DNA of 64,000 nt, from positions 5,195,001-5,259,000 of the forward strand of contig NZ_CP136336.1 in the NCBI RefSeq assembly GCF_032681285.1. Direction: 5' to 3'. The DNA comes from Piscinibacter gummiphilus (GTDB taxonomy: Bacteria; Pseudomonadota; Gammaproteobacteria; Burkholderiales; Burkholderiaceae_C). Shown here piece after piece: positions 1 through 64,000 of the stretch. Position numbers and translations under genes: made by a program. Numbering within the stretch: position 1 is the stretch's first letter; each line of letters starts with the position of its first letter. The notes beneath the pieces are model-generated. The model saw only the letters and a list, made by a program, of their open reading frames with translations. It searched no databases and had not been told where the DNA came from.

Positions 1-458
1 ATGACGCCCGACTTCTTGTCGGAAGAAATGCGCACATACCGCGGCATCGTGGTGCGCATGACCTCGTAGGTGTCGACCTTGTAGCGCTTGTACAGGTCGA
101 ACCGGGTCGCCAGCGTGCGCTGCACGGTGTCGCTCTTCAGCAGGTTCACGTAGAGCTCATCGGGCGTCTTCGCCGTGATGCCGCCAGCCAGCCCGCCCAA
201 GGATCCAAGCGCAGCCAGGGCCGCCGCCGAGGCACTCGGCTGCTGCGCCGAGGGCGGCAGCAGCGTGGTGCGGGCGGTGAAGACGGGGTCCAGCATGAAC
301 GCGAGAACCAGTGCGAGCACAACGACCATCCCCGTCACGGTGCCGATGAGGCGCTTGCCTTCGCCCACCCAGGTCAGCAAGTCCACCAGGCTGATGGCAG
401 GCCCCTCGTCGACATCGTCTTCCGGCTGGTGCAGCACGTGGGAATCCAGTTGGTTCAT
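1..458 (-). CDS. Wzz/chain-length determinant family protein, 3' part missing (window edge)
   Basis: Only the first 152 codons are inside the window; the frame is still open at base 1. The protein starts MNQLDSHVLHQPEDD, has an acidic cytoplasmic N terminus, one transmembrane helix around residues 39-55 (GTVTGMVVVLALVLAFML), and then FTARTTLLPP, the typical start of the periplasmic Wzz domain. Such inner-membrane proteins control chain length or act as the co-polymerase in exopolysaccharide and O-antigen export. The ATG lies 4 bases after the stop of the upstream SLBB export gene, so the two are co-transcribed. Whether it also carries a C-terminal tyrosine kinase domain cannot be seen. Confidence 0.85.
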   Translation of the reverse strand, partial: MNQLDSHVLHQPEDDVDEGPAISLVDLLTWVGEGKRLIGTVTGMVVVLALVLAFMLDPVFTARTTLLPPSAQQPSASAAALAALGSLGGLAGGITAKTPDELYVNLLKSDTVQRTLATRFDLYKRYKVDTYEVMRTTMPRYVRISSDKKSGV

Positions 459-462
459 GACA

Positions 463-2943
463 TCAGTTCTTGCGCAAGGTCTGGATCGCCGCGGCTCCCA
501 GCCCGAACTGGTAGAAGATCTGGCTAAAGTCCTTCAGGTTGCGCACCAGAGCCCGACCCCATGTTTCGAAGTCGAGTTGCGAGGGCACGACAATCGCATC
601 GCCGGGTTGCATGGACTGCGATTCGATGCCGCCGAAGCCGAGGAAGCCGCGCCGATCGCCGGCATGCAGCACCGTGCCATCGGCACGCAGCACGAACATG
701 TTCGAGCGCTCGGCCGCCTCGTCCAGCCCGGCCTGGTTCAGGTAATCCCCGACGGTGCGACCGGGCTTCCACAGCAGTGCATTGTTGTTGACCACGGCTC
801 CGGCGACGGTGATGAACCCGGGCTTTGCTGGCACGGAGATGCGGTCGGCGTGTTCGAGAGGCACCTCGGGCAAGGTGCCTATGGCGGCGTCGTCCGGGCG
901 CAGTTCAAGAGCAATGCGGCCATTGGGCTCGACGCGACGAAGTCTCGCCATCTGGGCTTGCGTGGCAGCAGCGTTGACAGAGGCACTGCGGTCGCCACTC
1001 TCGTCACGCCGATTTGCAGCATCACGCGCACCCTGCGTGGCTGCCAGGGTCTCCAGCCGGGAGATGGCTTCGGTCAGATTCTCCTTCTGCCGACGTCGTG
1101 TGTCCTCGCGAGTGAATTCCAAGCCGTAGACATACGCCTGGCGTGTAAAGCCACCAGCCCTCGCAATGAGCTGAGGCAGCGTCTCGCCGGGCAGCAGTTG
1201 GTACACGCCAGGGGCACCCACCTCTCCCTCCACCGACACCAGCCGTGTCTGCTTGGCCACCGGCACACGGATGTCCTTCTGGCTGTAAACGGTCACGACG
1301 TCCCCCGCCAGAAGTTCGACGTTGCTCGCAGGGTCGCCCTGGAGGACGGCCTTGCCGAGGTTGAAAGGAATGACCTGAGTGCTGAGATCAGGATTCAATC
1401 GCTCGATGACAGCGTAGTCCCAGTTCAGTTCCTCAAAGAGAGCAGCAGGGGCCTTTTTGGCACGCTCGGCGACGGTGCGGTCCTCGACGCGGCGCGCTCG
1501 CTCGGCGGCGCTACGACCACTTCGATCAAGGTTCGCCTGAGGGTTCGCGCTTGCGCCAGGAGCGACTCCTGGTCGCTCGGCATCGATCTCCACCGGCTCC
1601 TCGGTCTCCTGGGACTGGACCAAAAGATTCTTGCGCCGATGGAAGTCGGGAGGCACCAGCGCGTCTTTGTCCGGAATCAAATCGCGGATCCGCATGCCCG
1701 GCTTGTGTGCATAACGCAGCGGCTGCGCCACAGCGCCCTTGAGCGTCACCGCGTTGGCGAACTGCGGCGAGATCGGTAGCAGCGTCAGCACGTCGCCATC
1801 GCGCAATGGGCGCTGCAGCCCAGCTTCGTCGAGCTTGAATTCCTCGACATAGCGGGCAGCAGGCATGCGCGCCGGCTCGACGCGCTCGACCAGCACCTTG
1901 TTGGGGTTGGTCAGGACGGGAGTACCCCCCGCATAGCGCAAGACGTCGCGCATCGGCTCCTGCGCCGATTTGAGTTCATAAATCCCTGGGGTGTCGAGCG
2001 CGCCGCTCAGCGCGACACGCGGCCCGGCAGGCTGAAAAACGACCACGTCACCCGCAATCAGTTGCGCGTCCTTGGACTTGTCGCCGTTAACGAGGAAGTC
2101 GTAGATATCGAGTTCGGACACCACGGCACCATTGCGCCGCAGCAACACCTTGCGCATCGACCCATTCGGGCCGGGGCCGCCCGCAGCGACCACGGCCGAC
2201 AGCACTGTGCCCTGGCTCGATACGGTGTAGACCCCAGGCAAACGTGCCGGTCCAACCACGAAGACCTTCACCCCGAGCAGTTGCCCGAGCGACACACTGA
2301 GATTGAAGTTCGTGTAAAGCCGGCCGATCTGCGCACGCAGGTGGCGCTCGAGCTCGGAGGCTTTCACGCCCGCCACGGTGAGGCTACCGATCTTTGGCAG
2401 ATTTACCTGGCCGTTTCGATCAACGACCGCGCGATAGTCGACATCGATTGCACCCCAGGCACGAATCAGCACCTCGTCGCCGGGCCCTACGGTGTAGTCA
2501 CTCGACACTGGCACGCTGTCAGCGGCGACCGGCCGGTTGGCCGCATCGACAAAGAAGCTGGCCCCAAAGACTGGGAGCTGGCGACCCGTGGCCGTTTCGA
2601 CGAAGCGCTCAAATTCACTCGGCCGCGCAGGGGGCAACTCGATCCTTCGTTGTGCAGGGTCATCCCTGCGCTGTACGCCCTCTCGCCCGTTCCCCTGGCC
2701 GGAGGATTTGTCGGGCGCTGCTCCTCGCCCAAGCGAGCGCTGACCTACACCCGGCTGGGGCTGCTGCAAGCGCGAGCTGTCAGGTGCAGAGGCGCTCGCT
2801 GCGGGCGTCGACGAATAGCTGGGAGCATTGAAGGTGCCGCTACCCGACTCATCGGCCGCGCGACCATCCACCGCAAACAGGGCAAGCACGACGGGCAGAG
2901 CGCGAAATACTTGTGGGAGGGGAGGCAACCAAAACGGTGTCAT
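463..2943 (-). CDS. Polysaccharide export protein with multiple SLBB domains (Wza-like)
   Basis: 826 residues, much longer than E. coli Wza (about 380). A Sec signal peptide ending near AVDGRAAD is followed by a low-complexity Ser/Gln/Pro linker. A polysaccharide export domain begins near residue 147 (YTVGPGDEVLIRAWG), with DRNGQVNLPKIGSLTVAG a little further on. Several SLBB repeats follow (FVVGPARLPGVYTV, LSGALDTPGIYEL, SVEGEVGAPGVYQL, TVAGAVVNNNALLW), each a beta-grasp unit of the outer-membrane export channel. Two charged linker regions sit between them. It is followed directly by a Wzz-like gene, consistent with a capsule or EPS export locus extending off the left edge. I cannot tell which polysaccharide is exported. 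No lipobox is evident. Confidence 0.88.
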   Translation of the reverse strand: MTPFWLPPLPQVFRALPVVLALFAVDGRAADESGSGTFNAPSYSSTPAASASAPDSSRLQQPQPGVGQRSLGRGAAPDKSSGQGNGREGVQRRDDPAQRRIELPPARPSEFERFVETATGRQLPVFGASFFVDAANRPVAADSVPVSSDYTVGPGDEVLIRAWGAIDVDYRAVVDRNGQVNLPKIGSLTVAGVKASELERHLRAQIGRLYTNFNLSVSLGQLLGVKVFVVGPARLPGVYTVSSQGTVLSAVVAAGGPGPNGSMRKVLLRRNGAVVSELDIYDFLVNGDKSKDAQLIAGDVVVFQPAGPRVALSGALDTPGIYELKSAQEPMRDVLRYAGGTPVLTNPNKVLVERVEPARMPAARYVEEFKLDEAGLQRPLRDGDVLTLLPISPQFANAVTLKGAVAQPLRYAHKPGMRIRDLIPDKDALVPPDFHRRKNLLVQSQETEEPVEIDAERPGVAPGASANPQANLDRSGRSAAERARRVEDRTVAERAKKAPAALFEELNWDYAVIERLNPDLSTQVIPFNLGKAVLQGDPASNVELLAGDVVTVYSQKDIRVPVAKQTRLVSVEGEVGAPGVYQLLPGETLPQLIARAGGFTRQAYVYGLEFTREDTRRRQKENLTEAISRLETLAATQGARDAANRRDESGDRSASVNAAATQAQMARLRRVEPNGRIALELRPDDAAIGTLPEVPLEHADRISVPAKPGFITVAGAVVNNNALLWKPGRTVGDYLNQAGLDEAAERSNMFVLRADGTVLHAGDRRGFLGFGGIESQSMQPGDAIVVPSQLDFETWGRALVRNLKDFSQIFYQFGLGAAAIQTLRKN

Positions 2944-3302
2944 TGCGAAGCGAGCTCATGGCTGTGGCAACGCAAGCGCGCCGCCTTACCAAGTGCAGTG
3001 GAGGCCGCCAAAACGGCAGCAGGCAATGGTAGCGGAAGGTCTTTGGGCGACGGCCCCCTGCAAGCCCCTATGAAAGGTCCGCACGCGTTTCGCTGGCAGA
3101 GGCCGGTGAGAGTCGCCGCCGCAAGAGCAGACGTTCGACGAGGACATGGCGCAGCCGCTCGCCACCGGCACGTCAACAAGGTATCTTTCTGCTCCCCCCC
3201 CCCCCCCGCGCCCGCTGCCCCGTCATGCCGCCTACCCTCGTCCATCGCCGCGCCCGCCTCCCGGACCTGCCGACCCGGCGCCTGACCGGCTGACATCTGC
3301 GC
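2944..3302. other. 359-base intergenic region between divergent genes
   Basis: This gap separates the leftward polysaccharide export gene from the rightward acetyltransferase and must hold the promoters of both. I see no convincing -35/-10 pair, tRNA or protein gene in it. The one striking element is an uninterrupted run of 14 C on the plus strand at 3194-3207. Confidence 0.6.
3194..3207. repeat. Homopolymer tract, 14 C
   Basis: Fourteen consecutive C on the plus strand (14 G on the minus strand), about 250 bases upstream of the export-gene start and about 100 bases upstream of the acetyltransferase start. Runs of this length slip during replication, so the length may vary within a population or may be a sequencing or assembly approximation. 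Confidence 0.9.
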
Positions 3303-3824
3303 ATGGACGCCCCCATCATCCAGCTCATCACGCCCGACACGGCCGAGTTGATCGCGGACACGCGCGCGATCTTTCGAGAGTACGCGGCCAGCCTCGACGT
3401 CGACCTGTGCTTCCAGGGCTTCGAAGCCGAGTTGGCAAACTTGCCCGGCGACTATGCACCCCCGTCCGGGCAATTGCTGCTGGCACTGGTCGATGGCGCT
3501 GTCGCAGGTTGCGGCGCCCTGCGCCCGCTGCACGACGCCGACTATCCCAACGCGTGCGAGATGAAGCGTCTGTTCGTGCGGCCGGCATTTCGCCGCTTCG
3601 GCCTTGGCCGGCTGCTGGCGCTGCACCTGCTTGACGACGCCCGCCGCGCCGGCTACTCCAACATGCTGCTCGACACGCTCGACGACATGGAGTCGGCGCG
3701 CGAGCTGTATGCGACGCTCGGCTTCGAGGAAGTGCCCCCCTATTACTACAACCCCATTCCGGGCGCTCACTACTTGCGCGCCAGGTTGGACCAGTCCGCC
3801 GAGTTCAAGGTGTCGAGGCGGTAG
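3303..3824 (+). CDS. GNAT family N-acetyltransferase
   Basis: 173 residues, normal for a single-domain Gcn5-related acetyltransferase. The acetyl-CoA binding motif A is visible as RLFVRPAFRRFGLGRLL (R-x-x-G-x-G/A pattern), preceded by the beta-4 strand GCGALRPL and followed by a C-terminal motif B region, YATLGFEEVPPYYYNP. The acceptor substrate cannot be read from sequence; small amines, amino acids or antibiotics are all possible. The aldose 1-epimerase starts 6 bases after the stop, so the gene is probably in the same transcript, although no functional link is obvious. Confidence 0.9.
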   Translation: MDAPIIQLITPDTAELIADTRAIFREYAASLDVDLCFQGFEAELANLPGDYAPPSGQLLLALVDGAVAGCGALRPLHDADYPNACEMKRLFVRPAFRRFGLGRLLALHLLDDARRAGYSNMLLDTLDDMESARELYATLGFEEVPPYYYNPIPGAHYLRARLDQSAEFKVSRR

Positions 3825-3830
3825 ACCCGG

Positions 3831-4691
3831 ATGAGCGAACCTCTCGAGGCCGGCTGCGAACTGCGTGCCGGGAATCTGCGCCTCGCGGTGCGACCCGATC
3901 TGGGCGGCTGCATCGCCGGCTTCTGGCACGGCGACGCGCCCGTGCTGCTGTCGGCCGAACCGCAGACCTTGCGCGCCTCACGCCCGTCCGGCTGCTTCCC
4001 GCTCGTGCCGTATTCCAATCGACTCGGGCATCGTCGCTTCCATTGGCAAGGCCACGACCACACCACAGCGCCCAACTTCGGCGACAGCCCGCACTCGCTG
4101 CACGGCGTGGCGTGGTTGCGCGCGTGGCAGGTGGTGTCGATCGACACAGCCGGATTGGCCTTGCGTTACGAGCACGCGCCCGACGACCATTGGCCCTTTG
4201 CGTTCGCCGCCGAACAACACTTCACGCTCACCCCGGCGCGGCTTTCGGTGCGGCTCGCGATGACCAACACCTCACCGCAAGCCCAACCGGCCGGGCTCGG
4301 CTGGCACCCCTATTTCCCGAAGCAGGGGAGCAGCCATCTGCAGGCGCAGGTGAGTCGACGCTGGGAGTTCGATGACGCGCAGCTGCCGACGCATCCGGTG
4401 GTGCAAGACAGCATCGACGACGGCATCGCCCAGCTGCGACTCGACCACTGCTTCGATGGCTGGCCCGGACGCGCCGTGATCCGAGACGAGCGGTTCTCAG
4501 TCGAGCTTCGCTCAGCGCTTCGGCACTTGGTGGTCTACACGCCGCAAGACAAAGACTACTTTTGCGTCGAGCCGGTGAGCCACGTGAACAATGCCATTCA
4601 GATGCCCCACCCTTTTCAGCATGGCCTGGTGCCCCTGAACCCCGGCGACACCACCGACGCCTGGATGACCCTCGACGTGACAGCCCTGTGA
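3831..4691 (+). CDS. Aldose 1-epimerase (mutarotase) family protein
   Basis: 286 residues. Interconverts alpha and beta anomers of free aldoses. The family's active-site residues are recognisable: the first His in SLHGVAW, the second in GLGWHPYFP, and the general base Glu in FCVEPVSHVNNAI. An arginine in the NRLGHRRF segment matches the substrate-binding arginine of the family. The stop codon overlaps the GTG start of the next gene (SMP-30 lactonase) in a GTGA arrangement, so the two are translationally coupled. Together they would equilibrate and hydrolyse sugar and sugar-lactone intermediates of an oxidative hexose or pentose pathway; the dehydrogenase step is not in the window. Confidence 0.9.
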   Translation: MSEPLEAGCELRAGNLRLAVRPDLGGCIAGFWHGDAPVLLSAEPQTLRASRPSGCFPLVPYSNRLGHRRFHWQGHDHTTAPNFGDSPHSLHGVAWLRAWQVVSIDTAGLALRYEHAPDDHWPFAFAAEQHFTLTPARLSVRLAMTNTSPQAQPAGLGWHPYFPKQGSSHLQAQVSRRWEFDDAQLPTHPVVQDSIDDGIAQLRLDHCFDGWPGRAVIRDERFSVELRSALRHLVVYTPQDKDYFCVEPVSHVNNAIQMPHPFQHGLVPLNPGDTTDAWMTLDVTAL

Positions 4692-5596
4692 CCGACACCG
4701 CTTCCGACATCACCGCACTCGACGCGCCCGCCTCGCTGCTCGGCGAATCACCGCTCTGGCACCCCATGGAGCAACAGCTCTATTGGACCGACATCCCCGG
4801 CAAGGCGCTGCGCTGCCACGACCCCCGCACCGGCCGCCACCGCACGTGGCTGGTCGACACCGAAGTGGGCAGCCTCGCGCCGATGCGCGAAGGCGGCCTG
4901 CTGCTGGCCCGTCGCGATGGCCTCTGGCAGTTCGACCCCGACACCGGCCGGCAGCATGCGTTGGCCGCAGCGCCTTACGACAGCAACCGCGAGCGCTTCA
5001 ACGACGGCAAGTGCGATCCGCAAGGCCGCTTCTGGACCGGCACGATCTACGAGCCTCGCGACGCAGCCCTCGCAGCCCTCTACTGTTATGACAGGGCACA
5101 CGGCCTGCGCCGCATGGCTGGCGACATCACTGTCGGCAACGGTCTCGGCTGGAGCCCCGACGGCCGGACGCTCTACTACAGCGACACCAAGGCCCACACC
5201 ATCTACGCGCAAGACTTCGACGCCGACACCGGCCAACCCGGCGCCCGGCGCATCCTGGCCCAGTTCCCGCTCAAGCAGCCGGACCAGGCGCTCGACACCT
5301 ACGGCGGCCGACCCGACGGAGCCGCCGTCGATGCCGAAGGCGCTTACTGGTGTGCGATGTTCGAAGGCCAGCGCCTCTTGAAGTTGTCGCCCCAAGGCGT
5401 CGTGCTGCGCGAGGTCCGCTTGCCGGTGCGCTGCGTCACCATGCCCTGCTTCGGCGGGCCCGACCTGAAGACGCTCTACATCACCACGTCACGCGAAAAG
5501 CGGCCCGAGCACGAATTGGCGGCCCAGCCCCTCGCGGGCCGCATCCTCAGCCTGCGCGTCGACACCCCGGGACTTCCAGCCAACACCTTCGGCTGA
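4688..5596 (+). CDS. SMP-30/gluconolactonase/LRE family protein
   Basis: 302 residues from a GTG start that overlaps the preceding stop. An in-frame start lies further upstream, but using it would mean a long overlap with the epimerase. This is a six-bladed beta-propeller lactonase. The metal-binding Glu is in LLGESPLW, followed by ERFNDGKCDPQGRFWTGT and SPDGRTLYYSDT, whose Asn and Asp complete the divalent-cation site. Members hydrolyse glucono-, arabino- or galactono-lactones to the acids. The GH43 arabinanase further downstream makes an L-arabinose lactone a reasonable guess, but the substrate is not determined by sequence. Confidence 0.9.
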   Translation: MTDTASDITALDAPASLLGESPLWHPMEQQLYWTDIPGKALRCHDPRTGRHRTWLVDTEVGSLAPMREGGLLLARRDGLWQFDPDTGRQHALAAAPYDSNRERFNDGKCDPQGRFWTGTIYEPRDAALAALYCYDRAHGLRRMAGDITVGNGLGWSPDGRTLYYSDTKAHTIYAQDFDADTGQPGARRILAQFPLKQPDQALDTYGGRPDGAAVDAEGAYWCAMFEGQRLLKLSPQGVVLREVRLPVRCVTMPCFGGPDLKTLYITTSREKRPEHELAAQPLAGRILSLRVDTPGLPANTFG

Positions 5597-5630
5597 AATC
5601 GCTCGACAACCAGCCGCCAAGACGTAACGC

Positions 5631-5671
5631 CTCCAGACGGCTCTGGAGCCGCAGGGGTTTCCACGTATAAT
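5631..5671 (+). promoter_or_regulatory. Putative atp operon promoter with overlapping inverted repeat
   Basis: A perfect -10 hexamer TATAAT lies at 5666-5671, 37 bases before the atpI start. The position 17 bases upstream (5643-5648, CTGGAG) matches the -35 consensus poorly. That weak -35 sits in the right arm of a perfect 7-base inverted repeat, CTCCAGA (5631-5637) and TCTGGAG (5642-5648), with a 4-base loop. The repeat could be an operator or the end of the lactonase transcript; no T-tract follows, so it is not a classical terminator. Confidence 0.55.
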
Positions 5672-5707
5672 CCCGAGGCTTTGCTGCAACCGCCTGTAAC
5701 CCGAGCC

Positions 5708-6166
5708 ATGACCAACCCTGTGGGCCGTGACTCGTGGCCAGATGAGGCAGATCAGCCGCCTTTCAAGCCGCTGACCGCCGAAGAAGCCAAAGCCCTGAAG
5801 TCGAAACTGCCCATGGTGTCGCCATGGCGCGTGCTCGGCACTCAGGCGCTGGTCGGTTTGCTGTGCACCGCTGTGGTCTGGGCGGTCACACAACGCAGTT
5901 CGGCAGCTTGGTCGGCGCTCTACGGCGCGCTGGCCGTGGTGCTTCCGGGGGCCTTGCTGGCCCGTGGAATGACCAGAGGAACAAAGAGCCCGGTGGCTGC
6001 GGCCGTGGGGTTCATGTTCTGGGAAATGCTGAAGATTGCGGCGGCGATTGCCATGTTGGTGATCGCAGCCAGAGTGGTGCCCCAACTGAGTTGGCCAGCG
6101 TTGCTGATCACGATGGTGGTGTGCATGAAGGTGAACTGGCTGGCGCTCGCGTGGCGCCGGTCTTGA
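5708..6166 (+). CDS. atpI: ATP synthase subunit I
   Basis: 152 residues from the ATG at 5708 (MTNPVGRDSW); an in-frame ATG nine codons earlier is possible but sits very close to the TATAAT box. After a hydrophilic N terminus there are four hydrophobic helices (ALVGLLCTAVVWAV, LYGALAVVLPGALLA, AAAVGFMFWEMLKIAAAIAMLVI, LSWPALLITMVVCMKVNWLAL), as in AtpI. The protein aids c-ring assembly and Mg2+ supply to the F1Fo complex but is not essential in most bacteria. First gene of the atp operon; atpB follows after 23 bases. Confidence 0.85.
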   Translation: MTNPVGRDSWPDEADQPPFKPLTAEEAKALKSKLPMVSPWRVLGTQALVGLLCTAVVWAVTQRSSAAWSALYGALAVVLPGALLARGMTRGTKSPVAAAVGFMFWEMLKIAAAIAMLVIAARVVPQLSWPALLITMVVCMKVNWLALAWRRS

Positions 6167-6189
6167 TGGACAAGATTCAGGACTGACCA

Positions 6190-7032
6190 ATGGCAAGCGC
6201 AGGCGAACACGCCCCGTCCGCGGGTGAATACATCAGCCACCACCTGCATCACCTGCAGAACCACCACCAGACCGGCCCGGTCGACTTCTCGGTCATCAAC
6301 CTCGATTCCATCTTCTTCAGCGTGGTGCTGGGGGTGATCGGTTGCTGGCTGCTGTGGCTGGCCGCACGCAAGGCCACCTCGGGCCGCCCCGGCCGCTTCC
6401 AGGCCGCCATTGAAATCCTCGTCGAGATGGTCGACAGCCAGGCCAAGGGCATCGTGCACAACGCCCAGAGCCGCAAGCTCGTGGCCCCGCTGGCCCTGAC
6501 CGTGTTCGTCTGGATCTTCCTGATGAACTTCATGGACATGCTGCCGGTCGACATCCTGCCCTGGATCAACGACAAGACCATCGGCCTGCCCTACCTGCGC
6601 GTCGTGCCCACCGCCGACCTGTCGATCACCATGGGCCTGTCGGTCGGTGTGCTGATCCTCTGCCTGATCTACAACGTGAAGATCAAGGGCCTGGGCGGTT
6701 GGGTCCACGAACTCTTCGCCGCCCCGTTCGGCGACAAGTGGTTCCTCTACCCCTTCAACTTCGCGATGCAGATCATCGAGTTCGTCGCGAAGACCGTGTC
6801 GCACGGCATGCGGTTGTTCGGCAACATGTACGCTGGCGAACTGATCTTCATGCTGATTGCGCTGATGGGCGGCGCCTTCGCGTTCAACGCCACCGGCATC
6901 GCCCTCTTCCTCGGCCACATCGTGGCCGGCACGGTGTGGACCATCTTCCACATCCTGATCATCACCCTGCAGGCCTTCGTGTTCATGATGCTCACGCTGG
7001 TCTACATCGGCCAAGCGCACGACGCGCACTGA
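6190..7032 (+). CDS. atpB: F1Fo ATP synthase subunit a (Fo)
   Basis: 280 residues, integral membrane stator subunit that forms the two proton half-channels against the c-ring. The essential arginine is visible in SHGMRLFGNMYAGEL, followed by the conserved helix pair ending QAFVFMMLTLVYIGQAHDAH. The histidine-rich N terminus (YISHHLHHLQNHHQ) is common in betaproteobacterial subunit a. A short AGGAC ribosome-binding site precedes the ATG. Confidence 0.97.
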   Translation: MASAGEHAPSAGEYISHHLHHLQNHHQTGPVDFSVINLDSIFFSVVLGVIGCWLLWLAARKATSGRPGRFQAAIEILVEMVDSQAKGIVHNAQSRKLVAPLALTVFVWIFLMNFMDMLPVDILPWINDKTIGLPYLRVVPTADLSITMGLSVGVLILCLIYNVKIKGLGGWVHELFAAPFGDKWFLYPFNFAMQIIEFVAKTVSHGMRLFGNMYAGELIFMLIALMGGAFAFNATGIALFLGHIVAGTVWTIFHILIITLQAFVFMMLTLVYIGQAHDAH

Positions 7033-7088
7033 TCACCGCAGTTTCTGTCCCTTCGTTTTCATTCCCCCTTTCTTTCCTAAAACCCTAA

Positions 7089-7361
<273 letters not shown>

Positions 7362-7430
7362 TGCTCGTGTCGGGCCTGGCCCGAACGTCGCACTACTTTC
7401 TGATCTGTCCAATTCTGTAGAGGCAACACC

Positions 7431-7901
7431 GTGAGCATCAACGCTACGCTGATCGCGCAGCTGATCGTGTTCCTGATTCTGGTGTGGTTCACGATGAAGT
7501 TCATCTGGCCGCCCATCGTCAAGGCACTCGACGAGCGTGCGCAGAAGATCGCCGACGGCCTGTCGGCTGCCGACAAGGCCAAGAGCGAACTTTCCGCCGC
7601 CAACAAGCGTGTGGAAGAGCAGCTGTCGGCCGCCCGCAACGACTCGGCGCAGCGCCTGGCCGATGCCGAGCGCCTGGCCCAGTCGATGGTCGAAGAAGCC
7701 AAGACCCGCGCTGCCGAAGAAGGCGCCAAGATCGTCGCCGCTGCCAAGGCGGAAGCCGAGCAGGAGTCGATCAAGGCCCGCGAAGCCCTGCGCGAGCAGG
7801 TGGCTGCGCTGGCCGTGAAGGGCGCTGAAGCGATCCTGCGCAAGGAAGTCAACGCCGGCGTGCACGCCGACCTCTTGAACCGCCTCAAGGCCGAGCTCTG
7901 A
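7431..7901 (+). CDS. atpF: F1Fo ATP synthase subunit b (Fo)
   Basis: 156 residues with a GTG start, giving [28 protein letters not shown]: one N-terminal membrane helix. It is followed by a long charged, alanine-rich coiled coil (residues about 35-150) that forms the peripheral stalk. Length matches E. coli subunit b. The stop lies 2 bases before the atpH start. Confidence 0.96.
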
Positions 7902-7903
7902 CC

Positions 7904-8437
7904 ATGGCCGAGCTTGCAACCATCGCCCGCCCGTACGCTGAAGCGCTGTACAAGGCCGCCGGCAACGCCGACATGAAGCCGCTGGTCGAGCAGCTCGACG
8001 CGGTAGCCGCCGTGGCCGCCGACGCGCAGCTGCGTTCCTTCGCCGACAACCCGAAGGTCACCGCCCAGCAGGTGTTCGACGTCATCACCGGCGTCGCCAA
8101 GGCCACGCTGTCGAGCCAGGTCAGCAACCTGCTGCGCACCGTTATCGAAAACGGCCGCCTGTCTGCGCTGCCCGAAGTCGCCAGGCAGTTCCACACCCTG
8201 GCGAGCGCCAAGTCCGGCGTCTCCGAAGCCACGGTGTACAGCGCCTTCCCGATCGACGCGTCACAGCTGTCGGGCGTTGTGGCAACGCTTGAAAAGCGTT
8301 TCGGCCGCAAGCTCAACGCGACGGTACAGCTCGATCCCGAACTGATCGGCGGCATCAAGGTGGTGGTCGGCGATGAGGTGCTCGACACCTCGGTCAAGGC
8401 CCGTCTCGAACAAATGAAGGTGGCGCTGACGGCCTGA
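7904..8437 (+). CDS. atpH: F1Fo ATP synthase subunit delta (F1)
   Basis: 177 residues, the OSCP-like connector between subunit b and the top of F1. Recognisable by [19 protein letters not shown] at the N terminus and the C-terminal signature [28 protein letters not shown]. Tightly packed after atpF; a 77-base gap precedes atpA. Confidence 0.96.
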
Positions 8438-8514
8438 CGCTCTGAAGCGACAGCACCCACATCGTCTGACACTGCAGGCCATTCCATCGAGTGGCTCGCG
8501 GACCGGAGAAAGCA

Positions 8515-10068
<1,554 letters not shown>

Positions 10069-10105
10069 AGCCGACGCCCTGAAGGTCTGAACACAGGAGC
10101 TCCGC

Positions 10106-10972
10106 ATGGCAGCAGGCAAGGAAATACGCGGCAAGATCAAATCGGTGGAGAACACCAAGAAGATCACCAAGGCCATGGAGATGGTTGCCGCCTCCAAGAT
10201 GCGCAAGGCGCAGGACCGCATGCGCCATGCGCGTCCGTACGCCGAGAAGGTGCGCAGTCTGGCGGCCAACCTTTCTCAGGCCACGCCCGAGTACAAGCAT
10301 CCGTTCATGGTGAAGAACGAAACCGCGAAGACCGCCGGTTTCATCGTCGTCACCACCGACAAGGGCTTGTGCGGCGGCCTCAACACCAACGTGTTGCGCG
10401 CCCTCACCGGCAAGCTGCGCGAGCTGGAAGCGGCCGGCCAGAAGACGGAAGCGGTCGCGATCGGCAACAAGGGCCTGGGCTTTCTCAACCGCATCGGCGC
10501 CAAGGTGGTGTCGCAGGTCACCCAGCTGGGTGACCAGCCGCATCTCGACAAGCTGATCGGCCCGGTGAAGGTGCTGCTCGACGCGTACGCAGAAGGCAAG
10601 CTCTCTGCCGTGTACCTCTGCTACACCCGCTTCATCAACACGATGAAGCAGGAGCCGGTGGTGCAGCAGCTGCTGCCGCTCACGGCTGAGAGCATGGTCG
10701 CCGACAAGGGCCACGGCTGGGATTACCTCTACGAGCCCGACGCCGCCACGGTGATCGACGAGCTGCTGGTGCGCTACACCGAAGCCCTGGTCTACCAGGC
10801 CGTGGCCGAGAACATGGCCTCGGAGCAGTCGGCGCGCATGGTCGCGATGAAGTCCGCCACCGACAACGCCGGCAACGTGATCGCCGAGCTGAAGCTGGTC
10901 TACAACAAGACCCGTCAGGCGGCCATCACCAAAGAACTGTCGGAAATCGTGGCCGGTGCGGCTGCGGTGTAA
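10106..10972 (+). CDS. atpG: F1Fo ATP synthase subunit gamma (F1)
   Basis: 288 residues, the central rotating shaft. The N-terminal helix [20 protein letters not shown], with [15 protein letters not shown], and the C-terminal helix [20 protein letters not shown], ending near the stop, are the two halves of the coiled coil. The CAGGAG ribosome-binding site is well placed. The 33-base gap to atpD is A/T-rich compared with the rest of the operon. Confidence 0.97.
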
Positions 10973-12418
<1,446 letters not shown>

Positions 12419-12461
12419 GCGCTGCGCTTGCCGGACCTCTCTCAACCTTTAAGGACACCAC

Positions 12462-12878
12462 ATGGCAACCCTGCACGTAGACGTCGTCTCCGCCGAAGAG
12501 AGCATCTTCTCCGGCGAGGCGAAGTTCGTCGCCCTGCCGGGTGAACTGGGCGAGCTCGGGATCTATCCGCGCCACACGCCCCTGATCACCCGCATCAAGC
12601 CGGGCGCCGTTCGCATCGAACGCGCCGACAACGGCCAGGAAGAGTTCGTGTTCGTGGCCGGCGGCATCCTCGAAGTGCAACCGGGCACGGTCACCGTGCT
12701 CGCCGACACCGCCATCCGCGGCAAGGACCTCGACGAAGCCAAGGCCAACGAAGCGAAGAAGCTCGCCGAAGAGGCATTGAAAAACGCCAAGAGCGACCTC
12801 GACCTCGCGAAGGCCCAGAACGAGCTGGTGGCCCTGGCCGCCCAGATCGCCGCACTGCGCAAGTTCCGCAAGAAATAA
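12462..12878 (+). CDS. atpC: F1Fo ATP synthase subunit epsilon (F1)
   Basis: 138 residues. N-terminal beta-sandwich ([42 protein letters not shown]) and a C-terminal helical hairpin (residues about 88-138) that can insert into F1 as an inhibitor of ATP hydrolysis. Last gene of the operon; an intrinsic terminator starts about 50 bases after the stop. Confidence 0.97.
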
Positions 12879-12930
12879 CTCCAAACTCTTCCGGGCGGCC
12901 TTGCATCACTGCAAGACGGCCCGCGACTCC

Positions 12931-12963
12931 AGCCCGCACTGCTTGCAGCTGCGGGCTTTTTTC
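12931..12963 (+). terminator. Intrinsic terminator of the atp operon
   Basis: Stem GCCCGCA (12932-12938) pairs with TGCGGGC (12950-12956), with a CTG/CAG inner helix, followed by a run of six T (12957-12962). It lies about 50 bases after atpC and before the arabinanase gene, so it should end the atp transcript. Confidence 0.85.
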
Positions 12964-13116
12964 TGCCTCAAAGAAATCCACGCGGCACAAAACGCGGCTC
13001 GCCGCGTAGTAACCCGAATTGTTGTGCACGGTCGTGCATTTTTAAATGCGCCAATCCGGTGGACTCCGGAACTGAGGCGCCGCACGGCCGCCACGCCAGC
13101 CAGACAGGAGACTTCC

Positions 13117-14070
13117 ATGCAGCGACTCTCACGGCGCCTTCTGACGGCGCCCGGCATCCTCGCCACGGCCCTCGGCCTTCTGTCGGCCGCGCTGCCCGCG
13201 GCGGCAGCGTTCTGGGAATTGCGTGGTGACATCGGCGTGCACGACCCGTCGATCCTCAAAGAGGGCAGCGCCTGGTACACCTTCAGCACCGGCCAGGGCC
13301 TCCAGGTGCTCAAGTCCGACAGCACAGGCCGCCAGTGGAGCCGCGTGCCGCAGATCTTCCTGTCGCCGCCCTCCTGGTGGAAGACCTACGTGCCGGGCCA
13401 GAAGACGAATGACGTGTGGGCGCCCGACGTGCATGTCTTCAACGGCAAGACCTGGCTCTACTACTCGATCTCGACCTTCGGCTCCAACACCTCCGCCATC
13501 GGCCTCGCCTCCGCCACGAACATCGGCGCCGGCCGCTGGACCGACAACGGCCTCGTGCTGCGCAGCACCAGCGCCAACGACTACAACGCGATCGACCCGC
13601 ACCTCGTGGTCGATGCGGCCGGCGCGCCGTGGCTCGCCTTCGGCTCCTTCTGGAGCGGCTTGAAGATCGTGCGCATCAACCCGGGCACGATGAAACCGAC
13701 CGGCTCGATGATCTCCATCGCCAGGCGCAGCGCCGGCATCGAGGCGCCGGCCATCACCTACCGCAACGGCTACTACTACCTCTTCGCGTCCATCGACAGG
13801 TGCTGCCAGGGCGTGAACAGCACCTACAAGGTGATCCATGGCCGCTCCACTTCGGTGACAGGCCCTTACGTCGACAAGTCAGGCAAGCGCCTGCTCGACG
13901 GGGGCGGCACCGTGCTCGACGCGGGCAACGTGCGCTGGAAAGGCCCCGGCGGGCAGGACGTGAGCAACGGCGTGATCGCCCGCCACGCCTACGACGCGAC
14001 CGACAACGGCAACCCCAAGCTGCTGATCAACGACCTCAACTGGACCAGCGACGGCTGGCCCAGCTACTGA
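13117..14070 (+). CDS. Glycoside hydrolase family 43, endo-1,5-alpha-L-arabinanase-like, secreted
   Basis: 317 residues from the ATG at 13117, preceded by CAGGAG. A Sec signal peptide (residues 1-30, cleaved near AAAAF) sends it out of the cytoplasm. The three GH43 carboxylates are visible: Asp43 in VHDPSIL (base), Asp160 in AIDPHLVV (pKa modulator) and Glu209 in AGIEAPAI (acid). The motifs NDVWAPDVH and GGGTVLDAGN favour the arabinanase subgroup, which cuts alpha-1,5-arabinan side chains of pectin. The downstream pectate lyase gene starts 30 bases after the stop, so the pair probably forms a pectin-degrading operon. Confidence 0.88.
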   Translation: MQRLSRRLLTAPGILATALGLLSAALPAAAAFWELRGDIGVHDPSILKEGSAWYTFSTGQGLQVLKSDSTGRQWSRVPQIFLSPPSWWKTYVPGQKTNDVWAPDVHVFNGKTWLYYSISTFGSNTSAIGLASATNIGAGRWTDNGLVLRSTSANDYNAIDPHLVVDAAGAPWLAFGSFWSGLKIVRINPGTMKPTGSMISIARRSAGIEAPAITYRNGYYYLFASIDRCCQGVNSTYKVIHGRSTSVTGPYVDKSGKRLLDGGGTVLDAGNVRWKGPGGQDVSNGVIARHAYDATDNGNPKLLINDLNWTSDGWPSY

Positions 14071-14100
14071 GCCGCTGCCCCATCCCTCAAGGAGACACAC

Positions 14101-14799
14101 ATGCGCAACACCCTGCTCACCGCCGTGCTCGCCCTGCTGAGCTTCACGGCCGCGGCCACCACCACCGTCACCGGCACCTTCGATGGCGGCGGCCGAAGCT
14201 ACGGCACATCGTGCAACGGCTCGTCGGAGAGCCAGCAGCCCGTCTTCCTGCTGAAGGACGGCGCCACTTTGCAGAACGTGATCATCAACAAGAACGCCGC
14301 CGACGGTGTGCATTGCGAAGGCAACTGCAACCTCAACAACGTGGTGTGGCAGGACGTCTGCGAAGACGCCGCCACCATGAAGGGCGGCAGCGGCAAGATC
14401 ATGCGCATCCGCGGCGGCTCGGCGGCCCACGCCAGCGACAAGGTGTTCCAGCACAACGGCAAGGGCAGCACGATCAGCATCGACACCTTCCGCACCACCG
14501 GCAGCATTGGCAAGCTGTATCGCTCCTGCGGCAACTGCGAGAACAACGGCGGCCCACGCCGGGTCAACATCAACAACGTGCAGCTCGAGAAGGTCAACTC
14601 CTCGGTGGTCGGTGTGAACTCCAACTACGGCGACGTGGCCACGATCCGCGCCGTGAAGATCAAGGGCTACCAGGCCGGCAGCCCGCAGGTCTGCGTCGAA
14701 TACCGCGGAGTGCAGAAGGGCAGCGAGTCCCCCAAGCTCGGCGAGCGCTGGGGCACCGCCGCCTGCAACGTGCGCCGAACCGACATCAGCGCCTATTGA
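14101..14799 (+). CDS. Pectate lyase, polysaccharide lyase family 3, secreted
   Basis: 232 residues with a signal peptide (MRNTLLTAVLALLSFTAAA). The PL3 fold is identified by VFLLKDGATLQNVIINKN, ADGVHCEGNCNLNNVVWQDVC, EDAATMKG, DKVFQHNGKGST and GKLYRSCGNCENN. It has many cysteines, as in fungal and bacterial PL3 enzymes. It cleaves polygalacturonate by beta-elimination with Ca2+. The GGAGA ribosome-binding site is clear. With the adjacent GH43 enzyme this gives the cell secreted activity on the pectin backbone and on its arabinan side chains, typical of plant-associated bacteria. Confidence 0.9.
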   Translation: MRNTLLTAVLALLSFTAAATTTVTGTFDGGGRSYGTSCNGSSESQQPVFLLKDGATLQNVIINKNAADGVHCEGNCNLNNVVWQDVCEDAATMKGGSGKIMRIRGGSAAHASDKVFQHNGKGSTISIDTFRTTGSIGKLYRSCGNCENNGGPRRVNINNVQLEKVNSSVVGVNSNYGDVATIRAVKIKGYQAGSPQVCVEYRGVQKGSESPKLGERWGTAACNVRRTDISAY

Positions 14800-14842
14800 G
14801 CCGCCAACGACCGAGCGAACAACGCACGTGCCATGCTGCCGG

Positions 14843-16936
14843 ATGCGCCAGGCCGGCGCCGCGCTGAGCGCCAGCGCGCTGGCCTTGCTCGCCGCCTGCA
14901 CACCCGCGTCTGACGATCCCCGCAGCACCACCACGGCGCCGGCCGTGCGCTACGAAGCGCAGGTCACGAACCCGCATCTTCAGCACGTGCACGCGGCGGG
15001 AAGCGTCGTCTGGGCCACCGGCACCGACGGCACCGTGTGGCGCAGCCTCGATGGCGGCCGCGAATGGCACGAAGGCCGCGCGGCGACGCCGGAAACGCTG
15101 CGCGCGCTGACGCGCCTGAGCGGCTCCGGCCGCCTCGTCGCCGTGGGCCACCAGGGTAGCGTGCTCGTGTCGGACGACCAGGGCCGGACGTGGCACCCGC
15201 GCCAGTCACACACCGAGCAGGACCTGCTCGCCATCGCGGCCGACGCCCGCGGCCAACGCGTCGTCGCCGTCGGAATGGGCGGGCGCATCCTGCAGTCGAG
15301 CGACGCGGGCGAACATTGGAGCCCCGTGGCGGCGCCCAACGCCGGCGGGCTCGGCGTCGTCGCCTACGAGCCGCGCAGCCGACGCTTCATCGTGCTGGGC
15401 GAACACGGCGCGCTCTCGCTGTTCTCCGAAGACGACGGAGGATGGCAGCACCGCACGCTCGACGCGCGCCACACATTCACCGCGCTCGCCACTCAAGGCG
15501 GCACGGTGTGGGCCGGCAGTGCGCAAGGCGGCCTCTTCCGCTCGACCGATGGTGGCCTGCGCTGGTCGCACACGAGCCTCGGCGTGGCTGAGTACATCGC
15601 CCGCCTGTGGGTGTCGCCCGACGGCCGCACGCTGGTGGCCGTGGGCAACGCCGGCCTGCTCGCGAGTTCCCCCGACGGCGGCCGGCGCTGGCGCGTACAA
15701 CGCGGCCCGAAGCACTACCTCGCGGCGGTGGCCGCGCATCCCCGCGAGGCGGTGCTGGTGGCGGCCGGCGACCGCGGCCTCGTGATGCGCTCCACCGACC
15801 AGGGCCGCCGCTGGCAGCGCGTCGCCCTGCCCACGCAGGAGAACCTCGAAGACCTGACGGTCGACGCCGAGAGCGGCAGCTTCGTCGCCGTCGGCCGCGG
15901 CGGCCTGGTGCTCGCCTCGCACGACACCGGCCTCACTTGGCACATCGCGCGCCAGGGCATGCCGGAGTACGTGCATCAGCTGCTCACCGACCCGGCGAGC
16001 GGCCGTCTGATGGCCTTCGGCATCCAGCGCACGCTCGCCATCTCTGACGACGGCGGCCGCCGCTGGACGCCGCAGGTGATGACGCAGCTCGCCGAGCCGG
16101 CCTACCTCTTCGACGCCAGCCTCGACCCCGCCAGCCGCGCCGTCGTGGTGGCGGGCGGGCAGGCGTCGATGCTCGCAACACACGACGGCGGCCGCAGCTG
16201 GCATCACCGCAGCGATGCGCAGGGCCAGGACTACGTCGCAAGCGTCGCGCACCCGGCCACCGGCGCGGTCTACCTCGTCGGCAACGCCGGCCACATGCTG
16301 CAAGTGCGCGAGGGCCGGCACGCCGAGCCGATTCCCGAGGTGACGAGCGCCAACTACCACGGCGTGCTCGCCGACCCGCGCAGCGGCGCGTTGCTGGCCT
16401 TCGGCGAAGGCGGCGTCATCACCCGCTCGCTCGACGGCCGCCGCTGGGCCCGCGTCGACCACGGCAGTGCCGACGACCTGCACGGCGGCCTCGTCGACGA
16501 GGCCAGCGGTGTGGCCTTGCTCGTCGGCGCCAACGGCCGCGTGCTGCGCAGCATCGACGCGGGCCTGCACTGGCAGCGCATCGAGGTGCCGACGGCCCAG
16601 TCGCTCGCGCGGGCCACGGCCGACCCGACGCGCGGCGCCTGGTTCATCACCGGCGCCGAGGGCACGCTGCTGCGCTCCACCGACCAGGGCCGCACCTGGA
16701 CCGTCGTGCCCACGGGCACCCACGCTTTCCTGCGCGGCCTCCTGCCGCTGCCTGATGGTGATCTGCTGATCGCGGGGCGCGACGGCACGCTGCTGCGCTC
16801 CACCGATGGCGGCCTCGCATGGCACCCGATCGACACCCACACCCGCGCACGCCTGAAGGGAATCGCCCGGCACGCACCGAGCGGTGACCTCGTGGCCTAT
16901 GGCGACCGTTTGATCTGGCTGAAGCGGCTGCCCTGA
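14843..16936 (+). CDS. Lipoprotein of 13 Asp-box (BNR) repeats, Ycf48-like beta-propeller
   Basis: 697 residues. I prefer the ATG at 14843 because it gives a clean lipoprotein signal, MRQAGAALSASALALLAAC, with lipobox LAAC; a GTG five codons earlier is the alternative. The mature part is almost entirely repeats of about 45 residues, each ending in an Asp-box such as SLDGGREW, SDDQGRTW, STDGGLRW, SPDGGRRW or STDQGRTW; I count about thirteen. This predicts one or two beta-propellers on the outer membrane or in the periplasm. Related proteins include the photosystem II assembly factor Ycf48 and sialidase-like propellers, but no sialidase catalytic set is visible, so no function is assigned. It starts 43 bases after the pectate lyase. 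Confidence 0.8.
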   Translation: MRQAGAALSASALALLAACTPASDDPRSTTTAPAVRYEAQVTNPHLQHVHAAGSVVWATGTDGTVWRSLDGGREWHEGRAATPETLRALTRLSGSGRLVAVGHQGSVLVSDDQGRTWHPRQSHTEQDLLAIAADARGQRVVAVGMGGRILQSSDAGEHWSPVAAPNAGGLGVVAYEPRSRRFIVLGEHGALSLFSEDDGGWQHRTLDARHTFTALATQGGTVWAGSAQGGLFRSTDGGLRWSHTSLGVAEYIARLWVSPDGRTLVAVGNAGLLASSPDGGRRWRVQRGPKHYLAAVAAHPREAVLVAAGDRGLVMRSTDQGRRWQRVALPTQENLEDLTVDAESGSFVAVGRGGLVLASHDTGLTWHIARQGMPEYVHQLLTDPASGRLMAFGIQRTLAISDDGGRRWTPQVMTQLAEPAYLFDASLDPASRAVVVAGGQASMLATHDGGRSWHHRSDAQGQDYVASVAHPATGAVYLVGNAGHMLQVREGRHAEPIPEVTSANYHGVLADPRSGALLAFGEGGVITRSLDGRRWARVDHGSADDLHGGLVDEASGVALLVGANGRVLRSIDAGLHWQRIEVPTAQSLARATADPTRGAWFITGAEGTLLRSTDQGRTWTVVPTGTHAFLRGLLPLPDGDLLIAGRDGTLLRSTDGGLAWHPIDTHTRARLKGIARHAPSGDLVAYGDRLIWLKRLP

Positions 16937-16943
16937 GTCGGGC

Positions 16944-17516
16944 TCAGGGTTTGGCGGGCTTGCCCTGCTTGGGCGGCGGCGCAAGCGGCTTCACGTCGCC
17001 GCAGTCGGCGCCCAGCCACTTGGCGTTCATCGTCATCTGCGTGTTGCGCGGCTCGCCCTTGCGCTGGCTGGTGGTGGTGACCTTCACCGTGTAGCGCTCC
17101 GGGCTCGCGATGTTGGCCTCGCCCTCGCTCTCGCTTGGCGGCTGCGTGCACACCGAGCGCCACTTCCACTGCGTGGCGGTGCGCGTGCTGAAGTCGGTCT
17201 TGCAGCCGCCCTCGTCGCTGCGCCAGCGGCCTTCGTCGAGCTGCTCGCGCGTCATGCACAGCTTCATGTTGTTGACGCCGCCGCTGATGTCCATGCCACG
17301 CTGCTTCATCATGGCTTCCATCTGCTTGCGCGCTTCGGGCGGCATGTTGGCCATCTGCTGCGACATGTCTGGCGCCTTCTGGCCATCGATGGTGCGCTCG
17401 CTCGTCACTTGCCACAGCCCCGGCTTGATCGGCGGCGCGGTCTGCGCATGGGCCACGGCGGCACACGCCGCCACCAGACCGAGCACCCGCCAACGGATGA
17501 GGCTCTTGGTTTTCAT
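16944..17516 (-). CDS. DUF3617 family periplasmic protein
   Basis: 190 residues with a signal peptide (MKTKSLIRWRVLGLVAACAAVAHAQ). The core begins PPIKPGLWQVTSERTIDGQ, the hallmark of DUF3617, and continues with MKLCMTREQLDEGRW, GGCKTDFSTRTATQWKW and YTVKVTTTSQRKGE. It contains paired cysteines likely to be disulphide bonded and ends in a Pro/Lys-rich tail. The function of the family is unknown; proteobacterial genomes often carry several copies. It is convergent with the Asp-box lipoprotein gene, only 7 bases away. Confidence 0.85.
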   Translation of the reverse strand: MKTKSLIRWRVLGLVAACAAVAHAQTAPPIKPGLWQVTSERTIDGQKAPDMSQQMANMPPEARKQMEAMMKQRGMDISGGVNNMKLCMTREQLDEGRWRSDEGGCKTDFSTRTATQWKWRSVCTQPPSESEGEANIASPERYTVKVTTTSQRKGEPRNTQMTMNAKWLGADCGDVKPLAPPPKQGKPAKP

Positions 17517-17551
17517 CGACGCGCGCTCCGGCTGAGAGTGAAGAACAGCCG

Positions 17552-18058
17552 CTACTGGACCACAGGCGCGTCCGGCAGTTCATTGGGATTTGCCTCAGGG
17601 CCGGCCCAGGGGAAGTGGCGGTCGAGCATCTGGCTCACCGCGTCGACCGCCGCGTTGAGGCCGCCTTCGTAGTCGCCGCGCCGGAAGGCATCGGCCATGC
17701 CCTTGGTGAGGCCACGCCACTGCTCGGCACTCACATGCCGGTTGAGGCCGCGGTCGGCCACGATCTCGATCGCGTGCTCGGCCAGCAGCAGGTAGATGAG
17801 CACGCCGTTGTTGTGCTCGGTGTCCCACACGCGCAGCTTGCCGAACATCGTGACCGCGCGCTCGCGCGGCGTGGCGTTGCGCCACAGGTAGGACAAGGGC
17901 AGGCCCGCTTCGACGCAGATGCGGATCTCGCCGCTGTGGCCCCGCTCGCTTTGCGCGACACGCTGTTGCAGGCGCTTGAGCGTGCCGTCGCCTAAGGCCC
18001 GGCGGGCATCGGCCTCGTCGAGCCAACGGTGCTTGAGAATGCGCAGCCAACGGTTCAT
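17552..18058 (-). CDS. TPM-domain protein (YgcG/DUF5130-like), cytoplasmic or tethered form
   Basis: 168 residues from the ATG at 18058, which overlaps the preceding stop (TGATG); GTG and TTG codons just upstream are alternatives. The TPM fold is recognised by HSGEIRICVEAGLPLSYLW, RVWDTEHNNGVLIYLLLAEHAIEIVADRGLN and the C-terminal AFRRGDYEGGLNAAVDAVSQML. There is no signal peptide. TPM domains of plants (TLP18.3) have phosphatase-like activity and help photosystem II repair; bacterial roles are unclear. It sits in a LemA-TPM-TPM cluster, a very common arrangement. Confidence 0.85.
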   Translation of the reverse strand: MNRWLRILKHRWLDEADARRALGDGTLKRLQQRVAQSERGHSGEIRICVEAGLPLSYLWRNATPRERAVTMFGKLRVWDTEHNNGVLIYLLLAEHAIEIVADRGLNRHVSAEQWRGLTKGMADAFRRGDYEGGLNAAVDAVSQMLDRHFPWAGPEANPNELPDAPVVQ

Positions 18059-18960
18059 CACCAATCGCCCGAGGCACCGCCGCCACCGAAGTCACCGCCA
18101 CCGCCGGAGCTGAAGCCGCCGCCGTCGGAGCCCCCGCCCCAGCCGCCGCCACCTCCACCGCCCCAGATGATGGGCGCGCCGCCACCCCGCCGCGAGCCGA
18201 CGCCCATCACCCCCACGAGCACGAGCGCGACGAACGCCGCCCCACCGGCGATGAAGAGGCTCGTCGTCAGCCACCAGCCGAGGCCACCCGCCGCGCCGGC
18301 CGTGGCGAGAGAGCCGAGCTTGCGGCCAAACACCGAGGTGAGGATGGCGCCCGCGATCGGCACGCCGACGAAGAAGAAGATGGCGATGTCTTCGAGGTCG
18401 AAGCCGCTGCTGCCGCGGGCCCGCTCCGATGGCGACGCGCCCGGCTCCGGCAAGCCTTCGGTGCCGATGCGCTCGGCCAGCCGGTCCACCGCCGAGTTGA
18501 GGCCGCCCGCAAAGTCACCCGCGCGAAAGGCCGGTGTGATGCGGTCGTTGATGATCTGCTTGGCCGCCAGGTCGGGCACCGCGCCTTCGAGCGCCTTGGC
18601 CACTTCGATGCGCACCTTGCGGTCGTTCTTCGCGACGACGATGAGCAGCCCGTCGCCCACCTCGCGGCGGCCGATCTTCCAGCTGTCGCCGACCCGCTGC
18701 GCATACGCGGCGATGTCTTCCGGCTGCGTGCTCGCGACCATCAGCACCACGAGCTGCGAGCCGCGCTGGCGCTCGATGCCCTCGAGCTTGGCCGAAAGCG
18801 CCTGCACCTGCGCGGGCGTGAGCGTGCCGGTCTGGTCGATCACACGGCCCGACAGCGGTGGCACGGGCTGCACGTCCTGCGCCTGCAGCAGCGGCGAGGC
18901 CACCGCCAGCAGCAGGACGAAGAGCCACGCCAGAAAGCCCGCCAGAGACAGGCGCATCAC
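18058..18960 (-). CDS. TPM-domain membrane protein with Gly-rich tail (YgcG family)
   Basis: 300 residues. N-terminal signal (MRLSLAGFLAWLFVLLLAVASPLL), then a periplasmic TPM domain (residues about 38-160: LSGRVIDQTGTLTPAQVQAL, GSQLVVLMVAST, GDGLLIVVAKNDRKVRIEVAK, DFAGGLNSAVDRLAERI). Two hydrophobic segments follow (IFFFVGVPIAGAILTSVF and SLFIAGGAAFVALVLVGVMGV), and the end is extremely Gly/Ser-rich (residues about 265-300) and finishes GASGDW. This is the standard YgcG architecture. It starts 7 bases after the LemA stop and overlaps the second TPM gene, so the three form one operon. Confidence 0.88.
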   Translation of the reverse strand: MMRLSLAGFLAWLFVLLLAVASPLLQAQDVQPVPPLSGRVIDQTGTLTPAQVQALSAKLEGIERQRGSQLVVLMVASTQPEDIAAYAQRVGDSWKIGRREVGDGLLIVVAKNDRKVRIEVAKALEGAVPDLAAKQIINDRITPAFRAGDFAGGLNSAVDRLAERIGTEGLPEPGASPSERARGSSGFDLEDIAIFFFVGVPIAGAILTSVFGRKLGSLATAGAAGGLGWWLTTSLFIAGGAAFVALVLVGVMGVGSRRGGGAPIIWGGGGGGGWGGGSDGGGFSSGGGGDFGGGGASGDW

Positions 18961-18967
18961 GAGCCGC

Positions 18968-19579
18968 TTACTTCGAGGCCGGCTTGTCGAAGTTCACCGC
19001 CGGCGGCGTGGAGATCTGCGCCTCGTTCTGCACGGTGAAGTTCGGCTTCGGGTCGTAGTTGAAGACCATCGCAGTGAGATTGCTCGGGAAGCTGCGCGCG
19101 AGCACGTTGTAGTCGGCCACCGCCTTGATGTAGCGGTTGCGCGCGACGGTGATGCGGTTCTCGGTGCCTTCGAGTTGCACACGCAGGTCCTGGAAGCCCT
19201 GGTTGGCCTTCAGGTTCGGGTAGTTCTCGCTCACCACCAGCAGCCGGCTCAGCGCGCTGCTCAACTCGCCCTGCGCTTGCTGGAACTTGTTGAACGCTTC
19301 GGGGTTGTTGAGCGTCTCGGGCGTGACCTGGATGCTCGTCGCCTTGGCGCGCGCCTCCACCACCTTCGTGAGCGTCTCCTGCTCGAAGTTGGCCTCGCCC
19401 TTCACGGTGGCGACGATGTTGGGGATGAGGTCGGCGCGGCGCTGGTACTGGTTCAGCACTTCCGACCAGGCGGCCTTGGTCTGCTCGTCCAGGCGCTGGA
19501 AGTCGTTGTAGCCGCAGCCGCTGAGGCCCAGGGTGGCAGCAAGAGCGAGCGCGGCAAGCCAGAGTCGTTTGGTCGTCAT
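18968..19579 (-). CDS. lemA: LemA family lipoprotein
   Basis: 203 residues from the ATG at 19579, which has an AAGGA ribosome-binding site. The lipoprotein signal is MTTKRLWLAALALAATLGLSGC with lipobox LSGC. The LemA domain follows: NDFQRLDEQTKAAWSEVLNQ, QRRADLIPNIVATVKGEANF, NRYIKAVADYNVLARSFPSN. It is a coiled-coil helical bundle presumed to sit on the periplasmic face. Function is unknown; it is consistently linked with TPM/YgcG genes, as here. Confidence 0.93.
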   Translation of the reverse strand: MTTKRLWLAALALAATLGLSGCGYNDFQRLDEQTKAAWSEVLNQYQRRADLIPNIVATVKGEANFEQETLTKVVEARAKATSIQVTPETLNNPEAFNKFQQAQGELSSALSRLLVVSENYPNLKANQGFQDLRVQLEGTENRITVARNRYIKAVADYNVLARSFPSNLTAMVFNYDPKPNFTVQNEAQISTPPAVNFDKPASK

Positions 19580-19674
19580 CGTGTGTCCTTGAAGCCGAAG
19601 GCGGGGCGATGCTACCCCGGCGCACCAGATGCGGTGCACGCTCGGCAATTCAAGGGGCAGGGATACTTGCCTGC

Positions 19675-20469
19675 ATGTCGCTGCTCCATGAAGCCCTGCG
19701 CGCCGGCCACGCCCCCGCGCCGCGCGCCCCCGCGGGCCCACGCGTGCTGGTGTGCGGCGGCGCCGGAGCCCTGGGCTCGGCGCTGCTCGAACAACTGCTC
19801 GCGGCACGGCGGCATGCGCAGGTGAGCGTGTTCACCACCCAGCCACTGCAGACCGGCCTGCGCGGCCTGCACACGCTCGCGTGGCACGAGCACGACCGCA
19901 CGCCGCTCGCGCCGACCGCGGTGGTGGTGTTCGACCGCGAGCGTGGTGTCAACGGACGCGAGCTGGCGTTCTACCGTCCGCAGCCCGAGCAGTTGCCTGA
20001 GCTTGCCGCGCAGTTGCATGCGCGCGGCGTGCGCCACCTGCTGGTCGTGATGCCGCACACCCAGGCCATGCTGCCCGAGGCATTGAAGCGTGGCCTCGCG
20101 AGCCTCGACGAACAGGCCGTGGCCGCGCTCGGCTTCGAGCACCTGGTCTTCGTGCGCTCGGCGCAGCCGCCTGACCGGGTGCAGCACGAAAACGCCGCCC
20201 AGCGCCTGGCGCACTGGATGCTCTCGCAGCTGCAGATGATGGTGCCCGAGCGGCAGCGGCCCGTGCGCGCCGCCAAGGTGGCCGCGTTCGCGGCCCGGCT
20301 GGCGGCGGTGCTGCCGCAATCGGCCCCCGGCACACGCGTGGTGCCGCCCGAGCTGATGTGGGACGCGAGCCAGGCCCGCAACGCCGCGGCCGTGGCCGAC
20401 GACTGGCTGGCCGGAAACGTCAGCGCCCCAACGCAGCCTGCGACGCCGCCACCGCCATCGCCACCTTGA
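19675..20469 (+). CDS. Putative NAD(P)-binding Rossmann-fold protein, function unknown
   Basis: 264 residues from the ATG at 19675. Residues 23-40 (RVLVCGGAGALGSALLEQ) form a beta-alpha unit with a GGxGxLG nucleotide-binding turn as in short-chain dehydrogenases and epimerases. Later strands (LLVVMPHT, HLVFVRSA) keep the Rossmann pattern. No YxxxK catalytic pair is evident, so it may bind but not turn over NAD(P). The C terminus is Pro-rich and its last 50 bases overlap, head-on, the end of the transglycosylase gene on the other strand. It is divergent from lemA. I do not recognise a named family. Confidence 0.7.
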   Translation: MSLLHEALRAGHAPAPRAPAGPRVLVCGGAGALGSALLEQLLAARRHAQVSVFTTQPLQTGLRGLHTLAWHEHDRTPLAPTAVVVFDRERGVNGRELAFYRPQPEQLPELAAQLHARGVRHLLVVMPHTQAMLPEALKRGLASLDEQAVAALGFEHLVFVRSAQPPDRVQHENAAQRLAHWMLSQLQMMVPERQRPVRAAKVAAFAARLAAVLPQSAPGTRVVPPELMWDASQARNAAAVADDWLAGNVSAPTQPATPPPPSPP

Positions 20470-21712
20470 GCGCGGGCGGCGGCGGGCGCCAGCGCCGGGC
20501 TTCCTTCACCAGCGCCTCGCGCTCGCGGCGCGACACCGGCCGCAGCTGATCGGCGACCCAGGCCACACGCGCCTGGTTCGCCTCGCCGTGTCGGCCCAGC
20601 TGCGCGAGTTCGCGGTCGGGGTTGTGCAGCAGCGTCGCGAGCCACACCGCTTCGACCGGCGTGAGCTGGGCCGCCGGTTTGCGGAAGAAGTGGCGCGCTG
20701 CGGCCTGCGCGCCGCACCGGCCATCGCCCCAGGGCGCGAGCGAGAGATAGAGATTGAGCTGCCGTGCCTTGCCGAGCGTGCGGTCGAGCTCCACGGCGTA
20801 GAGCAGCTCGCGCAGCTTGCGGCCGTGATGGCGGCTGTCGCCGGTGTAGAGCAGCTTCGCGAGCTGTTGCGAGACGGTGCTGCCGCCCGCGGTCATGCCC
20901 TCCTGGCGCTGGTTGCCGAACCACGCGGCCACGATCTCCTGCAGGTCGTATCCGGGGTGTTCGTAGTAGCGCTGGTCTTCTGCAGCAATCACGGCACGCG
21001 GCAGCCACGGGCCGAAGTCCGCCGTCGCCTCGCCGCAGGCGGGCTCGGCGTTCAGCAAGGCCTCGGTGCCCAGGCCCGAGACCAGCAGGCCATCGAGCCG
21101 GGGCTTGAACTCCCACGCGTGCGACGGCCACCGCCACTGCGCCTTCACGCTCACCCGCCCTTCGATGCGCGCCTGCGTGAACTCGGGGATGTCGCGCTGG
21201 AAAAGCGCGAACGCCCGCACCGCCGGCTCGTCGGCGATGCGGAACTGCAGCACCAGCTGCTGCCGCTCGATACGCGACGACCAGCGCCCCTGCAGCGGCT
21301 CTTTCCCCTCGCCGAGGGCGAAGTGGCCCTGCAGGTTCATCTCCATGTCGGGCACCACGGTGAACTCCACACGCGCGAGCCGCAGCGGCTCGCGCCCGAG
21401 CCCGCCCACCGGCAGCGTGCAAGGCGCGCACACCGCGCGCCAGGTGTTGGGTGCGTTGACCGCCTGCCAGTGCACGGTGCCGTAGCGCGTGCGGAACTGG
21501 CGGCCTTCCATCAGGCGCAGGGTGAAGGGGTGGCTCGCGATGCGCAGCAACGCGGGCATGCTCACCTCGCGCTCGAAGGGGCCGAGCTGCACCGTGCGTG
21601 TCCACTCACCCGGCGCCGGCTGCAAGGCCCGCAGGATGAAGAACACCGCCAGCGCCAGCCCCACGAGCAGCGCACACGACAAGCCGATCAGCCACTTCAG
21701 GATGGTTTTCAC
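20420..21712 (-). CDS. Biosynthetic peptidoglycan transglycosylase (GT51) with extra periplasmic domain
   Basis: 430 residues from a GTG at 21712 that overlaps the preceding gene. One N-terminal membrane anchor (residues 5-29) is followed by about 200 periplasmic residues without a motif I recognise, and then a GT51 domain from about residue 225. Catalytic Glu245 is in VIAAEDQRYYEHPGYD, and the second signature GGSTVSQQLAKLLYTGD is intact. No transpeptidase domain follows, so this is a monofunctional glycosyltransferase that would polymerise lipid II. Ordinary MtgA is about 240 residues and lacks the long middle domain. Last gene of the exosortase operon, which suggests a specialised role. 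Confidence 0.85.
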   Translation of the reverse strand: MKTILKWLIGLSCALLVGLALAVFFILRALQPAPGEWTRTVQLGPFEREVSMPALLRIASHPFTLRLMEGRQFRTRYGTVHWQAVNAPNTWRAVCAPCTLPVGGLGREPLRLARVEFTVVPDMEMNLQGHFALGEGKEPLQGRWSSRIERQQLVLQFRIADEPAVRAFALFQRDIPEFTQARIEGRVSVKAQWRWPSHAWEFKPRLDGLLVSGLGTEALLNAEPACGEATADFGPWLPRAVIAAEDQRYYEHPGYDLQEIVAAWFGNQRQEGMTAGGSTVSQQLAKLLYTGDSRHHGRKLRELLYAVELDRTLGKARQLNLYLSLAPWGDGRCGAQAAARHFFRKPAAQLTPVEAVWLATLLHNPDRELAQLGRHGEANQARVAWVADQLRPVSRREREALVKEARRWRPPPPALKVAMAVAASQAALGR

Positions 21713-22236
21713 AACGCCCTCGCCACGGTGACGGCCCGCCACGGGCCGGTGGACTGGCCGAGCGCCGCCGCCCAGAACCAGCTCGATGCATCGGTGAAGG
21801 CTTCGCCCTTCGCGTCGACGATGCGTTCGCACACGCGAATGCGCCGGCCTTCGCGCTCGGCGACGAAGCAGCGCCACAGCTGCGCCTGCGCATCGCGCTC
21901 CAGCCGCGCCTCGGCAATCGAATAGCCGAGGGCGCGGTAGCAGTCGGCCGCCGGGTGCAGCATGCGCGTGGGCTCGCGCACCTCGCGCAACACCAGCGTG
22001 CGCTCGCCGTCGGTCATGCGCGCGATGTGGCCCGGGAAGCGCGCGGCGAAGCGGGCCTCGAAGGCGCCCAGCGCGAGCGGGCGCAACGGGCGCCCCTCCC
22101 ACGCCACCGGCCACTCGGGCGCGACCGCAGAGCCGCGCGCACCGGCGTCGGCCTCGCGCCCGAGCGGTGCCAGGGCACACGCGGCGAGGCCCAGCACCAC
22201 GCCAAGACGGGCGAGCCAGGGGTCAGGCTTGCGCAT
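21709..22236 (-). CDS. EpsI-like exosortase-associated protein (tentative)
   Basis: 175 residues. The N terminus (DPWLARLGVVLGLAACALAPL) is a signal or anchor, and the rest is likely periplasmic. The segment REPTRMLHPAADCYRALGYSI, with His94-Pro95 and Cys99, resembles the motif of the EpsI/DUF3485 proteins that accompany exosortases; Cys123 in LWRCFVAE could pair with Cys99. It overlaps the exosortase gene by 14 bases upstream and the transglycosylase gene by 4 bases downstream, so all are translationally linked. The family call rests on a short motif and context, so it is tentative; the exosortase-accessory role is inferred. Confidence 0.6.
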   Translation of the reverse strand: MRKPDPWLARLGVVLGLAACALAPLGREADAGARGSAVAPEWPVAWEGRPLRPLALGAFEARFAARFPGHIARMTDGERTLVLREVREPTRMLHPAADCYRALGYSIAEARLERDAQAQLWRCFVAEREGRRIRVCERIVDAKGEAFTDASSWFWAAALGQSTGPWRAVTVARAL

Positions 22237-23062
22237 CGCGACCTCCCCGCATCACGCCCACCACACCGGCACACACCGCCACCAGCACCACCAGGCCCAC
22301 GCCCTGATGCACCGCATCGGACACCTGCGACTGCTGCGCTTCGAGCGCCACCAGCACGCTGTTGCGCACCACGTTTCCCACGAGCACCAGCGCGCCGACG
22401 GCCGGCAGGCGCGCCAGCATCGCGCGGTCGCGCACGCCGCTGAAGGCGGCCACCACGCAGGCGCAGAAGTACGCCATCCACACCATCTGCACGCCCGAGC
22501 ACGGCGCATCGACGATCACCTGCCGCCCCTGCACCCACATCGTGGTGCCGCTGCGCTCGGCGGCGAGGCCGGCGAGCTGCAGCAACCAGGTGCTGATCTC
22601 CGCGGTGACCACCCGCAGCGGATAGCCCGCATAGAACTGCAGCGACGACACCACCGGCAAGGCCAGCACCGCCAGGCCCGCCACCGGCAGCCAGGGCTGG
22701 CCCGAGGGCATCACGCTGCGCAAGGCCGTGGCGAGCGACAGCACCGCCAGCACCGCGCCGAGCAAGGGCGGCAGGTGGAAGAGCGCGAGCGTGGCCAGCG
22801 CCGTCAAGGCCGCGGCGGCGTAGACCCACCCCTGGCGAGGTGCGCCACGCAGGAGCGGCTCGCGCCGCACGACCCAGACCAAGAGCGCCGCCAGCGCCGC
22901 CAGGCCCAGCGGGTCGTCGGACCCATCGGCGAGCCGTGCGCCGGCCCAGCGCCAGTGCGGCCAGAGGGCGGCGGCGTGCAGCCCCAGCCAGGCCAGGGGC
23001 GACACCGACTCGAAGCGCGTCTGCCAACGCGCGAGGGGATGCAGTGCGATCGCGGTGGCCAT
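22223..23062 (-). CDS. Exosortase (membrane transpeptidase of the PEP-CTERM system)
   Basis: 279 residues, about eight membrane helices. The exosortase/archaeosortase catalytic triad is clear: Cys188 in VDAPCSGVQMVWM, Arg233 in VLVGNVVRNSVLVALE and His252 in DAVHQGVGLVV. Exosortases cleave and re-ligate proteins carrying a C-terminal PEP motif, helix and Arg cluster. The gene lies 3 bases after a protein with exactly such a tail, so enzyme and probable substrate are encoded side by side. It is shorter than the EPS-linked EpsH/XrtA type and has no fused EpsI domain; a separate EpsI-like gene follows. I cannot assign the subtype letter from sequence alone. Confidence 0.9.
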   Translation of the reverse strand: MATAIALHPLARWQTRFESVSPLAWLGLHAAALWPHWRWAGARLADGSDDPLGLAALAALLVWVVRREPLLRGAPRQGWVYAAAALTALATLALFHLPPLLGAVLAVLSLATALRSVMPSGQPWLPVAGLAVLALPVVSSLQFYAGYPLRVVTAEISTWLLQLAGLAAERSGTTMWVQGRQVIVDAPCSGVQMVWMAYFCACVVAAFSGVRDRAMLARLPAVGALVLVGNVVRNSVLVALEAQQSQVSDAVHQGVGLVVLVAVCAGVVGVMRGGRDAQA

Positions 23063-23065
23063 CGT

Positions 23066-25111
23066 TCACTCCTTGCGGCGACGACGCGACGGCCACACGC
23101 CGGCCACGACCACGCCAAGCACCACCAGCAGCGCGGCAATGGCCCCCGGCTCCGGCGTGCTCGGCACTTCGGCGCCGATGGCCTGGTCGCTCACGCCTTC
23201 GGGCAGCGGCGACGGCTGGTCAACCTTCTGCGTCTGCGAAGGGTCGGGGTTGCGCACGCGCTGGTCGACGGCGATGAAGCTCGTGTATTGCGTGAGCAGG
23301 CTGTAGGTGAGGCCGAGTTCGGTGATCTGCGCCTTCTGCGTGTTGCCGCCTTCGAGCGCCTCCTGGTCGCTCAAGGCCGCGATGCGCTGGCGCGCCCACA
23401 GCTGGCGCAGGGCCGACGGGCCCTTGCCGTCTTGCTGCGCCGTCAGCACCTGGCGGTACGGGCCATCGGCGGCGCGCCCTTCGATGACGAAGCGGCCCGC
23501 CCACGCACCGCGCCACTTGCCCATCACCACCACCGGGCGGCCACCCAGCACGTCGGGCAGTTGCAGCGGCTCCACGTCGTAGGTGTCGAGGCCTTCGAAC
23601 GAGGCCTTCACCTGCGTCAGCACCGGCGCCTCGATGATGCGGCGCAGGCGCTCGGCCTGCGCGGCGGCCTGCTCGGGCTTGGTGACGATGAAGGCCTCGC
23701 CCTGGCCGGCACGCGCCATGCCCTCGATGAGGTGGCGGTTCACGCTCGTGCCGATGCCGAACGAGAACACGTTGAACTGGTTGAGGTTCTGGCGGATGAG
23801 GCGGAACACCTCGGCCTCGACGCTCACGTAGCCATCGGTCACGAAGATCACGCTGCGCGACACCTCTTCGGCCTTGGGCAGCGCGGCCACGCGCTTCAGG
23901 GCCGGCACGATCTCGGTGCTGCCGCCACCGCCCATCTCATGAATCGTGCGGATGGCCTGATCGATGTTGGCGCGCGTGGCCGGCACCGACGCCGGCGCGA
24001 GCATGCGGCTGCTGCCGGAGAAGAGCATCACGTTGAAGGTATCGCTCGGGCGCAGGCTGCCGATCAGATTGCGCAGCAGCACCTTGGCGGTGTCGAGCGG
24101 GTAGCCGTGCATCGAGCCCGAGATGTCGACCACGAAGATGTAGTCGCGCGGGTTGATCTGGCGCGACGCCACCGCCTTGGGCGGCTCGACCATCGCGAGG
24201 AAGAAGTTCTCGTCGCCCTCGCCCTCCCCGCGGTACAGCACCAGGCCCGACTCGATGCGGTCGCCGGCCAGGCGGTAGTTCAGGATGAAGTCGCGGTTGT
24301 TCGCCGGCTTCTCAGTGGGTTTGAGCGAGACGGCGACATGCGTGCTGCCCAAGCCGTCGATGACAAGCTCGTGCGAGGGCGAGGCGATCTCCTTCACCAC
24401 GAGCGGCGTGTCGAGCGACACGCGCAAGGCGAAGGAGGCGTTCGACGCGACCCCCTGCTTCAGGTACGCACCCCCGATGGCGCCGCCGTTGCCGGCCGCC
24501 GCGGCGGGGCTGTTGTAGCGCGGGCCCACCACCGTGGGGAAGACGAAGCCGTATTGCGCGTCGGTGGGGCGCAGCAGCTCGGTGTAGCGAAGCTCCACCG
24601 CCACGTCGTCGCCGGGCAGGATGTTGGCCACGTTCATCTCGAAGACGTTGGGCCGGCGCTGCTCGAGCAGCGCGCTCGTCTTGCCCTCGCGCTTGGCGGC
24701 CTGGTATTCGATGCGGGCCGCTTCCTTTTCCTTGATGCGCGCGGTGAGCACCCGGTCGCCGAGCGTCACCTTCATCGCGTAGACGGCGGCCTGCGTAGAG
24801 CCCGGGAAGACATAACGCGCCTCGATCGGGCGCTGGCCTTCGTTGCGATAGTGCTGGGTCACCGTCACGTCGGCGATGACCCCGGCGATCTTCACGTCGA
24901 CCGTGGTCGACTTGAGCGGCAGGCGGTCGGTGCCGGGCTCGTGGCTGTTGACGGCGAAGTACGGGCTCTCGGGCTTGAGGGCTTCCGAGTCGTCGGCGTG
25001 GGCCGGCGACCAGAACAGCATCAACAGCGCCGAGAAAAGCGCGAGCGCCATGCACCACAGCACACGGCCGGTGCGGCTGAGCGGTTGATAGGGGATGAGC
25101 GGGCGTGACAT
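23066..25111 (-). CDS. VIT and VWA domain protein with PEP-CTERM sorting tail
   Basis: 681 residues from the ATG at 25111, preceded by AGGAGAGG; a longer form adds six codons. Signal peptide residues 13-39, VIT (inter-alpha-trypsin/vault) domain about 50-185, and VWA domain about 322-500 with an intact MIDAS: DISGSMHG (Asp329, Ser331, Ser333), STEIVPAL and FVTDGYVS. The C terminus, from residue 652, reads TPEPG, then a hydrophobic helix, then WPSRRRRKE, which is the tripartite PEP-CTERM signal. Similar VIT/VWA proteins in marine proteobacteria carry sortase signals instead; here an exosortase gene follows 3 bases later. Expected role: an envelope-anchored, metal-dependent adhesion or binding protein. 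Confidence 0.9.
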   Translation of the reverse strand: MSRPLIPYQPLSRTGRVLWCMALALFSALLMLFWSPAHADDSEALKPESPYFAVNSHEPGTDRLPLKSTTVDVKIAGVIADVTVTQHYRNEGQRPIEARYVFPGSTQAAVYAMKVTLGDRVLTARIKEKEAARIEYQAAKREGKTSALLEQRRPNVFEMNVANILPGDDVAVELRYTELLRPTDAQYGFVFPTVVGPRYNSPAAAAGNGGAIGGAYLKQGVASNASFALRVSLDTPLVVKEIASPSHELVIDGLGSTHVAVSLKPTEKPANNRDFILNYRLAGDRIESGLVLYRGEGEGDENFFLAMVEPPKAVASRQINPRDYIFVVDISGSMHGYPLDTAKVLLRNLIGSLRPSDTFNVMLFSGSSRMLAPASVPATRANIDQAIRTIHEMGGGGSTEIVPALKRVAALPKAEEVSRSVIFVTDGYVSVEAEVFRLIRQNLNQFNVFSFGIGTSVNRHLIEGMARAGQGEAFIVTKPEQAAAQAERLRRIIEAPVLTQVKASFEGLDTYDVEPLQLPDVLGGRPVVVMGKWRGAWAGRFVIEGRAADGPYRQVLTAQQDGKGPSALRQLWARQRIAALSDQEALEGGNTQKAQITELGLTYSLLTQYTSFIAVDQRVRNPDPSQTQKVDQPSPLPEGVSDQAIGAEVPSTPEPGAIAALLVVLGVVVAGVWPSRRRRKE

Positions 25112-25269
25112 GGATCCTCTCCTGGGCAAGCCACCGGGCGGTGGTGGTGAGAAGAGGATCGGCGCCGTGCTCGAAGCCGGTTTGAAGCCTGAGAGCGGCT
25201 GTGTGAAGACTGCGTGAACGGCAAGACAGCCGCGATACTGGCGCCTCGATCAACCCGGAGGAGACCCTG

Positions 25270-25503
25270 ATGAAACACCTGATCCTGTCGGCCACCCTGC
25301 TGGCCCTCGCCACCCCCACGTTCGCCGCGAGCAAGCCTTGCGACGAGCTGAAGACGGAGATCGCCGCCAAGCTCGACGAGAAGAAGGTCACCGGCTACAA
25401 GCTCGACATCGTCGACACCGAGAAGGTGGGTGACGCCAAGGTCGTGGGCAGCTGCGACGGCGGCAAGAAGAAGATCGTCTACGGGCGCGCCGCCGCGAAG
25501 TAA
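25270..25503 (+). CDS. DUF1161 family small periplasmic protein
   Basis: 77 residues. Signal peptide MKHLILSATLLALATPTFAA, then SKPCDELKTEIAAKLDEKKVT and VGSCDGGKKKIVYGR, the complete DUF1161 pattern with two cysteines that probably form a disulphide. A GGAGGAG ribosome-binding site precedes the ATG. Function unknown in all members. It is divergent from the VIT/VWA gene, with about 160 bases between the starts holding both promoters, and convergent with creC. Confidence 0.88.
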   Translation: MKHLILSATLLALATPTFAASKPCDELKTEIAAKLDEKKVTGYKLDIVDTEKVGDAKVVGSCDGGKKKIVYGRAAAK

Positions 25504-25511
25504 GGCACGCC

Positions 25512-26951
25512 TCAGGCGCCGCCGTCGCCCAGCGGCAGGCTGAGCGTGGCCAGCGCGCCGCCCCCCGGCGCGTTGGCCAGCGTGACGCGGCCTTCATGCA
25601 GCTCGGCGATCTCCTTCACGAAGGGCAGGCCGAGCCCGGTGCTCTTCTTGCGCGACTGCGGCCGCGCGAGCGAATAGAACTTCTCGAACACCTTGTCTCC
25701 GGCGTAGTCGGGGATGCCCGGCCCGTGGTCGCGCACCGTCAGCTCGGCCTGGCGGCCCTTGCGGTGCAGCGCCAGGGTCACGGTGCCACCGGCCGGCGAG
25801 AAGTCAAGCGCGTTGTCGACGAGATTGGAGACGGCACGCTGCAGCAGGAAGGCATCGCCTTGTACCGTGGCGTCGTCGCCGTCTTCCAGCACCACCTGCA
25901 GGCCGCGCGCCGCCGCGGCGGGCTGCACGCTCGCCACCAGCTCCTGCAAGAGCGCACGCAAGGGCACGGCCACCGGCGCGTCGAGCGTGCGGCGCGATTC
26001 GAGCGCGGTGAGTTCCATCATGCGATCGACCAGCTCCTGGATGCGCTGCGTCTCGCGCACGATGTTCGCCACGAAGCGTGCGCGGTCGGCATCGGGCATC
26101 GGCTCTTGCAGCAGCTCGGCGGCACCGCGGATCGCCGAGAGCGGGCTCTTCACCTCATGCGTGAGCGTCTGCACGTAGTCGGCCACGTAGTTGCGGCCGG
26201 CGAGCGCATCGCGCATCTCGTCGTAGGCCGCGCCGATCGCCTTCAGCGCACGCCGCGTGAGCCGCGGCAGGCTGAAGCTGCGCTGCGCCTTCACGTAGCG
26301 CACGTAGTCGGCCACCACGCCGAACGGCCGCACCAGCCACACCGAGAGGATCACCACCAGCAGCAGCACCGCCACCACCGAGGTGGTGCCCACGAGCAGC
26401 GTCTTGCGCCGCGCCGCCTGCACGAACTGGCCGAAGCTCTGCACCGGCTTGCCCACGCTCACCGCGCCGACGATGGCGCCACCCACGCGGATGGGTGCCG
26501 CCACGTACATCACCGAGCTGCTGGCGTCACCTTCCACGTCGGGCGTGGTGCGCGCGCCGTACTCGCCCTGCAGGGCACGGCGGATGTCGCGCCAGAGCGA
26601 GTGGTCGGCGCCGAGCGAGCGGTTGGTCGAATCGAACACCACCGTGCCGCCCCGGTCGACCACCGTCATGCGCAGCTCGACGCGGGTCTTCTCGAAGCCG
26701 TAGATGTCGGCCTTGAAGCGGCGCGCGTAGAGCGCCTGGAACACCGGGCCGAGGGCCTCGACCTGCAGCGTGCCGTCGCGCGACGAGCCTTCGAGCAGGG
26801 TCGCCATCAGCTGCGCGGTCTCAACCAGGTTTTCCTCGGCCGACTCGCGGTAGCGCGGGTCGATGTCCTGCAGCTGCCGGTACATCAGGAGGCCTACGCC
26901 GATGGCGTAGGCCAGGAGGATCCCGAGGAAGATCCGGGTGCGTTTGCTCAC
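25512..26951 (-). CDS. creC: Two-component sensor histidine kinase CreC
   Basis: 479 residues, matching E. coli CreC (474). Membrane helix near residues 8-25, periplasmic sensor domain (about 30-185), second helix (VVAVLLLVVILSVWLV), HAMP-like linker, then a HisKA box with phospho-acceptor His in TLTHEVKSPLSAIRGAAEL. The HATPase domain shows N box SNLVDNALDF, G1 VRDHGPGIPD and G2 STGLGLPFV. CreC responds to growth-medium changes and to acetate/fermentation state in enterics. Its start overlaps the creB stop (ATGA), giving translational coupling. Confidence 0.92.
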   Translation of the reverse strand: MSKRTRIFLGILLAYAIGVGLLMYRQLQDIDPRYRESAEENLVETAQLMATLLEGSSRDGTLQVEALGPVFQALYARRFKADIYGFEKTRVELRMTVVDRGGTVVFDSTNRSLGADHSLWRDIRRALQGEYGARTTPDVEGDASSSVMYVAAPIRVGGAIVGAVSVGKPVQSFGQFVQAARRKTLLVGTTSVVAVLLLVVILSVWLVRPFGVVADYVRYVKAQRSFSLPRLTRRALKAIGAAYDEMRDALAGRNYVADYVQTLTHEVKSPLSAIRGAAELLQEPMPDADRARFVANIVRETQRIQELVDRMMELTALESRRTLDAPVAVPLRALLQELVASVQPAAAARGLQVVLEDGDDATVQGDAFLLQRAVSNLVDNALDFSPAGGTVTLALHRKGRQAELTVRDHGPGIPDYAGDKVFEKFYSLARPQSRKKSTGLGLPFVKEIAELHEGRVTLANAPGGGALATLSLPLGDGGA

Positions 26952-27649
26952 ACGGGCAAGGCGGGCGGGAGGTCTTCAGCCAGCGCATAGCCGCTGCCGC
27001 GGTGCGTGCGGATCGGCTCGAGCGTCGGCGCCACCGTCTTCATCTTGGCGCGCAGCGTCTTCACGTGGGCATCGACGGTGCGGTCCAGGCTCTCGGTGTC
27101 GTCGCCCCACACGCGGGCCAGCAGCGTGTCGCGGCTGAACACATGGCCGGGGCGCGAGGCCAAGGTCTGCAACAGGCCGAACTCGTAGCGAGAGAGTTCG
27201 AGCGGCTTGCCGTAGAAGCGGATCTGGCGTTTGCCGTCGTCCACCACCAGCGGCAATGCCGGCGCCGCAGGGGCCGCGGCCGCCTTGGCACTGCGCCGCA
27301 GGATGGAGCGCACCCGCGCCACCAGCTCGCGCGGCGAGAAGGGTTTGGCCACGTAGTCATCGGCGCCGAGCTCCAGGCCGACCACGCGGTCGATCTCGTC
27401 GCTGCGCGCGGTGAGGAAGACCACCGGCACATCGGCCACCTCACGCAGGCGCTTGAACACCTCGAACCCGCTGGTGTCGGGCAGGCCGACGTCGAGGATC
27501 ACCAGGGCCGGCGGCTGCACCTTGAACTGCGACAGCGCCTCCTCGCCCGTCGCGGCCCAGGCGGGTTCGAACCCGTCCGTCCGCAACGCGTACTGCAACG
27601 TGTCGGCGATGCCGGGCTCGTCCTCGACGATGAGGACCCTGGGCTTCAT
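26948..27649 (-). CDS. creB: Response regulator CreB (OmpR/PhoB type)
   Basis: 233 residues. Receiver domain with the acidic pair in IVEDEPG, phospho-acceptor Asp in [13 protein letters not shown], Thr in [10 protein letters not shown] and Lys in [13 protein letters not shown]. The C-terminal winged helix (residues about 135-225: [54 protein letters not shown]) binds DNA. It overlaps the cysK stop upstream and the creC start downstream, each by four bases, so cysK-creB-creC is a single coupled operon. Confidence 0.93.
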
Positions 27650-28566
27650 TCGTTCGGCAAGAAACCTTCGATGGACAGGTAGCGCTCGCCGGTGTCGTAG
27701 TTGAAGCCGAGCACCGTCGCGCCCTTGGCGATGTCCGGCAGCTTCTGCGAAATGGCGGCCAGCGTGGCGCCCGACGAGATGCCCACCAGCAGCCCCTCTT
27801 CACGCGCCGAACGGCGAGCCATTTCCTTCGCCGCCTCGGCCTCGACCTGGATCACCCCATCGAGCAGGTCGGTGTGCAGGTTCTTCGGGATGAAGCCGGC
27901 ACCGATGCCCTGGATCGGGTGCGGGCTCGGCTTGCCGCCGCTGATCACGGGCGAGGCGGTGGGCTCGACCGCGAACACCTTGAGCTTGGGCCACAGGCCC
28001 TTCAGCACCTTGGCGCAGCCGGTGATGTGGCCGCCGGTGCCCACGCCGGTGATCAGCACGTCGACGCCGGCCGGGAAGTCGGCCGCGATCTCCTGCGCGG
28101 TGGTGCGCACGTGCACGTCGATGTTGGCGGCGTTGTCGAACTGCTGCGGCATCCACGCGCCGGGCGTCGCCTCGACGATCTCGGTGGCCTTGGCGATGGC
28201 GCCGTTCATGCCCTTCTCGCGCGGGGTGAGCACGAAGCTCGCACCATAGGCGAGCATCAGGCGGCGGCGCTCGACGCTCATGCTCTCGGGCATCACGAGG
28301 ACGAGCTTGTAGCCCTTGACGGCGGCGACCATCGCGAGCCCCACGCCGGTGTTGCCCGAGGTCGGCTCGACGATGGTGCCGCCGGCCTTCAGGGTGCCGT
28401 TGGCTTCGGCCGCCTCGATCATCGAGAGGGCGATGCGGTCCTTGATCGAGCCGCCTGGGTTGGCACGCTCGCTCTTCACGTACACGCTGTGCGTGTTGCC
28501 GAACAGGCGGTTGATGCGGATGTGCGGCGTGTTGCCGATGGTCTGCAGGACGTTCTGGGCGAGCAT
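27646..28566 (-). CDS. cysK: Cysteine synthase A (O-acetylserine sulfhydrylase)
   Basis: 306 residues. PLP-dependent enzyme making L-cysteine from O-acetylserine and sulfide. The Schiff-base lysine is in [20 protein letters not shown], the substrate loop is [13 protein letters not shown], and the phosphate-binding loop is [10 protein letters not shown]. The PLP N1 contact serine is in [10 protein letters not shown]. Length and motifs are typical of CysK. A strong AGGAGA site precedes the ATG. It is the first gene of the operon with creBC, an association I do not know from enterics. Confidence 0.93.
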
Positions 28567-28633
28567 GGCGGTCTCCTGGAGGGTTCGCGGGGGAAGGTGC
28601 GGCTGATTATGGGACGGCAGAGATAATCCCTCG

Positions 28634-29716
28634 ATGTTTGCCGAACTTCAAAACGACAGCTTCCTGCGCGCCTGCCTGCGCCAGCCCACCGACCACACGC
28701 CGGTATGGCTGATGCGCCAGGCCGGCCGCTACCTGCCGGAGTACCGCGCCACGCGGGCCAAGGCCGGCAGCTTCATGGGCCTGGCCACCAACACCGACTT
28801 CGCCACCGAGGTCACCCTGCAGCCGCTCGAGCGCTACAAGCTCGACGCCGCCATCCTGTTTAGCGACATCCTCACCATCCCCGACGCGATGGGCCTGGGC
28901 TTGAGCTTCGCGATGGGCGAGGGCCCGAAGTTCGCCCACCCGGTGCGCGACGAAGCCGCCGTGGCCAAGCTCGCCGTGCCCGACCTGGACAAGCTGCGCT
29001 ACGTGTTCGACGCGGTGACCTCCATCCGCCGCGCCCTCAACGGCCGCGTGCCGCTGATCGGCTTCTCGGGCAGCCCCTGGACGCTCGCCTGCTACATGGT
29101 CGAAGGCGCCGGCTCCGACGACTACCGCCTGGTCAAGACCATGCTCTACAGCCGGCCCGACCTGCTGCACAAGATGCTCGCGGTCAACGCCGACGCGGTG
29201 GCCGCCTACCTCAACGCCCAGATCGACGCCGGCGCGCAGGCGGTGATGGTGTTCGACAGCTGGGGCGGCGTGCTGGCCGATGGCGCCTTCCAGTCCTTCA
29301 GCCTCGACTACACCCGCCGCGCGCTCGCGCAGGTGAAGCGCGAGCACGAGGGCCGGCGCATCCCGCACATCGTCTTCACCAAGGGCGGCGGCCTGTGGCT
29401 GGAAGAAATCGCCGCGCTGGGCTGCGATGTGGTCGGCCTCGACTGGACGGTGAGCCTCGCCTCGGCGCGCAAGCGCATCGGCCAGTTCACTGCGTTGCAG
29501 GGCAACCTCGACCCGGCGGTGCTCTTCGCCTCGCCCGAGCAGGTGCGCGCCGAGGTCATCAAGACACTCGACAGCTTCGGCCCCTGGAAGGCCGACTACC
29601 GCCCGGTGGGCCACATCTTCAACCTCGGCCACGGTATCAGCCAGCATACGCCGCCAGAAAGCGTGGCGGCGCTGGTCGACGCGGTGCACGAGCACTCGCC
29701 CAGCCTGCACCGATAG
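28634..29716 (+). CDS. hemE: Uroporphyrinogen decarboxylase
   Basis: 360 residues. Converts uroporphyrinogen III to coproporphyrinogen III in heme and siroheme-branch metabolism. The family signatures are present: [11 protein letters not shown] (with the catalytic arginine), [14 protein letters not shown] with its aspartate, and [19 protein letters not shown]. No ribosome-binding site is obvious, and a GATAAT sequence lies only 7 bases before the ATG, so a very short or absent leader is possible. It is divergent from cysK, with 67 bases between the starts. Confidence 0.96.
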
Positions 29717-29799
29717 CCTTCGGCTCCTGTTGCAGTTGGTTGCATCTTTCTGGAACGGCCGGCAGTGCTTTCCCGGTGAGCGAGCACTCAGGGCTTGAC

Positions 29800-29808
29800 T
29801 TATCCCCA
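29800..29808 (+). promoter_or_regulatory. Near-consensus DnaA box (TTATCCCCA)
   Basis: One mismatch from the consensus TTATCCACA and in the same orientation as the perfect box 187 bases downstream. On its own a 9-mer like this can occur by chance; the pairing in one A/T-rich gap before a replication-restart gene makes it worth marking. Confidence 0.45.
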
Positions 29809-29881
29809 AAACCCCGAATGTTCCACTTGTAGGACTATGCCGACGCAGCGCACCATCAGTATTTCTGATTAGGTTGCTAAG

Positions 29882-29953
29882 TCCTTGATTTCATTGAAGG
29901 CCCGTTTTGCTTCGAAAGTGAGCAACGCAGCGCGAAGGCCCAAAAATCAAGGA
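29882..29953. repeat. Inverted repeat, 10-base arms with 52-base spacer
   Basis: TCCTTGATTT at 29882-29891 is exactly complementary to AAATCAAGGA at 29944-29953. The spacer contains two copies of GAAGGCCC in direct orientation. It could form a long-range hairpin in RNA or mark a pair of opposed protein-binding sites; no T-tract follows. Confidence 0.6.
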
Positions 29954-29986
29954 TCTAGCGATATTTTTGGCAGGTTCCCCACAAAG

Positions 29987-29995
29987 TTATCCACA
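29987..29995 (+). promoter_or_regulatory. Consensus DnaA box (TTATCCACA)
   Basis: Perfect match to the bacterial DnaA-binding 9-mer, 90 bases before the priA start. It may mark DnaA-mediated control of priA or a DnaA-titrating site. No dnaA, dnaN, gidA or parAB gene is near, so it is not enough to call an origin. Confidence 0.55.
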
Positions 29996-30036
29996 AGAGT
30001 CGTGGAAACATTCAAAAGGGCTGACAAATCAGCCAC

Positions 30037-30053
30037 TTAGGAATCATTCCTAA
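30037..30053. promoter_or_regulatory. 17-base palindrome upstream of priA
   Basis: TTAGGAATCATTCCTAA is a perfect 8-base inverted repeat around one central C. It lies 31 bases before the priA ATG, directly after a GGCTGA/TCAGCC hairpin (30019-30034). The size and symmetry are those of an operator for a dimeric repressor. No regulator is known to me for this exact sequence. Confidence 0.55.
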
Positions 30054-30084
30054 CAAGGTCTTTGCTTTCCCGACGCCTCTTTCG

Positions 30085-32151
30085 ATGGATGACCGCCTGC
30101 CCGTTCGTGTGGCCGTCGACGCCCCGCAGCACAGCGGACTGGGTGGCGCGCTCGACTACCTGAGCGAGCGCACGCTCTCTCCCGGCACCTTGGTCCGAGC
30201 CCCGCTCGGCCGCCGCGAAGTGACCGGCATCGTCTGGCCCGGTGACGCCGACCCCGAACCTTCTGTCGCCTTGAAGCCAGTGGCGGCGGTGCTCGACGCC
30301 GTGCCACCGCTGTCGGCCCGCTGGTGCGAGCTGGTGGATTTCGCCGCGTCGTACTACCAGCGTGGCCTGGGCGAGGTGGCCCTGTCGGTGCTGCCGCCCG
30401 AGTTGCGCAAGCTCGACGACGACCAACTGGCCCAGCGGGTGGCCCGCCTGCGCAAGGCCTGGGCGGTGCCCCCGGCCGGCCCGGTGCCCGCCCGGCCCGA
30501 GCTGACGCCCGACCAGGCGGCGGCGCTGGCCCGCCTGGGCGAGCTCAGCGCTCCCGGCCAGGCGCCCGTGGTGCTGCTGCACGGCCTCACCGGCAGCGGC
30601 AAGACCGAGGTTTACCTGCGCGCCGCCGAAGACGCGCTGGCCGCCGGCCGCCAGGTGTTGGTGCTGGTGCCCGAGATCAACCTCACGCCGCAGCTCGAAG
30701 CGCGCTTTGCCGAACGCTTCGGCGCCGGCCCGGCCCCCAAGCGCATCGTGTCGCTGCACAGTGGCCTCACCCCGGCCCAGCGGCTCAAGAACTGGCTCGC
30801 CGCCCACCTGGGCCTGGCCGACCTGGTGCTGGGCACGCGCATGGCCGTGTTCGCCCCGCTGCCGCGGCTCGGGCTGATCGTGGTCGACGAGGAACACGAC
30901 CCCTCCTACAAGCAGCAAGAAGGCGCCCGTTATTCGGCGCGCGACCTCGCCGTCTACCGCGGCAAGCTGGAAGGCGCCTGCGTGGTGCTCGGCTCGGCCA
31001 CGCCGTCGCTCGAGAGCTGGCAGCGCGCTGAACAGGGCCGTTACGAGCGCCTCACGCTCGCCCACCGCGTGGGCAATGGCGCCCTGCCCGCCGTGCGCCT
31101 GGTCGACATGAACCTGCTGCCGAAGGCACCGGGTGTGACCACGCTCCTGTCGCCGCAACTCGTCGGCGCACTGGCCCGGCGGGTGGAGCGCGGCGAGCAG
31201 AGCCTCGTCTTCCTCAACCGGCGTGGCTACGCGCCGGTGCTGCACTGCGGCGCCTGCGGCTGGAAGAGCGACTGCCCGCATTGCAGCGCCTGGCGCGTCT
31301 TCCACAAGGTCGACCGCACGCTGCGCTGCCACCACTGCGGCTTCACCCAGGCCGTGCCGCGCGCCTGCCCCGATTGCGGCAACCTCGACATCGCCCCGCT
31401 CGGGCGCGGCACCGAGCGGCTGGAAGAGCAACTCGCCGAGGCCCTGCCCGGTGCCCGCGTCGCCCGCATCGACGCCGACAGCACCAAGACCAAGGGCGCG
31501 CTCGAAGCGCAGCTCTCGGCCGTGCATGCGGGCGACGTCGACGTGCTCGTCGGCACGCAGATGGTGGCCAAGGGCCACGACTTCCGCCGCATCACGCTGG
31601 TGGCCGCGGTGAGCCCCGACAACGCGCTCTTCTCCAGCGACTTCCGCGCCCCCGAGCGCCTCTTCGCGCTCCTGATGCAGGCGGCCGGCCGCGCCGGGCG
31701 CGACGCCGCGCAGGCCGACCGCAGCGAGATGGTTGTGCAGACCTGGCACCCGACGCATCCGCTCTACGCCGCGCTGCAGCGCCACGACTTCAAGGCCTTC
31801 GCCGACAGCCAGCTCAAGGAGCGCAGCATGGCGGGCCTCCCGCCCTTCAGCCACCTCGCGCTGCTGCGCGCCGAGGCGCGCACCGCGCAGGCGGCGCGTG
31901 AGTTCCTGCAAGCGGCGGCGACGCTGGCCGAGCAGATCCCCGGCGCCCGCGAATTGCTGATCTACCCGCCCGTGCCCCACCACATCGCCCGCGTCGCCAA
32001 CGTGGAGCGCATGCAGATGCTGGTGGAGTCACCCACGCGCGGCACCCTGCAACGGGTGCTCAGGCCCTGGGTCGACGAACTCACGCGCTTGAAGTCGCAG
32101 CACAAGGGCGTGATGCGCTGGGCCTTGGACGTCGACCCGCTGGCGATCTGA
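30085..32151 (+). CDS. priA: Primosomal protein N' (replication restart helicase)
   Basis: 688 residues. PriA binds stalled forks and reloads the replicative helicase. The N-terminal 3'-DNA-binding domain is followed by a helicase core: Walker A LLHGLTGSGKTEVYLRA, DEEH box IVVDEEHDPSYKQQEG, and motif VI-like LMQAAGRAGRDA. Between the helicase lobes is the zinc-binding region with eight cysteines in four CxxC pairs (CGACGWKSDCPHC and RCHHCGFTQAVPRACPDCG), intact. Length is close to E. coli PriA (732). It ends 22 bases from the convergent HD-GYP gene. Confidence 0.96.
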   Translation: MDDRLPVRVAVDAPQHSGLGGALDYLSERTLSPGTLVRAPLGRREVTGIVWPGDADPEPSVALKPVAAVLDAVPPLSARWCELVDFAASYYQRGLGEVALSVLPPELRKLDDDQLAQRVARLRKAWAVPPAGPVPARPELTPDQAAALARLGELSAPGQAPVVLLHGLTGSGKTEVYLRAAEDALAAGRQVLVLVPEINLTPQLEARFAERFGAGPAPKRIVSLHSGLTPAQRLKNWLAAHLGLADLVLGTRMAVFAPLPRLGLIVVDEEHDPSYKQQEGARYSARDLAVYRGKLEGACVVLGSATPSLESWQRAEQGRYERLTLAHRVGNGALPAVRLVDMNLLPKAPGVTTLLSPQLVGALARRVERGEQSLVFLNRRGYAPVLHCGACGWKSDCPHCSAWRVFHKVDRTLRCHHCGFTQAVPRACPDCGNLDIAPLGRGTERLEEQLAEALPGARVARIDADSTKTKGALEAQLSAVHAGDVDVLVGTQMVAKGHDFRRITLVAAVSPDNALFSSDFRAPERLFALLMQAAGRAGRDAAQADRSEMVVQTWHPTHPLYAALQRHDFKAFADSQLKERSMAGLPPFSHLALLRAEARTAQAAREFLQAAATLAEQIPGARELLIYPPVPHHIARVANVERMQMLVESPTRGTLQRVLRPWVDELTRLKSQHKGVMRWALDVDPLAI

Positions 32152-32173
32152 ACCTCGCCCCAGAGGCACCCGA

Positions 32174-33424
32174 CTAGAGATCCAGGCCCGCCCAAAGCGG
32201 CGCGAGTGCGGCTGCATCGGCGTGGCCCAACTCCTTCTCCGCCCACAGGCATTCGCGGCGGATGAAGTGCATCCGGTAGGCCAGCTCGCGCCCCGCGAAA
32301 CTCATCTCGACCCGCGTCTCGTCCGAGGGTTCGGTCGTCTCGGCGGCCCACAGGCCCATCTCGTTCCAGCCGGTGCGCAGGCGGAACAGCAGGTGGCTCG
32401 CGCGAGCGGCCACGGCGCGCACCGCAGAGGCCGACGAGGGCGAGCGCTCCAGCTCGTCGGCCAGCGCGAGGGCCGCCGCCAGGTGGCCGTCGACCAGGTG
32501 CAGCCCGTGCAGGGCCAGCTCGTCGGGCTCGGGCCTTGCCTCGCCCAGCTCGCGCGCGCAGTGGGTGATGAAACCCACCGCGTGCCCGTCGAACTCGCCC
32601 GGCACCATGCGCAGGGCGAAGCTCGCCCGCGTCCAGGGCGCATCGCCCTGCGCCATCACGCCCAGCACCACCTCGACCACCGCGAGCTGGCGCCCGAGCG
32701 GGGAGATGGCGTTGCCCGACAGCCGACCCGGGTAGCCGCTGCCGTCGAGCCGCTCGTGGTGCTCGGCCACGCCGCGCGCCAGGGCCGGCGGGTACTTGGC
32801 CAGGCGGGTGAGCAGCATCGCGCCGGTACGGGGGTGCACGGCAAGGTGGCGGAAGCCGGTGATGTCGAGTGGCTGCTGGGGGTCGAGGTAGTTTGGGTTG
32901 ACGTACATCTCGCCCAAGTCGTGCAGCAGGCCGCCCATCAGCGCCAGCTCGATCTGGCTGCGGTCACCCCGCGCGGCGAGCGCCATCGCACCCGACAAGG
33001 CCATGCCGCGCACCGCGTGCTCGTAGATGCCGGGCCGCGCGGCCTGCGCCGCCGTCAGCAGGAGCTGCGCGACCGACTGCAGCTTGAGCTCGGCCACCGC
33101 GGCGCGCAGCGGGCCGGCCCAGGCCTGCAGCCCACGCGCCAGCGCCTGCCCGGAACCGAGGAAATGTTCGAGCGCCTGCTTGAGCTCCGGCCCGTTGACA
33201 CCGTCGGCCGCTTCGAGCGTGGCCTCCAGCGGCTGCTTGAGCTTGCGTTCGAGCAGGCGCTGCTGCAGCGATTCGGACACCGGCTGCCCGCGCGCCCAGA
33301 GCTTGACGCCACGCTCGTCGACGATGTCTTCCGAGGCGACGATGGTCCGCTTGGCGCTGGCTTCGACGATGGCGGCAAGCGCGTGCGGGTTGGCCTGGTC
33401 GAGGTCGGTTTCGCTGCTGCTCAT
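32174..33424 (-). CDS. HD-GYP domain phosphodiesterase (c-di-GMP hydrolysis)
   Basis: 416 residues. The HD-GYP domain spans about residues 130-270: LLHDLGEMYVNP (HD pair), HLAVHPRTGAML and the full signature EHHERLDGSGYPGRLSG, with every metal-binding residue expected for an active enzyme. N-terminal about 130 residues have no receiver or membrane segment and show no domain I recognise. The C-terminal about 110 residues are helical with charged patches. It would degrade cyclic di-GMP; the GGEEF protein encoded a few genes to the right on the same strand would make it. The input signal is unknown. Confidence 0.85.
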   Translation of the reverse strand: MSSSETDLDQANPHALAAIVEASAKRTIVASEDIVDERGVKLWARGQPVSESLQQRLLERKLKQPLEATLEAADGVNGPELKQALEHFLGSGQALARGLQAWAGPLRAAVAELKLQSVAQLLLTAAQAARPGIYEHAVRGMALSGAMALAARGDRSQIELALMGGLLHDLGEMYVNPNYLDPQQPLDITGFRHLAVHPRTGAMLLTRLAKYPPALARGVAEHHERLDGSGYPGRLSGNAISPLGRQLAVVEVVLGVMAQGDAPWTRASFALRMVPGEFDGHAVGFITHCARELGEARPEPDELALHGLHLVDGHLAAALALADELERSPSSASAVRAVAARASHLLFRLRTGWNEMGLWAAETTEPSDETRVEMSFAGRELAYRMHFIRRECLWAEKELGHADAAALAPLWAGLDL

Positions 33425-33492
33425 CGCACGTCCACGAGTTGAGGGGCCGGCTCCATCCTACGGAGCCGGGGGGCACCGCGGTTTGACGAACC

Positions 33493-34644
33493 TCAGTCCA
33501 GCCAGGCCGGCACCTGCACGGCCAGCGCCTGGCGTTGCGAGACCGCCGCACCGAGCAGCGCGAAGCCGCGCAGCTGGCCCGCCGCATCGGCAAACCGTGC
33601 GGTGCAGGCGTCGTCGCTCAGCTCGACGCTCCAGCTGCCGGCCGCGCCCGGCAGCGGCGGGCAGACGACGGTCGGGCAGGCGGGCGTCTTCACCGTCACC
33701 GGCATCGCGGGGTAGACCACCGGCGTGGGGGTGCCGGCCAGCGTGGCGGCGAGCGCGCGTGTCTGCGCCATCAGCGGCAGCACGAAGGGCAGCGACAGGC
33801 CAGCCACTTCGGCGCAGTCGCCAAGGGCGTACACGTGCGGCGCGCTGGTGGCGAGCAGGCGGTCGGTCGTGATGCCGCGCTGGGTGGCGATGCCGGCCTC
33901 GGCCGCGAGCCCGGTGCGCGGCTTGAGGCCGATGGCCGAGAGCACCCGGTCGGCGTAGAGGCGACTGCCGTCGCTCAGGGTCAGCTGGTACCCGTTGCCA
34001 TCACGGTCGACCCGCGTCACCGAGACACCGAGGCGAAACGCCACGCCGGCCGCGCCCAGCTTCTCCTGCAGCCGCTCGCTCGCCTGCGGCGGCAAGAGGC
34101 GCGAGAGCAGCTTGTCGGCCACGTCGATCACCGTCGGCGCCACCCCGCGATGCAGCAGGTCGTTGGCGAACTCGCAACCGATGAGGCCACCGCCGAGGAT
34201 GGCCACCGTGTCGGCGCCTTCCAGGCGCTCGGCGAAACGCGCGTAGTCGTCGAGGTCGTTGACCGACATCACCTCGGGCTCGGCGTCGCCCGCAAGCGGC
34301 AGGCGGATCGGGTCGGCGCCGAGCGCGAGGGCGAGGTCGCGGTAGTGGAGCGTCTCGCCATCGGTGAGCTCGATCGTCTGCGCCGCGGTGTCGATGCGCT
34401 TCAGCCCGGTCCGGTCGAGCAGCGTGGCGTTGAGCTCCTCGCGCATCTTCTCGGCCGCCTTCATCACGAGCGTGGCCGCCGTCTTCTTGCCGGCCAGCGC
34501 GTTCGACAGCATGGGCTTCGAATAGAAGCCGGCGTGGTCGCGGCTCACGACGACGAGCGGGGTTGCCTTGTCGAGCTTGCGGAACTCGCGTGCGAGGTTG
34601 TAGCCGGCAAGGCCGGAGCCGACGATGACGATGGGCTGGGACAT
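33493..34644 (-). CDS. NAD(P)/FAD-dependent oxidoreductase, rubredoxin-reductase type
   Basis: 383 residues. FAD-binding motif IVIVGSGLAGYNLAREF at residues 4-20, SKPMLSNALAGKK, NAD-binding motif VAILGGGLIGCEFANDLL near the middle, and the FAD signature VYALGDCAEVAGL. Overall this resembles rubredoxin-NAD+ reductases (AlkT/RubB), which pass electrons from NADH to rubredoxin for alkane hydroxylases or oxygen/superoxide detoxification. No rubredoxin gene lies in the window, so the partner protein is unidentified. It precedes a DUF488 gene in the reverse orientation of reading, with a 39-base gap. Confidence 0.88.
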   Translation of the reverse strand: MSQPIVIVGSGLAGYNLAREFRKLDKATPLVVVSRDHAGFYSKPMLSNALAGKKTAATLVMKAAEKMREELNATLLDRTGLKRIDTAAQTIELTDGETLHYRDLALALGADPIRLPLAGDAEPEVMSVNDLDDYARFAERLEGADTVAILGGGLIGCEFANDLLHRGVAPTVIDVADKLLSRLLPPQASERLQEKLGAAGVAFRLGVSVTRVDRDGNGYQLTLSDGSRLYADRVLSAIGLKPRTGLAAEAGIATQRGITTDRLLATSAPHVYALGDCAEVAGLSLPFVLPLMAQTRALAATLAGTPTPVVYPAMPVTVKTPACPTVVCPPLPGAAGSWSVELSDDACTARFADAAGQLRGFALLGAAVSQRQALAVQVPAWLD

Positions 34645-34683
34645 GGGAGCAGCGGGTCTGGGTTCAGGGAGCGGGCAAGGCTA

Positions 34684-35079
34684 TCACTTGATCGCGGCAC
34701 CCCGTTCGGCCAGCAGCCCGCGCAGGAGCGAGCGGTGGCAGCGGCTCTCGTCCTCGCAGTAGCAGCCCACGGCAAACGCTGCGTGGTGAGACAGCGCGGC
34801 CAGGGTGTCGAGCAGGTGCGCACGCTCGGGCTGCTTCATCTCGGCGGTGTAGCGGCGGGCGAAGGCTTTCCACTGCGCGTCGCTGCCGGAGGCCTGCGCC
34901 GCCAGGCCTTCCTTCATCAGCGCGTCGCTCGGCGCGAGGTTGGGCAGCCAGACGTCGTAGTAGTCGCGCGTGGCGAATTCGGCCTTGGGCACGCCGCGCG
35001 GCGGGCGGCGCACGGTGCCGATGCGCAGGCCCTCGCCTGTGGCACGCGGCTCGCCGAGTCGAACGATGCAGATGGGCAT
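34684..35079 (-). CDS. DUF488 family protein
   Basis: 131 residues. The features are MPICIVRLGEPRATGEGLRIG, ATRDYYDVWLPNLAPSD, and the C-terminal VGCYCEDESRCHRSLLRGLL with a cysteine pair and an RSLL-type end, all characteristic of DUF488. Function unknown; some relatives are linked with DNA repair or oxidative stress. The same-strand arrangement with the FAD oxidoreductase suggests one transcript. Confidence 0.85.
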   Translation of the reverse strand: MPICIVRLGEPRATGEGLRIGTVRRPPRGVPKAEFATRDYYDVWLPNLAPSDALMKEGLAAQASGSDAQWKAFARRYTAEMKQPERAHLLDTLAALSHHAAFAVGCYCEDESRCHRSLLRGLLAERGAAIK

Positions 35080-35113
35080 GGCGGCTCCTGAAGCGGAGCC
35101 CCATTGTGGTCAA

Positions 35114-38100
35114 TCAGGCGGGGGCTCTGACCTGGTTGCGGCCCTGCCGCTTGGCCTCGTAGAGTGCGGCGTCGGCCACTTCGATCCAGTGCGCGATGCT
35201 GGTCGACGCCGACGGCACGAAGGCCGCGATGCCCACGCTCACGGTCACGATGCCGTGCGGAGATGCCGCATGCGGCTCGCGCAGCTCGGCCACCTGGCGG
35301 CGCAGGCGCTCGGCCACCGCCTGCGTGCCGGCGAGGTCGGTGTTGGGCAGCACGAGCGCGAACTCTTCGCCGCCGTAGCGCGCCGCGAGGTCGGCGGCCA
35401 CGCGTTGACCATCCTTCAGCACCGCGGCCACGCGCTTCAGGCAGGCATCGCCGCCGAGGTGGCCGTAGTGGTCGTTGTAGAGCTTGAACTGGTCGACGTC
35501 GATCATCGCGAGGCCGATCGGGGTGCCGGTGCGCAGCGCACGCTTCCACTCGGCGTCGATCACCTCGTTGAAATGGCGGCGGTTGGCCAGCCCCGTCAAC
35601 GCATCGGTGATCGCGAGCATCTCCAGTCGCCGGTTGGCCTGCTCCAGCGCCTCGGTGCGCTCGGCCACCTTGTGCTCGAGCGATGCGTAGAGCATGGCGT
35701 TGTCGAGCGACACCGCCAGCTGGCCGGCGATGAGGTTGACCGCATCGAGCCGGTGCGCCGAAAAGGCGCCGCGGCTCTGCCGGTTCTCGAGCAGCAGCAC
35801 CGCCCGCAGCTCGCCCTGGCTCTGGATGGGCACGGCCAGCAGCGAGCAACGTGCCAGGCCGGCGAAACAGGCCTCGCCGCCGAAACGGTCGTCGAGGGTC
35901 ACGTCGTCCACCACCAGCGGCTCGCGCAGGCGCTGCACGTAGCGGAAGGCCGACAACGCCAGCAGCCCCTCGGCGGCCGCCTCTTCCACCGGCAGGCCGG
36001 CGCTGCCTTCGGCGGGCACGCGCCAGCCGTCGCCGAGGCCGCCGAGGTCACCGCCGCGCATCACGAGCGTCACGCGGGTCGCGCCGGTCAACGCGACGAG
36101 CAGCTGCTGCACGCTCGCCTGCAGGCTCTGCAGGCTGGTCTCGGAACTCAGGGCCTGCGAGGCGCGCAGGATGGCCAGCATGTCGATCTGGTCGGCCAGG
36201 TTGCCGGTGCTCGAGCCGGTGCTGCGGCGGCGCTCGCGCGGCATCGCGGCCGCGCCATGCCGCAGGAACTCGTGCGTGTCGCGCAGCTGCTGCACCTTGG
36301 CGACGGCGCCCCAGGCCTCGTAGGCGGCGAGCGCTTCGGCCATCAGCTGCTGGCCGTAGGCCTCGAGCCCATGCTGCGACAGGTGGAAGCGCGCGCAGCG
36401 CTCGGTCATCAGCGCGTGGTGCCAGGGCCGGCGCTGGCGCGCAACTTCGCGCCGGGCCTGCTCGAAGCGGCGTGCGGCCTGCCAGCCATCGCCCAGGGCC
36501 CAGGCACGTTCGGCCTCGACCCAGGTGTGCAGGTGCTGGAAGTTGCCCGGCGCATCGGCGGCCCGCTCGGCCAGCCAGTCGCGGCAGGCGTCGAGCTCGC
36601 GCAGCGCGGGCAGCGGGTCGGCGGGGCCGGCCTGCAGCTCGGTGGCGAGTGCGAGCGCGCGCAGCAGCTGCGCCTGCACCGCGCGGTAATTGCCCTGGCG
36701 CGCAGCGAGCGGCATCGCCGCGGCGGAATGCTCGGCCAGCGCCGCACGGTCGTGGAAGAGCGCTGCCGCGAGTGCACGGTCGATGTGATACGCCGAGCGC
36801 GGCACCGGGTGCGCGCCGGGGCCGGCCAGGTGCTCGGCTTCGCTGAAACCGGCCTCGTCGAAGCTGCCCGGTGCGGCGGTGTGGCCCAGCAACGCGCGCA
36901 CCAGCTGACGGTAGGCCACGACGGTGGCGATCGCGTGTGCGTTGCCCACGCGCTGGCCGAGTGCATCGGCGGCCTCCACCTCGGCGGCCAGCGTGTGCAG
37001 GAGCGGCGTGCTGTCGAGCTGCAGCGACAAGGCCGCGCTGTAGGTGAACGAGGCCGTCATCAGCGAGCCGTGCGCAAGCAGCCCCTCGCGCGCCTGCTGC
37101 AGCATGCGCAGGCCGGCCTCGACCGGCTCGAACCAGTGCATCGCGAAGGTGGGCAAGGTGTTGCGCAGCTGCGAGCCATAGGGCTCCAGCTGGCGTGCTT
37201 CGGCCACGCGCAGCGCGTGGCGCACGGCGAGGTAGCCGGTGCGGTAGTCGCGGTACAGCGACACGGCCACCACCGGGCTTTGCCCGAAGGCCGTCATGAG
37301 ACCCGGCAACGGCCCGTGCGCGGCCCACAGCCGATGGGCAGCGTAGATCACCTTCTCGAGCACCTGCGGCCCGCAGAAATACGCGGGCGGCGAGACGCGG
37401 TGGATCACGTTGGCCGCAGCCAGCACGTGGGCATCGGTGGCCTCGGGGCGCGCCAGGTCGGCGGCGAGGTCGAGCGAGTCGACCCACTGCTTGAACGCCG
37501 GCCAGTCGGCGCCGCCGCCCTGCGGCGCGAGGCGTTCGAGCAGGCGCATGCCGAGTTCCACCGCATCGGCCTGGCGGCCGCGGCTGGTGAGGCTCGTGAG
37601 GCGCAGGCCGGCGGCGTCGCTCACGCGCAGCGGGTCGCTGCAACGGGCTTCGATCTCGCGGTAGACCTCGTCGAGCTGCTCGTGGCGGCCCAGGCAGTAG
37701 AGCGTGCCGACGTGGTGGGTGCGCAGCGTGAGCAGCGGGCCCTGGTCGGCCTCGCTCTCCACCCGCGTGCGCAGTGCGATGGCGGCACTGAAGAAGCGCT
37801 CGGCCAGGGCGTAGTTGATGCGCTCGGCCTGCAGGCCCACGGCTTCGAAGAGCGAGGCCGCACGGCGGCACTCGTCGGCCTCGTGCAGGTCGTCGGCGAC
37901 GATGAGGTACTGCTCGGCGGCCACGCCCTCCCACGCCGCGTGGGCCGCGAGGCGTCGTGCGAGACCCAGGTGGCGGGCGCGTTGCGAGGCGAGGTCGAGC
38001 CGCGCGTAGGCCGCCTGCTGCACACGGTCGTGGCGGAAGCGCAGGGCGTTGAGTTCGGTGCCGCGGCGCTCCATCACCAGCAGGCCGTCTTCGAGCGCGG

Positions 38101-40042
38101 GGGCGGCGCGCGCATGCAGGGCCTCGGCATCGAGGCCCACCGCACAGCCGAGCAGGCCGAACTCGACTTCGCCCGACAGGCAGGCCATGGTTTCGAGCAG
38201 GTGGCCGGTGGGCGCGGGCAGGCGGCCCATGCGGCGCTGGAGGAGGTCCACCACTTCGCCGCGGCCCACGTGGCGGCGGATCGCGGTGGCATCCCACTGC
38301 CAGCCGCCCTCGCCCTGCACGAGCGCGCCGTCGTGGCGCAGCGCGTTGACGAGTTCGACCGTGTCGAAGGGGTTGCCGCCAGTGCGCTCGCCCACCACTT
38401 CGGCCAGACGGGCCGCGCCCTCGGGCGGAAGGCGCAGCATCTCCTGCAGCAGCGCGCCCAGGTCGGCCGGTGCGAGGTTGCGCAGGGCGAGCCGCGCGGG
38501 CGAGAGGCCATGCCGGTCCCAACGCTCGAGCATGGGCGTGAGCGGGTGCGCCACGTCGACCTCGGCCTCACGGTACGCGCTCACGAGCAGGAGCCCGCTC
38601 AGGCCTTCGTCGGACAGCAGCGCGTCGACGAACTTGATCGAGCCGGGGCCGGCCCATTGCAGATCGTCGATCACCATCACCACCGGCCGCAGCGGCGAGG
38701 CGATGGCGCGCATCAACGCCACGCCCGACTGGTACAGGCGTGCCTCGGCGATGAGCGGGTCACCGCTCGGCGCCTCGGGCGCCACGCCGAGCAGGGCCGC
38801 GAACTCGGGCAGCACGCCCGCCACCAGGCCGGCGTTGGCACCGAGCGAGCGCAGCAGCTCCTGGCGCAATGCGGCGAGTTCGCTCTCGGGCTGCGACAGC
38901 AGCAGCCGCCCCAGGGAGCGCATCGCCTGCAACACGGCGCTCGCCGCCACGTCGCGCCGGCACTGGTCGAACTTGCCCGAGACGAACCAGCCGCGCCGCG
39001 CGGTGACCATCGGCCGCAGCTCGTTGATGAGCGTGGTCTTGCCGACGCCGGGGGCGCCGGCCACCATCACCGCGCGGGCCTCGCCGCGCAGCGCTCGATC
39101 GAAGGCGGCGCGCAGCACGCCGATCTCGGCCTCGCGGCCGACCAGGCGCGATGGCGCGGCCAGGCGCGGAGGAAAGTCACGCTCGCCGAGCGCGAAGGGC
39201 TGGCGGTCGCCACGGGCCAGCCGCTCGGCCAGCACGGCGAGGTCGTGCGCCAGGCCCTCGGCGCTCTGGTAGCGGCGATCGGCGTCTTTCTCGAGCAGGC
39301 GCATGACCAGGTCAGACAGCGCAGGCGGCAGGCCGGGCGAGAACGCCGAGGGCGCGGACGGCACACGCGCCAGGTGGTCGTGGATGAGCTGCAGCGGGTC
39401 GTGGCCGCTGAAGGGCGGCTGGCCGGCCAGCATCTCGTAGAGCGTGGCGCCGAGGGAATAGAGGTCGGCGCGCTGGTCGACGCTGCGGCCGGTGCGGCCG
39501 GTCTGCTCGGGCGCCATGTAGGCGAGCGTGCCTGCGATCTCGCTCTGGTGGCTGAAGCTCGGCGCTTCTTCGGCGAAGCTGCTGGCGATGTCGAAGTCGA
39601 TCAGCACCGGCCGCCGCTGCGCGCCGACGAGCACAATGTTGGCGGGGTTCAGGTCGCGGTGCACCACGCCCCGTCGGTGCACGTCGGCAAGCACCCGCGC
39701 AAGGCCGAGGCCGATGTGCAGCACCTCGGTCACACCGAGGCGCTCGTCGCGCAGCACCTGCGCCAGCGAGACGCCACCGTCGTCGTGCAAGACCAGCAGG
39801 TCGGGCGTGGGCGCTTCGGCGGCCAGGCGCGGCACGCCCTCGACGCCGGCCAGGCGCTGGAGCATGGCCGCCTCGTGGCGCAGGCGATGCAACGAATCGC
39901 CGCTGAAACCTTGCTTGAGGATAAGCGAGCGGGCCCCGTGCAAGCGGCGCCGCAGCACCCGGGTGCGCTCGCTCTGCGACAAGACTTCGTCCACGCCGCC
40001 ATGCGGGGCGTCGTCGGGCGAGGTGGGGTTTAAGGCCGCCAT
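35114..40042 (-). CDS. Giant signalling protein: Ser/Thr kinase - AAA ATPase - GAF - diguanylate cyclase
   Basis: 1642 residues. N-terminal protein kinase (about 25-270) with Lys43, Glu57, HRDLNPAN (Asp130) and MAPEQ; the activation loop starts DFD (149-151) instead of DFG and no GxGxxG loop is visible. Next is a STAND/AAA-type ATPase with Walker A GAPGVGKTTLINEL (about 335-350) and Walker B VVMVIDDLQWAG, then a long helical-repeat region (about 620-1290). A GAF domain (about 1330-1470) and a C-terminal GGDEF domain with active-site GGEEF (about residue 1560) complete it. The RxxD inhibitory site is not in register (RVAAD). Architecture is like HstK-type sensors, with a cyclase replacing the histidine kinase. 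Probably cytoplasmic. Confidence 0.88.
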   Translation of the reverse strand: MAALNPTSPDDAPHGGVDEVLSQSERTRVLRRRLHGARSLILKQGFSGDSLHRLRHEAAMLQRLAGVEGVPRLAAEAPTPDLLVLHDDGGVSLAQVLRDERLGVTEVLHIGLGLARVLADVHRRGVVHRDLNPANIVLVGAQRRPVLIDFDIASSFAEEAPSFSHQSEIAGTLAYMAPEQTGRTGRSVDQRADLYSLGATLYEMLAGQPPFSGHDPLQLIHDHLARVPSAPSAFSPGLPPALSDLVMRLLEKDADRRYQSAEGLAHDLAVLAERLARGDRQPFALGERDFPPRLAAPSRLVGREAEIGVLRAAFDRALRGEARAVMVAGAPGVGKTTLINELRPMVTARRGWFVSGKFDQCRRDVAASAVLQAMRSLGRLLLSQPESELAALRQELLRSLGANAGLVAGVLPEFAALLGVAPEAPSGDPLIAEARLYQSGVALMRAIASPLRPVVMVIDDLQWAGPGSIKFVDALLSDEGLSGLLLVSAYREAEVDVAHPLTPMLERWDRHGLSPARLALRNLAPADLGALLQEMLRLPPEGAARLAEVVGERTGGNPFDTVELVNALRHDGALVQGEGGWQWDATAIRRHVGRGEVVDLLQRRMGRLPAPTGHLLETMACLSGEVEFGLLGCAVGLDAEALHARAAPALEDGLLVMERRGTELNALRFRHDRVQQAAYARLDLASQRARHLGLARRLAAHAAWEGVAAEQYLIVADDLHEADECRRAASLFEAVGLQAERINYALAERFFSAAIALRTRVESEADQGPLLTLRTHHVGTLYCLGRHEQLDEVYREIEARCSDPLRVSDAAGLRLTSLTSRGRQADAVELGMRLLERLAPQGGGADWPAFKQWVDSLDLAADLARPEATDAHVLAAANVIHRVSPPAYFCGPQVLEKVIYAAHRLWAAHGPLPGLMTAFGQSPVVAVSLYRDYRTGYLAVRHALRVAEARQLEPYGSQLRNTLPTFAMHWFEPVEAGLRMLQQAREGLLAHGSLMTASFTYSAALSLQLDSTPLLHTLAAEVEAADALGQRVGNAHAIATVVAYRQLVRALLGHTAAPGSFDEAGFSEAEHLAGPGAHPVPRSAYHIDRALAAALFHDRAALAEHSAAAMPLAARQGNYRAVQAQLLRALALATELQAGPADPLPALRELDACRDWLAERAADAPGNFQHLHTWVEAERAWALGDGWQAARRFEQARREVARQRRPWHHALMTERCARFHLSQHGLEAYGQQLMAEALAAYEAWGAVAKVQQLRDTHEFLRHGAAAMPRERRRSTGSSTGNLADQIDMLAILRASQALSSETSLQSLQASVQQLLVALTGATRVTLVMRGGDLGGLGDGWRVPAEGSAGLPVEEAAAEGLLALSAFRYVQRLREPLVVDDVTLDDRFGGEACFAGLARCSLLAVPIQSQGELRAVLLLENRQSRGAFSAHRLDAVNLIAGQLAVSLDNAMLYASLEHKVAERTEALEQANRRLEMLAITDALTGLANRRHFNEVIDAEWKRALRTGTPIGLAMIDVDQFKLYNDHYGHLGGDACLKRVAAVLKDGQRVAADLAARYGGEEFALVLPNTDLAGTQAVAERLRRQVAELREPHAASPHGIVTVSVGIAAFVPSASTSIAHWIEVADAALYEAKRQGRNQVRAPA

Positions 40043-40159
40043 GGGTGGGGTGTCGAGCCGGCAGGTCCGAGCCGACTGATGTCGGCTCGTCTCCTACTTA
40101 TTCGACCGAAACTCCGCGCGCTTGAGGCCCGGTGCTCGCGCCACACGAATGCGTCGCAC

Positions 40160-40196
40160 AAAAAGAAAGCGGGCCGTGCTTTCGCACAAGGCCCGC
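40160..40196 (-). terminator. Orphan intrinsic terminator on the minus strand
   Basis: Stem GCGGGCC (40169-40175) with GGCCCGC (40190-40196), extended by an inner GTGC/GCAC helix around a TTTC loop. Read on the minus strand the stem is followed by TTTCTTTTT. It lies more than 100 bases upstream of the kinase start, so it does not end any annotated gene; it may end a small RNA or attenuate kinase transcription. Confidence 0.65.
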
Positions 40197-40216
40197 CGAA
40201 TGAGCCACAGCATTCA

Positions 40217-40234
40217 GGGAGGGAGGGAGGAGGG
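40217..40234 (+). repeat. G-quadruplex-type tract
   Basis: GGGAGGGAGGGAGGAGGG on the plus strand: four G-triplets with loops of 1, 1 and 4 bases, a textbook intramolecular quadruplex pattern, between divergent promoters. Confidence 0.6.
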
Positions 40235-40404
40235 AACCGTGGCCCGAGACAAATGCTATGACGCAGCGCACGATGCGTTTGTAGGACAACGCCGCGTCTT
40301 GCCGCCGGCCTGCGGGCCTCTCACCAGCCGTTACACCCGAGGGGCCTCCATCGTGTTTCAAGCCCCTCCCTTACAGTGACGTGGTTCACCCCCCGGAGTC
40401 CTTC

Positions 40405-42255
40405 ATGTCCACTGCTCCCCGTTCTGCCGTTCGCCGCTGGTTGGGGCGCATCTGGTGGCTGATCGACGGCACGCGCCGCCTGGTGTTCAACCTGGTCTTC
40501 CTGCTGATCCTGGTGGTGGTGCTGGTGGCGCTCTTCACGAGCGGCGCACCGAAACTCGACGACAAGACCGCCCTCGTGCTGAACCTGCGCGGGCCCCTGG
40601 TCGAGCAGCATGCGCAAGGCGTGCGCGACGCCGCCTTCGCCCAGCTGTCCGGCGAGGCACCGCGCAGCACGCAGCTGCGCGACGTGCTCACCGTGCTCGA
40701 TGCCGCCGCGCGCGACCCGCACATCACCCACGCCGTGCTGCTGCTCGACGAGTTCCAGGGCGGCGGCATGGCCAGCCTGCGCGAAGTGGCCGCGGCGATG
40801 CAGCGCTTTCGCGCGAGCGGCAAGAAGCTCACCGCCTGGAGCGGCCATTACGAGCAGGCGCAGTACTTCCTCGCCGCGCAGGCCGACGAGGTGCTGCTGC
40901 ACCCGATGGGCATGGTGTTCGTGAAGGGCTTCGGCCGCTACCAGAACTATTACCGCGACGCACTCGACAAGCTGGGCATCAGCGTCAACCTCGTGCGCGC
41001 CGGCACCTACAAGAACTTCGGCGAGCCTTTCACGCTCAACGGCCCGTCGCCCGAGACGATCGAGGCGATGGGCTACGCCTACAACGGCTTGTGGGGCACC
41101 TACGTCGAAGGCGTGGAGAAGGCCCGCAAGCTGCCGGCCGGCACGCTGATGGCCATCATCAACGAGCTGCCTGCGCGCCTCGCCGCCGCAGGGGGCGACC
41201 CGGCCAAGCTCGCCCTGTCGGCCAAGCTCGTCGACGGCCTCAAGACCCGCGACGAGCTGCGCCAGCTGATGATCGAACGCGGCGCGAAAGACCCCGAGGG
41301 GAAGACCTTCCGCCAAGTCTCGTTCGACAACTACCTCGCACGCCAGAAGCCCGCCGTGGTGGGCGACGCGATCGGCGTGGTGATCGCCGAAGGCGAGATC
41401 GTCGACGGCCGCGCGCCGGCCGGCCAGGTGGGCGGGCTGTCGACGGCCGACCTGATCCGCAAGGCACGTGACGACAAGTCCGTGAAGGCGGTCGTGCTGC
41501 GCGTGAACTCGCCCGGCGGCTCGGCCTACGCCTCGGAACTGATCCGCCGCGAACTCGAACTCACGCGCGCTGCGGGCAAGCCGGTGATCGTCTCGATGGG
41601 CGACGTGGCCGCCTCGGGCGGCTACTGGATCTCGCTCGCGACCGACGAGTTGCTCGCCGATCCGGGCACGGTCACCGGCTCGATCGGCGTCTTCACGCTC
41701 CTGCCCTCGGCCGACAAGGCGCTCGAGAAGATCGGCGTGCACACGGGTGGCGTCACCACCACCTGGCTCGCCGGTGCGGGCGACCCGCGCCGGCCGCTCG
41801 ACCCGCGCTTCGCCGAGCTGCTGCAGGCCACCATCAACCACGTCTACAGCGACTTCACCACCAAGGCCGCGCAGGCCCGCAAGACCACGCCCGACAAGAT
41901 CGACGCGGTGGCGCAGGGCCGGGTGTGGACGGGCGCGCAGGCCAAGGAGCGCGGCCTCGTCGACACGCTGGGCGGTTATGCCGACGCCTTGAAGGCCGCT
42001 GCCAAGCGCGCGCAGCTGGGCACGAACCCGCGCGTGGTCTACATCCAGCCCGAGCCGGGCCGCGCCGAACGCCTGCTCGAATGGCTGAGCGCCAGCGTGC
42101 ACGCAAGCGCGAGCCGCTGGCTCGACGCGCAGGTGGCCCCGGGCGTGGCCCCGGTGCTGCGCGAAGCGCGCCGCGAGTTGGGCTGGGTCAGCGAGCTGAC
42201 CGAAGGCCGCAAGCCGTTTGCAGCGGTGGCGCACTGCCTGTGCAGCGCGCCTTGA
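40405..42255 (+). CDS. sppA: Signal peptide peptidase SppA, long (67K) type
   Basis: 616 residues from the ATG at 40405, which has a GGAG site; an in-frame start eight codons upstream lacks one. One membrane helix (LVFNLVFLLILVVVLVALF), then tandem S49 peptidase domains. The catalytic lysine is in LVRAGTYKNFGEPF in the first domain and the catalytic serine in GDVAASGGYWIS in the second, the arrangement of E. coli SppA. It degrades released signal peptides and misfolded membrane protein stubs at the inner membrane. It ends 3 bases from the convergent AEC transporter gene. Confidence 0.93.
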   Translation: MSTAPRSAVRRWLGRIWWLIDGTRRLVFNLVFLLILVVVLVALFTSGAPKLDDKTALVLNLRGPLVEQHAQGVRDAAFAQLSGEAPRSTQLRDVLTVLDAAARDPHITHAVLLLDEFQGGGMASLREVAAAMQRFRASGKKLTAWSGHYEQAQYFLAAQADEVLLHPMGMVFVKGFGRYQNYYRDALDKLGISVNLVRAGTYKNFGEPFTLNGPSPETIEAMGYAYNGLWGTYVEGVEKARKLPAGTLMAIINELPARLAAAGGDPAKLALSAKLVDGLKTRDELRQLMIERGAKDPEGKTFRQVSFDNYLARQKPAVVGDAIGVVIAEGEIVDGRAPAGQVGGLSTADLIRKARDDKSVKAVVLRVNSPGGSAYASELIRRELELTRAAGKPVIVSMGDVAASGGYWISLATDELLADPGTVTGSIGVFTLLPSADKALEKIGVHTGGVTTTWLAGAGDPRRPLDPRFAELLQATINHVYSDFTTKAAQARKTTPDKIDAVAQGRVWTGAQAKERGLVDTLGGYADALKAAAKRAQLGTNPRVVYIQPEPGRAERLLEWLSASVHASASRWLDAQVAPGVAPVLREARRELGWVSELTEGRKPFAAVAHCLCSAP

Positions 42256-42258
42256 GCT

Positions 42259-43248
42259 TCAACCGCGTCCGACGCCCAGGCCCCAGGCCAGCAGCGAGAA
42301 CGTGACGAAGGCGAGCACCGTGCTGGCCATGATGATGCGGGCCACGCGGCCGTTGTCGGCGCCGTAGCGCTCAGCGAGCAGCGACACGTTGCTCGCACTC
42401 GGCAGAGCCGCCGCGAGCATCAGCACCATGAGCCCGAACTCGGGCATCGGCACGCCGGCTGCGCGCAGCAGCACGCCGATGCCCAGCACCAGCAGCGGGT
42501 GCACGAAGAGCTTGATGAGCGCGACCGGCAGATACTGGCCCACCGGCGTGCGCGAGTGCGCATGCTGGCCGGCGCGCCACAGCACCGCGCCGATGGTGAA
42601 GAGCGCCACCGGCGTGGCCGCATCGCCTAGCATCTTGATCACTTGCGACACCGGCCCCGGTAGCTCGAGCCCGCTCGCCGCAAGCGCCGCGCCGAGCCCG
42701 ATGGACCACGGCAGCGGGTTGCTCAACGCCCCGCGCAGCGAGCGCAGCACGGTGGCCCAGACGCTGTCGTGCGGCGCGCCGTCGGCGGCCGGGCCGGCCT
42801 GCGCGATGGCGATGCACAGCGAGCTCGTGAGGAAGAGGTCGGTGAGCACGGTGCCGATCACCGGCCCCGCGGCCTTGTCGCCCAGCAGCGCCACCAGCAG
42901 CGGCACGCCCATGAAGCCGGTGTTGGGAAACGCCGCCACCAGCGCGCCGAAAGCGGCGTTCTTGGTGTCGACGCCCCGGCCGTCGGCCCGGCGCAGCGTG
43001 ACCGCCACGGTGAAGAGCACCACCACCACCGCGCTCAGCGCGTAGACGCCGATCAGCGCCGGGTTGATGAGCTGGGCGAAGGGCATGCTCGCGCCGAAGC
43101 GAAAGAGCATGCATGGCAGCGCGAAGAAGAGCACGAAGGCGTTGAGCCCCGGGATGGCCGCTTCGGGCAACACCCGCTGCCGGGCGGCGAGGTAGCCGCA
43201 CAGCACGAGCGCGAAGAAGGGAACGGTGACGGCCAGGATCGCCTGCAT
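42259..43248 (-). CDS. AEC (auxin efflux carrier) family transporter
   Basis: 329 residues with about ten membrane helices in two halves. Family pattern is evident in the N-terminal helix (ILAVTVPFFALVLCGYLAA), FALPCMLFRFGA, AAFPNTGFMGVPLLVALLG and the second-half GDAATPVALFTIGAVLW. Such carriers export organic anions, malate, amino acids or auxin-like compounds. The substrate cannot be inferred. It is in the same orientation as the SDR gene, 49 bases downstream of it, but transcribed separately or together cannot be decided. Confidence 0.88.
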   Translation of the reverse strand: MQAILAVTVPFFALVLCGYLAARQRVLPEAAIPGLNAFVLFFALPCMLFRFGASMPFAQLINPALIGVYALSAVVVVLFTVAVTLRRADGRGVDTKNAAFGALVAAFPNTGFMGVPLLVALLGDKAAGPVIGTVLTDLFLTSSLCIAIAQAGPAADGAPHDSVWATVLRSLRGALSNPLPWSIGLGAALAASGLELPGPVSQVIKMLGDAATPVALFTIGAVLWRAGQHAHSRTPVGQYLPVALIKLFVHPLLVLGIGVLLRAAGVPMPEFGLMVLMLAAALPSASNVSLLAERYGADNGRVARIIMASTVLAFVTFSLLAWGLGVGRG

Positions 43249-43297
43249 GAGAGCGGCGAGTATCGCAAGCGGCCTGGCCGCCGGGGTCGCGCGTGCG

Positions 43298-44062
43298 TCA
43301 GATCATCTGGCCGCCCGAGACCTCGATGCGCTGCGCATTGACCCAGCCGCTGCCAGGCGCCAGCAGCGCGGCCACGGCGCCGCCGATGTCGTCGGGCAGG
43401 CCCACGCGGCCGAGCGCCGTCTGCGCGGCGATGGCGGCGTTGAACTGCGCGTTGTCACGCACCAGGCCGCCGCCGAAGTCGGTCTCGATGGCGCCGGGGG
43501 CGAGCGTGTTGACGGCGATGCGGCGCGGGCCCAGCTCCTTGGCGAGGGAGCGCGTGAGCACCTCCACGCCGCCCTTCATCACCGAGTAGGCCGCATAACC
43601 CGGCAGCGCGAAGCGCGTCAGGCCCGAGGACACGTTGAGGATGCGCCCGCCGTCGGCAATGAGCGGCAGCAGCGCCTGCGTGAGGAAGTACGGACCCTTC
43701 AGGTGCACGTTCATCAGCTCGTCGAACTGCGCCTCGGTGGTCTCGGCAAAGCTCGCGTGGTGGCCCATGCCGGCGTTGTTGACGAGGAAGTCGAAGCGCT
43801 CGCGCTGCCAGTGCTGCGCCAGCGCGCGCTTCACCTGGGCGGCGAAGTCGCCGAAGCCGCGGCTGTCGCCCACGTCGAGCGCCAGGGCGACGGCCCGGCG
43901 CCCCAGTTGCGCCACCTGCGCCACGACGGCCTGCGCCTCGGCCGCGTTGGCCCGGTAGGTGACGATGACGTCGTGGCCCTGCTCGGCGAGCTTGAGCGCC
44001 ATGCTCTTGCCGAGCCCGCGGCTGCCGCCGGTGATGAGGGCGATGGTGGTGGGGGTGTTCAT
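43298..44062 (-). CDS. SDR family NAD(P)-dependent oxidoreductase
   Basis: 254 residues, classical short-chain dehydrogenase. Cofactor motif ALITGGSRGLGKSMA, NNAGMG segment, the catalytic Ser in ILNVSSGLTRF and YxxxK as YSVMKGG. ITGGSRGLG and the basic residue after it suggest NADP(H). It is divergent from a LysR regulator, a pairing that normally means the regulator controls the dehydrogenase. The substrate is unknown; the protein resembles 3-oxoacyl-ACP reductase-like members. Confidence 0.9.
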   Translation of the reverse strand: MNTPTTIALITGGSRGLGKSMALKLAEQGHDVIVTYRANAAEAQAVVAQVAQLGRRAVALALDVGDSRGFGDFAAQVKRALAQHWQRERFDFLVNNAGMGHHASFAETTEAQFDELMNVHLKGPYFLTQALLPLIADGGRILNVSSGLTRFALPGYAAYSVMKGGVEVLTRSLAKELGPRRIAVNTLAPGAIETDFGGGLVRDNAQFNAAIAAQTALGRVGLPDDIGGAVAALLAPGSGWVNAQRIEVSGGQMI

Positions 44063-44157
44063 GGGGAAGTGCCTTTCGGGATGGGTTGTGGTGAAGGCAC
44101 TTTATTGATCCAATCCTCGGCAATAAACACACGAAGAACGATCAGTTTGTTCAACCC
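44063..44157. promoter_or_regulatory. Divergent SDR/LysR promoter region
   Basis: 95 bases, distinctly A/T-richer than the flanking genes, between divergent starts. LysR proteins usually bind here at T-N11-A sequences; candidates exist (for example within 44102-44130), but no single one stands out. Confidence 0.4.
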
Positions 44158-45060
44158 ATGAAAACAATCGAAGGGCTTCAGATCTTCGTGCGCGTGGCCG
44201 AACTCAGCAGCTTCACCCAGGCCGCCGAGCAGCTGGCCCTGCCCAAGGCGCGGGTGTCAACGGCCGTGCAGCAGCTCGAAGGCCAGCTCGGCACACGCCT
44301 GCTCCACCGCACCACGCGCAAGGTGCAGCTCACGCAGGACGGCCAGGCGTTCTACGAGCGCTGCAAGGACCTGCTGGCCGACGTGGACGAGTTGCAGGGC
44401 ATGTTCCAGCACGGCGTGCAGTCGCTGCGCGGCCGGCTGCGGGTGGACATGCCCACGCTGATCGCGCGCGACCAGATCATTCCGCGCCTGCCGGAATTCC
44501 TCGCGGCGCACCCGCACCTGAGTTTTGAATTCAGCAGCACCGACCGCCGGGTCGACGTGGTGCGCGAAGGCTTCGACTGCGTGCTGCGCGTGGGGCCGCT
44601 GGCCGATTCGGGCCTCGTCGCTCGGCCGGTGGGGCAGCTGCGGCAGATCAACGGCGCAAGCCCCGGCTACCTGGCGCAGCACGGCACGCCGCAGACGCTC
44701 GACGACCTCGCCTCGCACCGGCTGATCCACTACGTGCCCACGCTGGGCGCGAAGCCGGGGGGCTGGGAGTACGTGCAGGAAGGCCGCGTGCGCAGCCTGG
44801 CGATGGCGAGCGTGCTCACGGTCAACAGCACCGAGGCCTATCAATCGGCCTGCGTGGCGGGCCTGGGGCTGATCCAGGCGCCGGCCGCGGGGCTGGCGTC
44901 ATTGCTGGCGCGCGGGCTGCTGGTGGAGGTGATGCCGCAGCATCGGGCGCCCTCGCTGCCGGTGTCGCTGCTGTATGCCAACCGGCGCAACCTGCCGCAG
45001 CGGGTGCAGGTCTTCATGGCCTGGGTGGCGGAGACCCTCGCGCCCTACCTCGACCACTGA
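44158..45060 (+). CDS. LysR family transcriptional regulator
   Basis: 300 residues. N-terminal winged HTH (residues 4-62: EGLQIFVRVAELSSFTQAAEQLALPKARVSTAVQQLEGQLGTRLLHRTTRKVQLTQDG region) and a C-terminal periplasmic-binding-like effector domain (about 90-295). Close in pattern to the group that regulates a divergently transcribed oxidoreductase. Likely target: the SDR gene to the left. Confidence 0.92.
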   Translation: MKTIEGLQIFVRVAELSSFTQAAEQLALPKARVSTAVQQLEGQLGTRLLHRTTRKVQLTQDGQAFYERCKDLLADVDELQGMFQHGVQSLRGRLRVDMPTLIARDQIIPRLPEFLAAHPHLSFEFSSTDRRVDVVREGFDCVLRVGPLADSGLVARPVGQLRQINGASPGYLAQHGTPQTLDDLASHRLIHYVPTLGAKPGGWEYVQEGRVRSLAMASVLTVNSTEAYQSACVAGLGLIQAPAAGLASLLARGLLVEVMPQHRAPSLPVSLLYANRRNLPQRVQVFMAWVAETLAPYLDH

Positions 45061-45082
45061 GACGCCTGCCTGGCCCCAATAG

Positions 45083-45107
45083 CCCCCCGCGTGTGGCGGG
45101 GGGTTGT
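45083..45107. terminator. Hairpin between convergent genes
   Basis: Perfect 8-base stem CCCCCCGC (45083-45090) and GCGGGGGG (45096-45103), 5-base loop, followed by TTGTGT on the plus strand. It lies 23 bases after the LysR stop and likely ends that transcript, although the T-run is interrupted. Confidence 0.6.
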
Positions 45108-45269
45108 GTACTTCACTGGGGCCGGCAGGGTGGTGCCGGCGAGGGCCGGAGTATCCGGGCCTTTGTACGATTTTGCGCAGGAGAGGGCTCTCTACTGAGC
45201 GGCTTACGCGACTGCACCTACGCGGGACTACGCAAGGGTTGGCCGCGGCCGCCCTGCCCGTTCCGCCTG
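45104..45269. other. 166-base gap with repeated TACGCG elements, no gene seen
   Basis: Between the LysR and phoD 3' ends. It carries TACGCGACT (45205-45213) and a second TACGCGGGACTACGC (45219-45233), spaced like half-sites for a LuxR/NarL-type regulator. Since both flanking genes end here, a promoter for a small untranslated RNA cannot be excluded, but nothing further supports one. Confidence 0.4.
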
Positions 45270-46784
45270 TCAGGACGCCTGCGGCCCGGGCCGGCCCAGC
45301 TCGACGGCGAAGCGCGCCGCCACGTTCACCTCGGAGGCCGGGTTCTTCGGGTCGAGCACCGCATGCAGCTGCGCCTGTAGCCGCTTCGTGTCGAGCGTGA
45401 AGCTCACGTAGCCGCGCTGGTCGCTGCGCGCGTAGTGCAGGTGCGGGTTGTGCGGCAGCGCGGCGCTCACGCGCGACTGCGCCATGCCGTTGCTCGAGAT
45501 CGAGGTGCCGCAGAACTCGCTCGCCACGACCGGGGCCTTCGCATCGTCGTAGTCCACCTTGAGGTCGGCCACGTAATGCGCGTGCACGTCGCCGCCCAGC
45601 ACCACCGCACCCGGCAGCTGGCGCTCGGCCACGCCCTGCAGCAGGCGCTGGCGCGAGGCGGCATAGCCGTCCCAGCCATCGGTCCAGTAGGTGCCGCCGC
45701 CTCGCGCGGGGTCGGTCCAGCTGAAGCGCGCCATCAAGGTCTGCTGGGCGACGAGGTTCCAGGGGCGCTCGGTGTCCCAGCCGTCGGCGAGCCAGCGTTC
45801 CTGCTGCGCACCGAGCAGCGAGCGTCGCGGGTCAACGAGCGCCGGGCAGTCCTTGAACGCCACCGTGTTGGAACCATTGCGGTTGGGCCGTGGGCACGCC
45901 TGCACGTCGCGGTACTGGCGGTCGTCGAGCGTGTGGATGCGCGCGAGCGTGCCCCAGTCGTAGCGCTCGTAGATCCGCAGGTCGCTGCCCCGCGGGCGCC
46001 ACGCCTTCGGAAACGGCATGTGCTCCCAATAGGCCTGCGTGGCGGCCGCGCGCCGGCTCGCGAAGAGCGGCTCGGGGCCACCCTGCGGCGTGCCGGCGGC
46101 GTAGTCGTTCTCGATCTCGTGGTCGTCCCACACGGTGAGCCAGGGCGCGAGGGCGTGTGCGGCCTGCAGGGCCGGGTCGCTCTTGTACTGCGCGTAGCGG
46201 GCGCGGTAGTCGTCGAGCGTGAGCGTGGTGGGGCCGTCGTGCAGGCGCACGGCAGTGGGCGGCGAGGCGTATTCGTAGATGTAGTCGCCGAGGAAGAGCA
46301 CGAGGTCGAGCTCCTGCGTGGCCAGGTGGCGCCAGGCGGCGTAGTGGTTGTGATCCCAGCGCTGGCAGCTCGCGATGGCAAAGCGCAGCGACGCGGCGGC
46401 ATCGGCCGCGGGTGCGGTGCGCGTGCGGCCCACCGCGCTGCGCTGGCCGAGCGCGCTGAAGCGGTACCAGTACCAGTGGCCGGCCTCGAGGCCCTGGGGC
46501 TCGGCATGCACGCTGTGCGCCCAGGCGGCTTCGGCGACCTCGGTGCCGCGCGCGGCGATGCGGGTGAAGGCTTCGTCGTGCGCGAGCTCCCAGCTCACGT
46601 CGACACGCTCGGGCAGGTCGGCGCCCGAGAGGCGCGTCCACAGCACCAGCCGGTCGGGCCGCGGGTGGCCCGAGGCGATGCCGAGGGCGAAACGTGGCAC
46701 GTCGGCCGCCCGCGCATGGCGGACGAACCAGGGCGCGGCAGCCAGAGTGCCAATAACTTGGCGGCGGGTGATCGCAAGGCTCAT
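45270..46784 (-). CDS. phoD: PhoD-like alkaline phosphatase D, Tat-exported
   Basis: 504 residues from the ATG at 46784; the in-frame GTG six codons earlier is less likely. The N terminus (ITRRQVIGTLAAAPWFVRHARA) is a twin-arginine signal, as in other PhoD enzymes. The metallophosphatase core shows FAIASCQRWDHNHYAAW, LVLFLGDYIYEY, VWDDHEIENDY and VVLGGDVHAHYVADL, with all the expected metal ligands. It hydrolyses phosphodiesters and monoesters in the periplasm to obtain phosphate. No Pho box is evident. It is divergent from rep. Confidence 0.93.
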   Translation of the reverse strand: MSLAITRRQVIGTLAAAPWFVRHARAADVPRFALGIASGHPRPDRLVLWTRLSGADLPERVDVSWELAHDEAFTRIAARGTEVAEAAWAHSVHAEPQGLEAGHWYWYRFSALGQRSAVGRTRTAPAADAAASLRFAIASCQRWDHNHYAAWRHLATQELDLVLFLGDYIYEYASPPTAVRLHDGPTTLTLDDYRARYAQYKSDPALQAAHALAPWLTVWDDHEIENDYAAGTPQGGPEPLFASRRAAATQAYWEHMPFPKAWRPRGSDLRIYERYDWGTLARIHTLDDRQYRDVQACPRPNRNGSNTVAFKDCPALVDPRRSLLGAQQERWLADGWDTERPWNLVAQQTLMARFSWTDPARGGGTYWTDGWDGYAASRQRLLQGVAERQLPGAVVLGGDVHAHYVADLKVDYDDAKAPVVASEFCGTSISSNGMAQSRVSAALPHNPHLHYARSDQRGYVSFTLDTKRLQAQLHAVLDPKNPASEVNVAARFAVELGRPGPQAS

Positions 46785-46835
46785 GGCGCGGCGGTTTACC
46801 ACAGCCGCGCGACATCCTGACGAGGGGGCCTTGGC

Positions 46836-46841
46836 TATGAT
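46836..46841 (+). promoter_or_regulatory. Possible -10 element of rep (TATGAT)
   Basis: One mismatch from TATAAT, 21 bases before the rep start. No good -35 hexamer is present at the normal distance, so this is only a candidate. Confidence 0.35.
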
Positions 46842-46862
46842 CCGCCGCTCCCGGAAGTACCC

Positions 46863-48926
46863 ATGGCCGACACCCTCAATTCAGCCCAGATGGACGCGGT
46901 GCACCACCTGGGCGGGCCCTGCCTGGTGCTGGCCGGCGCCGGCTCGGGCAAGACCCGCGTCATCACCCACAAGATCGCCCGCCTGCTGCAGGCCGATTAC
47001 GCGCCCTCGCAGATCGCCGCCATCACCTTCACCAACAAGGCCGCGCAGGAAATGCGCGAGCGTGCCAAGGCGCTGATCGGCCCACGCGCCGCGAAAGACC
47101 TGGTGGTGAGCACCTTCCACTCGCTGGGCGTGCGCATCCTGCGCACCGAGGGCGAGCGCCTGGGCCTGAAGCCACAGTTCAGCATCCTCGACAGCGACGA
47201 CGTGCTCGGCGTCTTGAAGGATGCCGGCGGCAGCAGCGACAACGCCCTCGCCCGCCGCTGGCAATGGACCATCAGCCTGTGGAAGAACCAGGGGCTGAAC
47301 GCCGACAGCGTCGAACCGCAGAACGACGACGAGCGCATCGCCCAGCAGGTGATGAAGCGCTACGAGGAGCGCCTGGCCGCGTATCAGGCGGTCGACTTCG
47401 ACGACCTGATCGGGCTGCCGCACCAGCTCTTCCAGCGCGACGACGAGGCACGCGCCAAGTGGCAGAACACGCTGCGCTATTTGCTGGTCGACGAGTACCA
47501 GGACACCAACGCCATCCAGTACGAGCTGCTCAAGTCGCTGGCCGGCGAACGCGCGATGTTCACCGCCGTGGGCGACGACGACCAGTCGATCTACGGCTGG
47601 CGCGGCGCCACCATCGAGAACCTGCGCCGCCTGCCCAACGAATACCCGCAGCTCAAGGTGATCCCGCTGGAGCAGAACTACCGCTCCACCGGCCACATCC
47701 TGCGCGCGGCCAATGCGGTGATCGGCCACAACCCCAAACTCTTCGAGAAGAAGCTGTGGAGCGACCTGGGCGACGGCGACCCGGTGCAGGTGGTCGAGTG
47801 CGACAACGAGGAGCACGAGGCCGAGCGGGCCGTCGCGCGCATCCAGTCCCTGCGCGCCCAGGGGGGCGCGCTCGTCAATGCAGGCGGCCAGGGCGGCGAG
47901 GTGGCCTTCAAGGACTTCGCCGTGCTCTACCGCGCCAACCACCAGGCGCGGGTGTTCGAGAAGGCCCTGCGCCGCGCGGAGATCCCGTACAAGGTCTCGG
48001 GCGGCCAGAGCTTCTTCGACCGTGCGGAGATCAAGGACCTGTGCGCCTGGTTGCGCCTCTTGGTCAACAACGACGACGACCCGGCGTTCCTGCGCGCGGT
48101 GACGACGCCGAAGCGCGGCATCGGCCACCAGACGCTGGGCGCGCTCGGCGAGTTCAGCAAGCGCTTCAAGACGAGCCTGTACGAAGCGCTCTTCGCCGAG
48201 TCGCTCGGCACCGTGCTCAACGCACGCGCCATTGGCTCGCTGCACGAGTTCGGCCGCTACGTGAACGACCTCGAGTACCGCGCCCGCCACACCTCGGGCA
48301 GCGAAGACGCGAAGGCGCTGCTGCTCGGCTGGCTGAAAGACATCGACTACGAGAAGCACCTCTACGAAGGTGAAGACAGCGAAAAGCTCGCCGCCTCGCG
48401 CTGGACCAACGTGCTCGACTTCGTCGACTGGATCGCCAAGCGCTGCGGCGGCGAAATCGAGAACGACGGCGGCGCCACCTTCGAGACCGAGAAGAAGACG
48501 GTGCTCGACGTGGCGCAGACCATCTCCGTCATCATCAGCCTGGCGGAGCGCGGCGACGAGCAGGACGTGGTCACCCTCTCCACTCTGCACGCGAGCAAGG
48601 GCCTGGAGTGGCCGCACGTGGTGCTGGCCGGCGTCAATGAAGGCCTGCTCCCGTTCAAGAGCGACGACGACGAGATGACGCCCGAGCGCCTGGAAGAAGA
48701 GCGCCGCCTGATGTACGTGGGCATCACCCGCGCGCGACGCACGCTGGCGGTCAACGTGCTGCGCCGTCGCAAGAAAGGCCGCGACACGGTGCAGGCCATC
48801 CCGAGCCGCTTCATCGGCGAGATGAAGCTGCACGAGGCCAAGTCGAAGGAAGACCCGCGCGAGAAGCTGCGCCTGCTGCGCGAAGCCGCCGCCAAACGCG
48901 CCGCGCAGGCCGACGTGAAACCCTGA
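46863..48926 (+). CDS. rep: ATP-dependent DNA helicase Rep (UvrD family)
   Basis: 687 residues (E. coli Rep 673). Superfamily 1A helicase with motif [17 protein letters not shown], motif Ia [11 protein letters not shown], motif [12 protein letters not shown], motif [17 protein letters not shown], motif [13 protein letters not shown], motif [14 protein letters not shown] and motif [17 protein letters not shown]. It removes proteins ahead of forks and supports replication restart; priA is elsewhere in this same window. Confidence 0.95.
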
Positions 48927-49006
48927 GCGCCACGAGGCTGCTGACACTGCGTTGTCAGCAGCCGCCCCGCATGATCTCGCCCTTGTTTGACTGCGGGAGC
49001 CTCACC

Positions 49007-49411
49007 ATGCTGAAGACCTACACCGGCAGCTGCCACTGCGGCGCCGTGCGCTTCGAAGCCGACCTCGACCTCGCCGCCGGCACCGGCAAGTGCAACTGCT
49101 CGATCTGCACCAAGACGCGCAACTGGGGTGTCTCCATCAAGCCCGACGCCTTCCGCCTGCTCACCGACGAAGCGGCGCTCAGCGATTACCAGTTCAACAC
49201 CAAGAGCGCCCACCACCTCTTCTGCAAGACCTGCGGCGTGCGCCCCTTCGGCCGCGGCTACATCGAACAGATCGGCGGCGACTACGTCTCGGTGCAGGTG
49301 GCCTGCCTCGACGACGTGGAGCCGGCCGAGCTGATCGCCGCCCCGGTGCACTACTCCGACGGCCGTCACAACGCGTGGTGGAACACCCCCGCCGAGACGC
49401 GCCACCTCTGA
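49007..49411 (+). CDS. GFA family (glutathione-dependent formaldehyde-activating-like) zinc protein
   Basis: 134 residues from the ATG at 49007, which has a GGGAG site; a longer form would add twelve codons. The fold is defined by cysteine clusters: [20 protein letters not shown] and [14 protein letters not shown], all intact for two Zn ions. Members catalyse or assist S-hydroxymethylglutathione formation, but many have unassigned functions, and the C-terminal variation here does not settle it. Confidence 0.88.
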
Positions 49412-49463
49412 GCTGCATCGGCTCGGGGCAGGGCCTCTTTTAGAGGTCTGGTCGCGCCGCGGC

Positions 49464-50402
49464 GTGGGCGACATCATCCGCGCCGTGCCAACCCGAGCCC
49501 ACCCCACCCGCCCCGGCGCCGACCTCGAAGCCGTGGTCGACACGCTCTCGTTCGACCCGGTGCTGCACTTCCAGTCGGGCATCGGCGCGGCGCAGCGCCT
49601 GGTGGTCGACAGCCGTTCGCGGGCGCCGCTGTACCTCGCGCAAGGCGAGGCGCTGGCGGTGCATCACACCCCGAGCGGCTGGCGCGGCACGCTGCGCGCC
49701 GGTGAGCTGCTTTTCTTCCCGCACGGCGGGCGGCACGAGGTGGCCACCGACTCGCAGGCCCCCGCGCAGCCGATGCTCGAGTTCGCCCGCACGCACCTGC
49801 ACGACGGCCGGCGCACCTTCACCGTGGAGCACGCCGCGCCGGTGGCGCGCGTCGTCGGCAGCTTCTTCTGGACGCACGAGCTGCAGGCCCAGCCGCTCGT
49901 GGCGCGCCTGCCGCCGGTGGTGCACCTGCACGGCCACCACGCCTGGCTCGAACCGCTGTCGCAGCCGATGCGCTGGATGACCGACCTGCCGCGCGGCGGC
50001 GCCGCCGTCGGCCTCAATGAATCGGTCAACGCGCTGCTGCGCCATGTGATCCTCGCGCAGCTGAGCGCCGCAGCCGATGCCGCGCCACCGGCGCTGCAGC
50101 CCGACCCCGGCATCGCCCCCGCGCTGCGGGCGATCCACACCGAGCCGGCGCACGACTGGTCGGTGAAGGCCCTCGCGGAGCTGTGCCACATGAGCCGCAC
50201 CGCGTTCTGCGAGCGCTTCGGCGCGGCGGTGGGCGACACGCCGCTGCGCTACCTCACCCGCTGGCGCATGACGCAGGCACGGCGGCTGCTCGAAGACCGC
50301 CACCTCTCGCTCGACCAGGTGGCCGAGCGGGTGGGCTATTCGAGCGGCTTCGCGTTCTCGAAGGCCTACAAGCGCGAGACGCGCAGCGCACCGCGCGCCT
50401 GA
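49464..50402 (+). CDS. AraC family transcriptional regulator
   Basis: 312 residues from a GTG start; the start is uncertain. N-terminal cupin-like sensor domain (residues about 30-190) of the cupin_6 type. The C-terminal double HTH shows DWSVKALAELCHMSRTAFCERF and LSLDQVAERVGYSSGFAFSKAYKRE, the AraC signature. The ligand is unknown. It starts 52 bases after the GFA gene and is convergent with the caspase-like gene. Confidence 0.9.
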   Translation: MGDIIRAVPTRAHPTRPGADLEAVVDTLSFDPVLHFQSGIGAAQRLVVDSRSRAPLYLAQGEALAVHHTPSGWRGTLRAGELLFFPHGGRHEVATDSQAPAQPMLEFARTHLHDGRRTFTVEHAAPVARVVGSFFWTHELQAQPLVARLPPVVHLHGHHAWLEPLSQPMRWMTDLPRGGAAVGLNESVNALLRHVILAQLSAAADAAPPALQPDPGIAPALRAIHTEPAHDWSVKALAELCHMSRTAFCERFGAAVGDTPLRYLTRWRMTQARRLLEDRHLSLDQVAERVGYSSGFAFSKAYKRETRSAPRA

Positions 50403-50412
50403 GGGCCGGCTT

Positions 50413-52461
50413 TCAGATCGCATCGTCGGGCTGCGGTGCGAACTCGGGCGCCGCCGAGGTCCAGCTGAGGTGCATCTGGTCTCGCTCGAAACTGCCGCCG
50501 GCGAGCGTGAAGTCGGCGCCGAAGGTCACATCGAGCGCCGGGACCGGCACCATCACCGTCGTGCCATTGTTGTAGCGGGCGAACTGCTCGACGCGGTGCA
50601 TCTCCAGGAACACCACGGCGAAGCGCGCCGGGTCGCGGCTGCAGCCCGACTCGGTGAAATCGGGCCCGGTCGCGCCGAGCGCCAGCCCGAGCGCGCCGGT
50701 GCGTGCGGCGGTGTCGATCTTGAGGTCGGCGAAGAACACATGGCCGTTGGTGAGGTGCGTCCCCGGGTAGGTCATCGCGCCGCTCCAGGTGAAGGTGCAG
50801 TCGGGCCCGTCGGTGTGGCTGCCGCTGGCCTGCAGGGGCAGGGACGAGTCGCGCGTGGCCACCGCATAGCGCACCGGCTCGACGGGTGCTTCGCCGGGCC
50901 TGTCACGCGTGGGGTCCACATCGGCACGGTGGCGGATCGTGCCCACGCCGGCCACGCGCAGCCCGGGGCGCGCCGGGTCTTCCCAGCGGTAGTCGAGGGT
51001 GGTGGTCCAGCGGGTGATCCAGCGCACGTTGCTGCGGTGCTCGCCCACCTGCACCCGCACGGCGCCGGCCGAGCCGGCGCCGCTGCGCGGCAGCGCGCAG
51101 ACGATGCGGGTGGCCGTCCAGCTCAGCACGCTGCGCTCGTGGCCGTCGACCGTGACCCGGCCGACGTTGGGACCGGTGGTCTCGCGCGGGCCGAAGTCGC
51201 CGATCAGGACCAGCTCGTCGCGGAACTCGTCCACCACCATTTCCTTCAGGCCGGGCATCACGGTGGGCGCGTCGCCGCTCGCGCGCAGCACGAACACGGC
51301 GCTGCTGTCGGGGTCGCGGTCGAGGCCCTTGTCGGCCAGCTCTTCCATCACGTCGGCCACGACGAAGGCCCGCTGGCGCGGCGACTCGGGCTGGTAGGCG
51401 TTGGCGCCGAGCACACGGTCGACGAAACGGCGCGGCACGCTGAAGGCGCCGGTGGCCGAGACGGTGTTGGTCCAGCCGAGGTAGGCCCCGGCGCCCTTGG
51501 CAAGGCAGGCGTCGTAGAAAGGCGCGGCGAGCGGCCGGCCGTTGCTCGCGGGCCGCGCGCTCACGCAGGCGTTGATGAGCAGCACGCTGTTGGGCGCGAA
51601 CTCCCAATGCGCGCGCACGAACTTGTCGGTGATGCCGTAGCGGGTGTCGTGGTCGGGGTACTCGATGCCGAGGATGGTCTTGGTGAGGCCGTTGCGCGCG
51701 GTGAAGTAGGTGAGGCGGCCGTCGGCCAGGTCTTCGCGCATCTCGGGCGTGCGCTCCAGCACGGCGTCGACGAGGGTCGACGACTGGATCGAGAACACCG
51801 TGCCGCCGGTGGTGCTGCCGTCGGCATGCAGCGCATCGCCCCAGCCGCCGTGGGTGTTGATGTAGAAGAAGCCGTCGCCCTTCACGGCGCGCAGCGCGGT
51901 GAGACGGCCGTCGCCTTCCTGGCCGCCGCTGCGCACCTGGTAGCCGGCATGGTTGAGCCAGGTGCTGAGTTCGTTGACCATGCCCTGGCCGTCGTCGAAG
52001 CCGGTGCCGAAGGTGTGCAGCAGGCGCGCCTGCCGGGCGCGCGGCAGGCCGGCCGCGAGCGGCTGCTCGCGCCGCGCGGAGCGTGCAGCCGGCGCCGCCG
52101 GGTGGCGGTTGTTGGCCACGATGTGCGTGCGGCCGTCGCGAAAGATGCCCCACGCGCAAAGCGCCTCCTCGTTGTAGCCGGCACGCTCGTAGGCGTCGAG
52201 CGTGCGCATGTAGGCGGCCACCGCCTGCACGAAGCCGAGCCGCGTGGTGGTGGTGAGCGAGAGGCGGCGGCTCATGTCTTCGATGTCGGCGATGGCATCG
52301 AAGCGCTCGGTGTCGAAGCTGCCGTCGGGCGGCGGGCCGCCATCGCCGGGCGCGCTGCCACCGCCCCCACCGCCACCGCACGCCACGAGCGCCGGCACCG
52401 CCGTCGCCACCGCGGCGCCCCCGGCCATCCATTTCACGAAGGCCCTTCTTCTCTCGTTCAT
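50413..52461 (-). CDS. Caspase-like (clan CD) putative cysteine peptidase lipoprotein with IPT domain
   Basis: 682 residues. The start MNERRRAFVKWMAGG is chosen because it gives a twin-arginine-like/lipoprotein signal with lipobox LVAC (Cys28), followed by a Gly-rich linker. The catalytic region (about residues 145-370) has the clan CD pattern: a strand then His204 in FFYINTHGGWGD, and 95 residues later a strand then Cys299 in VLLINACVSARP. An IPT/TIG immunoglobulin-like domain follows (about 417-480: VLIGDFGPRETTG, GRVTVDG, RIVCALP). The last 200 residues are a beta-rich domain I do not recognise. Function unknown; expected to act at the cell surface or in the periplasm. Confidence 0.75.
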   Translation of the reverse strand: MNERRRAFVKWMAGGAAVATAVPALVACGGGGGGGSAPGDGGPPPDGSFDTERFDAIADIEDMSRRLSLTTTTRLGFVQAVAAYMRTLDAYERAGYNEEALCAWGIFRDGRTHIVANNRHPAAPAARSARREQPLAAGLPRARQARLLHTFGTGFDDGQGMVNELSTWLNHAGYQVRSGGQEGDGRLTALRAVKGDGFFYINTHGGWGDALHADGSTTGGTVFSIQSSTLVDAVLERTPEMREDLADGRLTYFTARNGLTKTILGIEYPDHDTRYGITDKFVRAHWEFAPNSVLLINACVSARPASNGRPLAAPFYDACLAKGAGAYLGWTNTVSATGAFSVPRRFVDRVLGANAYQPESPRQRAFVVADVMEELADKGLDRDPDSSAVFVLRASGDAPTVMPGLKEMVVDEFRDELVLIGDFGPRETTGPNVGRVTVDGHERSVLSWTATRIVCALPRSGAGSAGAVRVQVGEHRSNVRWITRWTTTLDYRWEDPARPGLRVAGVGTIRHRADVDPTRDRPGEAPVEPVRYAVATRDSSLPLQASGSHTDGPDCTFTWSGAMTYPGTHLTNGHVFFADLKIDTAARTGALGLALGATGPDFTESGCSRDPARFAVVFLEMHRVEQFARYNNGTTVMVPVPALDVTFGADFTLAGGSFERDQMHLSWTSAAPEFAPQPDDAI

Positions 52462-52624
52462 CGGTCGGTACGTCACGCCATGCCTCACTGCTGATTCGCG
52501 TCGGGTTGAAAGGCGTGGATTCTGGAAATCGGCGGGCCGCGTGACCATGTCCGCCACGCCGCCATTGCTGTCCGCGCGTCCGCCCCCCGCGAACGCGGGC
52601 CGCGGGCAGAATCGGCGGCCCGAG

Positions 52625-53617
52625 ATGCCGACACCTCCGCACGACTCCCCGCACGACCGCCCTTCCCTGCAGCGCCGCCTGCTGCGGCCGGCCGACTTCG
52701 CCGAGGCCCTGCAACTGCTGCCGCCCTGGCTGGCCCTGAGCGAAGCACAACGCGCCGGCCTGCCCGCGCTGTGGGCGCGCCTGCTGCACCACCCGGGCTT
52801 CAACGCCGATGCCATCGAAGACGTGGCGGCCCCTGCCGGCCAGCGGCTGCAGGCGCTCGGCATGTCGATCGCGCTCGACACCGCTTGGCAGCAGCGCCTG
52901 CGCGCCGCCCCCACGCCGTGGATCACGCAACAGCTCTACGCCGAGCTGCTCGACGGGCGCACCGCCCCGCCGGGCGAACGCGAGCTGGCGCGCGCCAATG
53001 CCTCGGCCGACGAGGACGGCGGCGTGAGCTTCATGGTCCTGCACTACCAGCAGCGCAATGGCGACATGCGCGACCCGCATGCGGTGGCGGTGCTGTCGGC
53101 CGGCGTGGTGGCGATGCGCGTGGCGCATGCCGGGCACCGGGTTCGCGAGGTGTTCCAGGAGGCGTTCCAGTCCGAACGCGAGTACATGGCAAGCGTGGGC
53201 ATGGTCCAGCGCAGCGCGCACAACCAGCCCGCGAGCGGCCAGGGCCTGCCCGAACTCTTCAGCCTCACGCGCCGCGAGGCGCTGCACAAGCTGCCGGGGT
53301 TCCAGCTGCGCGAGATCTTCGAGCACACACCGCCGCGCTTCCACTTCCGCGGCGCCGAGCAGCGGCTGCTGCGGCGCGCCCTCTTCGACGAGTCGGACGA
53401 GGAGATCGCGGCGCTGCTGGGTGTGTCGATGCACACCCTCAAGAAGCAGTGGCGCGCGATCTACGCGCGGGTGGAGGAGCGCTTTCCGGCGCTGCTGGCC
53501 GAGCCTGGCGCGGCGGCCAGCGACGGCGTGCGCGGGCCGGAGAAGCGGCGTACCCTCCTGCGCTACCTGCGCCAGCACCTCGAAGAACTGCGGCCGCACG
53601 CCGCGCCCCGCCTATGA
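52625..53617 (+). CDS. LuxR-type HTH protein, function unknown
   Basis: 330 residues from the ATG at 52625; in-frame starts exist further upstream, for example 52547, so the start is uncertain. The C-terminal helix-turn-helix reads EQRLLRRALFDESDEEIAALLGVSMHTLKKQWRAIYARVEERFPALL, resembling LuxR/NarL DNA-binding domains. The N-terminal about 250 residues resemble no receiver or sensor domain that I know. It is divergent from the caspase-like lipoprotein gene and is translationally coupled to the lysoplasmalogenase gene (ATGA overlap). Confidence 0.7.
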   Translation: MPTPPHDSPHDRPSLQRRLLRPADFAEALQLLPPWLALSEAQRAGLPALWARLLHHPGFNADAIEDVAAPAGQRLQALGMSIALDTAWQQRLRAAPTPWITQQLYAELLDGRTAPPGERELARANASADEDGGVSFMVLHYQQRNGDMRDPHAVAVLSAGVVAMRVAHAGHRVREVFQEAFQSEREYMASVGMVQRSAHNQPASGQGLPELFSLTRREALHKLPGFQLREIFEHTPPRFHFRGAEQRLLRRALFDESDEEIAALLGVSMHTLKKQWRAIYARVEERFPALLAEPGAAASDGVRGPEKRRTLLRYLRQHLEELRPHAAPRL

Positions 53618-54279
53618 ACCCCAGCCCCGCCCTGCCGCTGCTCGCGATGGCGAGCGCCGCACTGTGCATCGCCGCCGCCTCCGGTGCGCTGCCACCGTCG
53701 CTCGCCTTCGTCTTCAAGCCGCTGACCACGCTGCTCGTGATCGCGTGGGCCTTCACGCGCGGGGCCGAAGTGCCGGTGCAGCGCCGCCGCATCCTCATCG
53801 GGCTGTGGCTGTCGCTGGCGGGCGATGTGTTCCTGCTGTGGCCGGGGCAAGGCTTCCTGTCCGGGCTGGTGTCTTTCCTGCTGGCGCACCTGGCCTACAT
53901 CGCCGCCTTCAGTGTGCCGGTGCGCTTCGGTGCCAAGCCCGTGGTGTTCGCGGTCTACGGCGTGGTGGCGGCGCTGATCCTGAGCCAGCTGTGGAGCGAC
54001 GTGCCGTCGGCCTTGCGCGTGCCGGTGGTGGGCTACGTGGTGTGCCTGGCCTGCATGGCGGCGCAGGCGGCGGCGTGGTGGCGCAGCGCACCGGCCTCGC
54101 CCTTCGCGCGCCGTGCGGCCATCGGCGGCGCGCTCTTCATGGCCTCCGACAGCCTGCTCGCCATCAACAAGTTCGCCAGCCCGCTGCCGCTCTCGGCGCT
54201 GTGGATCCTGTCGACCTACTGGGTGGCGCAGCTGTGCATCGCGGCGTCGCTGCCGCCGCGAGGTCGCGCCGGAGCTTGA
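53614..54279 (+). CDS. YhhN family membrane protein, putative lysoplasmalogenase
   Basis: 221 residues, about eight short membrane helices. The two conserved aspartates of the family are in SLAGDVFLLWPG and FMASDSLLAINKF. Homologues (TMEM86 type) hydrolyse the vinyl-ether bond of lysoplasmalogens; in bacteria, the natural substrate is unclear. It overlaps the HTH gene by four bases, suggesting that both products serve the same, unknown, purpose. Confidence 0.88.
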   Translation: MNPSPALPLLAMASAALCIAAASGALPPSLAFVFKPLTTLLVIAWAFTRGAEVPVQRRRILIGLWLSLAGDVFLLWPGQGFLSGLVSFLLAHLAYIAAFSVPVRFGAKPVVFAVYGVVAALILSQLWSDVPSALRVPVVGYVVCLACMAAQAAAWWRSAPASPFARRAAIGGALFMASDSLLAINKFASPLPLSALWILSTYWVAQLCIAASLPPRGRAGA

Positions 54280-54300
54280 AGATCGCCACGCAAGCGCGAC

Positions 54301-54933
54301 CTACTGCATGCCACGCAGCAGCGCGATGAAAGGTTCGCGGTCGACCGGCTTGCCCACGAAATGAACCTGCGGCGGCAACTCACCCAGCTCGGCCAGGCGC
54401 TTCTCGCCGAAGCTCGAGACCGCCACGATGAGCCGCGGCCGCACCACGCACTGCGTGGAGAGCTGGCGCAGCATCTCGGCGCCGTTCATGTGGGGCATGA
54501 CGATGTCGGTGACGAAGACGTCGGGCGCGTGCTGCCCGATCGCCACCAGCGCCTGGATGCCGCTGTCGAACACCTTCACCTGCGCCTGGGGCAAGGCCGC
54601 GCCGACGAGTTCGCGCAGGATCCCGCTCTCTTCGGCGTTGTCTTCGACGATCACCACCGACAGCGACTCGGCACCGTTGGGCACCGGCTCGATGTCGGCT
54701 TCAACTGGAGCCGCCTGCGTCTCGAACAGGCGGTCGGCGCTCGCCGCGTCGATGCGGCGGTGGCCGCCCGGCGTCTTCCAGGCTTTCAGCCGGCCGGCAT
54801 CGACCCAGCGCTGCACCGTCGGGATGGAGATGCCGAGACGCTGCGCCACGTAGGCGGTGGAATAGGTCCGAGGCGGAGCGCTCGCGGAGCGGGTGGTGGT
54901 CTTGTCGTGGGGCGAGCGGGTGGATGGGGGCAC
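54301..54933 (-). CDS. Response regulator with N-terminal MerR/excisionase-type HTH
   Basis: 210 residues from a GTG at 54933; alternative starts at 54978 and 55026 would lengthen it, and none has a good ribosome-binding site. Residues about 20-65 (YSTAYVAQRLGISIPTVQRWVDAGRLKAWKTPGGHRRID) are a helix-turn-helix with wing; a receiver domain follows (IVEDNAEESGIL, phospho-Asp in VFVTDIVMPHMNG, Lys in HFVGKPVDRE). Putting the DNA-binding part before the receiver reverses the usual order. Its sensor kinase is not in the window. Confidence 0.8.
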   Translation of the reverse strand: MPPSTRSPHDKTTTRSASAPPRTYSTAYVAQRLGISIPTVQRWVDAGRLKAWKTPGGHRRIDAASADRLFETQAAPVEADIEPVPNGAESLSVVIVEDNAEESGILRELVGAALPQAQVKVFDSGIQALVAIGQHAPDVFVTDIVMPHMNGAEMLRQLSTQCVVRPRLIVAVSSFGEKRLAELGELPPQVHFVGKPVDREPFIALLRGMQ

Positions 54934-55091
54934 GGTCAGGCGAGGAACAGGTGATGCGCACTTGGCCCTGTCCGACACGGCCGCCGCGCCGATGGTTCCG
55001 TCATTCGAGACGAGGGCGTACCCCAATCATCGCCGCCTCGATGTTCGTCGAGGGCGTTTGACAGTGCCCGCAGCGCGGGCCCAGAGACGCC

Positions 55092-56555
55092 TCAGAGAAA
55101 CGCCAGGCGACGGTTGCTGCCGAAGGCCGCGAGGCCGGGCAGCGCGGTGTCGATCTGCGCATCGCTGGCGCCGAACCACCCGAGCAGCGTGGCCGCGTAC
55201 TGCGAGACCGCGGTGGTGGGGATCCACCGGCCTTGCAGCTCCCAGTTGTCGACGCCGACATCGTCGGGGCCGCCGAGCACGAGCTGCGGGAAGGTGCCGT
55301 AGCTCGCACCACCGTTGACCGCACCGCCCACCACCAGCTGGGTATTGCCCCAGGCGTGGTCGGTGCCCAGGCTGTTGTTGGGCACGAAGGTGCGGCCGAA
55401 GTCGCTCTGCGTGAAGGCGGTGACGTCGGGGCCGAGGCCGAGCGTGTGCATCGCGGTGTAGAAGGCACCGAGCGCATCGCCCAGCTCGCGCAGCAGGTTG
55501 GCGTGGTTGCCGGTGGTGGGCGCGCCGCCGGCGACTTGGTTGCCGTGGGTGTCGAAACCATCGAGCGAGGCAAAGAACATCTGCTTGTTGCCGCCCACCG
55601 TGGCGTTGGCGACGATGAGCTTGGCGATCTGGTACATCTGGCCCGCCAGGCCCGTCGTGAACTCGCCATCGCTGCCGACGAGCGAGGCGAAGGCGGCGTC
55701 GATGGCCGCCACCGCACCCGCACCGCCCGGCTCGACCGCCACCAGGCCGCCCAGCCGCTCGGAGACGGCGAAGGCATTGCGCTGCGCGGTGGCGTAGGCC
55801 TCGGCGAGGTCGTTGTCCTGCCCGCTGGCGTAGAGCGCATTGAGCGCATCCTTGCGCGCCACGAAGGGCGCGTACTGCTGCGCTTCGGGCGTGAGCACGT
55901 AGGCGCCGAACACATCGCCCGGCGTGTCGGGCAGCACCAGCGGCGACACCGATTCGGTGAGGCCGAAGCGTGTGCTGCCGGCCACCGAGATCACCGGGTT
56001 GACGGTGCCGAGCGCGGCCGACGCACGGCCGCCCCAGCCGCTGCGGGTGAGCGGGCTGGTGCTGCCGGTTTCCCACTCGATCTGCTGATCGGAGTGCGAG
56101 AAGAGGTTGGCCGGCTTGTCGGGCGAACTCTCGGGCAGCGCACGGAACTGCGACTTGGTGAGCGGCCGCGCCAGCGTGCCGACGTTGAAGACGGGCGCAA
56201 GGTCGCCGGAAGCCCAGGCGGGCGCGAGGCCGGCGAGTGCCGGGTGCAGGCCGTAGTTGATGCCACTCATCGGCAGCAGGCTCGCCTGCGGGAGGGCGAG
56301 GCCACGGCGCACGGCGGCGTACTGGCCGTAGCGTGTGGCGTCGTTGGGCACGACCATGTTGAGACCGTCGTTGCCGCCGTAGAGGAAGACGCACACGAGC
56401 GCCTTGTAGTCGCCGGCCCAGGCGCGGCGCGTGCCGAGGGTGAGGTTGGCGAGCGCGCCGACACCGAGCGCGCCCGCGAGTGCGGCGCTGTTGCGCACGA
56501 GCCATTGGCGGCGGTTCATCGCCGGCAGTGCTTTGGAAGAGGCTTTGCGGTTCAT
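55092..56555 (-). CDS. DUF1501 family secreted protein
   Basis: 487 residues. The N terminus ([28 protein letters not shown]) is a Tat-type signal with RR. Conserved elements of DUF1501 are [55 protein letters not shown] and [15 protein letters not shown]. The family is related to sulfatase/alkaline phosphatase folds, and its function is unknown. The partner DUF1800 gene ends 14 bases upstream of its start, the usual arrangement for this pair. Confidence 0.9.
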
Positions 56556-56569
56556 GTTCGTCGTCGTCC

Positions 56570-58384
56570 TCAGCGTTGCACGTGGTAGTGGGGCGAGCCG
56601 TAGATCAGGAACGCGGCGGTCTTCACGCGGTTCACGCGCCAGTTGGCCGGGTCGCGTGCGGACGTCCACCACTCGGTGGCGCGCACGACCTCGCTGCGCG
56701 CCGTGCCGCTCAGCGTGCGGCCGAGCGCGAGGTTCGAGAGGCGATCGACCAGCACGCCTGCGTCGGTGGCATCGGCCGTGTAGGCCGAGAGGTTCACGAG
56801 CGTGCCGAGCGGGTTGGCCGCGCCGCTGTTGGCGGCCGGTGTGCCGCCCCAGTCGAGCAGGTAGGTGAGGTAGTTGAGCCGCGCGAGCGCAGTGTTGGCG
56901 TTGTGGATGCCGAAGGCCGGGCCCACGAGCGCGGTGCCGGCGACGGGGTAGTCGGGCGGGTAGAAGTTGAAGACCGAGGGCGCGCGGAACATGTGCTGGC
57001 GCATCCACTCGCCCCACCACCAGCCCAGCGCGTCGCCGTCGGTGGTGCCGTTGAGCCCTCGCAACACGCCGGTGAACATGAGCACCGGCTCGCGCAACTT
57101 GCCGCCGGTGCGGCCGGGCGTGTCGCCGCGCGCTTCGGCGTCGAGCAGCACCGCGGCGACGGTGGCCGCGAGGTCGCCGCGCTGGCCGGTGCCGAAGCTG
57201 CCGTGGCGGCCGGTCGCGAAGGCCGTGGCCACACGGCCCACGTAGGCCGGCGAGGGGTTGCTGCTGACCAGGTGCTGGATCAGCTGCTTGCCGATGAAGG
57301 GCGCGGTGTTGGGGTGCGTCATCACGCTGTCGAGCACGGTCTCGAGCGCCTGCGGCGCGGTGTGGCCGGCGCTCAGCGAGTAGCCGTTGAGCAGCGTGCG
57401 GGCGGCGGTGTCGTGGTAGCGCGCCACGGGCACCATGTCGCCGTCGTTCGCGCCACCGTAGTAGCGGCAGTTGGCGCCGGTGGGATAGCACCCATACGAG
57501 GTGGCGCCACCGGCGGGGTAGGTCCAGCCGGTGAGTGCATAGGCGTAGGCGCGCACCTGCTCGTTGGTGTAGGTGGGCGTGCAGGTGCCGCCGCGCAGCG
57601 TGCCATCGGCATTGAGCTCGCAGGTGCCGATGGAAAAGAGCTGCAGCAGCTCGCGCGCGAAGTTCTCGTTCGGCGCGTCCTTGTCGTTGTTGGCGTTGTT
57701 GAGGAAGTCGCCCATCACCGGCGACTGCGTCACCTTCTTCAGCACCTGGCGGTAGTTGCCAAAGGCCTCGCGGATCAGCACGTTGTGGTAATTGCGAAAG
57801 CCGTAGGTGCCCGAGACGTCGAGGTTGTTGACGACAACGATTTGTTGCAACGCATACGCAACACGCTGGCGCAGCTGGTCGGGCTGGCTGAGCGCGTTGC
57901 GGTAGAAGTCGGACAGCAGCGGCTCGGTGGAGTACCAGTCGCGCCAGCAGTTGGTGCCGCGGCCGGTGCAGAACTCGCCAGCGCCGGTGTACTGGTGCAC
58001 GGCACCGTCGCCGCCACTGGAGTAGCGCGAGCTGTTGAGCTGCATCTGCGCAGCGACCCAGGCCGAAGCGCCCTGCGATCGGATGCTCGCGACCAGGGCT
58101 TCGGTCGGGCCGAAGGTGGCCTGGTCGGCCAGCCGCACCGCGTCGCGCTGCGAGAGGGTGGCGGGTGGCGACGGCGGCGGCGGCGGTGGTGGGGGCGGTG
58201 GCGGCGGCGGGTTCTGCGTGCCGGTGCCGGGCGCCGGTGCCGGGGCACTGCTGCCACCACCGCCGCCACCGCCACCACAACCGGCCAGCACCGCGGCGAA
58301 GAGAGCACCCACCACCACACGCTGCCAGCGCTCGGCGCCGCGCGCGGGCGCGCCCGAGGAAGTGGTGCAACGTTGTGCCGGCAT
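56570..58384 (-). CDS. DUF1800 family lipoprotein-like secreted protein
   Basis: 604 residues from the ATG at 58384, preceded by a G-rich ribosome-binding site. The signal region ([14 protein letters not shown]) ends in a lipobox LAGC. A low-complexity linker of eight Gly, a Ser/Pro stretch and thirteen consecutive Pro leads to DUF1800 (from residue about 75: [58 protein letters not shown]). Function unknown; the pair with DUF1501 is widespread in soil and marine bacteria. The Pro/Gly linker suggests a spacer from the membrane to the folded part. Confidence 0.9.
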
Positions 58385-58480
58385 GGGCCCCCCTGTGTGA
58401 TCGAGTGTGGTTCCGCGCCCCACCGCAGCGGGAGCGGACCTGATTGCAGCAGGAAGGGCGCGGGTCGCTGTTACCGGTTG

Positions 58481-60205
58481 TCAGTGCGCCGAGGGGTGCG
58501 CGCCGGGGGGCTGCATGCGCGACAGGACGTGGTGGCCCATCGTCGCGGCCAGGGCGTGCTCGCCGATGAAGACGGTGCCCAGGCCCTCCTGCGCGATAAG
58601 GGCGGCCTCGTCGTCGCTCTGCGCGCGCATCACGACTTCGATGCCGGGGTTGAGCGTCCTCGCGGTCTCGATCATCTGGCGTGCACCGAAGGCGTCGGGC
58701 GTGGCGATGACGAGCATGCCGGCCTGCGCGATGTGGGCCTGGATCAGCACACCCGGGTCGGTGGCGTCGCCGCTGACCGCGGGCACGTTGCGCGCACGCA
58801 GCTCCTCCACACGCTCGCGGTTCTGCTCGGCCACCACGTAGCGCACGCGGTGCGCGTCGAGCTGCTGCGCGATGCGCCGGCCCACGCGACCGTAGCCGAC
58901 GAGCACGACCTGGCCGCTCAGGAAGGCTGGGTGCACCGAGGTCGGCAGCTCGGCCAGCGGGTCGTCACGCATCTCCAGCCGCCGTGCCAGCGGCGAGCGC
59001 TCGCGCAGCCAGTTCTGCACCGGCTCGATGGCACGGAAGAGCACCGCGTTGAGCGCGATCGAGATCAGTGCCCCGGCGAGGATCAGGCTGTGCCCTTCCT
59101 GCGGCATCAGCCCGAGCGCCATGCCGAGCCCGGCCAAGATGAACGAGAACTCGCCGATCTGCGCAAGGCTCGCCCCGACGGTGAGCGCGCTGTTCATCGG
59201 GTAACGGAAGGCGAGCACGAGCGCGACGGCCGCGAGCGTCTTGCCGACCATGATGATGGCCACGACCACCAGCACGCGCAGCGGCTCGTCGAGCAGCACC
59301 TGCGGATTGAAGAGCATGCCCACCGACACGAAGAAGAGCACCGAGAAGGCATCGCGCAAGGGCAGCGATTCGTCGGCCGCGCGGTGGCTGAACTCCGACT
59401 CGCGCATCATCATCCCGGCAAAGAAGGCGCCGAGCGCGAACGACACATCGAAGAGCTTGGCCGACGCGAAGGCCACGCCCACCGCGGCGGCCACCACGCA
59501 CAGGGTGAAGAGCTCGCGCGACCCCGTGCGCGCCACCCACCACAGCAGCTTGGGGAAGACACGGCGGCCCACGACCAGCATCAGCGCGATGAAGGCCGCC
59601 ACCTTGGCCAAGGTGATGCCCAGCGTCATCCACAGGCTCTGCCCCTCGGGCGCCGCAGGGCCGGCGGCAGCCTGCCCACCCAGCAGCGGCGCGAGCGGCG
59701 GCACCAGCACCAGCACCAGCACCATCACCAGGTCTTCGACCACCAGCCAGCCGACCGCGATGCGGCCGTTCATCGACTCGAGCACCCCGCGCGCTTCCAG
59801 CGCCCTCAGCAAGACGACCGTGCTGGCCACCGACAGGCAGAGGCCGAACACCAGGCCGCCCCCCAACCCGAAGCCCCAGGCGTAGCCCACCCCGAGGCCC
59901 ATTGCCGTGGCCACGGCGATCTGCAGCACCGCGCCGGGGATGGCGATGCGGCGCACGGCCATCAGGTCGGCTACCGAGAAATGCAGGCCCACACCCAGCA
60001 TCAGCAGCATCACGCCGATCTCGGCCAGCTGGCTGGCCAGGCCCACGTCGGCCACGAAACCCGGCGTCGCGGGCCCGATCACGATGCCGGCGAGCAGGTA
60101 GCCCACGAGCGGCGGCACCTTCAGCCTGGCGGCGATGAAGCCGAAGATGAGCGCAAGACCAAAACCGGCGGCGATGGTGGAAATTAGGCTGACGTCGTGG
60201 GGCAT
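58481..60205 (-). CDS. ybaL: Kef-type/YbaL cation:proton antiporter (CPA2) with RCK domain
   Basis: 574 residues from the ATG at 60205. About twelve membrane helices (residues about 8-390), with [10 protein letters not shown] and [18 protein letters not shown] typical of the CPA2 family. The cytoplasmic C-terminal RCK/TrkA-N domain (from about 420) contains the NAD-binding motif [18 protein letters not shown]. Exchanges K+ or Na+ for H+, possibly gated by nucleotide or glutathione adducts. The gene name follows the best-known relative, YbaL, and is tentative. It is divergent from the PNPOx gene. Confidence 0.88.
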
Positions 60206-60346
60206 TGGCGCTTTCGGAGCGGAAGACCAGACACCTCCTACACGCGGAGGCGCCCGCGGCTGATCGATTGGAGAAGGGGCGACTGTTTCAATGGTCGCAT
60301 GGGCCACACGAAAAGTGGCCACCACCCCACACAGCAGGAGCACACC

Positions 60347-60853
60347 ATGGACGACCGAGACACCTCCTCCCGCGAGAAGCTTTGGGACCTGATCAAGGAC
60401 ATCAAGTTCGCGATGTTCACCACGCACCACCGCAACGGCCATCTCCACTCGCGCCCGATGACGACGCAGAACACGAAGGTCGACGAAGACAGCAGCCTGT
60501 GGTTCTTCATGTCGGCAAGCGGAGAGCCCGTGGCCGACCTGCGCGCCGACCCCGAGGTCAACGTGGTGTACGCCGACCCGGGCGACGACAGCTACGTGTC
60601 GGTGTCGGGCGTGGCCCGCGTGGTCGACAACGCGGCCAAGAAGGAGCAGCTCTGGAACAAGATGAACGAGGCCTGGTTCCCGCAGGGCCCGAACGACCCT
60701 GATCTCGCGCTGGTGCAGGTGCAGATCACCCACGCCGACTACTGGGACGTGAAGTCGAGCAAGCTGGTGCAGCTGATCGCGATGGCGAAATCGGCCATCA
60801 CCGGCCGCCCGCCGCACGACCTGGGCACGCACGGCGAAGTCCGCATGCGCTGA
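60347..60853 (+). CDS. Pyridoxamine 5'-phosphate oxidase-like general stress protein (FMN-binding)
   Basis: 168 residues from the ATG at 60347, which has a CAGGAG site; a frame open upstream would add 50 unlikely residues. Split-barrel flavin-binding fold with REKLWDLIKDIKFAMFTTHH, HSRPMTTQ, SLWFFMSASGEPVADLRADPEVNVVYADPGDDSYVSVSG, as in the YdaG/general stress protein 26 group. The real activity of this group is uncertain; it probably binds FMN or F420-like cofactors. A receiver-domain gene follows 16 bases after. Confidence 0.88.
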   Translation: MDDRDTSSREKLWDLIKDIKFAMFTTHHRNGHLHSRPMTTQNTKVDEDSSLWFFMSASGEPVADLRADPEVNVVYADPGDDSYVSVSGVARVVDNAAKKEQLWNKMNEAWFPQGPNDPDLALVQVQITHADYWDVKSSKLVQLIAMAKSAITGRPPHDLGTHGEVRMR

Positions 60854-60869
60854 AGACGGAGCCCCACCG

Positions 60870-61349
60870 ATGCACGCCCTCAAAACCTACATCGTCGAAG
60901 ACAGCCCCGTCATCCGCGAGAGCCTGGTGGCACTTCTCGAAGAGTCCGTGCCGGTGGAGGTGGTGGGCACGGCCGAAGACGAACTCACCGCCCTCGACTG
61001 GATCGACCACCGGGGCGCCCACGACGACTGCGATCTGGTGATCGTCGACATCTACCTGAAGGGCGGCTCCGGCCTCGGTGTGCTGAAGGCCGGCGCCGGC
61101 GTCTACAAGCCGGCCAAGTGGGTGGTGTTCAGCAACCACGCGACACCCGAGATGCGCAACCGCTGCCTGGAGCTTGGCGCCGATTGCGTGTTCGACAAGT
61201 CCAACGAGATCGACGAGTTGCTGCTGTATTGCAACCGGCTGGCGAGCAACGACGAGGTGCCGCTCGAGGCCCCCACCGCCCCGTCGGTGTCCGAGGCCAC
61301 CGAGACCGCTCCGGGCGCAAGCCCCAGTCCGACGGCCGGGCTGGCCTGA
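60870..61349 (+). CDS. Single-domain response regulator
   Basis: 159 residues. A receiver domain only (residues 5-125): acidic Asp pair in TYIVEDSPVIRE, phospho-acceptor Asp in DLVIVDIYLKGGSG, Ser in WVVFSNHATPEM and Lys in CVFDKSNEIDEL. A disordered, Pro/Ser/Thr-rich tail ends the protein, and no output domain is present. It may act by protein binding or in a phosphorelay. The preceding gene is the PNPOx protein. Confidence 0.9.
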   Translation: MHALKTYIVEDSPVIRESLVALLEESVPVEVVGTAEDELTALDWIDHRGAHDDCDLVIVDIYLKGGSGLGVLKAGAGVYKPAKWVVFSNHATPEMRNRCLELGADCVFDKSNEIDELLLYCNRLASNDEVPLEAPTAPSVSEATETAPGASPSPTAGLA

Positions 61350-61359
61350 CCGCCTCAAG

Positions 61360-62004
61360 TCAGCGCGGGACGGGCGGCAGCTGGGGCGCGTTCAGGCCCG
61401 CAAACGGGTCGGCCCAAGCGGGCATGGACGTGAGGCGCTGATGCCACCGCTCCACGGCCGGGTAGTCGGACAGCGGCAGCCGGGCCACGTCGTTGAAGGG
61501 CAGGAAGGCCGCCATGCGGAAGTCTGCGTAGCTGAGGCCACTCGCCAGCAGCCACTCGCGCCCGCGCAATTGCGCATCAAGCACGGCGGCGCTTTCGTGG
61601 AACAGCGACAGACCCTGGGCCAACACACCCTCGTCGACCGGGCCGAGGCCGTAGCGCTGCTTGGTGCCGCGCTCGAAGTGCACGATGTCGCAAGCCCGCA
61701 TGAAGTGATCGCGCGCCCAGCTGATCCAGCGGATCATGTCGGGCAAGTCAGCGCCGCTGCGCCAGAAGTCCGAGCCCTGCATCTGCGAGAGACGGCACGC
61801 GATGGCGTCTGCCTCCCACAGCGAACCGGCGCCCTCGGCCAGGATCGGCACGCGCAACGACGGGTTCAGCGCGCGGAACCTGTCGGCCTGCCCAGGTGCG
61901 AGCGGCGCGGCCCACTCGAGCTCGACCGGTGCCGCCAGGTACCGGGCCACGGCCACGGCCAGCCGCGGATTCGGGTTGCGTGAGTAGTAGAGCGTGCAGG
62001 TCAT
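61360..62004 (-). CDS. Glutathione S-transferase family protein
   Basis: 214 residues. N-terminal thioredoxin-like domain (MTCTLYYSRNPNPRLAVAVARYLAA) with a Ser-Arg-Asn start instead of the usual Cys-Pro or Ser-Pro, an NPSLRVPILAE cis-Pro loop and a C-terminal helical domain (residues about 88-205). A conjugation role is likely, but the substrate is unknown. It is convergent with the receiver gene, 10 bases away. Confidence 0.9.
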   Translation of the reverse strand: MTCTLYYSRNPNPRLAVAVARYLAAPVELEWAAPLAPGQADRFRALNPSLRVPILAEGAGSLWEADAIACRLSQMQGSDFWRSGADLPDMIRWISWARDHFMRACDIVHFERGTKQRYGLGPVDEGVLAQGLSLFHESAAVLDAQLRGREWLLASGLSYADFRMAAFLPFNDVARLPLSDYPAVERWHQRLTSMPAWADPFAGLNAPQLPPVPR

Positions 62005-62170
62005 GGCAGTTTCCAGTGGGTCGGTGACGGGCCCGCCTACGCGCCTGCGCAGGCTCTCCCCCTACGACGATCCACACACCGCCAAATCGACAGGCTCGCA
62101 TCAGCGCTGCCAAACAAAAAAGCACTTAGCAGAGTGAACCTGCTAAGTGCCTGTCCCCGTTAGGGATGTT

Positions 62171-62246
62171 TGGTGGCCAAGGGCGGAATCGAACCACCGA
62201 CACGCGGATTTTCAATCCGCTGCTCTACCAACTGAGCTACTTGGCC
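62171..62246 (-). tRNA. tRNA-Phe (anticodon GAA)
   Basis: 76 bases including the encoded CCA. Acceptor stem GGCCAAG/CTTGGCC, D arm GCTC-AGTTGGTA-GAGC, anticodon stem GCGGA/TCCGC around loop TTGAAAA (anticodon GAA), T arm GGTGG-TTCGATT-CCGCC. All stems are fully paired. It reads codons UUC and UUU. Confidence 0.97.
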
Positions 62247-62270
62247 GAAATTCTTGTAAGCGAGCCGGCG

Positions 62271-62276
62271 ATTATA
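62271..62276 (-). promoter_or_regulatory. -10 element of the tRNA-Phe promoter (TATAAT)
   Basis: Perfect TATAAT on the minus strand, 25 bases upstream of the tRNA 5' end; a -35 would fall within the last codons of the NtrX-like gene. Confidence 0.65.
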
Positions 62277-62283
62277 GCCAAAC

Positions 62284-62991
62284 TCAGTTGCCCCCGGCAC
62301 CGCGCTTGTTGCGGCTCAGGTCGACGCCCAGCTGCTTCAACTTGCGATAGAGGTGCGTGCGCTCGAGGCCGGTCTTTTCGGCCACGCGCGTCATGCTGCC
62401 GTTTTCCTTGGCCAGGTGAAATTCGAAGTAGCTTTTCTCGAACGCATCGCGCGCCTCGCGCAGGGGGCGGTCGAGCTCGAAGAGCTGCTCGGGTTGTGGG
62501 CCCAACACCAGCGGCACCGGCGGCAGCATCGGCGCCACGCCCGACACCGCGCCTTCGATCGCGAGCCCGATCTCCACGCGGGCAGGGGCCAGGGCATTGT
62601 GGTGGTTGGCCCCCGCAGCGCGTGCGGCCGGCTTGGCCAGGGCCTGCTCGACGGCACGCAGCAGTTTTTGCAACGTGATGGGCTTTTCGAGGAAGGCGAT
62701 CGCGCCGACCTTGGTGGCCTCGACGGCGGTGTCGATGGTGCCGTGGCCCGACATCATGATCACCGGCATCGTCAGCAGCGACGACGCCCCCCACTCCTTG
62801 AGGAGCGTGATGCCATCGACATCGGGCATCCAGATGTCGAGCAGCACGAGGTCGGGGCGCACCCGCTCGCGGATGGCCCGGGCCTGCGCCGCGTTCTCGG
62901 CCAGCTCGACGCTGTGGCCTTCATCGCTCAGGATTTCGGACAGCAGGGCGCGGATGCCCAGTTCGTCGTCGACAACAAGAATGGTGGCCAT
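62284..62991 (-). CDS. NtrX-like response regulator lacking the AAA+ domain
   Basis: 235 residues. Receiver domain (1-120): LVVDDELGIR, phospho-Asp in LVLLDIWMPDVDG, Ser in VIMMSGHGTIDTAV, Lys in AIAFLEKPITLQKL. A linker of about 70 residues and a Fis-type HTH (about 180-225: EKSYFEFHLAKENGSMTRVAEKTGLERTHLYRKLKQLGVDL) follow. NtrX of alphaproteobacteria has a sigma-54-interacting AAA+ domain of about 230 residues between these two parts; here it is absent, so sigma-54 activation is not expected. It starts 6 bases after the kinase gene. Confidence 0.88.
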   Translation of the reverse strand: MATILVVDDELGIRALLSEILSDEGHSVELAENAAQARAIRERVRPDLVLLDIWMPDVDGITLLKEWGASSLLTMPVIMMSGHGTIDTAVEATKVGAIAFLEKPITLQKLLRAVEQALAKPAARAAGANHHNALAPARVEIGLAIEGAVSGVAPMLPPVPLVLGPQPEQLFELDRPLREARDAFEKSYFEFHLAKENGSMTRVAEKTGLERTHLYRKLKQLGVDLSRNKRGAGGN

Positions 62992-62997
62992 GAATCC

Positions 62998-64000
62998 TCA
63001 GTGCGCACTGGCCTCGGGAGGTGCTGGAACAGCGGTGGTGCTGTCGGCCGGCGCAAATTTCGAAAATGATAGCGAAACTTGCGCGCCCGCCACCTCGGCG
63101 CCGCCCGGGCCCGTGTAGGTGAGGTTGGCCAAGCGGATGCGGGCGCCGTGCTCGTCGGCAATTTTCTTGACCACCGCGAGGCCAAGGCCGGTGCCGCGGG
63201 TCTTGGTGGTGACGTAGGGCTCGAAGGCGCGCTTGAGCACCTTCTCCGAGAAACCCGGGCCGTTGTCGAGCACCTGCAGGCGCACGGCGCGCAGCTCGCC
63301 CTGCTCGGTGCGGGCGATCTCGGTGCGCAGGCGCACGCAGCCATCGGGACGGTCGGCGATGGCGTCGAGCGCGTTCTGCACGAGGTTGTGGATGACCTGG
63401 CGCAGCTGTGAGGCGTCGCCGAGGATCGGAGGCAGCCCGGGGGTCAGCTCAGGCCTGAGCCGCCCGGCTTCCTGCGGGGTGGCGTAGAGGGCGAGCACTT
63501 CGGTGACGAGCGCGTTGAGGTCGAGCGCCTGCGGCTTGGAAGCCGGCAGGCGGGCGTAGTCGCGGAACTCGTTGACGAGCTGCTTCATCGCCTGCACCTG
63601 GTTGACGATGGTGCCGACCGAGCGCGCGAGCATCGCCTGGTCGAGCCCTTCGAGCTTGGACTCGAGCTTGTGCTGCAGGCGCTCGGCCGATAGCTGGATG
63701 GGGGTGAGCGGGTTCTTGATCTCGTGCGCCAGGCGGCGCGCGACTTCGCTCCACGCTTCGGCGCGCTGGGCCGACACCACCTCCGTGATGTCGTCGAACA
63801 CCATCAGGCGCCCTGCGTGCGGCATGGCGGCGCCGCGCACGAGCAGGGTGATCTTGTCGCCGTCGTTGCCGCCGCTCTTTTCGCTGGCGCGGCGGTCGAC
63901 CATCTGCAGGTCGAAGGCGTCCTGCCAGTGGTCGCGCTCGCCGGCTTCGGGGCTGTCCTGGTGCTGCTCGAAGCGCTGCCGCACCGCGGCGGCGAACTCC
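62998..64000 (-). CDS. NtrY-like sensor histidine kinase, 5' part missing (window edge)
   Basis: The frame is open at base 64000, so the N-terminal membrane and HAMP parts lie outside. Visible: a PAS-like segment (QMVDRRASEKSGGNDGDKITLLVRG), HisKA box RRLAHEIKNPLTPIQLSAERLQ with the phospho-acceptor His, N box HNLVQNALDA, G1 VLDNGPGFS and G2 GTGLGLAVV. HEIKNPLTPIQLSAER is typical of the NtrY family. It forms a two-component pair with the NtrX-like regulator that follows. Confidence 0.9.
   Translation of the reverse strand, partial: EFAAAVRQRFEQHQDSPEAGERDHWQDAFDLQMVDRRASEKSGGNDGDKITLLVRGAAMPHAGRLMVFDDITEVVSAQRAEAWSEVARRLAHEIKNPLTPIQLSAERLQHKLESKLEGLDQAMLARSVGTIVNQVQAMKQLVNEFRDYARLPASKPQALDLNALVTEVLALYATPQEAGRLRPELTPGLPPILGDASQLRQVIHNLVQNALDAIADRPDGCVRLRTEIARTEQGELRAVRLQVLDNGPGFSEKVLKRAFEPYVTTKTRGTGLGLAVVKKIADEHGARIRLANLTYTGPGGAEVAGAQVSLSFSKFAPADSTTAVPAPPEASAH

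Follow-up and report, generated by a model that had tools for sequence, protein, structure and literature searches.

An exosortase Q operon with a dedicated substrate, probably controlled by the CreBC peptidoglycan-stress system

We analyzed a 64-kb window (the whole stretch of DNA under study) from a bacterium that is Rhizobacter-like, judging by its nearest relatives, and found an operon that is probably a dedicated exosortase Q (XrtQ) sorting system under the control of CreBC, a two-component system for peptidoglycan stress. Because its promoter carries the tag of the adjacent CreBC, the sequence suggests that cell-wall damage switches the sorting system on. In the proposed mechanism, CreC would sense disturbed peptidoglycan metabolism and phosphorylate CreB, which would act at the predicted cre-tag preceding the VIT gene, jointly inducing the VIT/VWA protein, XrtQ, the EpsI-like protein and the GT51 transglycosylase. 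The VIT/VWA protein would be exported through its signal peptide and retained by its PEP-CTERM tail; XrtQ, a membrane enzyme with a Cys-Arg-His set, would cut the tail and release the protein or transfer it to the cell surface, and GT51 may contribute glycan synthesis to the CreB response. The available text of PMC3237569 already pairs an exosortase with a VIT/VWA protein; a link between exosortases and CreBC appeared in no paper of our literature search.

The operon and its single substrate

The operon lies on the minus strand from 25111 down to 20420, in the order VIT/VWA, exosortase, EpsI-like, GT51, with intergenic spacings of 3, -14 and -4 bases counted from the VIT/VWA gene. These coordinates, read from the sequence, agree with the four-gene unit described in the first-pass annotation. 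That annotation had overlooked creBC (27649-25512), which lies upstream of the operon, as well as the cre-tag at 25203-25218. The features are as follows.

26948..27649, minus: CreB response regulator (NF008296)
25512..26951, minus: CreC sensor histidine kinase (NF008312)
25203..25218, minus: exact cre/blr-tag TTCAC-N6-TTCAC, predicted CreB site, 91 bases before the VIT ATG
23066..25111, minus: VIT/VWA surface protein with PEP-CTERM tail, predicted XrtQ substrate (Pfam VIT and VWA; tail alignment)
23069..23194, minus: C-terminal sorting tail, comprising VPSTPEP, a hydrophobic stretch and RRRR (tail alignment)
22223..23062, minus: exosortase Q (XrtQ) with C188/R233/H252 (NF012182)
21709..22236, minus: EpsI-like protein (C-terminal part of the exosortase T model)
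20420..21712, minus: GT51 peptidoglycan transglycosylase, GTG start, extra N-terminal beta domain

To the exosortase Q family model NF012182 the enzyme scored 372.3 bits (cut-off 270); it also matched Pfam Exosortase_EpsH (100.9 bits) and the exosortase/archaeosortase superfamily TIGR04178 (38.6, cut-off 23). The catalytic Cys188, Arg233 and His252, previously reported as intact, were invariant in alignments of 7 and of 39 sequences, the window's included. The enzyme is predicted to cleave or transfer its PEP-CTERM target. Its VIT/VWA neighbor scored 124 bits for VIT and 67.7 bits for VWA_3 in Pfam, and D329, S331, S333, T399 and D426 were invariant in 7 aligned sequences. The general Pfam PEP-CTERM model reported no match to its tail at E ≤ 1, nor any match inside the 64-kb window; the PEP-CTERM assignment was nevertheless borne out by the tail alignment, with PEP in all 43 VIT tails examined and TPEP in 41 of them. 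We rejected "marine sortase target" as a name for the protein, since its TIGR03788 score (430.5) is below the cut-off of 551.65 and the tail reads VPSTPEP with no LPXTG.

Loci were compared in the best 80 of 264 confirmed relatives; only those with enough sequence entered the linkage counts. The genomes of L055 and L074 are those of L031 and L032, and each was counted once: L055 and L074 in the linkage, tag and distance counts, L031 and L032 in the tree, and L055 alone of the former pair in the count of divergent creD genes. Tabulating co-occurrence, as had been proposed, we found among these best 80 relatives the VIT/VWA gene linked to XrtQ in 78 of 78 loci, the EpsI-like gene present in 74 of 74 and GT51 linked in 66 of 74. 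The EpsI-like protein, fused to XrtQ in several relatives, had no Pfam match, and to the exosortase T model it aligned, at 32.8 bits, solely in the EpsI-like C-terminal part; its structure model was confident, yet gave no Foldseek match at E ≤ 0.001.

The pairing of XrtQ with the VIT/VWA protein looks one-to-one in the genomes tested. In three genomes with XrtQ as the only exosortase, the sole clear PEP tail was that of the VIT protein (G171, with 150 of 184 first-look candidates scored; G350, with 150 of 205; and G279), whereas the canonical EpsH trait is many PEP-CTERM targets per enzyme. The search scored 150 of 230 candidates in G000, 150 of 198 in G264 and 150 of 236 in G387. Together with the tails and the operon linkage, the XrtQ-only genomes support the earlier proposal of a self-contained system with a single dedicated substrate. 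As for the present genome, we discarded the idea that it has only one PEP-CTERM gene: the genome-wide search found seven others above the cut-off. The first-pass annotation had held that many other such proteins unassociated with the operon would speak against a dedicated system, but the seven refute the one-substrate reading only in part, because the two XrtB exosortases also encoded in this genome could serve them.

The CreBC genes and the cre-tag

Both regulators scored above equivalog cut-offs: CreC 587.1 bits to NF008312 (cut-off 356) and CreB 317.6 bits to NF008296 (cut-off 273). Among the best 80 of 264 relatives, CreC lies upstream on the same strand in 53 of 61 loci. Of 22 genomes carrying XrtQ or its relative, 21 have CreC above the cut-off (the search left out L091). 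The exception, Panacagrimonas, also has no exact tag.

The cre/blr-tag, TTCAC-N6-TTCAC, contains the CreB/BlrA half-site given in the available text of PMC3660660 and PMC4689548, and lies in the window at 25203-25218, in the promoter region, as in the Cre regulon. Of 78 loci, namely 73 named ones, that of the window and those of four further genomes, 72 carry an exact tag before the VIT gene, where 0.04 would be expected; 37 of the 78 are Variovorax, and the tag spans 14 of 15 named genera. The soil species Variovorax paradoxus combines operon, creC and tag in L079, L082 and L083. Loci with no VIT match or fewer than 300 bases upstream, such as L048, L049, L060, L106 and L113, were left out of this count. 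We counted 80 exact sites before VIT genes and four elsewhere in 3.15 Mb of strand-bases, while the opposite strand and the reversed motif gave no exact site in any of the 78. The flanking bases are less conserved than the tag, which stands a median of 106 bases before the start codon. Four of the six loci that lack an exact tag differ from it by one mismatch, including L033, whose genome (G279) has CreC. The tag of L052 has two mismatches, and the tags of L036 stand before an extra first gene. A strict sigma-54-like pattern occurred in one of the 78 upstream regions, and we set sigma-54 control aside; this test is weak, as the pattern lies near only one of the seven ordinary PEP-CTERM genes of the genome.

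Within the 5.94 Mb of this genome there are four exact tags, two of them intergenic, before the operon and before a murA paralogue; the other two lie inside genes and were put down to chance. With the extended motif and at most one mismatch, we found eight sites and none in the control. Four of the eight are intragenic, and we likewise regarded them as chance matches; the other four precede the XrtQ operon, the murA paralogue and creD. Across 16 genomes, exact tags were about twice as frequent as the reversed control (82 and 38), and the three genomes without CreC (G234, G294 and G323) still hold three to six each, so that only the position of the tag makes the case.

The exosortase and its substrate could instead form an ordinary cassette, with CreBC and the tag belonging to creD or other neighbors, which we consider improbable. 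CreBC is a general regulator and occurs without XrtQ in five of eight same-family genomes, and it is therefore not dedicated to the XrtQ system; moreover, of 80 loci (the window's and 79 named ones), 38 have creD divergent to the VIT gene. The tag, however, keeps a steady distance from the VIT gene, on whose coding strand it sits, and is present in 34 loci without creD; in the 38 with creD, no site of fewer than two mismatches occurs on the creD strand of the region they share. In this genome creD is some 350 kb distant and has near-exact tags of its own, and L034, L035, L056 and L085 keep the tag although creBC is 11-45 kb off.

It is still less probable that the tag is read by another OmpR-family regulator and that the operon answers a different signal, for example phosphate or envelope stress. 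Throughout the OmpR/PhoB family, sites typically consist of direct repeats at 11-base steps, and the exact tags in the three CreC-less genomes fit such a reader as well. Against it, the half-site is that of CreB/BlrA; the motif precedes creD here and in G264 and, by eye, a CreD-like gene in G387 and G093; and the sole XrtQ genome without CreC is the one missing the exact tag. We keep to CreBC as the probable regulator, with CreB predicted to bind the site. In S. maltophilia, according to the available text of PMC4689548, CreBC lowers creD promoter activity; the functional CreBC studies seen in such excerpts come from genera other than those compared here.

The transglycosylase and the link to the wall

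The GT51 assignment (PF00912) rests on a Pfam Transgly domain above the cut-off (137.3 bits) and a GT51 fold; the monofunctional transglycosylase MtgA model (TIGR02070) gave 128.6, below its cut-off of 182.65. An extra N-terminal beta domain, at about residues 38-215, holds an invariant C95-x-x-C98.

The first-pass annotation had proposed that sorting is coordinated with local wall synthesis, and had named GT51 genes unlinked in homologous operons as evidence against its reading. In a mechanical coupling of the two, GT51 would work with the exosortase itself, for instance by making the glycan to which the sorted protein is attached. Linkage prevails in the counts given above, including the two early-branching operons, L035 and L036, and the conserved extra periplasmic domain with its CxxC also speaks for such coupling. 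In eight of the 74 loci, however, GT51 is missing within 6 kb; Azoarcus, Panacagrimonas, Curvibacter and others keep VIT, XrtQ and EpsI but have no GT51 near XrtQ, and its presence and absence require at least eight changes on the tree. For L100, the end of the stretch holds a GT51 match, about 10 kb off. We therefore rejected GT51 as an obligatory partner and regard it as frequent but dispensable. Co-regulation by CreB would explain the linkage without a joint reaction, and we consider mechanical coupling unlikely. A connection to the wall is better argued from CreBC and the tag than from the transglycosylase.

As a function beyond sorting, XrtQ might be an anchoring enzyme induced by peptidoglycan damage, with the dedicated GT51 of the CreBC package making new glycan and XrtQ moving the VIT/VWA protein from its PEP-CTERM tail onto this glycan or its lipid carrier; in this genome, the CreB-tagged MurA paralogue would join the package. 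We give this a low probability. If true, it would parallel, on the Gram-negative side, the anchoring of proteins to lipid II by sortases, and would serve wall repair.

Comparison with known systems

NF012182 is the closest described family, by score above the cut-off and by the Cys-Arg-His set. It names the enzyme alone; the constant VIT/VWA partner (which NCBI's family notes may mention), the GT51 gene and the predicted CreBC control are added here.

The proteobacterial dedicated sortase system (class D sortase TIGR03784, VIT target TIGR03788, histidine kinase TIGR03785, response regulator TIGR03787) shares the VIT/VWA substrate family, the use of one enzyme per target and an adjoining two-component system. 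It differs in having an LPXTG tail where ours is PEP-CTERM, a sortase in place of an exosortase, and a dedicated kinase-regulator pair in place of CreBC proper; the kinase and regulator here reached only 120.0 of 612.2 (TIGR03785) and 139.1 of 335.7 (TIGR03787). Eight relatives, L165-L172, sortase-type by tail alone as judged by eye, carry no cre-tag. That the same surface-protein family is handled by different sorting enzymes, as first proposed from the window, is supported and already published: in the available text of PMC3237569, VIT/VWA members carry GlyGly-CTERM, LPXTG with a dedicated sortase, or PEP-CTERM with an exosortase.

The XrtN system (TIGR04476/TIGR04477) likewise combines an exosortase with a VIT-domain target, but our enzyme scored 50.3 against the TIGR04476 cut-off of 200. 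The L037 target resembles the XrtN target, at 114.6 of 250, below the cut-off.

With canonical PEP-CTERM/EpsH systems (XrtA/XrtB), the operon shares the enzyme superfamily, the PEP tail and an EpsI companion. Those systems, in the available text of PMC1569441, mostly accompany exopolysaccharide genes, have many targets and often carry a sigma-54-type upstream site. Here we found one target and a predicted CreB tag, and the enzyme scored 30.8 to TIGR02602 (cut-off 105.55). The earlier remark that no exopolysaccharide genes lie nearby held for the 20 window proteins scanned, of 55 genes called.

To the CreBC/BlrAB regulon, finally, the likeness lies in creBC above equivalog cut-offs, the same tag and the near-exact tags of creD. 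Its members described in the excerpts available are creD and beta-lactamases, and a protein-sorting operon would, as far as we found, be a new one. If true, the CreBC response would widen to surface-protein sorting and glycan synthesis. The system also bears on how exosortases act on their targets and on the purpose of VIT/VWA surface proteins. A single enzyme, substrate and helper, together with a predicted inducing signal whose site has been published, would allow it to be induced in a harmless soil bacterium and dissected gene by gene.

Composition and conservation of the exosortase Q operon

The first-pass annotation had described four closely packed minus-strand genes, and both their positions and the gaps of 3, –14 and –4 bases between them were confirmed:

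25111-23066, minus strand: VIT/VWA protein
23062-22223, minus strand: exosortase Q (XrtQ)
22236-21709, minus strand: EpsI-like protein
21712-20420, minus strand: GT51 protein

The VIT/VWA, exosortase and GT51 domains were all recovered with Pfam; the EpsI-like protein had no Pfam match and was identified through the C-terminal part of the exosortase T model. The exosortase reached 372.3 bits with the exosortase Q model (NF012182; cut-off 270) and also exceeded the general exosortase/archaeosortase signature (38.6 vs 23). As alternative identities, XrtN, XrtT, XrtO, XrtA and the EpsH subfamily all scored well under their cut-offs. Its residues C188, R233 and H252 were invariant among 39 aligned sequences, as were D329, S331, S333, T399 and D426 of the VWA domain among seven, a pattern consistent with a metal-binding MIDAS site.

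In a profile search over 399 genomes of the order, XrtQ exceeded the cut-off in five, the window's genome among them; 10 others had weaker matches, which probably include other exosortases. Among named genomes, 264 XrtQ relatives were identified, and gene neighborhoods were counted around the best 80 of the 264. Where 1.5 kb or more of upstream sequence was available (78 loci), the VIT/VWA gene always lay within 6 kb of XrtQ and actually adjoined it. Where 2.5 kb or more was available downstream (74 loci), EpsI was near or fused to XrtQ every time and GT51 was within 6 kb in 66. Of the 61 loci whose upstream sequence reached 9 kb or more, 53 had a CreC-type kinase upstream on the same strand.

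GT51 was present in 75 of 86 operons, with at least eight gains or losses on a tree of 87 XrtQ proteins, a quick tree in which some long branches meet and which was used solely for this count. The gene occurs in both early-branching operons (L035 and L036), and the lineages lacking it include the Azoarcus group, Panacagrimonas and Curvibacter; it thus looks like an old yet dispensable member. The Panacagrimonas perspica XrtQ (L052) forms a long branch inside the Rhizobacter/Piscinibacter group, and its locus is without GT51, the CreB-type site considered below and CreC; it is possibly a transfer that escaped CreBC control.

Downstream of the operon, LemA and two TPM-domain genes occupy 17552-19579 on the minus strand, and several loci of Rhizobacter and Piscinibacter likewise have LemA and a TPM gene downstream of their XrtQ operon. 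Elsewhere in the window, 35114-40042 (minus strand) encodes a 1642-residue protein with Ser/Thr kinase, AAA ATPase, GAF and GGDEF domains.

A predicted CreB site in front of the VIT gene

The genes immediately upstream of the operon are creB and creC, and each exceeds its equivalog cut-off. The cre/blr-tag TTCACnnnnnnTTCAC has been published as the site bound by CreB/BlrA (PMC3660660, PMC4689548), and an exact copy, a predicted CreB site, occupies 25203-25218 on the same strand as the VIT gene, 91 bases ahead of the VIT ATG. We searched 78 loci that had 300 or more upstream bases (73 named loci, that of the window and four from further genomes) on the VIT strand from –350 to +45 relative to the VIT model start. 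The exact tag was present in 72 of them, with 0.04 loci expected by chance; these loci held 80 exact sites within the interval vs 4 elsewhere in 3.15 Mb of strand-bases, and none of the 78 had an exact site on the opposite strand or for the reversed motif. Tags were found in 14 of 15 named genera, Variovorax making up 37 of the 78 loci. The positions flanking the tag upstream were far less conserved than the tag itself, and the aligned sites gave a longer consensus, cTTCACACAG(A/G)CTTCACACAG. The median distance to the start codon was 106 bases (quartiles 93-109, with script-chosen start codons).

In six loci the interval held no exact tag: four of these (L033, L044, L091 and L101) carry a single-mismatch version, and L052 has a two-mismatch site only. 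In L036, two adjacent exact tags precede an extra first gene (6300-7145, plus strand) encoding 281 residues with weak VIT similarity.

In Variovorax, Xenophilus and an Ottowia, creD is divergent from the VIT gene. Of 80 loci, made up of 79 named ones plus the window, 38 contain creD and 45 a PBP1A-family gene; 18, all Variovorax, contain a NagZ-like gene whose protein falls under its model's cut-off. As a shared intergenic region could mislead, tagged loci lacking creD were counted separately, and these numbered 34 of the 78. In L031 and related Variovorax, creD, a NagZ-like hydrolase and a PBP1A-family protein are divergent to the VIT-XrtQ operon and form a cell-wall island around creBC. In the window, the divergent gene encodes DUF1161 (25270-25503, plus strand), and the tag between the two genes might serve both.

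The window's genome contains four exact tags, vs two for the reversed control: two are intragenic, one precedes the operon and one a murA-family gene. The latter scored 322.2 bits with PRK09369 (cut-off 297), yet fell under the TIGR01072 cut-off. The standard CreB target is creD, which lies about 350 kb from the operon with two overlapping one-mismatch tags just upstream. Allowing one mismatch, the extended motif gave eight sites vs none for the control, four intragenic and four ahead of the operon, the murA gene and creD. A tag also precedes creD (441.6 bits; cut-off 275) in G264 and, in G093, a genome without XrtQ, a CreD-like gene (named by eye from its sequence) adjoining creC. The exact tags before the murA-family gene, a predicted second CreB target in peptidoglycan synthesis, and before a VanW-like gene are placed as follows:

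G000:C1:about 2361181-2362455 (L175:1647-2921), plus strand: MurA-family gene of the window's genome, tag about 130 bases upstream
L210:482-1636, minus strand: VanW-like gene (PF04294) of G264, tag about 45 bases upstream

Of 22 genomes with XrtQ or a relative, 21 have CreC over the cut-off, as do five of eight same-family genomes without XrtQ; the single exception among the 22, Panacagrimonas, is likewise the locus without a tag. In five genomes creBC lies outside the compared stretch on the same strand, at 11 kb (G775), 12 kb (G773), 17 kb (G182), 21 kb (G387) and 45 kb (G264). Tag number alone is unremarkable, since 16 genomes held 82 exact tags vs 38 for the reversed control and three CreC-less genomes still have 3 to 6 each. 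In G279, CreC is present, yet the operon tag has one mismatch. The case for CreB therefore rests on the position, strand and conservation of the tag before the VIT gene and on the same motif at creD.

In Pseudomonas aeruginosa, CreBC is described as specifically activated by PBP4 loss, and cefoxitin induces creD (PMC2654508); another report sums up the stimuli as metabolic signals or peptidoglycan stress (PMC4689548). The operon may thus respond to wall stress via CreBC, which would explain the presence of GT51 without a joint reaction with the exosortase. It is not safe to assume the sign of control, because in Stenotrophomonas maltophilia CreBC is described as lowering creD promoter activity (PMC4689548).

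The VIT protein as the predicted single substrate of XrtQ

Besides XrtQ, the window's genome encodes two XrtB exosortases (304.6 and 296.3 bits; cut-off 275), three enzymes in total. Seven of its PEP-CTERM genes pass the Pfam cut-off, all of them outside the window. A model of the VIT tail, built from 40 aligned tails, had the VIT protein as its top match in all seven genomes tested (48 to 86 bits); at most 150 candidates per genome were scored, making the count good rather than exhaustive. Five ordinary PEP-CTERM genes of the window's genome scored 17 to 25 bits, as expected for XrtB targets.

XrtQ was the sole exosortase in six of 11 other genomes searched (G171, G350, G279, G764, G775 and G770). 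In the first three, the next matches (16.1, 13.5 and 13.2 bits) begin past the PEP columns; G171 also has a 14.9-bit match spanning these columns, within a 1037-residue frame. A second, distant VIT-domain protein of 991 residues (G000:C1:437099-437425, plus strand; L042:6926-9901) is encoded far from the three exosortase genes of the window's genome.

Comparison with other sorting systems

NCBIfam already includes XrtQ by name, and an exosortase serving a VIT protein has been published before. Among the matches listed by a search with most subscription journals outside its reach, we found no publication linking exosortase, PEP-CTERM or VIT protein with CreBC.

VIT/VWA proteins are described with several sorting systems (PMC3237569), and TIGR03788 matched in 69 of 369 genomes sampled from the class. 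We examined 20 chosen neighborhoods of this type for the tag and for XrtQ-like and CreB-model matches. One (L162) combines creBC, the tag, VIT and a fused XrtQ-EpsI. In three without a tag (L156, L157 and L158), the exosortase accompanying VIT is very divergent (23-40 bits). Eight (L165-L172) have sortase-type tails, judged by eye, and no tag; at four of these loci, L165, L166, L168 and L172, the nearby CreB-model match reached just 122-127 bits. The remaining eight had neither an XrtQ-like match nor a tag. In two distant operons with XrtQ relatives of about 128 bits (L037 and L038), the tag precedes a large gene upstream of the exosortase, the one in L037 being VIT-like and resembling the XrtN target. 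These comparisons suggest a recurring arrangement in which a dedicated sorting enzyme is coupled to a VIT target and a two-component regulator, with the parts themselves differing.
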